A DNA stretch of 40,926 bases from Bdellovibrio sp. (GTDB lineage: Bacteria > Bdellovibrionota > Bacteriovoracia > Bacteriovoracales > Bacteriovoracaceae): assembly GCA_020720455.1 (NCBI GenBank), contig DYOQ01000005.1, positions 1 to 40,926 on the forward strand. The letters run 5' to 3'. A program made the translations under genes and the position numbers. The notes under the pieces are model-generated. The model saw only the letters and a list, made by a program, of their open reading frames with translations, was not told where the DNA came from and searched no databases. How positions within the stretch are numbered: position 1 is the stretch's first letter; every line of letters starts with the position of its first letter. Positions 1 to 40,926 of this stretch are shown here, in pieces.

Positions 1-56
1 GATAGTGACTTTTCTAAATAATCTTCGCTAATCCCAAATAGGCCCATTTGTAAATT

Positions 57-473
57 TTAATCCCAACGATTAAAGACAACGTTTGCACTGTCCATTTGAT
101 TCCAGCTAACATAAAAATAACCTAGGTTTGACTCTATATAACAAACTCTAGATGAATTGATCTCTGGAACGATTTTTTCACACCTAGACTTAGATTTTCC
201 ATCTGGCCCTTTACCAAAGTTTACACTATCTGCACTACAACCTATCTGCGCTAGAACATCCTTTATAATATAGAACGCATTTCCAAGATAATCTTTCCCA
301 TAATCACGATCACTATCTTTTGCTTGACGAGAAAAATGAACGCTATCTTTTTCGTAATTGTTTGTTATTAGAAGATAACAATCATGCTCTGGTGATGCTA
401 CTACGACGACTGATTCAACTAACAAATAACTAACAATCGCTATTTTTAATAATATGAATCTAGATAATTTCAT
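57..473 (-). CDS. small secreted protein of unknown function
   Basis: About 138 residues. I place the start at the ATG at 473 because GGGAG lies five bases upstream; an in-frame ATG four codons earlier has no such site. The N-terminus (MKLSRFILLKIAIVSYLL) is a basic stretch followed by a hydrophobic core, so the protein is probably exported. The mature part has four Cys residues (HDCYLL, IGCSAD, SRCEK, RVCYI), compatible with two disulfides in the periplasm. No family is recognised. It faces away from the endonuclease gene and its 3' neighbour lies outside the window. Confidence 0.6.
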   Translation of the reverse strand: MKLSRFILLKIAIVSYLLVESVVVVASPEHDCYLLITNNYEKDSVHFSRQAKDSDRDYGKDYLGNAFYIIKDVLAQIGCSADSVNFGKGPDGKSKSRCEKIVPEINSSRVCYIESNLGYFYVSWNQMDSANVVFNRWD

Positions 474-611
474 AAAATCTCCCATTTAGAACCGGTGGAA
501 TAAATTACAGCATATTAACTAGCTACGCAACAAATGAATGATTTTGCCAGGCACCATCTGCTGCGCACAAAGAAACTAATCATAATTTAATAATTTGTAA
601 GAATATTTTAC

Positions 612-641
612 TTGGCAAACTATTTAAAAAAATCTTAAGAT
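612..641 (+). promoter_or_regulatory. possible sigma70-type promoter for the endonuclease gene
   Basis: TTGGCA at 612-617 and TAAGAT at 636-641 are separated by 18 bases. They lie about 40 bases upstream of the start codon at 681, which is preceded by an AAGGAA ribosome site. The match is moderate and the region is AT-rich, so this is tentative. Confidence 0.3.
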
Positions 642-680
642 TTACATTAGGTAAGCTAATAAACCCCTCAAGGAAATAAA

Positions 681-1550
681 ATGTCAATTAAAGCGTTGGC
701 CCTCTTGATCCTTTTAGTACTATCTTCTGTTGTTTCTGCTACTACTAACTACTATCCATCAAAATTTGACGATATATTAACAAAGAAAATCGACATCAGT
801 AGCGACGAGATAAAAAAATACCTACGGACTATACTCATTAGACATCACGCCGATTCGGAAAATGGTGATGCAATATTAGTTGATAATTGTAGCAATCAAA
901 AAAATTGCTACCGATTTAAAACATTAAGTTACAACGAAGCAAGAAAAGAACTTTTTGGAAATTTACACCTTAAAAAAGATGGCCAAGGTTATTACATAAA
1001 AGATGTCTACTGTGACCGTGTTTATAGAAACGAAAAGGGAAGTCAAGTAGGCCCAGGCCAAATTCCAAGTAGCAACATACTTAATTGCGAACATACCTGG
1101 CCTCAAAGTAGATTCAACTCAAAAGAAGCACCTAGCGTTCAAAAAACAGACTTACACCATCTATTTCCTACCGATAGTAAAGCTAACAGCATAAGAGGAA
1201 ATAATGAGTTTGCAGAAGTAAGAGGAAGCGAAATTTTCCCTATGTGTACTACTTCATATATTGGTTCATCTGATAGCGTGATAATGCCTCAGCTAAACAA
1301 CCACTCATCACTATTTTTTGAGCCACCAGATGAACATAAAGGTAACGTAGCAAGAGCTCTATTTTATTTCTCAATTAGATACCTAAATCCTATTTCAGCA
1401 CTTGAAGAAACATTCTTAAGAAAATGGCATCTTGATGATCCTACAGATGAAGAAGAGATTATTAGGAACGATAAGATTTTTGAGATTCAATCAAACAGAA
1501 ATCCATTTATCGACCATCCAGAATTAGTTGATATAGTTAAAGATTTTTAA
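681..1550 (+). CDS. secreted endonuclease I (EndA/NucM family)
   Basis: A 289-residue nonspecific nuclease of the endonuclease I family (PF04231), which cleaves DNA and often RNA in the periplasm or outside the cell. Seen directly: a signal peptide (residues 1-20, ending VVSA); the family core NCEHTWPQS at about 136-144; and TDLHHLFPTDSKAN, the beta-beta-alpha metal motif carrying the catalytic His, at about 156-169. The length fits the family. The start is supported by AAGGAA upstream. In a predatory bacterium such an enzyme could digest prey nucleic acid, but that role is inference. The gene stands alone and is followed by a 21-bp perfect hairpin. Confidence 0.9.
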   Translation: MSIKALALLILLVLSSVVSATTNYYPSKFDDILTKKIDISSDEIKKYLRTILIRHHADSENGDAILVDNCSNQKNCYRFKTLSYNEARKELFGNLHLKKDGQGYYIKDVYCDRVYRNEKGSQVGPGQIPSSNILNCEHTWPQSRFNSKEAPSVQKTDLHHLFPTDSKANSIRGNNEFAEVRGSEIFPMCTTSYIGSSDSVIMPQLNNHSSLFFEPPDEHKGNVARALFYFSIRYLNPISALEETFLRKWHLDDPTDEEEIIRNDKIFEIQSNRNPFIDHPELVDIVKDF

Positions 1551-1556
1551 AAAAAT

Positions 1557-1622
1557 AAGTCAATAGAGTTTGACCTACAAATAGGTCAAACTCTATTGAC
1601 TTTGACCTATTTGTAGGTCAAA
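1557..1622. promoter_or_regulatory. paired palindromes upstream of the DUF4143 ATPase gene
   Basis: Two 22-bp palindromes (9-bp arms TTTGACCTA/TAGGTCAAA, 4-base centre) occupy 1569-1590 and 1601-1622. The second is the exact reverse complement of the first. Their centres are 32 bp apart. The first copy extends to a 21-bp perfect stem (1557-1577 with 1582-1602). The second ends eight bases before the GTG start at 1631 and contains the only AGG available as a ribosome site. It may be an operator pair for autoregulation, an RNA hairpin that hides the start, and/or an endonuclease terminator, although no T-run follows on the plus strand. Confidence 0.7.
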
Positions 1623-1630
1623 CTATTTAC

Positions 1631-2911
1631 GTGAACTTGATAAAAATAAAGCAATCAATCATCGACCAACAAGAAGAATCTCGTACCATTACCGTCTCAC
1701 AAAAGTTAATTGAACGTGTGTCAGCACCTCTTCTAAATGAGATGCTCACGTCTAAATTAATTATTGTAATTACAGGAATAAGACGATCTGGAAAATCAAC
1801 ATTGGCCCTCCAGTCAATTTCTTCAAAAAAATATTTATACTTTAATTTTGATGATGAAATACTTGGGAGTCTAGCTAGTGAAGACCTAAATGATCTTCTC
1901 ACTATTGGGCTATCAATTGTTCCAGATGCAACCTATTTAGTTTTCGATGAAATTCAAAATATTGAAAAATGGGAACTTTTTATTAATCGATTACACCGAC
2001 AAAAATATAAAATCATTATAACAGGAAGCAATTCACATCTTTTAAGTTCAGAGCTCTCAACTCATTTAACTGGAAGACATTTAACGATCTCAATTCTACC
2101 TTTCTCTTTTAAAGAGGTTTTAAGATATAATAATTTTCCTGTGCCAACAAACATAACAACAAAAATGCGAAGTAAAATTCTAAACCAATTTCATTATTAC
2201 TTAAATCATGGAGGGTTCCCTGAATTGGCACAACATCCACCCGGAAGCAAGCTCACTAATCTCTATTTAAAAGAGCTTTATTCAAACATAATTGGTCGAG
2301 ACATCATACAAAGGAAAAAAATTAAGAACATTAAGACATTAAAAGAGATCGCCCTTTTATCGCTCTCTTTATATTCCTCAAAATTCACATATCAATCAAT
2401 CAAAAACAGTTGCGGCAATAATAGCATTAGCACTGTTAAGACATACATCGACTATCTACAAGAATCATTCATAATATTTGTTTTAGGGCCATTCTCTTAT
2501 AGGCCGAAGGCCAGAATCTCATTACCAAAAAAAATGTATGCAGTTGATGTCGCGCTTGTTAACGCAATTACAGGACAAACTACTAGTGATCTCGGAAAAA
2601 AACTAGAAAATTTAATCTATCTAGAGCTAAACCGCAGAGAAAAAGAGTTCTATTATATCAACGAACCTTCTTATGAAGTCGACTTTGCCATTAAAGAGGG
2701 GCGCTCAATCGTAGAGTTAATACAAGTGTCTTGGTCTATTGCTGAAATTTCAACCAGAGACAGAGAAGTGAAGGCCTTAATTAGTGGATCAAAAAAATAC
2801 AAAGCAACCAAACTTCTAATCATTACAGAAAATGAAGAGAGTGAAATCGTAATAGACAACTACAAAATTAACGTAATACCTGCTTGGAAATGGTTACTCA
2901 ACGATTGCTAA
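1631..2911 (+). CDS. AAA_14/DUF4143-type ATPase
   Basis: A 426-residue P-loop ATPase of the AAA_14 plus DUF4143 architecture. Visible: Walker A GIRRSGKST (about 49-57), Walker B YLVFDEIQN (about 97-105), the sensor-type segment IIITGSNSH (about 125-133), a middle region compatible with a winged helix, and a C-terminal DUF4143 part containing EVDFAI and VELIQV. That tail resembles a restriction-endonuclease-like fold, but the E-x-K of active nucleases is replaced by ELIQ. The family is widespread and poorly understood. The start is GTG without a clear ribosome site. It overlaps the convergent lipoyl gene by 18 bases. A second family member lies at 10780-11907. Confidence 0.85.
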   Translation: MNLIKIKQSIIDQQEESRTITVSQKLIERVSAPLLNEMLTSKLIIVITGIRRSGKSTLALQSISSKKYLYFNFDDEILGSLASEDLNDLLTIGLSIVPDATYLVFDEIQNIEKWELFINRLHRQKYKIIITGSNSHLLSSELSTHLTGRHLTISILPFSFKEVLRYNNFPVPTNITTKMRSKILNQFHYYLNHGGFPELAQHPPGSKLTNLYLKELYSNIIGRDIIQRKKIKNIKTLKEIALLSLSLYSSKFTYQSIKNSCGNNSISTVKTYIDYLQESFIIFVLGPFSYRPKARISLPKKMYAVDVALVNAITGQTTSDLGKKLENLIYLELNRREKEFYYINEPSYEVDFAIKEGRSIVELIQVSWSIAEISTRDREVKALISGSKKYKATKLLIITENEESEIVIDNYKINVIPAWKWLLNDC

Positions 2912-3124
2912 TACTGTTCCTACTGCAATATCATCGCCCTCTTCACAAGATACTGATTGGATTTTTCCAGTTACAGAGCTTGGAATTTCTGATTCAACTT
3001 TATCTGTAGAGATTTCAAAAAGAATCTCACCTTCTTGAACAACCTCTCCAACACTTTTATGCCATTTGGTTAAAACTGCGCTTTTAACTCTTTCGCCCAT
3101 TTCGGGCATCAATATTTTAATCAT
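2894..3124 (-). CDS. stand-alone lipoyl/biotinyl-domain protein
   Basis: Only 76 residues, forming a single lipoyl (biotinyl_lipoyl, PF00364) domain. It starts MIKILMPEMGE, the usual opening of an acyltransferase E2 lipoyl domain, and has the hairpin TDKVESE with Lys42 as the expected lipoylation site. In E2 subunits this domain is followed by a subunit-binding domain and a catalytic domain; both are absent, and the reading frame stops cleanly after VLAIVE. It may be a swinging-arm donor working in trans with a dehydrogenase complex encoded elsewhere, or an E2 remnant. No Shine-Dalgarno sequence is obvious. Confidence 0.85.
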   Translation of the reverse strand: MIKILMPEMGERVKSAVLTKWHKSVGEVVQEGEILFEISTDKVESEIPSSVTGKIQSVSCEEGDDIAVGTVLAIVE

Positions 3125-3163
3125 AGAGTTGAGTTATAACTATTTCGCTATGCTATTGCAATA

Positions 3164-3547
3164 CTACTCTTTTAGACACTCAATCGTGTACATCCACGTC
3201 GCCTTTCTGGCCATGAGACCTCTAAGCCATGGACTCCCTTCAACTGGAAGTACCTCTGTATCAAAGTAAGTTCCACGATTAACTGAAAAGCCTTTTCCCT
3301 CAAAACGATAAATTAGCTTCTCATCAACACCTATTACAGTTTTTTCTGCACCGCTTTGCCAATGAATCTCAACTGTGGCACCAGAGTGTACCAACTCATC
3401 GTCGCTATTTGGAAAATGGAAATAGACTACCTCGACCTTTTTTCCACCGTTATAACTTTCGGCCAAACATTTATATGTTGCCTCACTAAACGCTTTTACT
3501 GAAAAAAATGAGAGCACCGCTAGTATTATTAGATTCCTTCCAATCAT
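3164..3547 (-). CDS. small secreted protein of unknown function
   Basis: A 127-residue protein with an N-terminal signal peptide (hydrophobic core LIILAVLSFFSV, likely cleavage after KAFS). The mature domain is rich in beta-prone segments and has two Cys residues (YKCLAES near the start, TIECLKE at the end) that could pair. The start is well supported by GGAGGG five bases upstream. It lies 39 bases upstream of the lipoyl-domain gene on the same strand, so the two may be co-transcribed, but no functional link is visible. No family recognised. Confidence 0.6.
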   Translation of the reverse strand: MIGRNLIILAVLSFFSVKAFSEATYKCLAESYNGGKKVEVVYFHFPNSDDELVHSGATVEIHWQSGAEKTVIGVDEKLIYRFEGKGFSVNRGTYFDTEVLPVEGSPWLRGLMARKATWMYTIECLKE

Positions 3548-3677
3548 AATTACCCTCCATGATAATTTTTAGATTCATTCCAAGTGCAATATTATGATAA
3601 CGAGATTTCACATTGAAGGCCAGTTACTTTTATAAATCATATTGACTATTCACACAATTAACGTGTAGTTCAAGCAG

Positions 3678-4709
3678 ATGGAAAAAATTGTACTCGGAAT
3701 AGAAACTAGCTGCGATGACACTTCTATTGCTATCATTAAGGGGCAAATAGATGCCGATCTTCCAACGATACTTAGCTTTAACAGCTTCTCTCAAGAGATG
3801 ATGTTAGAAAAATGGGGTGGCGTTGTTCCTGAAATTGCTGCCAGAAACCATCTAGCAAAGCTAACTCCACTACTTAAAGAGTCATTTCATAATGCTCAAC
3901 TAGCTCCAAAAGATATTAACTTGATCGCTGTAACAACAAATCCGGGACTGCTTGGCCCACTGCTAACTGGAATTAATAGCGCAAAAACTATTGCCCTTTT
4001 AAATAAGCTGCCAATAGTTCCAGTTAATCATCTTTTTGCCCATCTAGAAGCTATCTTCCTTACAGAAACAGTCAATTATCCATATATTGGATTACTTGTT
4101 AGCGGAGGACATACCATTATTTTTAAAGTTAATGGCCAATCAGATTTTGAAATGATCGGTAGCACTATTGACGATGCAGCAGGAGAAGCATTTGACAAGG
4201 GAGGAAAACTTCTTGGGCTTGGTTATCCTGCCGGAAAAATCATAGATGATCTTGGAAAAAATGGAGATAAGTTAAAATACAGTTTTCCTATTGGACTTAA
4301 TAAAAAAACTGCCAACATGAGTTTTTCTGGCGTAAAGACAAGCCTAAGAACCTTGATTGAACAGACCCCTAATGTAAAGAATGAATTGCCCAACATCTGT
4401 GCTTCATATCAAGAAGCAATTATTAATGCTTTAGTAAAAAAACTTCAATTCGTTCTAGATTCAGAAGGCAATCTTCCTGTCGTTGTAGGTGGAGGAGTTG
4501 CATGTAATAGCAGACTCCGTGAAGTCTTACGAGAAAAAATCGCTAACTGCCATTTTGTTGCTCCAAAGTTTTGTACCGACAATGGTGCAATGATTGCTAA
4601 TTTTGGGTTAAGAAATTTTTCTAGAGCAGTTACATATCCAACCTGTCTCGAGTTAGATGCAAAGAGCAGATTTATCGATAAACAGTTCCTTAAAGAGGAG
4701 ATGAGATGA
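3678..4709 (+). CDS. tsaD: tRNA N6-threonylcarbamoyladenosine synthase TsaD
   Basis: A 343-residue TsaD/Kae1/YgjD family protein that transfers the threonylcarbamoyl group from TsaC/Sua5 product to A37 of ANN-decoding tRNAs, working in a complex with TsaB and TsaE in the cytoplasm. Seen: the ASKHA phosphate motif GIETSCDDT (7-15), iron-binding His pair NHLFAH (His118, His122), VSGGHT (141-146), DDAAGEAFDK, and the C-terminal DNGAMIA motif carrying the third metal ligand. Length is typical. The stop overlaps the rsmA start as ATGA, so translation is probably coupled. No strong ribosome site precedes the ATG. Confidence 0.97.
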   Translation: MEKIVLGIETSCDDTSIAIIKGQIDADLPTILSFNSFSQEMMLEKWGGVVPEIAARNHLAKLTPLLKESFHNAQLAPKDINLIAVTTNPGLLGPLLTGINSAKTIALLNKLPIVPVNHLFAHLEAIFLTETVNYPYIGLLVSGGHTIIFKVNGQSDFEMIGSTIDDAAGEAFDKGGKLLGLGYPAGKIIDDLGKNGDKLKYSFPIGLNKKTANMSFSGVKTSLRTLIEQTPNVKNELPNICASYQEAIINALVKKLQFVLDSEGNLPVVVGGGVACNSRLREVLREKIANCHFVAPKFCTDNGAMIANFGLRNFSRAVTYPTCLELDAKSRFIDKQFLKEEMR

Positions 4710-5494
4710 AAAGGCCGATTGCCAACAAATTGCTCGGCCAACACTACCTTGTCAGTGCTACCATTATTAACTCTATCTGTAATGATTTTTCAGATGCTTC
4801 AGAAATTATTGAAATTGGCCCAGGCCCTGCTGTATTAACAAAAATTCTTGCAGATAAAAAAAAACCAATGATGGTTATCGAAAAAGATAATCGGTTTTTA
4901 CCTCACTTAGAGGAGATCTTGCCAAGCAAAGGTATTATTATTGCTGATGCACTAAAAATTAACCTCGAAGAGTTAATTAAAACTAGTGGATATTCAAACA
5001 ATGTATGGCTAGTCTCCAATCTTCCATACAATGCAGCGACACCTCTACTAATAAGTTTTATTCAAACACCTCAAATTAAATCTATGACGTTAATGTTTCA
5101 AAAAGAGGTCGGAATCAAAATTGTCCCAACAAATAAATCTAATACGATGAACTCACTCGAAGCACTCTGTAATAATTTTTTCTCTACCAGTGTACTCTGC
5201 AAAGTCCCACCAGGAGCGTTTACACCGCCACCAAAAGTTGACTCTATCGTTATAAGTTTTAACAGAAAAGAAAATCCCCAGATTTCACTAAAAGAGTTTA
5301 GTTCGTTCGAAAAATTTCTTAGAAGTATCTTTGGATATAAGAGAAAGCAACTTGGGACTGTTTTAAAAAAGGGTTATGACAATTTAGATATTTTATCAAC
5401 TTTAGAACGTCTAAACATATCTCCACAAGTCCGCGCAGAAAATCTTTCACAAGATGAAGTAATCGGTCTATACAGGAATATTGTGAACCAATGA
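4706..5494 (+). CDS. rsmA: 16S rRNA (adenine1518/1519-N6)-dimethyltransferase RsmA
   Basis: A 262-residue KsgA/RsmA methyltransferase, which dimethylates two adjacent adenines in the 3' hairpin of 16S rRNA during 30S maturation. Motifs: GQHYL at 11-15 (usually GQNFL), SAM-binding EIGPG (about 36-40), catalytic NLPY at 105-108, and the C-terminal FGYKRKQL region. The SAM loop continues PAVLT rather than the usual GxLT, a mild deviation. It overlaps tsaD by four bases and the following outer-membrane gene by four bases (ATGA), so the three form one coupled unit. Confidence 0.95.
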   Translation: MKRPIANKLLGQHYLVSATIINSICNDFSDASEIIEIGPGPAVLTKILADKKKPMMVIEKDNRFLPHLEEILPSKGIIIADALKINLEELIKTSGYSNNVWLVSNLPYNAATPLLISFIQTPQIKSMTLMFQKEVGIKIVPTNKSNTMNSLEALCNNFFSTSVLCKVPPGAFTPPPKVDSIVISFNRKENPQISLKEFSSFEKFLRSIFGYKRKQLGTVLKKGYDNLDILSTLERLNISPQVRAENLSQDEVIGLYRNIVNQ

Positions 5495-6804
5495 AAAAAT
5501 TAACATTTACCACTTTTATAGTTATTTTCACCACTACATCATTTGCATCAATTCAAGATTTTTTTGGCACCAGCGCCTCGACTGCGAGTGTATCAGGCAT
5601 GGGAAATAGCAATCCAAGCAACGGTGGAAATAACTACTATCTCCCAGCAATTCTTGGGTATTCTAAAAGTAATACTGCTGAGTACTCTTTTTTTAATATT
5701 GAGCATAGTTTTCCAGCTATTGATAACATCGTTACCAAAAACGGTACAAATAATTCAGATGCACCCATAACCGACTATGGCCCAACTGGAACTAAATATG
5801 AAACCGTCACAGCTCACGCTATCAACATAGTAGTTCCAAGTAACAAGCTTGGTGGTGCCTTTGGATTTACCTATACAGGGCCAATTACTTATCTGGTAGA
5901 AACTAACTCCGGCAATGCGTATCTGCCAGAATATGTCATGTATCGATCTCGCTATAAAAGAACTGCAATGAATCTAAACTATGCGCACCCAGTAAATCAA
6001 AATATTTCGATCTCTCTTGGATTTCACATGGGCCTTCAAATTTCAAGTGATGTAGAAAGCAATATGAGTTTAAACGGAAACGATTACGGCTCAAATGCAT
6101 ATATGAAAACAAAAACAGCTCCAGCATTTGCCGGAATTTTTTCATGCCTTTATCGTAACAACAATCACCTAACATATCTAACGTACCATCAAGAGATGAA
6201 ATCTAACATATCATCAAAGACGTATGGATTAACAAATAATCTCTCTGTTGCTTTTGATGTCAACCTAGAATCTTTATTATACTACGACCCACAGATTTTT
6301 AGAGTTGGATATAATTACAAGAAGAGTCGCATTGAACTCCTTTCAGCAGTAGAATATCAGATGTGGGGTAACTACCGTTCGCCAGTAATCCATGTTAAAC
6401 GAAATAGTGGCGGAATTATCTCAAGTGACGATTATGAATCTATCAACACTAAAAATATACTTATTCCAAAAATTGGCACTCGCTTTTCATGGTCAAACAA
6501 CCTTAAAACATCGGCAGGATTTGGATATCGTCCAACTCCATTAAGCGGAGATTTTTCTGGTGCAGGAAACTCGATAGATTGTGATAAATATATCTACTCT
6601 CTTGGAATCTCATATTTGGCAAAAACTTTTGGTGTCGAAACCGAATATAGCATTGGAGGACAATACCACCAACTTGAAGAAACAACGGTCAGCAAGAGTA
6701 GCAATATGGAGAACGGTGATTCAGGATTGAAAATTGGAGCGTCTAACTATACAATAGGTGGAAATGTAACAACTATTGCTATTGGAGCACAATTAACGTT
6801 GTAA
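5491..6804 (+). CDS. putative outer-membrane beta-barrel protein
   Basis: A 437-residue protein with a signal peptide (MKKLTFTTFIVIFTTTSFA, cleaved around residue 19). The rest consists of alternating polar and hydrophobic stretches rich in Gly, Asn, Tyr and Ser, ending in a hydrophobic strand (TIAIGAQLTL), as expected for a transmembrane beta-barrel. The early stretch with GMGNSNPSNGGNN followed by NYYLPAILGYS resembles the N-terminal region of OmpP1/FadL-type transporters, but I would not assign a substrate. It is translationally coupled to rsmA (ATGA) and followed six bases later by smpB. Confidence 0.7.
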   Translation: MKKLTFTTFIVIFTTTSFASIQDFFGTSASTASVSGMGNSNPSNGGNNYYLPAILGYSKSNTAEYSFFNIEHSFPAIDNIVTKNGTNNSDAPITDYGPTGTKYETVTAHAINIVVPSNKLGGAFGFTYTGPITYLVETNSGNAYLPEYVMYRSRYKRTAMNLNYAHPVNQNISISLGFHMGLQISSDVESNMSLNGNDYGSNAYMKTKTAPAFAGIFSCLYRNNNHLTYLTYHQEMKSNISSKTYGLTNNLSVAFDVNLESLLYYDPQIFRVGYNYKKSRIELLSAVEYQMWGNYRSPVIHVKRNSGGIISSDDYESINTKNILIPKIGTRFSWSNNLKTSAGFGYRPTPLSGDFSGAGNSIDCDKYIYSLGISYLAKTFGVETEYSIGGQYHQLEETTVSKSSNMENGDSGLKIGASNYTIGGNVTTIAIGAQLTL

Positions 6805-6810
6805 AAAAAT

Positions 6811-7260
6811 ATGGGAATGAAAATAATTGCACAAAACAAGAAGGCCGGATTTGATTTTTTTCTTATGGAGAAATTTGAGGCCGGACTTGAGCTTAAAGGA
6901 ACAGAGGTCAAAAGTTTACGCCTTGGTAAAGTTACAATCTCTGAAGCTTATATAACTGTCGACTCTAAACTTGAGACGTGGATCTACAATATGAACATCC
7001 CACACTATGAGTTTGGAAATATCAACAATCACCAAGAGACAAGAAAAAGAAAACTTTTACTTAATAAAAAAGAGATCTTGCATATTGAAGAACTTCAAAA
7101 GACCCAAAAACTGACAATCATTCCTACAAAAATTTACTTCAAAGATTCAAAAGTCAAAATAGAGATAGCTCTTGCAAAAGGAAAAAAACTTCATGATAAG
7201 AGGGCAGACTCTGCAAAAAAAGATGTTGAAAGAAAATTAAGACGCGGCAATTACGAATAA
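6811..7260 (+). CDS. smpB: SsrA-binding protein SmpB
   Basis: A 149-residue SmpB, the partner of tmRNA in trans-translation that rescues stalled ribosomes. Characteristic segments are IIAQNKKAGFDFF, EKFEAGLELKGTEVKSLR (about 21-38), the NIPHYEFGN strand, and the basic C-terminal tail DKRADSAKKDVERKLRR that enters the mRNA channel. The ATG at 6811 and the in-frame ATG at 6817 are both possible; neither has a well-spaced ribosome site. The stop codon overlaps the next gene's ATG by one base (TAATG). No tmRNA gene is visible in this window. Confidence 0.95.
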   Translation: MGMKIIAQNKKAGFDFFLMEKFEAGLELKGTEVKSLRLGKVTISEAYITVDSKLETWIYNMNIPHYEFGNINNHQETRKRKLLLNKKEILHIEELQKTQKLTIIPTKIYFKDSKVKIEIALAKGKKLHDKRADSAKKDVERKLRRGNYE

Positions 7261-7658
7261 TGAACATCGGGAAAAAACATTTTCCAATTCTTTTTTTTTT
7301 ACTTGCTGACATCGCTCTTTTCTACTCCATTTATAAGTATAACGATCAAACAAATGTGCTTGTCCCAAGTAGCTTTTTTCCAACAGGACTAGATAAAAAA
7401 TTCGCTGAAGTTTTATGGAACCAGTCACTCGTTATTGGCCTCGTCTCGTTATACCTAATCCAAATTTTCGCATACATTATGTTAACCAAAGAAAATAAAA
7501 TTGCCATCAGGCATACTAATTTCTGGAGGGCCCTTGCCCCTTTTTTGGCAATCCTCATAACAACTAGTGGTGCTCTGAATAGCAACTACTGGTTTCTCCT
7601 CACCCTCCTTACAATACCTGCCTATTTAAATATTAGTCGGTGGATTCACCGCACGTGA
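7260..7658 (+). CDS. small integral membrane protein
   Basis: A 132-residue protein with about four hydrophobic segments: residues 8-24 (FPILFFLLADIALFY), 57-75, 90-105 and 108-122. A short basic C-terminus (SRWIHRT) follows. No family is recognised. Its ATG overlaps the smpB stop by one base, so it is probably translated from the same mRNA. Its 3' end overlaps the convergent lipoprotein gene by 33 bases, leaving no room for a terminator between them. Confidence 0.65.
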   Translation: MNIGKKHFPILFFLLADIALFYSIYKYNDQTNVLVPSSFFPTGLDKKFAEVLWNQSLVIGLVSLYLIQIFAYIMLTKENKIAIRHTNFWRALAPFLAILITTSGALNSNYWFLLTLLTIPAYLNISRWIHRT

Positions 7659-9455
7659 GCAATCAGGGTTTGCTGGATCAAATACAGGATATGCTGGAAC
7701 TGTCGGCGGATAACATTTACTATCGATACAATCACCATACGTTGGAACATTGTAACAGCGAACCGCACATGTAATCTTATTAGTTTCTGAATCGATTCCT
7801 GTTTTTACGATCATGCAAGTTGATACATTCTCTCTCTGGCACCACTCTTTAGCGATACAACTTTGGCCAGGAGATTTTGAGCAAGTAACAGGGTATTCAT
7901 CACCATCATCCCACGCCATATGAACACCACAAGTACCAAGACTTGTATTACAACAGAGTGAGACACAATCATAATCGCTCGAGCAACTCTCTCCAATTCC
8001 TTGATTACCAGATGGTTCATCATCGCCCATACAAGCAGAGACTATGTTTTTACTCAAACAGTGTTTATTATAACAACACTCACTACTTCCACACTCATTG
8101 GCCCCATGGCAACTTTTCATCGAATTAACAATTAGCTCATTACCTTGACTATCCTTCTTACTCGCTCTTGTCAGCTGAAGTTTTAGTTCATTAGTTTCAG
8201 ATATTTTAGAAAAACTAGTTCCACTTTTTTCTAAAATTTCAATTGTGGCCGTTACGTTGCAAGAACCAAGAGATTTTTCAGGATCATCGTGACTACTCCA
8301 TAACGCTCTAACAGTGCAACCATCAACATAGTTACTAATTCCTCCGCCACTAGCAGTAAACGTTCGCACACCAAACGGCGTAGTCGAACCTAGATATGTT
8401 ACCCCATCTTTTAAATCAATTTTACCAGTTCGAGGAAAAAGAAGCGATCCGTACTCAGCACTACCGACGGCCGCCGTTTTAAAAATACCTTTTGATCCAA
8501 AAATTGCGCTAGCTTTAATTTGCCATCCACTGCTAGTATCAAGCCGTAGGTACGGCCCATTATATACATATGTTCCGAAATCGACAAATGTAGCAATCTC
8601 CCCACCATATAACGTTGTAGGTCCTGAAATCGTTACGGCACCACTACCACCAAGTGAGGTTATAAGATCAGATTTTTTTTTGCTATCAGGAAGACATGGC
8701 CATCTATCACTCGCTCCATTTCTACCTTCAGCTTCAAAGGGGACTGCTGCTAAAAAATCTATAGCTGGAGCGTTTGAAACATGAGTATTAAAAGAACGAT
8801 CCGTAATTTTAGCATAACTATACAAACAACGGTCTGTTGCTTGATCACATTTTCCGTTATTATCACTATCAATAAATGTTGAATCATCTGAAAGATTTAA
8901 CCCTCTACAGTAGAGGGTAGAATCCAAGGCATCTGATGCAGGCACCAGATCTTCAATTCCATCATTGTTGCTATCATACTCTCCATAATCGTATAGTTGA
9001 TATAAATTTCTAACCTCATTAAGCTGGCCGCTTGTCATATCTATCATCAACATGTCGTAGGTAACTCTAGGAACAACCCCATTTGGTATTCCAACTGTTG
9101 CAGGAAAAACCATCTCAGCTTTATCTTTGCCAAAGCTAAATTTCACATACACAAATTTTGATTTAAGAGAGGCAACATTTAGAGCGTGGAGGTAAATCCA
9201 ACCTTTATAATTTTTAGGAATTGAAACTTTCGCTTTAACTTTACCATCTATCGGATCAAGAATGCCTCTTAACTCAGCTCTAGCAGGAACAATTGTTGCG
9301 ATAGGAGTTGGTGCTGGTGTAGAGGTCGGTGTTACTATAGATTCACTCCCGCGAGATGATTTATTACTTGTGCTCTTATTTCTAGTTTGCCCAACATCAA
9401 CACAGGATGCGAGAACTACAAATATAACCAAAGTTTGAAAAATGAACTTTTTCAC
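7626..9455 (-). CDS. large Cys-rich surface lipoprotein
   Basis: A 609-residue protein starting at GTG, with a lipoprotein signal whose lipobox LASC places the lipidated Cys at residue 18. A Ser/Thr/Pro-rich linker follows (SIVTPTSTPAPTP). A beta-rich domain then contains two Asp/Asn calcium-loop-like motifs, DSNNDGIEDL and DSDNNGKCD, resembling thrombospondin type-3 or EF-hand loops. The last third is very Cys-rich (CHGANECGSSECC, CSSDYDCVSLCC), suggesting small disulfide-knotted modules. It has no Asp at +2 after the Cys, so outer-membrane placement is plausible. An adhesive or structural surface role is inference. No enzymatic motif was seen. Confidence 0.75.
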   Translation of the reverse strand: MKKFIFQTLVIFVVLASCVDVGQTRNKSTSNKSSRGSESIVTPTSTPAPTPIATIVPARAELRGILDPIDGKVKAKVSIPKNYKGWIYLHALNVASLKSKFVYVKFSFGKDKAEMVFPATVGIPNGVVPRVTYDMLMIDMTSGQLNEVRNLYQLYDYGEYDSNNDGIEDLVPASDALDSTLYCRGLNLSDDSTFIDSDNNGKCDQATDRCLYSYAKITDRSFNTHVSNAPAIDFLAAVPFEAEGRNGASDRWPCLPDSKKKSDLITSLGGSGAVTISGPTTLYGGEIATFVDFGTYVYNGPYLRLDTSSGWQIKASAIFGSKGIFKTAAVGSAEYGSLLFPRTGKIDLKDGVTYLGSTTPFGVRTFTASGGGISNYVDGCTVRALWSSHDDPEKSLGSCNVTATIEILEKSGTSFSKISETNELKLQLTRASKKDSQGNELIVNSMKSCHGANECGSSECCYNKHCLSKNIVSACMGDDEPSGNQGIGESCSSDYDCVSLCCNTSLGTCGVHMAWDDGDEYPVTCSKSPGQSCIAKEWCQRENVSTCMIVKTGIDSETNKITCAVRCYNVPTYGDCIDSKCYPPTVPAYPVFDPANPDCSRAVNPPTNI

Positions 9456-9659
9456 TCTCCACCTCTACTCTATTCTCACATAGATTAATTATCTTTTATT
9501 CTGTAACATACACTGACACGTGCTTACAGCTGGTTATGGCAAAAATAACAGTAAAATACATAGCTATTATAGAACTATAGTGTGAACAAATCTAGGCAGT
9601 TTCAACCACCATATTTTCTCAATTTTTCTTTATTTTTCTTTATGTCAGCAATAACTAAG

Positions 9660-9688
9660 TTGACTTTCAAAACTCCTAGCGTTTCAAT
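9660..9688 (+). promoter_or_regulatory. probable promoter of the aldolase gene
   Basis: TTGACT (9660-9665) and TTCAAT (9683-9688) have a 17-base spacer and lie 26 bases upstream of the ATG at 9715; TTAGGAGAA supplies the ribosome site. The -35 is one mismatch from consensus and the -10 two. Confidence 0.45.
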
Positions 9689-9714
9689 TACTTAATCTAA
9701 CTTAGGAGAATTAC

Positions 9715-10728
9715 ATGGCCACACATTACAAGGAATTAGGATTAGTTAACACCAAAGAGATGTTTAAAAAAGCTGTAGATGGGAGATTTGCAATCCCAGC
9801 TTATAACTTCAACAACATGGAACAGCTTCAAGCGATCGTTATGGCATGTGCCGAATCTGACTCACCATTTATCCTTCAGGTAAGTAGTGGCGCCAGAAAA
9901 TATGCCAATCAGACGCTTTTGCGCTATATGGCCCAAGGGGCTGCTGAAATGTTAAAAGAGTTAAATCCACACCTAAAATTTGCTCTTCACCTTGACCACG
10001 GTGATACACTTGAACTTTGTAAATCATGTATTGAAACAGGATTTTCATCAGTCATGATCGATGGGTCTCACCACTCATACGAAGAGAATATCAAGCTAAC
10101 AAAACAAGTCGTCGAGTACGCACATAAGTTTGATGTTACCGTTGAGGGAGAACTTGGAGTTTTGGCCGGTATCGAAGATGAGGTAGTTGCAGAGAAATCT
10201 TCATATACTCGTCCTGAAGAGGTTGAAGATTTTGTTAAAAGAACTGGTGTTGACTCTCTTGCCATATCAATCGGTACAAGCCATGGAGCAACTAAATTTA
10301 AACCTGATCAATGTACTAAAAATAAAGATGGCATTTTAGTTCCACCGCCACTCAAGTTTGAAATTCTAGAAGAGATTGAAAGGAGAATTCCAGGATTCCC
10401 AATTGTTCTTCATGGTTCCTCATCAGTTGTTCCAAAATATGTTGAGATGATAAACTCAAATGGTGGAGCGCTTAAAGATGCGGTTGGTATTCCAGAAGAA
10501 CAGTTAAGAAAAGCGGCCGCAAGTGCAGTTTGCAAAATTAATATCGACTCTGATGGCCGACTAGCAATGACTGGTGCCATTAGAAAAATGTTCAAGGAAA
10601 AACCTTCAGAATTTGACCCGAGAAAATATTTAGGGCCAGCTCGAGATGAACTAAAGGCAATGATTATTGAGAAAAATAAAAACGTTCTTGGTTCAGCTGG
10701 AAAAGGGGCCTTGATTTTTAAAAAGTAG
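9715..10728 (+). CDS. fba: class II fructose-bisphosphate aldolase
   Basis: A 337-residue zinc-dependent class II aldolase, converting fructose 1,6-bisphosphate to DHAP and glyceraldehyde 3-phosphate in glycolysis and back in gluconeogenesis. Seen: AYNFNN near the N-terminus (29-34), LHLDHGD with metal ligand His and catalytic Asp (His92, Asp94, His95), the GELG segment (about 146-149), ISIGTSHGA, and the phosphate-binding loop LHGSSS followed by INIDSD. Length is typical for the longer subtype. It has its own promoter, a good ribosome site (TAGGAGAA) and a strong hairpin after the stop, so it is probably monocistronic and well expressed. Confidence 0.95.
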   Translation: MATHYKELGLVNTKEMFKKAVDGRFAIPAYNFNNMEQLQAIVMACAESDSPFILQVSSGARKYANQTLLRYMAQGAAEMLKELNPHLKFALHLDHGDTLELCKSCIETGFSSVMIDGSHHSYEENIKLTKQVVEYAHKFDVTVEGELGVLAGIEDEVVAEKSSYTRPEEVEDFVKRTGVDSLAISIGTSHGATKFKPDQCTKNKDGILVPPPLKFEILEEIERRIPGFPIVLHGSSSVVPKYVEMINSNGGALKDAVGIPEEQLRKAAASAVCKINIDSDGRLAMTGAIRKMFKEKPSEFDPRKYLGPARDELKAMIIEKNKNVLGSAGKGALIFKK

Positions 10729-10741
10729 GCCGCACAATCAC

Positions 10742-10779
10742 AAGACAAGTGTATATTTTTTTATATACTTGTCTTGTGG
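10742..10779. terminator. strong intrinsic terminator between aldolase and ATPase genes
   Basis: ACAAGACAAGTGTATA pairs with TATATACTTGTCTTGT across a run of T residues, giving a 15-16 bp stem with one G-T wobble. It lies just after the aldolase stop codon and just before the convergent ATPase stop, so it could serve both strands. Confidence 0.65.
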
Positions 10780-11907
10780 TTATGGTAAGTCAAGCTCCTG
10801 GCAAAATTTTATAAATGGCAAAACGCGGACTCCATCTCTACTTAAGTAATCTTTAGTTCCCATATGAACTTGATACCAGCTTGGTATTGCGACTCTATCT
10901 TTAAAGTATAAAATCGATTTTGAAACAGCAGCTTCACCAGTTTTGCACTCGACAGCAAATAGTGGCTTCTTGTTTTTCAAAACAACAAAATCAACCTCTC
11001 TATGTAAAGTATCTCGCAAATAAGATAACGTCATTTTCTCACCTTCGCTATCTTCAAGAAAATTACAATATTTCAACAGTGAAGAAGCCACTAAATTTTC
11101 AAAACGAGCGCCGTTACTTTCAACCTCACTCCAATCCCAAAAATATAGTTTAGGACTCTTTTTTATTGCTTTAATTTTTTGAGCACAATATGGATAAACT
11201 CGATATACGTAATAAATCTTTTCAAGAATATCAATCCAACTAGCAACTGTTTTTTGTGTAACCTGAAGATCTTCTTCTAACGATTTAACCGAGAGCAATG
11301 ATCCGACCCTAGAATTTAAAGATTCGGCCAATACCTCAAGCAACGAATAGTCTTTTAAATTTTCAAGGTTTTTTATATCATCATTTACAACTCTATAGAG
11401 TCGTTCTTTAATCCAAAGCTTATGCTCTTTATCAGATTGAGAAAAAAAAGGTTCAGGAAATCCACCAAATTTTAAAAGTGCGCTAAGATCACTACTGTTG
11501 GTAATCTTTAATTCATTAAGCGATAATGGGTGAAGGCGCAAATATCTATAACGGCCAAGTAGAGAATCCCCGCCTCTTCTATAATGATCTAATCTTGCAC
11601 TTCCTGTTATAAGATAATTTTGAGTACCACGATTTTTGTCAAAGAATCCCTTTACCAATGAACGCCAATGTTTATACTTATGAATTTCATCGAGAATTAC
11701 AAGCGGTGAAGATGGTAATATTCCATTTCTAATATTCGCTTTTGAATGAATGTCATCCCAATTAAGGTAACTCTGATTTTTAACATCTGGGTTATCCAAA
11801 AAACTCAAACAGAGTGTCGTTTTTCCTACCTGCCTTGGCCCACCAATAAAAACCATTCGTTTAACTAAAAACTCTTCTATGATCTTTAATAAATATCTTT
11901 GATGCAC
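10780..11907 (-). CDS. AAA_14/DUF4143-type ATPase (second copy)
   Basis: A 375-residue ATPase with the architecture of the one at 1631-2911 but clearly divergent. Walker A is GGPRQVGKTT (about 22-31), Walker B LVILDEIHKY (about 68-77), followed by LITGSARLD and the RYRYLRLHPLSLNE segment typical of the family. The DUF4143 tail has REVDFVV and AVECKTG, so here the PD-(D/E)xK-like residues D and E-x-K are intact, unlike the first copy. The GTG start has a good ribosome site (GGAGGGTGG). The upstream region carries a symmetric pair of palindromes. The neighbouring aldolase offers no functional clue. Confidence 0.88.
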   Translation of the reverse strand: MHQRYLLKIIEEFLVKRMVFIGGPRQVGKTTLCLSFLDNPDVKNQSYLNWDDIHSKANIRNGILPSSPLVILDEIHKYKHWRSLVKGFFDKNRGTQNYLITGSARLDHYRRGGDSLLGRYRYLRLHPLSLNELKITNSSDLSALLKFGGFPEPFFSQSDKEHKLWIKERLYRVVNDDIKNLENLKDYSLLEVLAESLNSRVGSLLSVKSLEEDLQVTQKTVASWIDILEKIYYVYRVYPYCAQKIKAIKKSPKLYFWDWSEVESNGARFENLVASSLLKYCNFLEDSEGEKMTLSYLRDTLHREVDFVVLKNKKPLFAVECKTGEAAVSKSILYFKDRVAIPSWYQVHMGTKDYLSRDGVRVLPFIKFCQELDLP

Positions 11908-11926
11908 AAACCACCCTCCAGCTCTA

Positions 11927-11996
11927 TTGGTATTTTTTTGGAGTCAACTCCATTATATTCATTATTTTTCTGGAGTCAACTCCAATAAAATACCAA
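11927..11996. promoter_or_regulatory. 70-bp symmetric repeat upstream of the second DUF4143 ATPase
   Basis: Two identical 14-base near-palindromes TGGAGTCAACTCCA lie at 11939-11952 and 11971-11984, with centres 32 bp apart. They are enclosed by TTGGTATTTT (11927-11936) and its exact reverse complement AAAATACCAA (11987-11996), and everything is symmetric about 11961.5. The block lies 20-90 bases upstream of the GTG start. The architecture matches the paired palindromes of the first ATPase although the sequence differs, so an operator pair is the simplest reading. Confidence 0.7.
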
Positions 11997-12233
11997 CAAC
12001 CGCTGATACGCCACTGTCCTAACTGTAAGAAAGCAAGATCGGAAGCTTTGGATTTTTTAGCAAGAGAGACTCCTCATTTATCCTATCTTTTTTACAAAAT
12101 TTTTAAAAAAAAGACTACAGTGCTCAGCGTTGTGGTAAATAGGGGTACTTTATTAACCGTCCTTTGAACTCAAGTGGAGAATAAACACAACAGTTTTGGG
12201 ACAATATCACATTAAGGCAAATGGAGATAATTT
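11997..12233. other. intergenic leader before the biosynthetic island
   Basis: No gene is supported here. The plus strand holds a start-less open frame (about 11991-12167) encoding RHCPNCKKARSEA, which superficially resembles a transposase zinc ribbon; this is too weak to call. The rest is AT-rich leader ending in ATGGAGATAATTT, the ribosome site of the gene at 12234. Confidence 0.35.
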
Positions 12234-13847
12234 ATGAAAATGAACACTAAAATTAAAATATTAATGACCAGTATTCTTTGTATGTTATTGCCATATATGG
12301 CTTCGGCAAATTCTGTTCAAGATATTGTGAACAACATAGAACAATTTCAATTTGATAACAAGTGTATGAATGAAACAATTTCAAAATACATGCAAATACA
12401 AAAAACATATATTAACTTAGATCGAAAAAAATCCAACCAATCAAAGCTAGTAATGCTTAAATATAAAATGGAAGTATTTAATTATTGGTTTTCCCAAAAT
12501 ATTATTGAAAATATTGATCAACTAGCAAGCGATGATAACCTTAACCTTCAAAATCTATTTGATTCGTTTCCCTTTATTTTAAAAGAAAAGCAAGCAAAAC
12601 GATTAGGTCTCACGATTTCAAAAGATGCCCCAAAGAAGTTTTTAGACGTAAAAACGTTAGAGGGTACACAGTGGTCTCAATTTATCAGTTGGAAAGATTT
12701 AGATTTAGCCACAAACTATTCTTCAAATACCGCTCAGGCAACAAACTCAGAAGAGAGTGTTTACTATCATGGTGTAGAATTTCAAACAGGAGATGTGATT
12801 ATTAGCGATACGAACACGTATGGCTATGAAATAGCGGCTTCAACAAGAGATACGGTTCAAACCGGCAACCATTCAGCTATCTTTGTATTAATGAAAGATG
12901 GAGATAAGTCTATTCCAACCGTGTTTGACATGCACGCTGATGGAATTAGGGCAACACCTCTTTCGCATTATTTGCATGAAAAAATCAATTCTTACGTCGA
13001 GATATATCGCTTAAATGAACATGAAAAAATGATGCTTTCAAATAATTGGAAAAGCAGGATTCGTAAATATTTTGAAAGCAATCTAGCAAAACAACAATCG
13101 TATCGGTTTGACTTCACTGCAAGCGCAGAAAATAATGACCAACGAAAACTTACATGTGCAGAATTAGTTTTGTTGGCATTAGAGGCCGGAGGAATGACAG
13201 CACCCTTTACTAAATTGACGAACACAACCGATGCAGCATTGAAAATGATAAAAAGTTTTGGAACATTTAGTGGAAAATATCTTGCGCCAGCCGATTTTGT
13301 GTACGATGGCCGCTTTAAAATGGTCGGCTATTTTGACATGCTGAACGTGAAAAAAAATCTGCTCATTAAACTAAATAGTGTTATTCTGGCCGAGGTAATT
13401 CAAAATCAAACCATTAACACACAAACAGTTTTAGAAAAAATTAAAACACACGTAAAACTAATTAGTGCCATGACTAATCCAAAATCTTTTATGGGAAAGT
13501 TATTAATTGCCTTGAGTGGAGTCAATACCACCTCTTTCCCAGAAGGTGAGCCGACCCTAATCGCATTAAATTTATTTTTTGAAGAAGAAGTCACTAAATC
13601 GATATCAGCATGCTTGGGGGAGGTGTCACACTTAGTTACAGACAATAATAGCACCGAAAATGAAGCTACCTTAGATTTTTTGCCATGCTATTACCATTTT
13701 GCACCAATTTTAGAAAACCTTACTCCCAAATTTAATGTTAAGGATTTTTTGTTTAACAGCGAAAATTCTCGCTATATGAAGATGGCAATGAAGGATCACT
13801 TGGAATATTTTAACAACACACTAGGTACTGCAAATGAATATAAATAG
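12234..13847 (+). CDS. exported YiiX/C92-type permuted papain-like protein
   Basis: A 537-residue protein with a signal peptide (hydrophobic core ILMTSILCMLLPYMASA, 9-25). A central domain matches the permuted papain-like amidase/peptidase pattern of the YaeF/YiiX (C92) group: FQTGDVIIS (183-191), the His-bearing GNHSAIFV with His213, and the Cys-bearing KLTCAELV with Cys308. In this circularly permuted fold His precedes Cys. Flanking N-terminal (26-170) and C-terminal (330-537) parts are helical and unassigned. Members of this fold can hydrolyse amide or thioester bonds of lipids, so an acyl-amide substrate from the island is an attractive guess, not a demonstration. GGAGA supports the start. 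It overlaps the next gene by 14 bases. Confidence 0.75.
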   Translation: MKMNTKIKILMTSILCMLLPYMASANSVQDIVNNIEQFQFDNKCMNETISKYMQIQKTYINLDRKKSNQSKLVMLKYKMEVFNYWFSQNIIENIDQLASDDNLNLQNLFDSFPFILKEKQAKRLGLTISKDAPKKFLDVKTLEGTQWSQFISWKDLDLATNYSSNTAQATNSEESVYYHGVEFQTGDVIISDTNTYGYEIAASTRDTVQTGNHSAIFVLMKDGDKSIPTVFDMHADGIRATPLSHYLHEKINSYVEIYRLNEHEKMMLSNNWKSRIRKYFESNLAKQQSYRFDFTASAENNDQRKLTCAELVLLALEAGGMTAPFTKLTNTTDAALKMIKSFGTFSGKYLAPADFVYDGRFKMVGYFDMLNVKKNLLIKLNSVILAEVIQNQTINTQTVLEKIKTHVKLISAMTNPKSFMGKLLIALSGVNTTSFPEGEPTLIALNLFFEEEVTKSISACLGEVSHLVTDNNSTENEATLDFLPCYYHFAPILENLTPKFNVKDFLFNSENSRYMKMAMKDHLEYFNNTLGTANEYK

Positions 13848-15360
13848 TAATTTAACAACGCCACATGTTTTGTCTAAAGAGTTAAAAAATGCTCTTAACT
13901 TATATTCTAAAAATATTCTTATTAGTGATGTTTCAGTTAAATTATCTGGAACAAAAATAAAAAAAATAGTTAAACCCATCATCCAAAGCATTGAACAAGC
14001 AACATCAGCAGGGGACGTTGTTGGAGTTTCTTTGCCACATGGAATAACACAGGCCTTAGCTATAATTGCGGTAATTTTAAGTAATCGAGTTCCTATTATA
14101 TTTAAAGAGAATGATACTTTTGATATTATTTCTCAAAAAGAAATGAGTCTTTTACTTACATCGTGCGATGATTCAAGATTTTTAATGATATCAAAAAGTG
14201 ACACAAATCATGGTGTAATTCAATGGGTATCACAAAATGACATTGAGGTGAGCTTAAAAATCAACAAACAAATTCAAACCTACAACAATCTGCCATCAGA
14301 TGTCGGTATGATCCTTTACACATCAGGTTCTACGGGAAAATCCCATGGAGTCATGATACCAGCAGACGGTACAACCTTTCTTGCCAATTCCCTAAAAAAT
14401 GAATTTTCACTTGACCAGCAAACAACTTCAACCGTAATACTTCCACTCTCTCACACTATGTGTATCAATACACTTTTCTTTCCTACAATATTATCTGGTG
14501 GAAATTCTTGGTTTGCTCCAACATTATCAAATATCGGTAGTACATATAGGAATATATTAGATAGCAATGGACACAACATTGCTTTAATTAGCGACTTACT
14601 CACATACATGAATCAAGAAAAAATTTTAAGAAACCTCCCACCTGCAACAAGTATTAAAACGTTAACTCTCTCTGGTGGTATGATTTCGGAATCCGATATT
14701 GATATTGCGACAACCCTTTTTCCTAATGCTCAGATATACATTGGGTATGGATTAACAGAAGCAACCCGCATTGCAATAACATGCATCCAAAATAGTTCTA
14801 TAGCAAAAAAATTCAAACTAGAATATCGACTATTAGAAGGTGTTGATGTTCAAATCAGGGATGAACAAAATGATATATGTAAAGCTGGAGAAGCTGGCAA
14901 TATATTTATAAGAGCAAAAAGTGTAATGAAAGGGTATTACAATGAAGATACAACATCTATTGATCAACAGGGATATCTTAAATCAGGCGACAGTGGAAGC
15001 TTATCTCATAATGGATTGCTCTCTATTTATGGAAGAACCGATGGGATAATTAAGATTAACGGAGAAAGAATTTCAACTGCATATATAGAAAACATTGCAA
15101 TGAACCATGAAAAAATAAAACAAAATTATAAAAAAGCGGCTTGCATATTGGCCAAAAGAAATGGCCGAAGTATAATATACATATTTTTAGAAACTCTTCG
15201 TGGCGAAAATTCATCATCAAATCTTGCCATGAAAGAATTAAAACAGGCGTTAAAAAAGAAAATTAAACAGCGTATTGAAATCGTAGAAAAGTGTCATTTT
15301 CCAAAATCTAGTAACGGAAAAATTATGCTGAATGAACTTTCAAAAAGCTTATGCAAGTAG
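13834..15360 (+). CDS. acyl-AMP ligase (acyl-CoA/acyl-ACP synthetase)
   Basis: A 508-residue ANL-superfamily adenylating enzyme. Seen: the phosphate-binding loop LYTSGSTGKSHG (161-172), the A5-type motif YIGYGLTEA (about 302-310), the A7/A8 region YLKSGDSGSL followed by YGRTDGIIKINGERIS, and the C-terminal catalytic Lys in SSNGKIM. It should activate a carboxylic acid as an acyl-adenylate and transfer it to CoA or to a carrier protein. With a dedicated ACP in the same island, loading a starter acid or recycling a free acyl chain is likely. It overlaps the upstream C92-type gene by 14 bases and meets the convergent enoyl reductase gene with a 12-base overlap. Confidence 0.88.
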   Translation: MNINSNLTTPHVLSKELKNALNLYSKNILISDVSVKLSGTKIKKIVKPIIQSIEQATSAGDVVGVSLPHGITQALAIIAVILSNRVPIIFKENDTFDIISQKEMSLLLTSCDDSRFLMISKSDTNHGVIQWVSQNDIEVSLKINKQIQTYNNLPSDVGMILYTSGSTGKSHGVMIPADGTTFLANSLKNEFSLDQQTTSTVILPLSHTMCINTLFFPTILSGGNSWFAPTLSNIGSTYRNILDSNGHNIALISDLLTYMNQEKILRNLPPATSIKTLTLSGGMISESDIDIATTLFPNAQIYIGYGLTEATRIAITCIQNSSIAKKFKLEYRLLEGVDVQIRDEQNDICKAGEAGNIFIRAKSVMKGYYNEDTTSIDQQGYLKSGDSGSLSHNGLLSIYGRTDGIIKINGERISTAYIENIAMNHEKIKQNYKKAACILAKRNGRSIIYIFLETLRGENSSSNLAMKELKQALKKKIKQRIEIVEKCHFPKSSNGKIMLNELSKSLCK

Positions 15361-16089
15361 CCCCTTTCCTCCATCAATATAGAAAGTTTGACCCGTAAAC
15401 TGATTGTGATTAACACAAACAAGAAAACTAATTAGTTCGGCCACCTCTTCAACGGTAGTCAATCTTCCGGTCGGAGTTAACGATATAGCTGCGCTCACTC
15501 GCTGTTCACTATTTGGAAAATTTTTAACAGCTTCAGTCTCAATCATACCTGGACAGACGAGATTTACCCCTATTTTTCGATGCGCCAACTCTACTGCGTA
15601 ATGCCTAAAAAGCGCATCTAGAGCACCTTTACTACTTCCGACAGCAGCATATTGTTGCAAATACCGACTACTTCCCGCTGAAGTGAGTCCTATGATTTTT
15701 GCGTTCTGAGATACCTTTGGTAAAAGTCTCATCAAAAGCTCGTGAAATGAAAAAACATTCACCTCATATGTCCATCTTAAATGTTTGGTTTTTAATTCAT
15801 CGACTAATCGATGAACTCCGCTTGCAGCACAATGAACTATACCGTGTATCGCCTCGACTGTATCTAATATTTGGTTAGTAGTTTGAATCATTACCTCTGG
15901 AATTGTTAAGTCACCTCTTACACAAATTAACTTACCTGAATACTGTTGAGATATATCAATTAGCTTCTGTGCTTCATCCAAATTTCTTGCGTAGATGGCA
16001 TATACAGTATGTCCCTTTGATAAGAAATCTATGGTTATCGCTCTACCGATCCCCCTTGTTCCACCAGTTATTACGTATGTATTTTTCAT
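15349..16089 (-). CDS. FabL-like enoyl-[ACP] reductase (SDR family)
   Basis: A 246-residue short-chain dehydrogenase. The cofactor loop GGTRGIG (9-15) is intact. The usual Y-x3-K is absent; instead Tyr147 and Lys154 form Y-x6-K (QYAAVGSSKGALDAL), the signature of enoyl-ACP reductases. The context SSRYLQQY, AVELAHRKIGVN and the ending DGGKGLL resemble the FabL subgroup known from Bacillus. It should reduce the trans-2-enoyl-ACP made by the dehydratase, using NAD(P)H. Its ATG overlaps the stop of the ketoreductase gene (ATGA). It is the last gene of the minus-strand unit. A simple FabG label would miss this motif. Confidence 0.8.
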   Translation of the reverse strand: MKNTYVITGGTRGIGRAITIDFLSKGHTVYAIYARNLDEAQKLIDISQQYSGKLICVRGDLTIPEVMIQTTNQILDTVEAIHGIVHCAASGVHRLVDELKTKHLRWTYEVNVFSFHELLMRLLPKVSQNAKIIGLTSAGSSRYLQQYAAVGSSKGALDALFRHYAVELAHRKIGVNLVCPGMIETEAVKNFPNSEQRVSAAISLTPTGRLTTVEEVAELISFLVCVNHNQFTGQTFYIDGGKGLLA

Positions 16090-16850
16090 ACAGAGTTATC
16101 TCCAAGAGAGCGACCACCGTCAATGGTAATTACAGTTCCAGTTATATAACTAGCTCGTTCAGAACACAAATAATGCACTAAATCTCCAATTTCTTCAGGT
16201 GTACCGGCACGCCCTACAGGTATTTTTTCTCGAAGTAACTTATGTTCTCTTAGATTATTAACCATATCTTGAGTCATAGGTGTTTCTATTAATCCAGGGG
16301 CCAAAGCGTTTACAGTAATACCACGGTGGGCCACTTCCATTGCTAAGCATTTTGTAAATCCTTCAATTCCTGATTTCACAGTAGCATACCCAACTTGGCC
16401 TTTTTTAAAATATTTAGCACTCACTGATGAGAAATTAATAACCCTACCAAACTTATCTTTATACATTTCTTTAAGACACAAATGAGTCAGCGCTAGCGTA
16501 GTAGTTAAATGCTCTTGAATCATTTGATCTTGGACAGAAAAATCCATATTTAAAAAAAGTCCATCTCTAATCTTGCCAGCACTATTAATTAAGATTGAAG
16601 GTGCTTTAGCAAATTGGTCACACACTTCGCCGTAAAGTTCTTTTGCCAACAGATATCCTTTTAACTCTTTTCGATACAGCTCAACATGACATTCTGGATT
16701 TTTAACCTGTATCTGTTTTTTTGCATTGATTGCTTTATCATCATTGCTAGCATACACGAGAGCAAGATCATACTCTTGAGCAATTTTATCTGCACACGCA
16801 AATCCTAAGCCAGAAGTCCCTCCCGTAATCAACGCTAATTTTTTTGACAT
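16086..16850 (-). CDS. FabG-like 3-oxoacyl-[ACP] reductase
   Basis: A 254-residue SDR enzyme. Seen: GGTSGLGFA cofactor loop (10-18), NSAGKIRDGLF (89-99) corresponding to the NAG motif with the FabG-like RD, catalytic Ser in FSSVSA (about 141-142), and Y155-x3-K159 in GYATVKSG. The tail APGLIETPMT and the ending TGTVITIDGG are typical FabG. It should convert 3-oxoacyl-ACP to 3-hydroxyacyl-ACP with NADPH. The ATG begins immediately after the ketosynthase stop (TAGATG) and its stop overlaps the enoyl reductase start, so the genes are translated together. Confidence 0.88.
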   Translation of the reverse strand: MSKKLALITGGTSGLGFACADKIAQEYDLALVYASNDDKAINAKKQIQVKNPECHVELYRKELKGYLLAKELYGEVCDQFAKAPSILINSAGKIRDGLFLNMDFSVQDQMIQEHLTTTLALTHLCLKEMYKDKFGRVINFSSVSAKYFKKGQVGYATVKSGIEGFTKCLAMEVAHRGITVNALAPGLIETPMTQDMVNNLREHKLLREKIPVGRAGTPEEIGDLVHYLCSERASYITGTVITIDGGRSLGDNSV

Positions 16851-18119
16851 CTATACCTCATTTTTTTTCAAAATCACACATACATTTTGACCACCAAAAC
16901 CAATATTATTATTTAGTACATAATTAATTGCTTTATCACGAGATACCAATGGCACATAATCTAAATCACAATCTGGATCAGTGTTGTGTAAATTAATTGT
17001 TGGAGCAACTTTTTGTTGTTGTATCATTTGTACACATGCAATCGTTTCCAATATTCCTGCAGCAACAGTTGAGTGGCCAATTTCTGATTTTAAAGAACTA
17101 ACAGACAAGGAATAAGCGTGCTTTCCAAACAGCTCGCGAATGGCCATCGTTTCAACCTTATCATTTAATAACGTTGATGTTCCATGTGCACTAATATAAT
17201 CGATTTGATTTTTGTCAATTTCAGCATCCTTAATTGCATTTTCCATAGCAATTTTTAGGCAGATCCCATCATCACGAGGATCAGTTAATCTAAACGCGTC
17301 TGAAGTTATTCCATATCCGACAACTTCTGCCAAAATTAAATTACCAGATTTCTTCTGTGACTCTTCTGACTCCAAAAGTAAAATACCTGCTGCCTCACCT
17401 CTGACAAAACCACTTCTCGTTATATCAAACGGTCGACTAGCAGTACTTGGTTCTACTTCTGCTGTTGTTAAGGCCATCAACATGTGAAAATTCATCATAT
17501 TGGCCAATGTACATCTAGTATCAACCCCAGCAACCAACACCCTGTTCCACATACCAGATCTTACCCTATTAAAGCCTATTCCTAACGCCTGATTCCCTGT
17601 AGCACAAGCAGCATTGATACTGTAGATTTTCATAGGATCTAGATCTACTCCGTAATATGACTTAATGCTATCGATCAATAATTTATGACAGCCATCACCA
17701 TTAAGAAGATTAAAGTCAAATTTTTCAGCACACTTTTTTTTATATGCATCCTCAACAACCTCATATCCTGTTCCGTCCGGTGTTCCATAAACAAAAGCAT
17801 CTATTGAATCTACAGATTTTATCTTTTCAAAAATTTGCTCTAATGCTAGAAGAGTACAACGCCATGATCGCGACAACTCACCTGTTTCAGATAAACTTTC
17901 TACAATGTGTCTAGGTATATACTTAAACGTATCAAGTGAATCTTCAATAATACCAGCATAGGGTATTGGGAAATCTGAAGAAAAATCTCTAGTCCCTCTT
18001 AAGTTTTTAACTCCAGATTTTCCTTCAAACATATTTTTAGTGAATGTCTCAACATCACATCCCAACGACGACACCACACCACATGAAGTGATATAAACTT
18101 TTTTATGTAATGTGTTCAT
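16851..18119 (-). CDS. beta-ketoacyl-[ACP] synthase (FabF-type, catalytic)
   Basis: A 422-residue condensing enzyme with the complete Cys-His-His triad: Cys172 in NAACATG, His312 in AHGTSTLLND, and His349 in KSEIGHSTVAAG, plus the C-terminal gatekeeping loop NNNIGFGGQN. It should carry out decarboxylative Claisen condensation of malonyl-ACP onto an acyl chain. Just upstream in the same unit are the ACP and a half-length KS-like partner, so it may function as a KS/chain-length-factor heterodimer. One base separates it from the ACP stop. Sequence differs in places from housekeeping FabF (for example NDKVE after the first His motif, where FabF has NDxxE). Confidence 0.92.
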   Translation of the reverse strand: MNTLHKKVYITSCGVVSSLGCDVETFTKNMFEGKSGVKNLRGTRDFSSDFPIPYAGIIEDSLDTFKYIPRHIVESLSETGELSRSWRCTLLALEQIFEKIKSVDSIDAFVYGTPDGTGYEVVEDAYKKKCAEKFDFNLLNGDGCHKLLIDSIKSYYGVDLDPMKIYSINAACATGNQALGIGFNRVRSGMWNRVLVAGVDTRCTLANMMNFHMLMALTTAEVEPSTASRPFDITRSGFVRGEAAGILLLESEESQKKSGNLILAEVVGYGITSDAFRLTDPRDDGICLKIAMENAIKDAEIDKNQIDYISAHGTSTLLNDKVETMAIRELFGKHAYSLSVSSLKSEIGHSTVAAGILETIACVQMIQQQKVAPTINLHNTDPDCDLDYVPLVSRDKAINYVLNNNIGFGGQNVCVILKKNEV

Positions 18120-18120
18120 T

Positions 18121-18375
18121 TTAATATTTTGTCAAAAAAAGAACCAAATCACCGACAGTCATCTTTTGTCCTACTGGCAACTCTTTACGCAACTTCGACA
18201 AATCAACTTCTTTGTTAACAATTTTTTCTAATTCTGAAGCTATATCTAACATATCTATACTTTCAGCACCTAGATCATCGATTATACTACTCTCCCTTTT
18301 TACCTCATCAACATCCAAATCTAATACATCCGCAATCGCATTCTTAATCTCTTGAAATAATTTTTCATCGTTCAC
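18121..18375 (-). CDS. acyl carrier protein
   Basis: An 84-residue ACP with the phosphopantetheine site DDLGAESID (Ser39) and the usual acidic four-helix pattern. The start is the GTG at 18375, decided by the strong AGGAGG seven bases upstream; the longer open frame with an extra N-terminal MISLVSQRRNI has no comparable site. It overlaps the end of the upstream KS-like gene by 11 bases. The ES-ID around the modified Ser, in place of the DSLD of primary-metabolism AcpP, and its place among KS, KR and ER genes mark it as a pathway-specific carrier. Confidence 0.9.
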   Translation of the reverse strand: MNDEKLFQEIKNAIADVLDLDVDEVKRESSIIDDLGAESIDMLDIASELEKIVNKEVDLSKLRKELPVGQKMTVGDLVLFLTKY

Positions 18376-19117
18376 AATATTCCTCCTCTGTGAAACCAAA
18401 CTTATCAATTAACTGGCAAGATATTCCATAATTGTATTTTAATTTTGGGGCCCTACAAAGAGTTGATCTATCCTCACCTCTTTGCAATAAAACGGCCGCT
18501 GCACCTTCAGAAATAGGAAGACCACCTTCAGTCATGTTCTTTAACAAATTTAGTCCATCCTCATCACTAAAAGCAGAAACGACCAATGCATAATCAATCT
18601 GATTGGTTAACAGATCAAATTCAGCTTGCTCTAGTGCATGACTTGGCCCAAATTTTGTATGAGTAAAAACATACAATGGACCTCTTACGTTATACGATAT
18701 TCCAAGCTGAGCTGCTGCTAAATTTGGAAGTTGCTTAAGGTACATTTTAGGATTTCTTTCTCTTTTGAAATTTACATGAAACTCATTTCGATCTTTGGCC
18801 AAAATTTTCTCGACGATATTATAATCAACCGATCCATTTTCTATAGCGCAATAAATCCCTGTCCGAAACGGATTTTTACCAATAATTTCCAAACAGTCAT
18901 CTGGCATTAATGAGCATGCGAAGTGCAATAAACAACAAGCTCTAGAGCATGACCTACTGGCCGACCCAAACTTCCCCAATAGTTGTTTATTACTGTAGGC
19001 AAAACTTCTGACATTTTCAATATGTATTTCAGGTGAAAAACAACGAATACTGAATAACTTATACTCTAAATTATCACCACAAGGATACGCAAAATTTTTC
19101 CATAAAACATTGAACAT
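18365..19117 (-). CDS. half-length ketosynthase-like protein (chain-length-factor type)
   Basis: About 250 residues from the ATG at 19117, chosen over a TTG eleven codons earlier because AGAGGG sits correctly upstream. The segment VRGPLYVFTHTKFG (145-158) aligns by eye with the active-site region GPxxxxxTACSSG of ketosynthases, with Thr154 in place of the catalytic Cys; the downstream helix and DYALVVSAFSDED, GAAAVLL match the N-terminal KS half. The C-terminal half with both catalytic His is missing. This resembles the PF13723 'ketoacyl synthase chain length factor' proteins of aryl polyene clusters, which pair with a full KS. First gene of the minus unit; overlaps the ACP by 11 bases. Confidence 0.72.
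   Translation of the reverse strand: MFNVLWKNFAYPCGDNLEYKLFSIRCFSPEIHIENVRSFAYSNKQLLGKFGSASRSCSRACCLLHFACSLMPDDCLEIIGKNPFRTGIYCAIENGSVDYNIVEKILAKDRNEFHVNFKRERNPKMYLKQLPNLAAAQLGISYNVRGPLYVFTHTKFGPSHALEQAEFDLLTNQIDYALVVSAFSDEDGLNLLKNMTEGGLPISEGAAAVLLQRGEDRSTLCRAPKLKYNYGISCQLIDKFGFTEEEYCER
18382..18387 (-). promoter_or_regulatory. strong ribosome binding site fixing the ACP start
   Basis: The minus strand reads AGGAGG followed by AATATT and GTG. This is among the best Shine-Dalgarno matches in the island, fits the need for a highly expressed carrier protein, and selects the GTG at 18375 over earlier in-frame codons. Confidence 0.75.
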
Positions 19118-19139
19118 TAGACCCTCTTCTTTAATAAAT

Positions 19140-19167
19140 ATTCTAATCAAATCGTGAATATTTTAAA
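19140..19167 (-). promoter_or_regulatory. possible promoter of the minus-strand biosynthetic unit
   Basis: On the minus strand TTTAAA (19167-19162) and TAGAAT (19145-19140) are separated by 16 bases and lie some 23 bases upstream of the ATG at 19117. The 115-base gap to the divergent unit (19118-19232) must contain both promoters. No palindromic operator was seen in it. Confidence 0.3.
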
Positions 19168-19232
19168 CAGAGAAAATTTTGCCTATTTTTTTTAATGGAC
19201 AAACGCTTAACACATGAAATAATCACTGTAAT

Positions 19233-19664
19233 ATGTTAAATGAATTTAATTTCCACCTAACCATAAGATCTGAACATATTGACAAATCAAGTCATGTTAA
19301 TAATGCGTGCTACTTGTCCTTCTTTGAAGCGGCCCGCTGGAGATGTTTTGACGGAACAATTTTTGATGAATCTAAAATACATACATTAGGATTCGCTCCA
19401 GTCCTAATAGACTGCCAACTAAAATATAGGAAAGAACTTGTACTCGATGACAACATATCTATCAAAACAAGCATCATCCAAATAGAAAAAAAAATGATCA
19501 TTCACATTAATCAAGTAATATATAAACAAAATGGAGAAAAATCGTGTTCGGCAAAATTAAGACACGGAATACTCAACTTAAAAACCAGAAATTTAACCGA
19601 AATTCCTGATAATTGGTTAAATATTTTACTTAAGGAGAAATCAAATGCTATGGTACTTACTTGA
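19233..19664 (+). CDS. hotdog-fold acyl thioesterase (4HBT/YbgC-like)
   Basis: A 143-residue hotdog protein. RSEHIDKSSHVNNACYLSFFEAARW (12-36) carries the family motif D-x3-HVNN with the expected catalytic Asp17 and the conserved His21. The remaining beta strands (LDCQLKYRKELVLDD-type, read here as IDCQLKYRKELVLDD) are typical of 4-hydroxybenzoyl-CoA thioesterase relatives. It probably hydrolyses an acyl-ACP or acyl-CoA, either to release product or to edit stalled chains. It is the first gene of the divergent plus-strand unit and overlaps the dehydratase gene by 20 bases. No clear ribosome site precedes the ATG. Confidence 0.82.
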   Translation: MLNEFNFHLTIRSEHIDKSSHVNNACYLSFFEAARWRCFDGTIFDESKIHTLGFAPVLIDCQLKYRKELVLDDNISIKTSIIQIEKKMIIHINQVIYKQNGEKSCSAKLRHGILNLKTRNLTEIPDNWLNILLKEKSNAMVLT

Positions 19665-20085
19665 TCGGATTACTGAATGTGATCCTGGTAAAACAATTAC
19701 CGCAGTCAAATGTTTTACTCGCTCGGAGATAATATTTCAACATCATTTTATTAATTATCCTGTTGTTCCCGGTGTGTTGCAGATTGAAATGATAGCACAA
19801 GCTGGCGGTAAATGCATAAAGGTCTTCGATGGTAAACTCGCCCCAGCTTTGGCCAGTGTAAAAAAGGCAAAATTTTATCAGAGTATATTTCCTGGTGACA
19901 AATGTGAAGTACGAGCAGAAATTATGCAATTAACGTCACAGTATGCAAAGTGTACTGGCATAGTATCAGTAGATGGTAAAAAAAAATCTAGTGCTGAAAT
20001 TTTATATTCTTTTCTAGCACCAGAAATTGTAGCAAAACTAGTTCCCGACGAAATAGTAGAAGAGTGGAAAGCAAAAATTAAATAA
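19645..20085 (+). CDS. FabZ-like 3-hydroxyacyl-[ACP] dehydratase
   Basis: A 146-residue hotdog dehydratase. HHFINYPVVPGVLQIEMIAQ (33-52) corresponds to the FabZ signature HFPGxPxxPGVLQIEAMAQ, retaining the catalytic His34 and Glu48, although PG after HF is replaced by IN. ASVKKAKFYQSIFPGD matches the second conserved FabZ block. It should dehydrate 3-hydroxyacyl-ACP to the trans-2-enoyl form, linking the FabG-like and FabL-like enzymes of the minus unit. AAGGAG supports the start. Its stop lies 13 bases before the amidotransferase ATG. Confidence 0.85.
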   Translation: MLWYLLDRITECDPGKTITAVKCFTRSEIIFQHHFINYPVVPGVLQIEMIAQAGGKCIKVFDGKLAPALASVKKAKFYQSIFPGDKCEVRAEIMQLTSQYAKCTGIVSVDGKKKSSAEILYSFLAPEIVAKLVPDEIVEEWKAKIK

Positions 20086-20098
20086 CTTGGGAAGATAT

Positions 20099-22069
20099 AT
20101 GTGTGGTATCTGGGGTGAATTTGGCATAAACGTTGAGTTTGACCAAAATAAGCTTAAAAATATAGTTAGCTCACTTTTTCATCGTGGCCCAGATGGATAC
20201 GGATATTTTTCAATTCAACACTGTGCTCTCGTCCACACAAGATTAAGCATAATTGACCTCGTTTCTGGTGGACAACCATTGACATCCTATGACAACAACA
20301 TGATTGGGATTGTTAACGGTGAAATTTATGACTACAAAAAAACTAAAACCGAACTAGAAGCACAAAATATCAGCTTTAAAACTTGCTCAGATAGTGAGGT
20401 CTTGTTAAATCTTTTTACAAAAAAAGGAAAAACATCGTTAAAAGATGTTCACGGAGAATATGCTTATATTTTTTTCGACAAAAAAAATAAAAAGGTTTTT
20501 TTTGGGAGAGACCCTTTTGGAGTAAAACCACTATACATATTTAGAAAAAACAACTCCATTATTCTTGCCAGCGAAATCAAAGCAATTTTATCAAATGAAT
20601 CGTTTTCTATCAACGAAAAATACTTAACAAACTATATCTGCCGAATTACCACACCACTCGAAACACTTTTTCAAAACATACAACACGTTTATCCCGGTTA
20701 CGTATATGAATACGATATCATCAAAAATAAAATATCAGAAACACCATTAGGATCACTGCAGTTCAACCGGCCAAAGCTTAAACAATCAAAAGAAGAATGT
20801 CTATTAGAGCTTGAAGCAACTTTAAAAAATAGCATAAAACGAAGACTAGTTGCAGATGTTGAGGTAGGAGCATATTTAAGTGGTGGAGTTGATAGCTCCC
20901 TTATATTGGCCTTAATGTGCGACCAAGGTGCAAGGCCAAAAGCATTTACCGTAGGCTTTGAAGACAATGAGTTCGATGAATCAAATAAAGCAATTACTAT
21001 TGCAAAACATCTTGGTGTCAAACATGAAATAGTAATGCTAAATAAAAACAATTTTTTTGATTATCTAGAAAAATCAATCATTGCTTTTGAATCGCCGATT
21101 GCCAACGTCCACGGAGCAGCTAAAAACTTACTCGGCCATTTAGCATCAAAACATTTAAAAGTTGTACTATCTGGTGAGGGCGCCGATGAACTATTTGCTG
21201 GATATGCACATCACCGATTATCTAAGCTAGAACAGTTCTTAAGAAATTATCCAGATACAAAACGAGAACAGATAATTAATTATTTTATTACCACAAAAGC
21301 TGGGATAGGAAGCAAATATTTATGCAGTAAACGTTATCCCTTTAAATCTGAGGTTCGAGAAATATTCACCAACAACTATCCCAATCAATTCAGACGAATT
21401 ATCGACGAAAAAAATGCGAAATACCTTTTTGGTAGAACAATTAATCAATCAATTCATAATAATCTAAAAAAAATTAAGTTACTGGAAAATATGGACAACA
21501 TAAGCATTACTGACAACAATTTCAATTATCACATATGGCTTGACATACGATTAGACCTTTTACATTATATTTTAGCAAATTTAGGTGACAGACAAGAAAT
21601 GTCAAATTCGATTGAAGGTAGAACACCTTTTCTAGATCTAGAAGTGGCAAGACTGGCCCTAACCTATTCTCCTCACATTTTAATTAATGGTCTAACTGAA
21701 AAATATATTTTAAAACAAATGTGCACGAAATATTTACCAATTAAAAACGGAAATGAACCTAAGCATGCTTTTTTTGCTCCAGACAACTATTTTAATACCA
21801 TAACAGGAAAAAAATTTTTGGAGAATCATGTGCATGATTCGAAAAAAATACTTGATTTTTTAAACTGGAATAAAATTGAGAAACTTTTTAAATACACCAA
21901 CCAGAACGATGCCGTAGATAGTAATGAAGTTAACACCTTAAAACTGACGCTTGCTTCAACGTCATATCTAGTTCAAGAAATATCTAAGCACTCATGCCAT
22001 AATAAAATAATAAATAATTCTCTGCCAACATCTATCATTAAAGGAGAACCTCATGTCTTTATATTATGA
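20099..22069 (+). CDS. asparagine synthetase-like glutamine amidotransferase (AsnB family)
   Basis: 656 residues. I start at the ATG at 20099, so that Met removal exposes Cys2 (MCGIWGEFG), the class II glutaminase nucleophile; GGGAAG precedes it. The glutaminase domain has HRGPDG, RLSIIDL and NGEIYDY. The synthetase domain has the PPi-loop LSGGVDSS (about 260-267), LSGEGADELFAGY and EGRTPFLD. The canonical reaction is ATP-dependent amidation of Asp to Asn with glutamine-derived ammonia. In pathway clusters family members amidate other carboxylates, and the fatty-acid context suggests that here. Coupled to the next gene by a 17-base overlap. A plain asparagine synthetase cannot be excluded. 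Confidence 0.88.
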   Translation: MCGIWGEFGINVEFDQNKLKNIVSSLFHRGPDGYGYFSIQHCALVHTRLSIIDLVSGGQPLTSYDNNMIGIVNGEIYDYKKTKTELEAQNISFKTCSDSEVLLNLFTKKGKTSLKDVHGEYAYIFFDKKNKKVFFGRDPFGVKPLYIFRKNNSIILASEIKAILSNESFSINEKYLTNYICRITTPLETLFQNIQHVYPGYVYEYDIIKNKISETPLGSLQFNRPKLKQSKEECLLELEATLKNSIKRRLVADVEVGAYLSGGVDSSLILALMCDQGARPKAFTVGFEDNEFDESNKAITIAKHLGVKHEIVMLNKNNFFDYLEKSIIAFESPIANVHGAAKNLLGHLASKHLKVVLSGEGADELFAGYAHHRLSKLEQFLRNYPDTKREQIINYFITTKAGIGSKYLCSKRYPFKSEVREIFTNNYPNQFRRIIDEKNAKYLFGRTINQSIHNNLKKIKLLENMDNISITDNNFNYHIWLDIRLDLLHYILANLGDRQEMSNSIEGRTPFLDLEVARLALTYSPHILINGLTEKYILKQMCTKYLPIKNGNEPKHAFFAPDNYFNTITGKKFLENHVHDSKKILDFLNWNKIEKLFKYTNQNDAVDSNEVNTLKLTLASTSYLVQEISKHSCHNKIINNSLPTSIIKGEPHVFIL

Positions 22070-22868
22070 AACTATTGGTGACAGGAATTTACCTTTATTA
22101 GTGGCCGTACATGGATTAATGGGTGGTGTAGAGGAATTAAAATTTCTAGAATCTTTAGCTCAAAAGTTTCATATCATTTTTGTTGATTTTAATTATGAGT
22201 TAAAAAAGAAAAACATCGCTACGCGAGATTTAAAAACTGTTGATTACGATCATGGTTCTGACATGATAGCAGAGTTGCTACATAAATACTTCAATGGCCA
22301 ACAAGCTTATTTTTTTGGTTCCAGCTATGGCGGTAAAATTATTTTTGATTTCATGGCAAAGTTTTCAGATTTATATCTCGGAGGTGTTTTTGGTGATATT
22401 TCTCCAGCGCCTGCTGAAGATACTGAATTCTATAAACTTACATACAACGTAGTGCCCCAATTGGATATGACACAAAACTGGGCAAACTTAAAAAAACAAA
22501 TAAAAAAATTAGTGCCCAACAGAAATGCATATTCACTTTTAACAAGCCAAATCTATTATCCTAAAGTCGATGGCCCTGCCATTTGGCGAACAGGAATTCA
22601 TAAGCTAAATGAAGTTATGTCAGAATTACAAATTAATAATCAATGGACACTCTTAGATAAAATGACCCCTTCAAAAAACAAAAAAAACATTATTCTTGTA
22701 GCTGAAGATTTTAGTTCTATTTCTGCTCAATCTCTAAAACGATTACAAGAGAGTGGATTTTTCGAACTTATTATTGTTCCAAAATCTTCACATTTTATTA
22801 ATATCACTCATCATCAAGTTATACTAGACACACTTTTAACATTGATTAACACACCAACTTCGACATAA
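22053..22868 (+). CDS. alpha/beta hydrolase
   Basis: A 271-residue alpha/beta-hydrolase. The oxyanion-side motif VAVHGLMGG (17-25) and nucleophile elbow FFGSSYGG place Ser91 as the nucleophile; His247 in KSSHFIN is the likely catalytic His. It has no signal peptide, so it should be cytoplasmic. As last gene of the plus unit, overlapping the amidotransferase by 17 bases and preceded by AAGGAG, it may act as a releasing thioesterase or acyl-transfer enzyme for the island's product; this is inferred from position only. Other possibilities include an esterase or amidase. Confidence 0.8.
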   Translation: MSLYYETIGDRNLPLLVAVHGLMGGVEELKFLESLAQKFHIIFVDFNYELKKKNIATRDLKTVDYDHGSDMIAELLHKYFNGQQAYFFGSSYGGKIIFDFMAKFSDLYLGGVFGDISPAPAEDTEFYKLTYNVVPQLDMTQNWANLKKQIKKLVPNRNAYSLLTSQIYYPKVDGPAIWRTGIHKLNEVMSELQINNQWTLLDKMTPSKNKKNIILVAEDFSSISAQSLKRLQESGFFELIIVPKSSHFINITHHQVILDTLLTLINTPTST

Positions 22869-22885
22869 CAGAGCTTTCATCCATA

Positions 22886-23788
22886 TCAAACTAACTGAAC
22901 TGCTCTCTTTAGTGCATTGATCCTATTTTCTAAAGATGGGTGAGTTGAAAAGAGTGCTAGCAAACTCGATTTTGAAGAAATCTGCATCGCTCTTACTTCA
23001 CTTCGGCCACCTTGTGCTAAAGATTCATAAGTCCTAGTAAGTCCAGAAAGTGCTGCTATCATTTTTTCCTTTCCAGCAAGTTTAGCTCCACCCGAATCAG
23101 CACGGTACTCTCTATAACGAGAGAAAAATGCAACAATGATAGAACCTAAAATTCCAAAAACTATTTGTAGCACCATTACTACTACGTAATTCGCAAGGCC
23201 TCCAATGCCTTCGCTTTTTTCATCATCGCTACTGCTCATTGCAGATGAAATTGCAAACGCAACAACTCTAGCAAGAAACATTACAAATGCGTTTACTACA
23301 CCCTGAACTAAGGCCATCGTAACCATATCACCGTTAGCAATGTGAGCAATTTCGTGCGCTAAAACGCCTTCAACTTCATCACTGCTCATTTTTGAAAGAA
23401 GGCCGCTTGATACTGCTACTAGAGAATTGTTTTTGCTCGGGCCAGTTGCAAACGCGTTTACCTCTGGTGAGTTATAAATTCCAACTTCTGGCATCACAAC
23501 GATTCCGGCCCTTGATGCTAGAGTATGTACTCTTCTTACAAGATCTCCATACTGGCCAGTTGGAGTTATAATCTGAACTCCATACATAGTTTTTGCCATA
23601 AATTTAGAGAGCATAAGGGATATAAAGGAGCCGGCCATACCCCAGACCAAACAAAAAATTATAAGTGAGGTATAATCAATTCCATAGGCGTTCATATAAT
23701 TGCCAACGCCAAGTAGAGAAAGAATCGTGGTAACGGTCACCATTATCGCAATATTAACTCCAAAAAATAGCGCAAATCTTTTTATCAT
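22886..23788 (-). CDS. htpX: membrane protease HtpX (M48 family)
   Basis: A 300-residue inner-membrane zinc metalloprotease that degrades damaged membrane proteins. Seen: two N-terminal transmembrane segments (about 5-27 and 40-60), NAFATGPS (111-118), the zinc site HEIAH (145-149), two further hydrophobic helices (about 158-180 and 193-215), and EYRADSGGA carrying the third zinc ligand. Length is standard. AAGGAGG supports the start. It converges on the alpha/beta hydrolase gene with 17 bases between. Confidence 0.95.
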   Translation of the reverse strand: MIKRFALFFGVNIAIMVTVTTILSLLGVGNYMNAYGIDYTSLIIFCLVWGMAGSFISLMLSKFMAKTMYGVQIITPTGQYGDLVRRVHTLASRAGIVVMPEVGIYNSPEVNAFATGPSKNNSLVAVSSGLLSKMSSDEVEGVLAHEIAHIANGDMVTMALVQGVVNAFVMFLARVVAFAISSAMSSSDDEKSEGIGGLANYVVVMVLQIVFGILGSIIVAFFSRYREYRADSGGAKLAGKEKMIAALSGLTRTYESLAQGGRSEVRAMQISSKSSLLALFSTHPSLENRINALKRAVQLV

Positions 23789-23817
23789 TTCTGCCTCCTT
23801 GGCCTAATTTATTTAAG

Positions 23818-23823
23818 ATTATA
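23818..23823 (-). promoter_or_regulatory. -10 element of the htpX promoter
   Basis: The minus strand carries a perfect TATAAT about 30 bases upstream of the htpX ATG. A TTGACA further upstream (23856-23851) is 27 bases away, too far to pair with it; a weaker TTATCT at a 16-base spacing is the alternative -35. Confidence 0.4.
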
Positions 23824-23879
23824 CTATAAATTTGGTAACAGATAAAAATTTGTCAAGGGTAATACTGTTTATCGAAATA

Positions 23880-24224
23880 TTATGCAGAGAATGTTGCCTG
23901 AAGGTGTTTTTGAACAATCGCCATCTCAATGTCACTGGCGTTGCCAAGCTTTGCTACAAATCTCACTTTTGATACAGATCGGATATGCTCATCTTCTCCG
24001 AAATCAGAGTCCAGCCACTCTTTGTCCTCTTCACTTAGTTCTGAACTTTCTTCAAACTTCCACTCACTATGGTGATGCAAAAGTGTCTCCAAAAGCATTT
24101 TTTTCTTTGAAATTTTTGTTAGTTCAATAACATCACCCTCAGACACTTCCATAGTATCTTGAATCTCTTTTGGTAAAATAATTCCAAGCGAGTTTCCTAC
24201 TTTTCTAATTTTTAATGACGTCAT
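23880..24224 (-). CDS. AbrB/MazE-like DNA-binding protein, probably an orphan antitoxin
   Basis: A 114-residue protein with an N-terminal swapped-hairpin AbrB/MazE domain (MTSLKIRKVGNSLGIILPKE, then EVSEGDVIEL). It is followed by the acidic WKFEESSELSEEDKEWL region of MazE-type antitoxins that normally wraps the toxin. A further 30 residues (after GEDEHIR) do not match the usual antitoxin end. No MazF, Doc or other toxin gene adjoins it; htpX lies 90 bases downstream and the asparaginase-like gene upstream. The inverted repeat at 24256-24283 is the likely autoregulatory operator. Confidence 0.78.
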   Translation of the reverse strand: MTSLKIRKVGNSLGIILPKEIQDTMEVSEGDVIELTKISKKKMLLETLLHHHSEWKFEESSELSEEDKEWLDSDFGEDEHIRSVSKVRFVAKLGNASDIEMAIVQKHLQATFSA

Positions 24225-24255
24225 AAATATAAACCTAGTTGAAAAAAAACACCTA

Positions 24256-24283
24256 GTAAGTTATAATACAGGTTATAACTTAC
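24256..24283. promoter_or_regulatory. inverted-repeat operator upstream of the MazE-like gene
   Basis: GTAAGTTATAA (24256-24266) and its exact reverse complement TTATAACTTAC (24273-24283) flank a 6-base spacer, ending 32 bases before the ATG. MazE-family proteins characteristically bind palindromes in their own promoters, so autoregulation is the natural reading. Confidence 0.65.
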
Positions 24284-24321
24284 CGCAAGCACCGACTTCA
24301 GTTGTTAATGTAATTTCAACT

Positions 24322-24358
24322 AGTTAAATGCTTCTCAGTCAGTACAGTTAAATGCTTC
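24322..24358. repeat. 13-base direct repeat at the asparaginase-like 3' end
   Basis: AGTTAAATGCTTC occurs at 24322-24334 and 24346-24358. The second copy encodes the last residues (EAFN) of the asparaginase-like protein, and the first would encode the same residues followed by a stop. It looks like a small local duplication of the gene's end. Confidence 0.5.
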
Positions 24359-24877
24359 AAACGTCCCTTTTTGATAGTTTTTGCGGACGTTAGGGGCCTT
24401 AAAAATTCGGCCATGAAAAGAGATATAGAGGCCTGGCCGTAGAAGTTTTGCCGCAGTAACCGCCTCTGTAACATTTTGAACTGCATCGCTATCTAGAAAC
24501 TCCACCGGCTTCATTGCGCCAGTGAATACGATTGCAACTGATAAACCTTCATTTATCAACCGATCATAACAGTACTTTAAAGAGACACTCATCGTATCAG
24601 TACCATGAATTACAACAATTGGATCACCATTTTTAAGCATGTTCTTCAAAAACATATAGAGCAACTCTCTATCTGAATCAGTCATCTCCAATGAGTCTTT
24701 GCCAATAATGGAGTGATACGAAACATAGGTATATGGAAGACGAAGATTGTCAAAGACTACTCGTTTAACGATGGACTCTCTATTTTGCAAGGTTCCATCC
24801 TCTTCGTTATAGCTTTTCTCAATGGTCCCACCTGTTGTGACCACAATAATCTTTTCCTTTTCGTTTAATTTATCCAT
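24335..24877 (-). CDS. single-domain asparaginase-like protein
   Basis: About 180 residues, from the ATG at 24877 supported by AGAGAGG; an ATG 19 codons earlier exists but begins a non-homologous extension. It contains the N-terminal asparaginase domain only: TTGGTIE with the first catalytic Thr, and HGTDTM with the second Thr/Asp/Lys-region motif. Full-length L-asparaginases have about 330 residues with a second domain that helps form the active site between subunits. Short versions like this are known in Gammaproteobacteria as asparaginase-domain proteins, but their activity is unclear. It is transcribed divergently from htpG. Confidence 0.8.
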   Translation of the reverse strand: MDKLNEKEKIIVVTTGGTIEKSYNEEDGTLQNRESIVKRVVFDNLRLPYTYVSYHSIIGKDSLEMTDSDRELLYMFLKNMLKNGDPIVVIHGTDTMSVSLKYCYDRLINEGLSVAIVFTGAMKPVEFLDSDAVQNVTEAVTAAKLLRPGLYISFHGRIFKAPNVRKNYQKGTFEAFNCTD

Positions 24878-24936
24878 CCAAACCTCTCTGAAATAAGGCC
24901 AACGCTTAAACCCAAAAAAAAGTATCTGTAACATAC

Positions 24937-24965
24937 CTTGACGTTTGCGAATATGCCACTATTTT
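24937..24965 (+). promoter_or_regulatory. possible promoter of htpG, weakly heat-shock-like
   Basis: TTGACG (24938-24943) and TATTTT (24960-24965) with a 16-base spacer lie about 50 bases upstream of the GTG. The same stretch reads CTTGACG then GCCACTAT, loosely similar to the sigma32 pattern CTTGAA/CCCCAT. Both readings are tentative. Confidence 0.3.
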
Positions 24966-25016
24966 TAGGTTAGTTAATAAACTTAGCTTAATGTTCACCA
25001 TTTTTAGGAGGCAAAA

Positions 25017-26939
25017 GTGACAAATCGAAAAGGTTCTATCTCTGTTGATACTGCGGATATTTTTCCAATTATAAAAAAATGGCTCTACTCAGAGCACGAT
25101 ATTTTTATTAGAGAACTAATCGCAAACGCAAGTGATGCTATCACTAAGCGATCAACTCTGGGTCGAATAAAAAATCAAGAAATTCCAGATGGGAAAATCT
25201 CAATTCTGATTAATAAGGACGAAAAAATCATTCAGGTTACAGATAACGGAATAGGAATGACAGAAGAAGAGGTAGAAAAATATATCGCAAAACTAGCATT
25301 TTCTGGGGCCAAAGATTTTGTCGAAAAAATTAAAGATAGCAGCGGTGACAACAAAGATATTATCGGAAAATTTGGACTAGGTTTCTTCTCTTCGTTCATG
25401 GTTTCATCAAGAGTAGATATTGATACTCTTTCAATGGAGGCAGGAGCAAAACCAACAAAATGGACCTGTACCGGCGAAACTGATTATATATTTAGCGAAT
25501 CAAACAGAAACGAAATTGGAACGACTATCACCTTACACATAAATGAAGATGGTGAAGAGTTTCTAGACGAGTACAAATTAAAAGGAACCATCAGAAACCA
25601 TTGCGACTTTATGCCGTACCCTATTTTTGTTGAAACAACAAAAAACAAAGATGATGATAAAAAAGAAAAAGAGGCCCCTGAAGCACTAAACGATACAAAA
25701 CCTCTTTGGAAACAAGATCCAACAACACTGAAAGATGAAGACTACATAAATTTTTACAGAAAGCTTTTCCCAATGGATCAAGGGCCTCTATTTTGGATTC
25801 ATTTGAAAGTTGACCACCCGTTTACACTTGATGGTATTTTATACTTTCCGAAACTCAATCTGAATCGACCGTTTAACGAATCAAACATTAGACTATATTG
25901 CAAGCAGGTATTCGTTTCAGATAGTGTAAAAAATATTATTCCAGAATTTTTATCACTTCTAAAAGGAGCCATCGATTCTATTGATATTCCACTTAACGTT
26001 TCAAGATCTTCCCTCCAAGGAGATCCTAATGTTAAAAAGATATCAAACTACATTATCAAAAAAGTTGCTGAATCATTAAAAAAACTATTTAGCAATGATC
26101 GGGAAAAATTCGAGAAAATATGGGAAGACATCGGTCTGTTTACAAAATACGGAATTATTTCTGACACCAAGTTTGATGAGTTAATGAGAGAGATGATTAT
26201 CTTTAAAAACTCTGATGGAAAATATCAGACGATGACAGAGTACACAACATCTGTTCCTGAAAACTACAAAGATAAACTAAAAGATAAAATTATTTATTTT
26301 GAGAAAGAGAAATCAGATCACTCGTTAAGAGCACAACTTCTATCAGAAGGGATTCACTGCCTTGAAACAGAAGAACACATAGATCCACACTTTATGCAAC
26401 ATGTGGAAATGCGCAAACAAGGAGATAGTAGTTACAAATTTGCAGCGATTGATAGTGAAATAGAGAACCTTTTAGAGGTTGGCAACGCTTCTGATACTGA
26501 CTTAAAAATAAAAGATCTATTTAAACTAATCCTAGTTGGTGATGACAAGAAAAAAGATGATAAAAACGACAAAGATGGTGATGATTTCTTCTCATCAAAC
26601 CTAGAAATTGAAGTAAAAAATATTAAAAATACAACATCTCCTGCTTATTTCAAAGTTGATGAGTCAATGAAACGGTTACAACAGATGACAAGGTCAATGG
26701 GGAATCAAAACGGAAGTTTCCCTATTAAAAAAACCTTAGTCGTTAATCCTGGTAGTGAACTAATAAAAAATGCATATAAAATCTGGGAGAAAGGAGAGAA
26801 TAAAGAACTTGCGAAGAAGCTATGTCTTCACGTAAAAGATCTTGCAACAATCTCCTCTGTTGGCCTTGAACAAAAAGATAGAACCGCTTTCGTTGGACGC
26901 TCTCAAGAGCTAATTCAAGAGCTAACAGGGCTTATCTAG
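25017..26939 (+). CDS. htpG: molecular chaperone HtpG (Hsp90)
   Basis: A 640-residue bacterial Hsp90, an ATP-driven homodimeric cytosolic chaperone. N-terminal GHKL ATPase: FIRELIANASDA with the ATP-contacting Glu/Asn, TDNGIGM, and GKFGLGFFSSFM. The middle domain has LYCKQVFVSD and the catalytic-loop Arg in NVSRSSLQ. The C-terminal dimerisation domain follows. Two very acidic/basic inserts stand out, DDDKKEKEAPEA near 214-225 and DDKKKDDKNDKDGDD near 517-531. The start is GTG, selected by AGGAGG five bases upstream. The 3' end meets the minus-strand gene at 26944 with only four bases between. Confidence 0.96.
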   Translation: MTNRKGSISVDTADIFPIIKKWLYSEHDIFIRELIANASDAITKRSTLGRIKNQEIPDGKISILINKDEKIIQVTDNGIGMTEEEVEKYIAKLAFSGAKDFVEKIKDSSGDNKDIIGKFGLGFFSSFMVSSRVDIDTLSMEAGAKPTKWTCTGETDYIFSESNRNEIGTTITLHINEDGEEFLDEYKLKGTIRNHCDFMPYPIFVETTKNKDDDKKEKEAPEALNDTKPLWKQDPTTLKDEDYINFYRKLFPMDQGPLFWIHLKVDHPFTLDGILYFPKLNLNRPFNESNIRLYCKQVFVSDSVKNIIPEFLSLLKGAIDSIDIPLNVSRSSLQGDPNVKKISNYIIKKVAESLKKLFSNDREKFEKIWEDIGLFTKYGIISDTKFDELMREMIIFKNSDGKYQTMTEYTTSVPENYKDKLKDKIIYFEKEKSDHSLRAQLLSEGIHCLETEEHIDPHFMQHVEMRKQGDSSYKFAAIDSEIENLLEVGNASDTDLKIKDLFKLILVGDDKKKDDKNDKDGDDFFSSNLEIEVKNIKNTTSPAYFKVDESMKRLQQMTRSMGNQNGSFPIKKTLVVNPGSELIKNAYKIWEKGENKELAKKLCLHVKDLATISSVGLEQKDRTAFVGRSQELIQELTGLI

Positions 26940-26943
26940 GCAA

Positions 26944-27879
26944 TTAAGCTGCCCTCTTTAATGACTCCCCTATACCATCCATTACTCCGGCCACAATAGG
27001 TCGGAGTAATTCTTGAATTGTGTTGTTTCCATGTTGACAAATTAGATCGTTATATCCAACAAAAAAGAAATATGGCCCGCCACCACTTGAGATTTTTATG
27101 TTAACGTCATTATTATATCTTTTTAAAATATAAGATGGCAGTTCTGATGATACGACAATATCGTCATAGCACTTAATAATGCTGTTCCCAAGCATATCGG
27201 AGCAAGAACAACCATCTGTAAACTGCGTCCAATCACGACCGAAAAGAATGACCTTCATATAACTTGAACTTGTAAATTTAAAGAAACTTTTTTTATCATC
27301 AAAAAAGAAAAGTATTCCCGACTCAGACAACTGCTTCATGTGAACAGTAATTCGCTCAACACCATCTCGGTCTAACCAGACCTCGGCAGGAATATTAACT
27401 CCGATCCGAAATGAGCGTAATGGCATACTTCCAGTTAAAATTTTATGATAGACAAATTTTTTATATATCTCTTCTGAGAACCACCTCATCGAACTAAGAG
27501 CAACATATGGGCCACTGCTATTTACAAGTGAAACCAGAATCTCTCGATCTTTATTTAACCACGCCATCCTGACTCTTGGATCTAGGTAAAATTGGTAGAG
27601 CTCAAACAAGTTAGTCTCAATGACCTCTATTTTAGAGGTTATCCAAACTTTTTGATTTTTATACTCTTCAAGCTCTGCCGCAAGCGCTGAAAGTTTTTTA
27701 CGTGATACCCGATTCCTTCTAACTTCGTTTCTTTGAAACAAACAAGTATCCTTCCAGTTGGCCCAATGAAAAATTAGAGCGCCACCATCAACTAACTTCA
27801 TCTCTGGTACCAATCCGTTATCTGACGTTAAATAATTATACACTAAGTCTATACCACTACTTTTTTTTGAGAAGGCCAT
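26944..27879 (-). CDS. unknown protein, possibly a divergent PilZ-like domain
   Basis: About 311 residues from the ATG at 27879, chosen over a GTG three codons upstream because AGGTGG then serves as ribosome site. No signal peptide is seen. Around residues 170-205 the run RSFRIGVNIPAEVWLDRDG, then KQLSESGILFFF, has the spacing of a PilZ c-di-GMP domain (Arg region, then D/N-x-S-x-x-G), but the Asp/Asn is replaced by Leu and the first Arg motif is incomplete. The N-terminal part contains a basic stretch (RRNRVSRKK). A cyclic-di-GMP link is therefore only a suggestion. Confidence 0.45.
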   Translation of the reverse strand: MAFSKKSSGIDLVYNYLTSDNGLVPEMKLVDGGALIFHWANWKDTCLFQRNEVRRNRVSRKKLSALAAELEEYKNQKVWITSKIEVIETNLFELYQFYLDPRVRMAWLNKDREILVSLVNSSGPYVALSSMRWFSEEIYKKFVYHKILTGSMPLRSFRIGVNIPAEVWLDRDGVERITVHMKQLSESGILFFFDDKKSFFKFTSSSYMKVILFGRDWTQFTDGCSCSDMLGNSIIKCYDDIVVSSELPSYILKRYNNDVNIKISSGGGPYFFFVGYNDLICQHGNNTIQELLRPIVAGVMDGIGESLKRAA

Positions 27880-28039
27880 AACGTCCACCTTTGTTGTTGA
27901 TAGATTTTACCGCTCATTCACATTTAATGGTATGCAAATGATTACATTCTTTTTATTTCGTGACGTTACAAGCAAACATTTACACATAACATGTCGGTTT
28001 TAAGATTAGAAAGCGACAACTTTTGTAGCTAAATCATCA
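27880..28039. other. intergenic region without recognised features
   Basis: A 160-base AT-rich gap between two minus-strand genes. No hairpin terminator or open frame with a ribosome site was seen; it presumably carries the promoter of the gene ending at 26944. Confidence 0.4.
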
Positions 28040-29023
28040 TTAATCTTTATTTATTTTTGTTCCCTTTGTTACTTCTCTCCTTTTTCCATAAGATACAGCT
28101 CTTGCTTTATAAACTGGAATTCCAGTAGTTAACAGTTTGCTTAAACTTGTACCTGAAGATTCTTTCAATTCTTTTATCTCGGAGGGGGTTAGGCCATCTA
28201 AATCTACCATCCAATAATCGACGTCATCAAGGGTCAAACGGCCGTAGATTTGCGCTTCAAAATAGGATGAATAATCACCATGGCCATCTGGTGTCGCTCG
28301 CAAGGGTTCTTTAGGTCTAGCATTAAATGTATATGCAGTATTCGCAGCCAAACTATCATGAGTTGTAAACACTGCTCTATCCTTAACTTCATTTTTCATA
28401 ACAGCAAAAATATTGCCGTACTGACTCCTTATTCGTGTTGCACCTAGATCTGGATACTGTGGCAAATCACCAAGAAACAAGTAAGCCGATTTAGGCCTAA
28501 TCTCCTGAATAAGAGCAATATTCTTTTGATTAGTTACATTTTCAGCTATGTTCTCATCACCATAATTTATTCCGATGAGCCTATTTTCTACACCCCGTCT
28601 CTGACTTAACAAAGATTCACCATTTGTTTTCTTTACTTGATGATAATTCAAAAACTCTCCTGTTTTTAATATAGAAAAAATATCATCCTCTGTCGCTGCC
28701 AATGCAATTTTGATTTTTTTAGATTTATAATCAAAACCATTTTTTAAGTTCATTTCTTTTACAAGAGCCTCTTGACCAAGATAGTGCCTCCTAATAATTA
28801 GCATTCCGATATCAACACTGCTGTATTTTTGAAGTGTCTTTAAAGGTAAACTTGGTAAACGTATGTTTTCTCTATTCCACTTTGTGGCCTTTATAAACTC
28901 GATGGTAGCACCACTATCCTCTAAATTTAACAACACTTGTTTTAAACATTCATTTACATCAGCACTGACAATCGTCATTGCAAACACAAATATCACAAAT
29001 ATCATTAATAATTTTTTTGCCAA
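28040..29023 (-). CDS. secreted protein with an ADP-ribosyltransferase-like motif
   Basis: A 327-residue protein starting at TTG (AGGTAAG upstream) with a signal peptide (KKLLMIFVIFVFAMTIVSA). The mature protein has IRRHYLGQEALVKEM near the start and, later, FTTHDSLAANTAYTFNARP followed by YFEAQIYGRLTLDDVDYWMVD. The EAQI-x-G segment resembles the E-A-Q-V-x-G region of DUF3626-type proteins and, more loosely, the catalytic Glu loop of ADP-ribosyltransferase folds. The evidence is motif-level only; the function is not assigned. An exported toxin or effector acting on prey is one possibility. Confidence 0.5.
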   Translation of the reverse strand: MAKKLLMIFVIFVFAMTIVSADVNECLKQVLLNLEDSGATIEFIKATKWNRENIRLPSLPLKTLQKYSSVDIGMLIIRRHYLGQEALVKEMNLKNGFDYKSKKIKIALAATEDDIFSILKTGEFLNYHQVKKTNGESLLSQRRGVENRLIGINYGDENIAENVTNQKNIALIQEIRPKSAYLFLGDLPQYPDLGATRIRSQYGNIFAVMKNEVKDRAVFTTHDSLAANTAYTFNARPKEPLRATPDGHGDYSSYFEAQIYGRLTLDDVDYWMVDLDGLTPSEIKELKESSGTSLSKLLTTGIPVYKARAVSYGKRREVTKGTKINKD

Positions 29024-29204
29024 TTCTTACCTACAATTCAAAATAAACACATACAAATACATTTCGGAGAATAAGCTAAATAGTAAAAAAATAATAACCA
29101 AGTAAGATAATAATTTATTTTCATGGCCAAGATCCTGACCATCTTAATCAACTATTAGACAAAAATGCCTCGTTATATGCCTATAAAACATGACATGCTA
29201 AAAT

Positions 29205-30206
29205 ATGCAAATGAGGGAAGCAACCAAGTTCATACTACAAAATACAAACCAAGTTAAAATGATCCAAATCTCCATAAGAGACTTTTTAGGATTGCCGGCC
29301 ATTCCATGTGATATTTACGGTTTAATAAACGGCGAATTTAAAATCATCATAATGAAAAGCAGTAGCGGCAACAACGTAAACATAAAAAGAATTGTACTTG
29401 AAGGCCACACTAGCTTTTTTGCCTATGAAGACGAACATAAACTTCTAATCGATGCTCAAGTTCAAAACTTAGTTACCAATACAAGATCGCTCTCAATTGG
29501 AGATACGCTAGGAAAAGCAAGCAACCAACTAAACCTACTCTCCACAACTCTGCGTTACCTATACAACTGTCCTAGTAACGATGAACTCTTAAAGATCCAA
29601 GTTCAGTCAGTTAAAAATCTTGCAAAATTTTTAATAAGCAATCCAAAAATAATCGGACCTCTTATCGAAAATTATCTCAGAAATGGGCACCACTACGTTC
29701 TTGCGCAGCCAATGGTCTCCTCTGTCTTCTTGGTTGGAATATTAAAAAGGTCTGCTCTATTTTCAGATCGAGAGATCGAAAATCTTTTCATCACCAGTTA
29801 TTTTAAAGATATTGGGATGTCAACAATTCCAGAGCGTCTGCTATTTCAAAAAGAGTTAAGTGAAGAAGACATTACTATATTAATGGAACATGCAAAACAA
29901 TCTGAGCAAATTTTAAAAGGAAGAGTTGGAATTACGAACACCTACATGGATATAATTAAAAATCACCATACTCATTCACTTCTTGGAGCTAACATTGATA
30001 AAGAGCAAATTACTATTCATGGATTAGAAACAGTGATCATCTCTATTTTGGATATCATATCTGCAATGACTAACGAACGCCCCTACAGAAAGGCAACTCC
30101 GTTGTTTGATGCTTTAAATCTGGTTAAGCCATTAATGGCCGACAACTATACTCACGAATATCGAATGATTGTAAACTTTTTTAAAAATCTGTTTGATAAA
30201 CATTAA
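29205..30206 (+). CDS. degenerate HD-GYP domain protein
   Basis: A 333-residue cytoplasmic protein. The N-terminal 120 residues are unassigned; the C-terminal part aligns by eye with HD-GYP c-di-GMP phosphodiesterases: YFKDIGMSTIPERLLFQKELS, MEHAKQSEQIL, KNHHTHS and SAMTNERPYRKATP. The HD pair is changed to KD, the HHExxDGxGYP segment lacks the Glu and GYP, and the later Asp before 'AMT' is missing, although RPYRKA is well kept. Such losses predict little or no phosphodiesterase activity and suggest a binding or scaffolding role. Unconventional HD-GYP proteins are known from Bdellovibrio. No ribosome site is visible. Confidence 0.75.
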   Translation: MQMREATKFILQNTNQVKMIQISIRDFLGLPAIPCDIYGLINGEFKIIIMKSSSGNNVNIKRIVLEGHTSFFAYEDEHKLLIDAQVQNLVTNTRSLSIGDTLGKASNQLNLLSTTLRYLYNCPSNDELLKIQVQSVKNLAKFLISNPKIIGPLIENYLRNGHHYVLAQPMVSSVFLVGILKRSALFSDREIENLFITSYFKDIGMSTIPERLLFQKELSEEDITILMEHAKQSEQILKGRVGITNTYMDIIKNHHTHSLLGANIDKEQITIHGLETVIISILDIISAMTNERPYRKATPLFDALNLVKPLMADNYTHEYRMIVNFFKNLFDKH

Positions 30207-30210
30207 CTTC

Positions 30211-30248
30211 AAAAGATTTTAATTAAAATCTTTTAATTAAAATCTTTT
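30211..30248. terminator. 24-bp perfect palindrome with tandem repeat after the HD-GYP gene
   Basis: Bases 30211-30234 form a perfect AT-rich palindrome (arms AAAAGATTTTAA/TTAAAATCTTTT). The 14-base unit TTTTAATTAAAATC is repeated directly (30217-30230, 30231-30244) and ends in TTTT. It could form a weak transcription terminator for the gene ending at 30206. Confidence 0.45.
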
Positions 30249-30334
30249 ACATTTCATAAAATTTACCTCAAAATCTAATTTGTAGCTCTCTAGCTACTTT
30301 AGAATTCTGCCTATTTATTCCAGGGAGGGAAGTG

Positions 30335-30556
30335 ATGGTGTCGAATGTCGAAGTTAGTCCACTTACAGGTATTTTCGAAGAAGACAAAGTATTTATCGAC
30401 TTTGGAGAACACGAAGGGAAATCGATTCTTGAAGTTGCTGATACACTGCCAGAATTTTATGATTTCTTAGTCTCAGAAAAATCAAATGGTAAATGCTCAA
30501 TTAAAAGAGCGAAGGACAAATCTTTCAGGCTACACTTGGCACATAATCCTCTATAA
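30335..30556 (+). CDS. small conserved-looking cytoplasmic protein
   Basis: About 73 residues from the ATG at 30335; a GTG one codon earlier is also open, but GGGAGGG fits the ATG better. The core FIDFGEHEGKSILEVADTLPE resembles the short FGKYKGxxLxDLPxxYLxWL repeat of DUF3820-type proteins and of the C-termini of some exonucleases, with matching spacing of the F-G, G-K-S and L-x-x-V blocks. The C-terminal part is basic (SIKRAKDKSFRLH), possibly nucleic-acid binding. Function not assigned. Confidence 0.65.
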   Translation: MVSNVEVSPLTGIFEEDKVFIDFGEHEGKSILEVADTLPEFYDFLVSEKSNGKCSIKRAKDKSFRLHLAHNPL

Positions 30557-30571
30557 AATGTAGCAAGCAAT

Positions 30572-31312
30572 ATGGCCGCAAGTGAGAAACATGGACAAAA
30601 AAAAATATACCGAGGCGCTTATGATTATATTAGCGATGATAAATCATATGCCGAGGAGATTTTTAACGTTTACAAGGATGTTAAAGAGTCCACTTTGACA
30701 TTTGAATCACAACTGACGTGCCGAACACCGAGTGGTGAGTTTTTACTTGTTTCAACTGAAGTTATTGCCAACAAAGACTACATCCCAATTAAAGTTACGA
30801 TAAAAAAATCACTAGGGAAAGAAGCGGCCGAAGAACGGTTTTCATACGACAACAGAACTAACCGACTCAAATATGTGTTCGAGTGTAATGGTGAAGAGTT
30901 CACATCGGAAAACCCTACAACACCAAAATTTCACATCGCAACTCCAACGGCCGTTACCGGTGTTCTTTTTACTAAGGCAAATAGAATTAGTATTAATTCA
31001 AGGGTGCTTCAAAATGTTATCACCAGCACCAATAATTGGGACTACAAATCTGAACCAGTAACAAAAGTTATCGCACTTGAAAGACTCTCTCTCACAAGTT
31101 GTCCTATTAAAATTAAAGATAAATCGATGGAGGGAACCCATTTTGCGATTTATAAAAGTGAAGGTGACTCAGTTAGCGAACAAAACACAAAAAGCACAGA
31201 AGTAATAAATGTTTTTTTAAGTAAATATGACGGCATCCCTTATTTAATAGAAGAAAACAAAAATAATCGAATAGAGATTAAATATCTTAACAATCTTGAT
31301 GAGAACAAATAA
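30572..31312 (+). CDS. hypothetical cytoplasmic protein
   Basis: 246 residues with no signal peptide or transmembrane segment and no recognised family. The sequence is rich in alternating beta-type segments (TLTFESQLTCRTPSGEFLLV, YIPIKVTIKKSL, LKYVFECNGEEF), suggesting a beta-sandwich. It lies 15 bases after the small gene at 30335, so both are probably in one transcript. No convincing ribosome site precedes the ATG. Its 3' end overlaps the convergent helicase gene by 26 bases. Confidence 0.55.
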   Translation: MAASEKHGQKKIYRGAYDYISDDKSYAEEIFNVYKDVKESTLTFESQLTCRTPSGEFLLVSTEVIANKDYIPIKVTIKKSLGKEAAEERFSYDNRTNRLKYVFECNGEEFTSENPTTPKFHIATPTAVTGVLFTKANRISINSRVLQNVITSTNNWDYKSEPVTKVIALERLSLTSCPIKIKDKSMEGTHFAIYKSEGDSVSEQNTKSTEVINVFLSKYDGIPYLIEENKNNRIEIKYLNNLDENK

Positions 31313-34199
31313 ACTCTTTGGCCAAGTGACAACTATCTTCAAACGTTGTCCTTACAAACTTGTATGGGGAAAGTAGTTTTGCAAAAGTTTCCATAGTATC
31401 TCCCTTCCACTTTTTAATTCTTGAATCAACTACGATAATCGCACCGTGATCACTCTCCGTTCTAAGAAGCCTGCCACATTTTTGTTTTAAACTAAGCGCC
31501 CTGCTTGAAAGATAATATTCACTAAACTCACTTCCGATGTTGGCATCAAAAAAATCTCTTCTTTTTTGAATTACCAAATCCATTCTGACATCTGGAATCT
31601 TATCTATAAATACCAACTGTAAAGCAGCGCCAGGAATATCAATCCCTTCTGCAAACGACTCCATCCCAACAAGTACTGCCTTCCCTTCATTTTTTTTAAA
31701 CTCTTCGACACAGTTATTACACATACCTTGTATGAGCACAGGGATTTGACCTTCAAACTTTGCTAGCAACAACTCAACAGCTTGATCAAACCTTACTTTC
31801 GAAGAAAACAATAAAAGTGTTTTCCCACCAAGTTCATCTATAGTTTTAATAAGCTTACCAACAGTCTCGGGGATAAAAGTTTGATCAAGCATTGCCGGTA
31901 CATTATCACAAAGAAAAAGTTTGGCCCTATGTTCATAATCAAAACAGTATGGAACATTTAATCCAGTCTTAAATCTTTTTTTAGGGTCAAGATACAAGTA
32001 ACCAGTCGACCACTCAACACCTTTGACTCCAGTTACATTTTCAAAATTTCCAAGAGTAGCAGATGTAAAGACTACAGCGCTAGATGGAACAAGAAGCGTA
32101 TCGTGAACAACCTTACCGGAATTAATAGGAGCACAACTAAATGCCAAACCATAGTCATTATGGTACTTAATGGAATTTGCGTACTGATCTTTTCCATCTA
32201 TAGAGGTTTTGAGAGCAATAAAACTCTCTTCTAATTTTGAAACAAACGAACTAAAGCGTGAATATGCCGTCGAGAACTCTTCGGCCACTTGCCCGCTCGT
32301 TGCATCAGACTCAAACTCCTCACAATATTTCCCAAGAAGCTTCAGTGCTAACTCTAAACAGAATGAGATACTTTCAAGTTTATTAATTATCGTTATCGCA
32401 AGTGTATCTGTCGTTCTATTTTTTTCAATCATTGGTTGTTCATTCCAATACTGATCAGTATAGCGAGGCATTTTATGAAAATATGACTCAACTATTTCTC
32501 GCAATGATTCTAGATGTTCTGCCAGCGTACTATTCAATGAAGAAATTTCGACTTTAATACTGTTTATAACTTCAGTTGCATTACGCTCATAATGTTCACT
32601 ACTTCCTATCAAATAAAATAATGGGCCTATTCCAAAAAAATTTGAAAAATTTTTAGATAACTGCTCTAACTCTGCACCAGTTACCTCTAAGCTACACGCA
32701 TTCGTCACTTCTGACTCAAGCCTATGTGCTTCATCTACAACAATATATGCTGGCCGCTTAAAACTATTTGGCCAAGTAAGCATTAGCGCGTGATTACCGA
32801 TTATAATGTCTGCGCCCATTGCTTCTTTAATCCCCCTAATATAGCTGCATCTCTCTTTATGGGGACAACGTTTACCAATGCATGAACGAAAATCAACAAG
32901 AACTGAGCTCTCCATACTTTTCAACTCTTCTATTTGTTTCGTTAAAACATACGGTAACTGCTCTTTTGTAATTGCAAAATCATCCGCGCCTAATCTTGCA
33001 TTATGATAAAAAACTAGATCAAAATAAAACTCAGCAAATCTGGCCCCAAAACTTCTTGCACCCTTCAATAGATCTCCATCTTCACTAAACTGCCTAAATA
33101 ACAGTTCACAAAAATGGTTCCCTGATCCCATCAAATGTTTAACCTTCAACCTATTCTCATTAGCACCGAGCATCTTTCTTAAAATTGGAATATCTTTTGT
33201 GATTGCTTGCTTTTGTAATGTTTTTGTCCCTGTTGCAATCAACACCTGCTTTTTCTCTGACATTGCATAGAGTGCAGCAGGAATTAAATAACCAAGAGTT
33301 TTTCCCGTACCTGTTGGCGCTTGAACAATAGAATGAATTTCGTTTTTAAAGGATTGGCCAACTCTTAGAGACAGCAACTCTTGTCCATCTCTAAAACGAT
33401 ATCCAGGCAAAACAGTATTTAATCTTTCAACATCTCTCAAAATTGCTTTTACATTATCACCAGAAAATTCAGTTGGTACGCTCGGTACACTAGCTACAGA
33501 TACCTGCTGACTTTCAACACTTTTTTTAGAGAGATAATTTTCATAAGCGTTAAGCAGATCAAAGCCGATCTCGTGCCCGATAGCAATTAGATCGCTCAAA
33601 TCTAGCATCAAAAATTTATAATACCAAAAATCTTCCAACTGATATTTAACTATTAAATTACTTATTATCTGATACCGTTCTAAATCTTTTTTTGTGATCA
33701 AGCTAGCAAGCAAAATAACTTTTAACAGATCAACCGAATCCTCAATTCCTCGATGCATCTCACTCTCTGCAATCCCAAAATCGACAATAAATCCTTCAAG
33801 CTTTAATGAACCTCTATCTAGGAATAAGGATGACAAAAATGGCATTGAATCAGCATAAACTACACCACCACTATCAAAAGAACGATTTTTATCTAAAATG
33901 TCGCGGAGAAATGACTCTTCAAAACTAGCATTATGTGCAAGTAAAGTGTGGCCACAAAGTTCTTCTAGCTCATGAAAAACCTCATCAGGCTTAGGAGCGC
34001 TTCGTAACATCTTTTCATTAATACCAGTAAGCTTTTTGATAAACTCAGATAACTTACCCTGATAATTTACAAGGGATGAATATTTTCTTATTAACTTGGT
34101 TCCTTCAAACTGCAAAAAACCAACATCTATGATATTATCACCACTAGGGTCAATACCGGTTGTCTCAATATCTATTGCTGCCCATTTACCTAGATTCAC
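31287..34199 (-). CDS. DnaQ-like exonuclease/DinG-family helicase fusion
   Basis: A 970-residue two-part enzyme. Residues 1-165 form a DEDDh exonuclease: Asp10/Glu12 in IDIETTG, His149 and Asp154 in HRGIED; the second motif HNASFEESFL has Glu94 where Asp is usual. Residues 245-970 form an XPD/DinG-type SF2 helicase: Walker A APTGTGKT (294-301), DEAH (489-492), a C-terminal GMESFAEGIDIPG motif. Four Cys (364, 440, 445, 451) match the spacing of the DinG iron-sulfur cluster. DinG-type helicases unwind DNA in the 5'-3' direction and resolve R-loops. The start is GTG, overlapping the receiver gene stop (GTGA). The exonuclease fusion recalls Gram-positive DinG, but those lack the Fe-S cysteines. 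Confidence 0.9.
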   Translation of the reverse strand: MNLGKWAAIDIETTGIDPSGDNIIDVGFLQFEGTKLIRKYSSLVNYQGKLSEFIKKLTGINEKMLRSAPKPDEVFHELEELCGHTLLAHNASFEESFLRDILDKNRSFDSGGVVYADSMPFLSSLFLDRGSLKLEGFIVDFGIAESEMHRGIEDSVDLLKVILLASLITKKDLERYQIISNLIVKYQLEDFWYYKFLMLDLSDLIAIGHEIGFDLLNAYENYLSKKSVESQQVSVASVPSVPTEFSGDNVKAILRDVERLNTVLPGYRFRDGQELLSLRVGQSFKNEIHSIVQAPTGTGKTLGYLIPAALYAMSEKKQVLIATGTKTLQKQAITKDIPILRKMLGANENRLKVKHLMGSGNHFCELLFRQFSEDGDLLKGARSFGARFAEFYFDLVFYHNARLGADDFAITKEQLPYVLTKQIEELKSMESSVLVDFRSCIGKRCPHKERCSYIRGIKEAMGADIIIGNHALMLTWPNSFKRPAYIVVDEAHRLESEVTNACSLEVTGAELEQLSKNFSNFFGIGPLFYLIGSSEHYERNATEVINSIKVEISSLNSTLAEHLESLREIVESYFHKMPRYTDQYWNEQPMIEKNRTTDTLAITIINKLESISFCLELALKLLGKYCEEFESDATSGQVAEEFSTAYSRFSSFVSKLEESFIALKTSIDGKDQYANSIKYHNDYGLAFSCAPINSGKVVHDTLLVPSSAVVFTSATLGNFENVTGVKGVEWSTGYLYLDPKKRFKTGLNVPYCFDYEHRAKLFLCDNVPAMLDQTFIPETVGKLIKTIDELGGKTLLLFSSKVRFDQAVELLLAKFEGQIPVLIQGMCNNCVEEFKKNEGKAVLVGMESFAEGIDIPGAALQLVFIDKIPDVRMDLVIQKRRDFFDANIGSEFSEYYLSSRALSLKQKCGRLLRTESDHGAIIVVDSRIKKWKGDTMETFAKLLSPYKFVRTTFEDSCHLAKEFICSHQDC

Positions 34200-34594
34200 T
34201 TACCAAAACCAGTCATCTCAACACCCGCATCAGTTCCAATGTCGATGATAAGCTTCTCTAAATCAAACGGCTTTGCGTAAAACTTGCGAGCTCCGGCACT
34301 TATAGCATCATCAATGCTAACATCTGCCTCACCAGAAACAAAATAAAAGAGTGGCCGTGATGCAGCATCAAATTTATTGACAGCATCAAGAACAACCATT
34401 CCACTTCCATTTGGCATTTTAAAATCTGAAACAACAATATCTATTTTTTCTTTTTGAAGTATTTTAACAGCGTCATTACCACTAATGGCCTTTCTTACCA
34501 TAAAGCCTACGTACTTAAACTCTTCTTCTAACAGTTCGAGAATATCTGGCTCATCATCAACAACTAATACTATTGTTTCACCTCTTTTCCTCAA
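34196..34594 (-). CDS. stand-alone response regulator receiver protein (CheY-like)
   Basis: A 132-residue receiver domain: acidic pair Asp13/Asp14 (VVDDEPD), phosphoacceptor Asp57 in VVSDFKMPNGSG, Ser in FVSGEAD, and Lys in YAKPF, all in place. No output domain is present. The start is TTG, supported by AGGGGG five bases upstream and overlapping the previous gene's stop as TTGA. Its own stop overlaps the helicase start (GTGA). It is therefore tightly coupled to both a membrane protein gene and a DinG-type helicase gene; no kinase gene is nearby. Confidence 0.92.
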   Translation of the reverse strand: MRKRGETIVLVVDDEPDILELLEEEFKYVGFMVRKAISGNDAVKILQKEKIDIVVSDFKMPNGSGMVVLDAVNKFDAASRPLFYFVSGEADVSIDDAISAGARKFYAKPFDLEKLIIDIGTDAGVEMTGFGK

Positions 34595-35943
34595 GAAATC
34601 CCCCTAGCATGGCCTCTTCTTAAAATTTTAAACCAAAGCGCAATAAAAGTTAACATAATTGTAACGAATAGAACCATCATAAAATATTTAATTAAAAAAT
34701 ATCCGACATATCCTGCCAACCTGATCAGTGCGCTAAGGATTGAACTATTTTTTATAATGTGAGCATACTTTGGAGCTGTTGAATAATACCAAAATACAAA
34801 AATCTTTCCAAATTTGTTTTTCAATAAAACATTATCTCTGAGTGATCTAAAATAATCCAAAACATAGTGAGGATTTTGAAATCCAGCTGTCAACAAATAA
34901 CATTGCTGTTGATCGAGTAGCTCTTCAAACGGTTTAGGTTCCACTCCATGTGATGCTGTTAACTTCGTCGCAAAAAGAAACTTATTAACACTCGCTATTG
35001 CAAAATAGTATGTCGTATTGTTTGTAAGATCATCAACAGTCAAATCACCTGATGTTATAAAAGGATAAAATTTATGAATACTATTTCGATAAGAATCTGG
35101 GAATGATCCAGCTCCGATTTCTGAACCAATACTATAAGCAATTGTCTTATAGCTGTTTGAAATATTATCTGCACTTGCAATATGAACAACGGCCTGTTCA
35201 TCTCTTGGTGATATCGTAGAATCTATTTCAACCGTGTCATCATCTGCATCAGGAACAGCACTCGATAGATAGAATTGAACAAACGCCCCGCCTTTTACAC
35301 TATCTGCGGTTATGTCACTGACTGGACTTGAAACGTCCTCTTCACATGTATCTGCTCCACTGCTATTAAGAGTGGCCAGAAAAAAGTAGGCGTAAACGTT
35401 AGACTTTGTACTATTTTCAGTTAAATTTTCTGCTGTTAAACCTGAGATACTTGAGAATTCGAACTGACAAGTAACTTCATAACTTCCAGATTGATCCATA
35501 TATGAACCGCAACTATTATCATCAAACGGAATTCTCTGCCAATCCCCAGAAGATTCTGTTCCAATCTTAGTTAATACGCACACCCGTCGCTTGGTACTAT
35601 CAATTACTTCAGCCTCAAGCTTAACTGAAATGGTACCCGTATAACTTCCGCTAAGCTCCGTTGGAATACCTGCATAAATAGCTTGCCGGGCCTCATTTAC
35701 GCCCCCCCCATCTTGTTCATCAACTGGAATATAAATTTTAGCAGGAGCGGAAAAACTACTTCCACCATCTGTTCCCTCTTCTGCATACAGTTCAAAACTA
35801 CCAGGAGAGACTATTGTAGCAGAACCTGAATTGCGATCATAATCATCTGGTAAATTAAATCTTACTGTATTAGAAACCTCATCAGCGATCACTATCGTTA
35901 CGATAAAAAAAGAGAGCAGATAAGTTAAAAAATGCTTTTTCAC
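34591..35943 (-). CDS. exported protein with C-terminal membrane anchor
   Basis: A 450-residue protein: signal peptide (MKKHFLTYLLSFFIVTIVIA), a long beta-rich, Ser/Thr/Asp-rich extracytoplasmic region, a stretch NNTTYYFAIASVNKF that looks like the end of a fibronectin type III-like fold, and a transmembrane helix near the end (MMVLFVTIMLTFIALWF, about 420-440) followed by the basic tail KILRRGHARG. The tail would face the cytoplasm. The start is GTG with no ribosome site. First gene of a three-gene coupled unit with the receiver and helicase; a signalling input is imaginable but unsupported. Confidence 0.65.
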   Translation of the reverse strand: MKKHFLTYLLSFFIVTIVIADEVSNTVRFNLPDDYDRNSGSATIVSPGSFELYAEEGTDGGSSFSAPAKIYIPVDEQDGGGVNEARQAIYAGIPTELSGSYTGTISVKLEAEVIDSTKRRVCVLTKIGTESSGDWQRIPFDDNSCGSYMDQSGSYEVTCQFEFSSISGLTAENLTENSTKSNVYAYFFLATLNSSGADTCEEDVSSPVSDITADSVKGGAFVQFYLSSAVPDADDDTVEIDSTISPRDEQAVVHIASADNISNSYKTIAYSIGSEIGAGSFPDSYRNSIHKFYPFITSGDLTVDDLTNNTTYYFAIASVNKFLFATKLTASHGVEPKPFEELLDQQQCYLLTAGFQNPHYVLDYFRSLRDNVLLKNKFGKIFVFWYYSTAPKYAHIIKNSSILSALIRLAGYVGYFLIKYFMMVLFVTIMLTFIALWFKILRRGHARGIS

Positions 35944-35949
35944 TTAAAA

Positions 35950-35978
35950 AGTATAATTTCTTTTAATAACAACTGCAA
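35950..35978 (-). promoter_or_regulatory. promoter very close to the GTG at 35943
   Basis: On the minus strand TTGCAG (35978-35973) and TATACT (35955-35950) are 17 bases apart. Transcription would start at or next to the GTG at 35943, consistent with a leaderless mRNA; no Shine-Dalgarno sequence is present. The -35 is a weak match. Confidence 0.4.
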
Positions 35979-36004
35979 GCACCTTGAAATATTACTCAAG
36001 GTGC
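35979..36004. promoter_or_regulatory. 9-bp inverted repeat in a divergent intergenic region
   Basis: GCACCTTGA (35979-35987) and TCAAGGTGC (35996-36004) are perfect inverted arms around 8 bases, directly adjacent to the putative -35 of the minus-strand gene and upstream of the aminotransferase. With no T-run on either side it is more like an operator than a terminator. Confidence 0.45.
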
Positions 36005-36052
36005 GTGATACTCTCACCTTCAACTCTTTACCTATTATAAGGTTGGTTCATC

Positions 36053-36931
36053 ATGAAAATTGTACCTGTAGTAAATATAAATGGCCTATTAGTAGACATT
36101 GAAGATGCAAAAATCTCTGTTTTTGACAGAGGATTTCTTTATGGTGATTCAATCTATGAAGTAACCAGAACCTATAACCGTATACCCGTGCTACTCGATG
36201 AACACTTAGATAGACTGTGGTACTCCGCTGAGCGATTAAGCATCCCGATGATTCACTCGAGGGAGTTAATTAAAAATGAAATCAACAAAACCCTCGTAAA
36301 ACTTAACCAAGATGATGCTTACATCAGAGTAATCATAACAAGAGGAGAGGGTGAGATTGGACTAGACCCAAACCTAAGCACAAATAATAATTTAATCATC
36401 ATCACCAAACATTTAAAAGGGTATCCTTCATGGTGGTACGAAGATGGTGTTACACTAATAACTGCCCAAATTATGAGAAATCCCAAAAATGCCACTGATC
36501 CAAGTATAAAATCTGGCAACTATTTAAATAACGTCATGGCCATGACCGAAGCTAGTAAACAAAAAGCGTTCGACGCCATAATGCTAAACCAGCAAGGGTT
36601 TGTCACAGAAGGAACTTGTAGTAATATCTGGATAATTAAAGATGGGGTTATCAACACTCCTCCACTTCATGCTGGAATTCTCGATGGAATAACTAAGCAA
36701 CAACTCTTAAAACTCATCAAAGAACGTGGACTAAAGGCAAGTGAGCTTAACTTTACTCCAGATGATATTAAAAATAGTGATGAGTGTTTCATGAGTAGTT
36801 CAACGAGAGAGATCGTACCTGTGAAATCTTTAGATGGCGTTACAATTGGAACTGGAAAACCTGGTATAATTACAAAACAGCTAATGTCTCTTTATAAAAA
36901 CTCAACAAGAGCGATGACTGTTCCTAAATAG
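36053..36931 (+). CDS. class IV PLP-dependent aminotransferase
   Basis: A 292-residue fold-type IV PLP enzyme, the group containing branched-chain aminotransferase, D-amino-acid aminotransferase and aminodeoxychorismate lyase. Seen: DRGFLYGDSIYEV (25-37), the RGEGEIGLDP region, catalytic Lys153 in SIKSGNYLNN (151-160), the PLP-phosphate segment TEGTCSNIW, and SSSTREIVPV near the end. The motif set fits a branched-chain or D-amino-acid aminotransferase better than a lyase, but substrate cannot be told from sequence by eye. Only one base separates its stop from that of the convergent Nudix fusion gene. Confidence 0.88.
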   Translation: MKIVPVVNINGLLVDIEDAKISVFDRGFLYGDSIYEVTRTYNRIPVLLDEHLDRLWYSAERLSIPMIHSRELIKNEINKTLVKLNQDDAYIRVIITRGEGEIGLDPNLSTNNNLIIITKHLKGYPSWWYEDGVTLITAQIMRNPKNATDPSIKSGNYLNNVMAMTEASKQKAFDAIMLNQQGFVTEGTCSNIWIIKDGVINTPPLHAGILDGITKQQLLKLIKERGLKASELNFTPDDIKNSDECFMSSSTREIVPVKSLDGVTIGTGKPGIITKQLMSLYKNSTRAMTVPK

Positions 36932-36932
36932 T

Positions 36933-37913
36933 CTATTTTCTAATCAACGTTGATGACAAATTTTCGTATTGATGGTTTTTCAGCACTTCAATTTCAACAG
37001 AATAACCAGAGTTAATTTTTTTGATTAACTCTAAACGTTGACCAGCGTCCCCATCCCTAGGAACAACCCATATTTTATCAACTATTTTTAATAAACGGTC
37101 TGGATCTTTCCATTTAAACAGATCTGCAAACGTATCATCTCCAAGAATAAGTTCTCTCGTTGTTGAGTTAATAGTTGATACCAAATCAACCGTATAATTA
37201 GGACTCTCTCTTCCAAAGAAACCTGGATAAATAGGTGCCACATTTTCAAAAAAATTACAGATCAACTTTAGCGATTTCCAATAACAACACTCTCCCTTAT
37301 TCTCTTTCCAAGGATTGCTATCGGCCACAATTAATAAATTTGAAGAAGGACAAAGTGTCAAACAACTACTATGGCCCATGTGCGGTGGTGAAAAACTTCC
37401 ACCAAAAATTGTAACTTGGTGATTAAAATCTTGGCCCAAATTTTTTCCACAACTAAACATCTTTGGTAGATCAATGCTTGGAACACCTTTTCTGCTTGAA
37501 ATAAATGGAAAGAAAAGACCTATCGCTTCAGCAAGAATCGCTCCATGATCAAACGCTAATTCATCAATCGCTGAAACCCTCACCCACTTGGCATCTAGCG
37601 CATCATCCATACCAGAAACATTTTTTTCTTCTTTCGTTAAGAATAGAAATGGAAACGTCCGCACTGTTCCTCTCGGATCCCTGCGATATTTATCTCTAAC
37701 TGTAAGAGGAAAAACTAAATCATCATCAATAACCAATCCAGTCTCTTCAAGCAACTCTCGTCTCGTTCCAGCTAATGGGTCTTCGCCCGCATTTAAAAAT
37801 CCGCCAGGGAAGGCCCAACCATTTTTGTAAGGTTCATTTTTTCTTTTAACTAAAAGAATTGAAAGATCTTCTCCACTTCCACTTAAGACTACAGCATCTC
37901 CGGTCATCTTCAT
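36933..37913 (-). CDS. Nudix hydrolase/NMN-type adenylyltransferase fusion
   Basis: A 326-residue bifunctional candidate. Residues 1-145 are a Nudix domain with the full box GGFLNAGEDP, AGTRRELLEETG (37-59). Residues 166-326 are a nucleotidyltransferase: GGSFSPPHMGH (171-181) with the HxGH motif, and SSTLIRK at the C-terminus, as in NadD/NadM enzymes. Known NadM-Nudix fusions (for example cyanobacterial slr0787) make NAD and cleave ADP-ribose and carry the domains in the opposite order. A role in NAD turnover is likely. The ATG follows the stop of the zinc-finger/histone-fold gene directly (TAGATG), so the two are translated together. Confidence 0.85.
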   Translation of the reverse strand: MKMTGDAVVLSGSGEDLSILLVKRKNEPYKNGWAFPGGFLNAGEDPLAGTRRELLEETGLVIDDDLVFPLTVRDKYRRDPRGTVRTFPFLFLTKEEKNVSGMDDALDAKWVRVSAIDELAFDHGAILAEAIGLFFPFISSRKGVPSIDLPKMFSCGKNLGQDFNHQVTIFGGSFSPPHMGHSSCLTLCPSSNLLIVADSNPWKENKGECCYWKSLKLICNFFENVAPIYPGFFGRESPNYTVDLVSTINSTTRELILGDDTFADLFKWKDPDRLLKIVDKIWVVPRDGDAGQRLELIKKINSGYSVEIEVLKNHQYENLSSTLIRK

Positions 37914-38360
37914 CTAGAAATCCCGATCCATCACCGTCTTTCTACCTTCTGATCTGGCCTTTTCAATCGCTTTATCACACTCTGTTCTTACTATATCAGA
38001 AAGAACTTCTGCCACATCGCCAGAAGTATTCATATCCGCTCTTGCTTTGATATAGCTTTTTAACTTTGAAACAACAATTAAGATATCTCTTGGAATATCT
38101 GCTTTAGCAGCAGCTGTTGTTCGGCTTGAAGCATCGCCAGTGATGATAATTTTTCTTCGTAATCCACCTGTTTCATCTAATGATGTCGGGGCGACCTCTT
38201 CCTCTGCCCACGCTGACTTATGGCCCATAACACCGTTATGCACATCCCAACAAGTAACCGAGCAAAAAACAGATTTTCTACAACTTGAGATACTACAGAC
38301 CTGATAAATACCACCTAGTGGAATATCTTTTTTGCATATACTACATTTTCTCCAACTCAT
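37914..38360 (-). CDS. zinc-finger protein with C-terminal histone-like fold
   Basis: 148 residues in two parts. Residues 1-47 hold C6-x2-C9, C22-x4-C27, C33-x3-C37, H41 and H47, a cross-braced zinc finger similar to MYND/ZZ types. After a linker, residues about 89-148 read as a histone-like pattern: a helix ILIVVSKLKSYIKARADMN, a long helix through VAEVLSDIVRTECDKAIEKA, then the hallmark loop GRKTVMDRDF, which parallels the RKTxxxxD of archaeal histones and of bacterial histones. I recall zinc-finger histones being described in bacterial surveys. DNA binding is inferred. AGGAGAG supports the start. Confidence 0.72.
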   Translation of the reverse strand: MSWRKCSICKKDIPLGGIYQVCSISSCRKSVFCSVTCWDVHNGVMGHKSAWAEEEVAPTSLDETGGLRRKIIITGDASSRTTAAAKADIPRDILIVVSKLKSYIKARADMNTSGDVAEVLSDIVRTECDKAIEKARSEGRKTVMDRDF

Positions 38361-38490
38361 TTTAACTCTCCTATTGCTGTTTTAATGGCACATCGCTTAA
38401 CCATTTAAAAAAAACTGTACAAACCAAATCAACCATTATCTAATTTATCACTGAAAAAAATGGACTGCAAAATTAATTAAGGAGCAATTT

Positions 38491-39021
38491 ATGAAAAAAA
38501 TTTTAATTGGACTAGTTTCTCTTATGCTAACCGTTGCTGTTATGGCCGAAATACACCCGAAAGGGAAATTAACAGGGACCAATGCTAGCCTAGTAACTTA
38601 TGACCATGCATTTGCTGGGGAAATGAATGGCATTGTAATTTTTGGTGTTCTAGATGAGTCAATCTTCACATCTGAAATTACAATAAGAAAGTATGGACAA
38701 ACAATTAGAGCTGAATTTAAAAAACAAGAGAATAACACTCTTGGAGGCAACGTAACTTACAAACTAGAAGATAGAGAAGTTGCGTTCAATATTACTCTTA
38801 ACAAGATTGATCCAAAAACCAAACAGATTTCCTTGAATGCTGCAGGAGAAGAGGTAGTAATCGCTATAACTTCTGAAGGTTTCGCTGATGGCCATTTTAT
38901 TAATCCTACAATTACATTTACTCTTGGTGGAAACGCTTATGAGTACCACATGGTAGGAGAGGCTTGCTACGGAATGCTAGCACATTTCTCAATGATGCTA
39001 ATCTCTGTAAACCTTGTATAA
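38491..39021 (+). CDS. secreted beta-rich protein of unknown function
   Basis: 176 residues with a signal peptide (MKKILIGLVSLMLTVAVMA, cleaved after about residue 19). The mature protein consists mainly of alternating strands (EITIRKYGQTIRAEFKK, VAFNITLNKIDPKTKQISL, ITSEGFADGHF), suggesting a beta-sandwich or lipocalin-like barrel, and has a single Cys (GEACYG). AAGGAG gives a clear start. A good terminator follows, so the gene is a separate unit. No family recognised. Confidence 0.65.
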   Translation: MKKILIGLVSLMLTVAVMAEIHPKGKLTGTNASLVTYDHAFAGEMNGIVIFGVLDESIFTSEITIRKYGQTIRAEFKKQENNTLGGNVTYKLEDREVAFNITLNKIDPKTKQISLNAAGEEVVIAITSEGFADGHFINPTITFTLGGNAYEYHMVGEACYGMLAHFSMMLISVNLV

Positions 39022-39045
39022 TAAATCTTTCTAAAAAAAATCGCT

Positions 39046-39076
39046 GGGCCTCTTATTTAATGTAAGTGGCCCTTTT
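39046..39076 (+). terminator. intrinsic terminator after the secreted protein gene
   Basis: GGGCC and CTTA pair with TAAG and GGCCC (one T-T mismatch) around a 7-base loop, followed by TTTTATTATT. An A-run upstream (39033-39040) would make it work on both strands. Confidence 0.7.
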
Positions 39077-39097
39077 ATTATTGTAAGAGGTAGAAAA

Positions 39098-39652
39098 ATG
39101 AAAATATTAACGATTCTGATTATGATGTTTACAATTATGCCTAGCTTTTGCCAAAACTCTACAGTTTCGTTAGATACAACGTATGGTGAAATCCAGATTG
39201 AGCTGTTTGAAAAAGAGGCCCCCATCTCTGTGAAAAATTTTCTACAATACGTTGAGGCCGGTTTTTACAACGGAACCATCTTTCACCGCGTAATCGATAA
39301 TTTTATGATTCAAGGCGGAGGATTTGATAAAGAGATGAATCAAAAAGAGGGAAAAAATCCAATTAAAAACGAAGCTACTAACGGATTAACAAATAGCGAA
39401 GGAACCGTTGCAATGGCAAGAACTAGTGAAGTAGATAGTGCTACGGCACAGTTTTTCATTAACGTTAACGAAAATACCTTTTTAAACCATATAGACGGAA
39501 CGCCAAAAGGGTTTGGATACGCTGTATTTGGGAAAGTTATCAAAGGTATGAGCGTGGTTAATCAAATACGAAAAGTAAAAACCAACAACAAAGGGCCACA
39601 TAGCAACGTACCGGAACAAATCATCGAAATTAAAAGTGCAAAAAAATTATAA
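39098..39652 (+). CDS. exported cyclophilin-type peptidyl-prolyl isomerase
   Basis: A 184-residue cyclophilin with a signal peptide (hydrophobic core LTILIMMFTIMPSF), so probably periplasmic like PpiA. Catalytic-domain motifs: FHRVIDNFMIQGG (about 66-78) with the catalytic Arg, then MARTSEVDSATAQFFIN and FGYAVFGKVIKGM. It should catalyse cis-trans isomerisation of X-Pro bonds during folding of exported proteins. The Trp that confers cyclosporin sensitivity is not evident. AGAGG precedes the ATG. The cleavage site contains Cys (SFCQ) but does not make a lipobox. Confidence 0.92.
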   Translation: MKILTILIMMFTIMPSFCQNSTVSLDTTYGEIQIELFEKEAPISVKNFLQYVEAGFYNGTIFHRVIDNFMIQGGGFDKEMNQKEGKNPIKNEATNGLTNSEGTVAMARTSEVDSATAQFFINVNENTFLNHIDGTPKGFGYAVFGKVIKGMSVVNQIRKVKTNNKGPHSNVPEQIIEIKSAKKL

Positions 39653-39745
39653 TTTACAAGTTTTAAGCTTATATGTACCATTTTAATAGCAATTTATTAA
39701 CTTAGATATTTTATCTAAAAAATTTCATCAACGAAGGAATGAATT

Positions 39746-40093
39746 ATGAAAATTTTTACAATGCTCATGCTAATGTTCACGCTCTCGTTCTCTGTTTTTG
39801 CAGCGAAAGAGAGTAAGGAAGTTATTGATGGGAAAAATTTCTATCTAACAAACTTAAGAGCAAAATTTAATGACGTGAATGGAAAAGATTTTGCAGGAAA
39901 AAGACTTCAGATAGAGTGGAAACGTTTTTTCAAAGATAGTGGGAAAAAATTTATTGAACAGTATTCAAAAGATTATCCAAATGCCAAAGAGTATTTAGGA
40001 AGTGCAGATTTCACAAAAAACCTTTCGGCACTTGAAGCATTCACGATGTTCTACGCGGCCGACAGTGGTAACGATCTTGGCGGTTGTAAATAA
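39746..40093 (+). CDS. small secreted protein of unknown function
   Basis: 115 residues: signal peptide (MLMLMFTLSFSVFAA), then a charged, mostly helical domain (KFIEQYSKDYPNAKEYLG, LSALEAFTMFYAA) ending in a GGCK with the only Cys. GAAGGAA supports the start. The porin gene begins 21 bases after its stop on the same strand, so co-transcription is likely. No family recognised. Confidence 0.6.
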   Translation: MKIFTMLMLMFTLSFSVFAAKESKEVIDGKNFYLTNLRAKFNDVNGKDFAGKRLQIEWKRFFKDSGKKFIEQYSKDYPNAKEYLGSADFTKNLSALEAFTMFYAADSGNDLGGCK

Positions 40094-40114
40094 TATTATT
40101 TAGGAGAAATAAAA

Positions 40115-40926
40115 ATGAAACAATTATCACTACTTTTGTTGTTAACATCACTTGTTTCAACAATCGTGTTTGCTGATGACGTAAAAGACGATATAGAAAT
40201 GCTCAAAGAACAAGTAAGGACACTCTCTATTAAGTCTGCTGGACAAAACTTAAAATTAGGTGTCGATTTTAGATCTGAGGCCGACCAAGTCGAGTATAAA
40301 ATGGCAGATGGTACGACCAAAACAGTTGATGGCGTTTTGGCCAATCGTCTATGGATCGATACAGCTTATAAGTATAACGATAAATTATCATTCGTTGGTA
40401 AACTCTCTTATTATAAACTTTATGGCCAAGATATGGCCGCAAGTTCAGACGATACCAACAGGTACTTTGACTGGGTCGCTTCTAGTAATCCAAACTCAGA
40501 CTCTATAAGGGTAAGAGAGGCTTCGATTTTTTACACTAGCGATGGCCTATTTGGATGGGATAAACTTCCTTGGATTTTTAGTATTGGAAGAAGGCCATCT
40601 ACTGGTGGAATGCTTGGAAATTTCCGCGAAGGTTTTGATAAAGATGGCTCCCCTCTAGCTCACATTATCAACATGGAGTTTGATGGTTTTAGCATGACTT
40701 TTAAAATGGATAAACTAATCCCAGTTACTGGAATGGATCTAAAAATTTGTGGCGGTAGAGGAACAAGTAACGTTACTCCAAGATTTTCTAGTTCTGGAAC
40801 TGACTATGCTGAAGGAGCTGGAACAAAGCCTGCTGATATGCTTGGAATTATCTTTACTCCATATAATGATGGACAGTACCGAACAAAGTTAAACATGTTT
40901 AGTGGAAAAAATTTAATCGGTTACAG
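40115..40926 (+). CDS. DUF3373-type outer-membrane protein, 5' part only
   Basis: The frame is open from the ATG at 40115 to the window edge (about 270 residues), with a TAGGAGAA ribosome site. The product has a signal peptide (LSLLLLLTSLVSTIVFA), a short coiled-coil-like segment (DDIEMLKEQVRTL), then amphipathic strands (KLGVDFRSEADQVEYKM, NRLWIDTAYKYNDKLSFV) and the stretch IREASIFYT-like, seen as RVREASIFYTSDG. The layout, with GRRPSTGGM after the first strands, resembles DUF3373 proteins (PF11853) and other porin-like barrels. Substrate unknown. It continues beyond the window. Confidence 0.75.
   Translation, partial: MKQLSLLLLLTSLVSTIVFADDVKDDIEMLKEQVRTLSIKSAGQNLKLGVDFRSEADQVEYKMADGTTKTVDGVLANRLWIDTAYKYNDKLSFVGKLSYYKLYGQDMAASSDDTNRYFDWVASSNPNSDSIRVREASIFYTSDGLFGWDKLPWIFSIGRRPSTGGMLGNFREGFDKDGSPLAHIINMEFDGFSMTFKMDKLIPVTGMDLKICGGRGTSNVTPRFSSSGTDYAEGAGTKPADMLGIIFTPYNDGQYRTKLNMFSGKNLIGY

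Follow-up and report, generated by a model that had tools for sequence, protein, structure and literature searches.

The locus at 12234 to 22868 of a 40,926-nt window from Bdellovibrio sp. (GCA_020720455.1, contig DYOQ01000005.1; the window being the whole stretch of DNA that was analysed) likely encodes a dedicated, iterative, reducing type II acyl-chain synthase, similar to highly reducing type II PKS and FAS systems and patchily distributed in the Bdellovibrionota. As read from the sequence, the product of the eleven-gene block is probably a specialised acyl chain, fully reduced and modified with an amide. To our knowledge, little work has addressed specialised metabolism in predatory or Bdellovibrio-like bacteria, and most of the type II PKS work that we know of concerns aromatic or polyene products. 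No cluster with this gene set was found in the literature searched. Profile searches placed all eleven ORFs of the locus in the families first assigned to them in a preliminary description of this DNA, at the positions given there:

12234..13847, plus strand: exported C92 protein (YaeF/YiiX-type, permuted papain-like), 537 aa, with an N-terminal signal-like segment (PF05708)
13834..15360, plus strand: AMP-dependent acyl ligase (ANL), 508 aa (PF00501, E 6e-30)
15349..16089, minus strand: FabL-like enoyl-ACP reductase (SDR; ER), 246 aa (best NCBIfam model FabL; Y-x6-K)
16086..16850, minus strand: FabG-like ketoreductase (SDR; KR), 254 aa (TIGR01830; Y-x3-K)
16851..18119, minus strand: FabF-like ketosynthase (KS), 422 aa, Cys-His-His intact (TIGR03150)
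18121..18375, minus strand: acyl carrier protein (ACP), 84 aa, GTG start with GAGGAGG upstream (PF00550, E 1e-7)
18365..19117, minus strand: half-size, non-catalytic KS partner (CLF-like), 250 aa (PF00109 and PRK06519, both below cut-off)
19118..19232, no strand: divergent intergenic region, presumed from its position between divergent genes to hold promoters for two outward units
19233..19664, plus strand: 4HBT (YbgC/FadM-like) thioesterase (TE), 143 aa, accessory (PF13279, 61.8 bits)
19645..20085, plus strand: FabZ-like 3-hydroxyacyl-ACP dehydratase (DH), 146 aa (PF07977, 55.1 bits)
20099..22069, plus strand: AsnB-like glutamine-dependent amidotransferase, 656 aa (TIGR01536)
22053..22868, plus strand: alpha/beta hydrolase (distantly MenH-like), 271 aa, likely for chain release (PF12697, E 5e-4, below cut-off)

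The coordinates also bear out the earlier observation that overlaps and tiny gaps join these genes into three tightly packed units. The C92 and AMP ligase genes overlap by 14 bp, and the ligase gene meets the FabL-like gene tail to tail with an overlap of 12 bp. The run from FabL through KR, KS and ACP to CLF is joined by gaps of at most 1 bp or overlaps of at most 11 bp; the GTG start of the ACP gene (18375), which was set from the sequence (GTG, GAGGAGG) together with homolog N termini, overlaps the stop of the CLF gene. On the other side, the TE and DH genes overlap by 20 bp, DH and AsnB are spaced by 13 bp, and AsnB and the hydrolase overlap by 17 bp. The half-KS gene starts at ATG 19117, and the AsnB gene at ATG 20099 (MCGI...) rather than at a TTG further upstream.

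Catalytic residues were intact in the KS, KR, ER, DH, AsnB and hydrolase. Since none of the FabL-, FabG-, FabF- and FabZ-like proteins reaches its NCBIfam equivalog cut-off, their exact activities are tentative. The KS scored 317.8 bits to TIGR03150 (cut-off 493.75), and its ACA(T/S)G Cys, AHGTST His and IGH His were conserved wherever the sequence was complete; in a tree, the cluster KSs were set apart as a group by a branch supported at 100/99. The KR scored 194.9 bits to TIGR01830 (cut-off 297.75), with its Y-x3-K (GYATVKSG) kept in seven clusters, in a comparison made without L087, and the DH scored 88.1 bits to the NCBIfam FabZ model (cut-off 113), with the motif HF...P.VPGVLQ.E conserved. 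The predicted enoyl reductase resembles FabL (enoyl-ACP reductase III) in its best model and in Y-x6-K, the FabL SDR motif (PMC9260719), which was invariant in all eight clusters; it differs in that its score of 193.9 bits falls below the equivalog cut-off of 328 and in that it is not a housekeeping enzyme. The Ser site of the ACP, DLG(A/L)ESID, was conserved, as were the GxSxGGK Ser, one Asp and the C-terminal His of the hydrolase in 8/8 aligned rows. An alignment of seven clusters showed that the AMP ligase keeps both its TSGS(T/S)G motif and the Lys of its C-terminal GK. In one cluster (L053) the ligase bears a C-terminal phosphopantetheinyl-transferase domain, weakly scored, which fits a ligase acting on an ACP.

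A trait of highly reducing type II PKSs is present here, namely a catalytic KS (Cys-His-His) beside a partner that lacks the nucleophile Cys. At that position, the partners carry variable residues across the clusters (K, Q, E and others). The half-size protein is putatively a CLF-like partner, judging from profile matches below cut-off (PF00109, E 0.0066; PRK06519, E 1.9e-5), a predicted model of low confidence (pLDDT 38) and gene position. The best PDB match of this low-confidence model was the ishigamide KS/CLF chain 6kxd_B (E 5.7e-4). PDB sequence searches with the half-CLF, as a single sequence or a profile, returned no relevant match, and hhalign comparisons with E. coli ApeC and with one FabF were not significant. 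The ishigamide system Iga11-Iga12, a highly reducing type II PKS, likewise has a stand-alone KS-CLF with reductive partners; however, its CLF is full-size and its conjugated double bonds are kept, whereas the present cluster adds an enoyl reductase and AsnB.

The cassette is rare and patchy, being found in 8/369 Bdellovibrionota genomes from three families, with a common core of ligase, DH, half KS, ACP, KS, KR, ER and hydrolase. Since these eight genes recur together in related genomes, their grouping is not due to chance. No flanking genes were shared in the DNA examined around the clusters of the two closest relatives. A scan of genome contigs with the KS matched only two close relatives; among plasmids, the KS as a tblastn query returned only FabF-type matches (~36%) and the contig-7 CLF returned none. 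The thioesterase and the C92 protein, which the preliminary description had counted as parts of the cluster, are accessory rather than core by their distribution, the former occurring only in the window and L019 clusters and the latter only in the window, L018/L029 and L019 clusters. The C92 protein scored 29.4 bits to PF05708, just above the cut-off of 27, and its predicted model is of low confidence (pLDDT 36). TGNHSAIFV His213 and TC(A/T)ELV Cys308 were invariant in three homologs, in the permuted His...Cys order. In YiiX, a C92 family member, the pocket is occupied by a fatty acid (PMC3142127). Most of the distant clusters carry an exported patatin-like protein in place of C92.

That these might be ordinary duplicated FAS genes for membrane lipids is very improbable. 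Every elongation-cycle activity of a bacterial type II FAS (KS, KR, DH, ER and ACP) is predicted in the cluster; however, it lacks FabD and FabH, contains a dead KS partner, AsnB and an AMP ligase, and occurs in so few genomes. A separate housekeeping set lies elsewhere in the same genome, with fabH-fabD-fabG-acp-fabF on contig 13, fabZ with lpxD/lpxA on contig 27, and on contig 38 a FabK-like protein (317.6 bits against a model cut-off of 453.1) that is likely the housekeeping enoyl reductase; the cluster proteins are just 22-32% identical to the genome's own FAS counterparts. This supports the initial view of a dedicated reducing type II pathway rather than membrane-lipid supply. With the housekeeping FAS separate and the neighbourhood conserved in relatives, neither of the two outcomes that had been set against that view was found. 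The FabL-like gene had also been described as a duplicate, and here the description does not quite hold, as no second FabL/FabI-type gene was recognised among the part of the genome's SDR matches that was read. A diverged aryl-polyene (APE) or xanthomonadin-type pigment cluster is improbable, if less so than duplicated FAS genes. Half-size, one-domain CLF partners do occur in aryl polyene synthases (PMC8358021), and the cluster resembles the ApeO-ApeC type in the predicted pairing of its KS with such a partner, in an AMP ligase that would load an ACP, and in its KR, FabZ-type DH and 4HBT thioesterase. However, the partner belongs to another sequence family. At E 0.01, neither the window partner nor those of L055 and L058 matched PF13723 (the ApeC family), whereas E. 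coli ApeC scored 225 bits. The cluster (12234-22868) has one KS rather than two, lacking an ApeR-type second KS, and is without methyltransferase, LolA-like, LolB-like, RND exporter or lysophospholipid acyltransferase genes. BLAST of the Ape proteins found counterparts only for the KS, KR, DH, ACP, TE and ligase, at just 20-38% identity and in some cases over partial alignments. Besides AsnB, the cluster has a predicted enoyl reductase, which would remove the double bonds of a polyene. Since there is no ApeC-family match and an enoyl reductase is present, we rejected an aryl-polyene identity. Slightly less probable again is a ring-forming system like those for cispentacin and coronafacic acid, in which a KS is matched with a reduced partner (a small 'cyclization factor') and a loading enzyme (PMC10698177). 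The cluster gave weak matches to the AmcF (159.6 bits) and AmcE (28.5 bits) models, but these fall far short of the cut-offs (325 and 140), the FabF and FabZ models gave stronger matches, and the KR and ER are as expected for linear chain growth.

The rival with the most to recommend it, though still unlikely, accepts the acyl cassette as proposed but sees in AsnB no more than the asparagine synthetase of the cell, whose gene happens to lie in this operon, so that the product bears no AsnB-made amide. The protein scored 376.8 bits to TIGR01536, above the AsnB equivalog cut-off of 267.1, and is the sole asparagine synthase over cut-off in the genome in a search for the Asn_synthase domain, a search that AsnA falls outside. 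Considering that AsnRS is present and GatB was not detected in the genome, free asparagine is needed, and with no other AsnB the cluster enzyme may serve in asparagine supply. Against this, the five intact cluster copies scored at least 1113 bits and one unlinked copy 791, whereas no cluster-less genome among the 369 exceeded 393 bits; 59/129 relatives have no AsnB match at E 1e-20; in distant operons AsnB is embedded beside the ER and hydrolase; and the L019 copy is truncated, its synthetase half gone. From the MCGI start, Cys1, Arg49, Asn74, Glu76, Asp98, SGG-DS, Glu348, Asp351 and Lys449 (glutaminase and ATP sites) are conserved, but the positions of E. coli AsnB Thr322 and Arg387, which we take to be aspartate-binding, differ, in a part where the alignment is uncertain. 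The link first drawn between AsnB and the pathway holds in part: orthologs track the cassette in 7/8 genomes, inside the cluster in six, but AsnB is absent, unlinked and truncated once each. Because of these three exceptions, it looks like a frequent tailoring step rather than a core one, and amidation by AsnB is plausible. A parallel by role is OxyD of oxytetracycline biosynthesis, presumably AsnB-like, an amidotransferase alongside a type II PKS. With OxyP, OxyD provides a malonamate starter for that PKS (PMC7749508).

For the dedicated acyl-chain synthase that we favour, the AMP ligase would activate a carboxylic-acid starter and load it onto the cluster ACP. The KS, whose catalytic residues are in place, would pair with the half-size dead KS to condense malonyl units, the latter helping to shape the chain-length pocket. 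Since the cluster lacks FabD, the housekeeping FabD encoded on contig 13 presumably takes care of malonyl transfer. Going by their signatures, the Y-x3-K KR, FabZ-like DH and Y-x6-K FabL-like ER would reduce each beta-keto group, and the alpha/beta hydrolase, aided in some species by the 4HBT thioesterase, would free the chain. AsnB, its glutaminase and ATP sites intact, could use glutamine and ATP to convert a carboxylate, either on the starter or on the completed chain, to an amide. Outside the cytoplasm, the product might then be acted on by an exported enzyme of lipid type, which is C92 here and patatin-like in most of the distant relatives. We suggest only tentatively, at somewhat less than even odds, that the Bdellovibrionota have a previously undescribed class of reducing type II acyl synthase, distinguished by a half-size KS partner family and an AsnB subfamily of its own. 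Its product would be an acyl amide or an amide-bearing lipid, and exported lipid enzymes that can stand in for one another (C92 or patatin-like) would finish it outside the cytoplasm.

As predicted, this compact operon combines a KS and its half-size partner with enoyl reduction and a glutamine-dependent amidotransferase, and it offers a small, tractable system for how one-domain partners set chain length. Its conserved gene set yields a search rule: half-CLF, Y-x6-K SDR and the cluster AsnB subfamily. The operon also points to a predicted new acyl amide or lipid.

The source assembly comprises 2.70 Mb in 92 contigs and is 97% complete; the window is part of its contig 56. Judged by the cluster at 12234-22868, the nearest named relatives are the Bdellovibrionales MAGs RIFOXYD12_FULL_39_22 and RIFOXYC1_FULL_37_79. 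All eleven genes named in a preliminary description of this DNA were found, with their families correctly typed, and the gene coordinates confirm that they form three tightly packed units:

Unit 1, + strand: exported YaeF/YiiX-type protein (C92), AMP ligase
Unit 2, - strand, from low to high coordinate: FabL-like putative enoyl-ACP reductase, ketoreductase (KR), ketosynthase (KS), ACP, half-size non-catalytic KS partner (CLF)
Unit 3, + strand: 4HBT thioesterase, FabZ-like dehydratase (DH), AsnB-like amidotransferase (AsnB), alpha/beta hydrolase

Units 2 and 3 are divergent, with a 115-bp gap between them, and starts were corrected for ACP (GTG, 18375), CLF (ATG, 19117) and AsnB (ATG, 20099). 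The cluster has 34.2% GC, little less than its flanks (36.1%), so there is no strong sign of recent transfer.

A profile search gave strong half-CLF matches in 8 of 369 Bdellovibrionota genomes (G000, i.e., the source genome, G127, G128, G083, G159, G187, G367, and G368; families f1, f3, and f29), and the same genes surround the half-CLF in all eight, bearing out the expectation that the neighborhood is kept in relatives. In G128 (loci L018/L029) and G127 (L019), protein identity is about 50-86%. The window's flanking genes had no matches in the examined flanking DNA of these two clusters, indicating that the conserved block ends at the limits originally proposed. The distant clusters of G159, G187, G367, and G368 have every gene on one strand, the order in G368 (L054) being AMP ligase, patatin-like, DH, CLF, ACP, KS, KR, FabL, AsnB, hydrolase. 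The G083 cluster is divided between two short contigs, on which AMP ligase and KR were not seen. The core set consists of AMP ligase, DH, CLF, ACP, KS, KR, FabL-like protein, and hydrolase, and the cluster KSs group together in the KS tree (support 100/99).

Proteins with a KS-C domain occur in three places in the source genome. Its housekeeping fatty acid synthase (FAS) genes lie elsewhere: contig 13 carries fabH-fabD-fabG-acp-fabF adjoining glyA-, nrdR-, and nusB-like genes (names read from translations), contig 27 a FabZ flanked by lpxD- and lpxA-type genes, and contig 38 a FabK-like protein (317.6 bits, under the 453.1 cut-off) that is probably the main enoyl reductase. The cluster proteins share 22-32% identity with these FAS counterparts, and neither fabD nor fabH is present in the cluster. 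The separate FAS genes uphold the earlier proposal of a dedicated pathway rather than membrane lipid supply; the cluster is real and conserved, and is neither chance nor housekeeping.

Two further acyl loci were observed in this genome. L026 (G000:C7:1-19900), at 105-2970 and 13798-17151, holds a second type II set, unrelated to the cluster (KS, 429 aa; CLF-like, 361 aa; FabZ-like; ACP; SDR), near MMPL-type exporter, B12-radical-SAM-like, and indolepyruvate-oxidoreductase-like genes. By eye from translations, L028 (G000:C12:56000-68000), at 3749-12001, contains two KAS III-like proteins, an AMP ligase, SDRs, left-handed beta-helix proteins, and a carboxyltransferase.

The catalytic residues of the predicted elongation and release enzymes are retained: Cys-His-His in KS, Y-x3-K in KR, the FabZ His and Glu motif in DH, Ser/Asp/His in the hydrolase and, in 8/8 clusters, Y-x6-K in the FabL-like protein, the motif given for FabL (PMC9260719). 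In the CLF (250 aa), the catalytic Cys is replaced by a variable residue, while an RxPKMYLxQLPNL stretch is nearly invariant. It matches KS models of Pfam and NCBIfam only below threshold; its poor AlphaFold model (pLDDT 38) still retrieves KS folds, the top match of this low-confidence model being the ishigamide synthase CLF chain (6kxd_B, E 5.7e-4). The CLF of aryl polyene synthases, with one thiolase domain, is also about half of KS size (PMC8358021), as is that of the window; ApeC-family identity was rejected by PF13723. Related half-CLFs adjoin other KS genes at other Bdellovibrionota loci, and thus the half-CLF belongs to a wider family. Further KS loci of the phylum (L057 to L065), several of them with small CLF-like proteins alongside, have gene content unlike the cluster.

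Accessory genes vary. The thioesterase occurs in two clusters and C92 in the three close relatives; in G083, G159, G367, and G368 a patatin-like protein takes the place of C92, adjoining or near ligase or DH:

L055:2544-3728, patatin-like gene
L056:7715-8971, patatin-like gene
L054, around 11094-12383, patatin-like gene
L066:2-1099, patatin-like gene

Their translations have signal-like N termini, and of two scored by Pfam one was above and one below cut-off. The AMP ligase of G187 (L053:7053-9377) seems to be a fusion, with an ACPS/Sfp-type phosphopantetheinyl transferase domain at its C terminus (matched by PF01648 below cut-off, E 4e-4).

AsnB is intact inside the cluster in G000, G128, G083, G368, and G159. 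G127 has a 203-aa remnant (L019:1319-1930) in which an in-frame internal deletion, either genuine or an assembly artifact, removes the synthetase domain and leaves the glutaminase half; the G367 cluster lacks AsnB, its ortholog being unlinked (G367:C3:23595-25538; L116:9596-11623), and none was found in G187. In AsnB, both the ATP-site motif and the residues of the glutaminase site (Cys1, Arg49, Asn74, Glu76, and Asp98) are conserved. Because positions 322 and 387 differ from E. coli AsnB, its acceptor may be other than aspartate, although this is suggestive only. AsnB may additionally or alternatively make asparagine for the cell, since the source genome has AsnRS (625 bits), GatB was not detected in it, and the cluster AsnB is its only one. 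Restriction of the AsnB subfamily to cluster genomes makes asparagine supply less likely: in the phylum sample the five intact cluster copies scored 1113-1160 bits, values inflated because the profile was built from those same five, the G367 copy, left out of the profile, scored 791, and the best score among cluster-free genomes was 393.

Considering its gene content, conservation, catalytic residues, and separation from FAS, the cluster is best read as a dedicated, reducing, iterative type II acyl synthase. We infer starter loading, KS-CLF pairing, the extent of reduction, and the role of the exported enzyme, as well as amidation and its target; the product would commonly be amidated, and the hydrolase would release it. 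An amidotransferase alongside a type II polyketide synthase (PKS) has precedent in OxyD, which supplies a malonamate starter (PMC7749508), as does a C92 protein holding fatty acid (PMC3142127). With its distribution surveyed within Bdellovibrionota, the cluster probably adds a new version to the reducing type II PKS/FAS systems.
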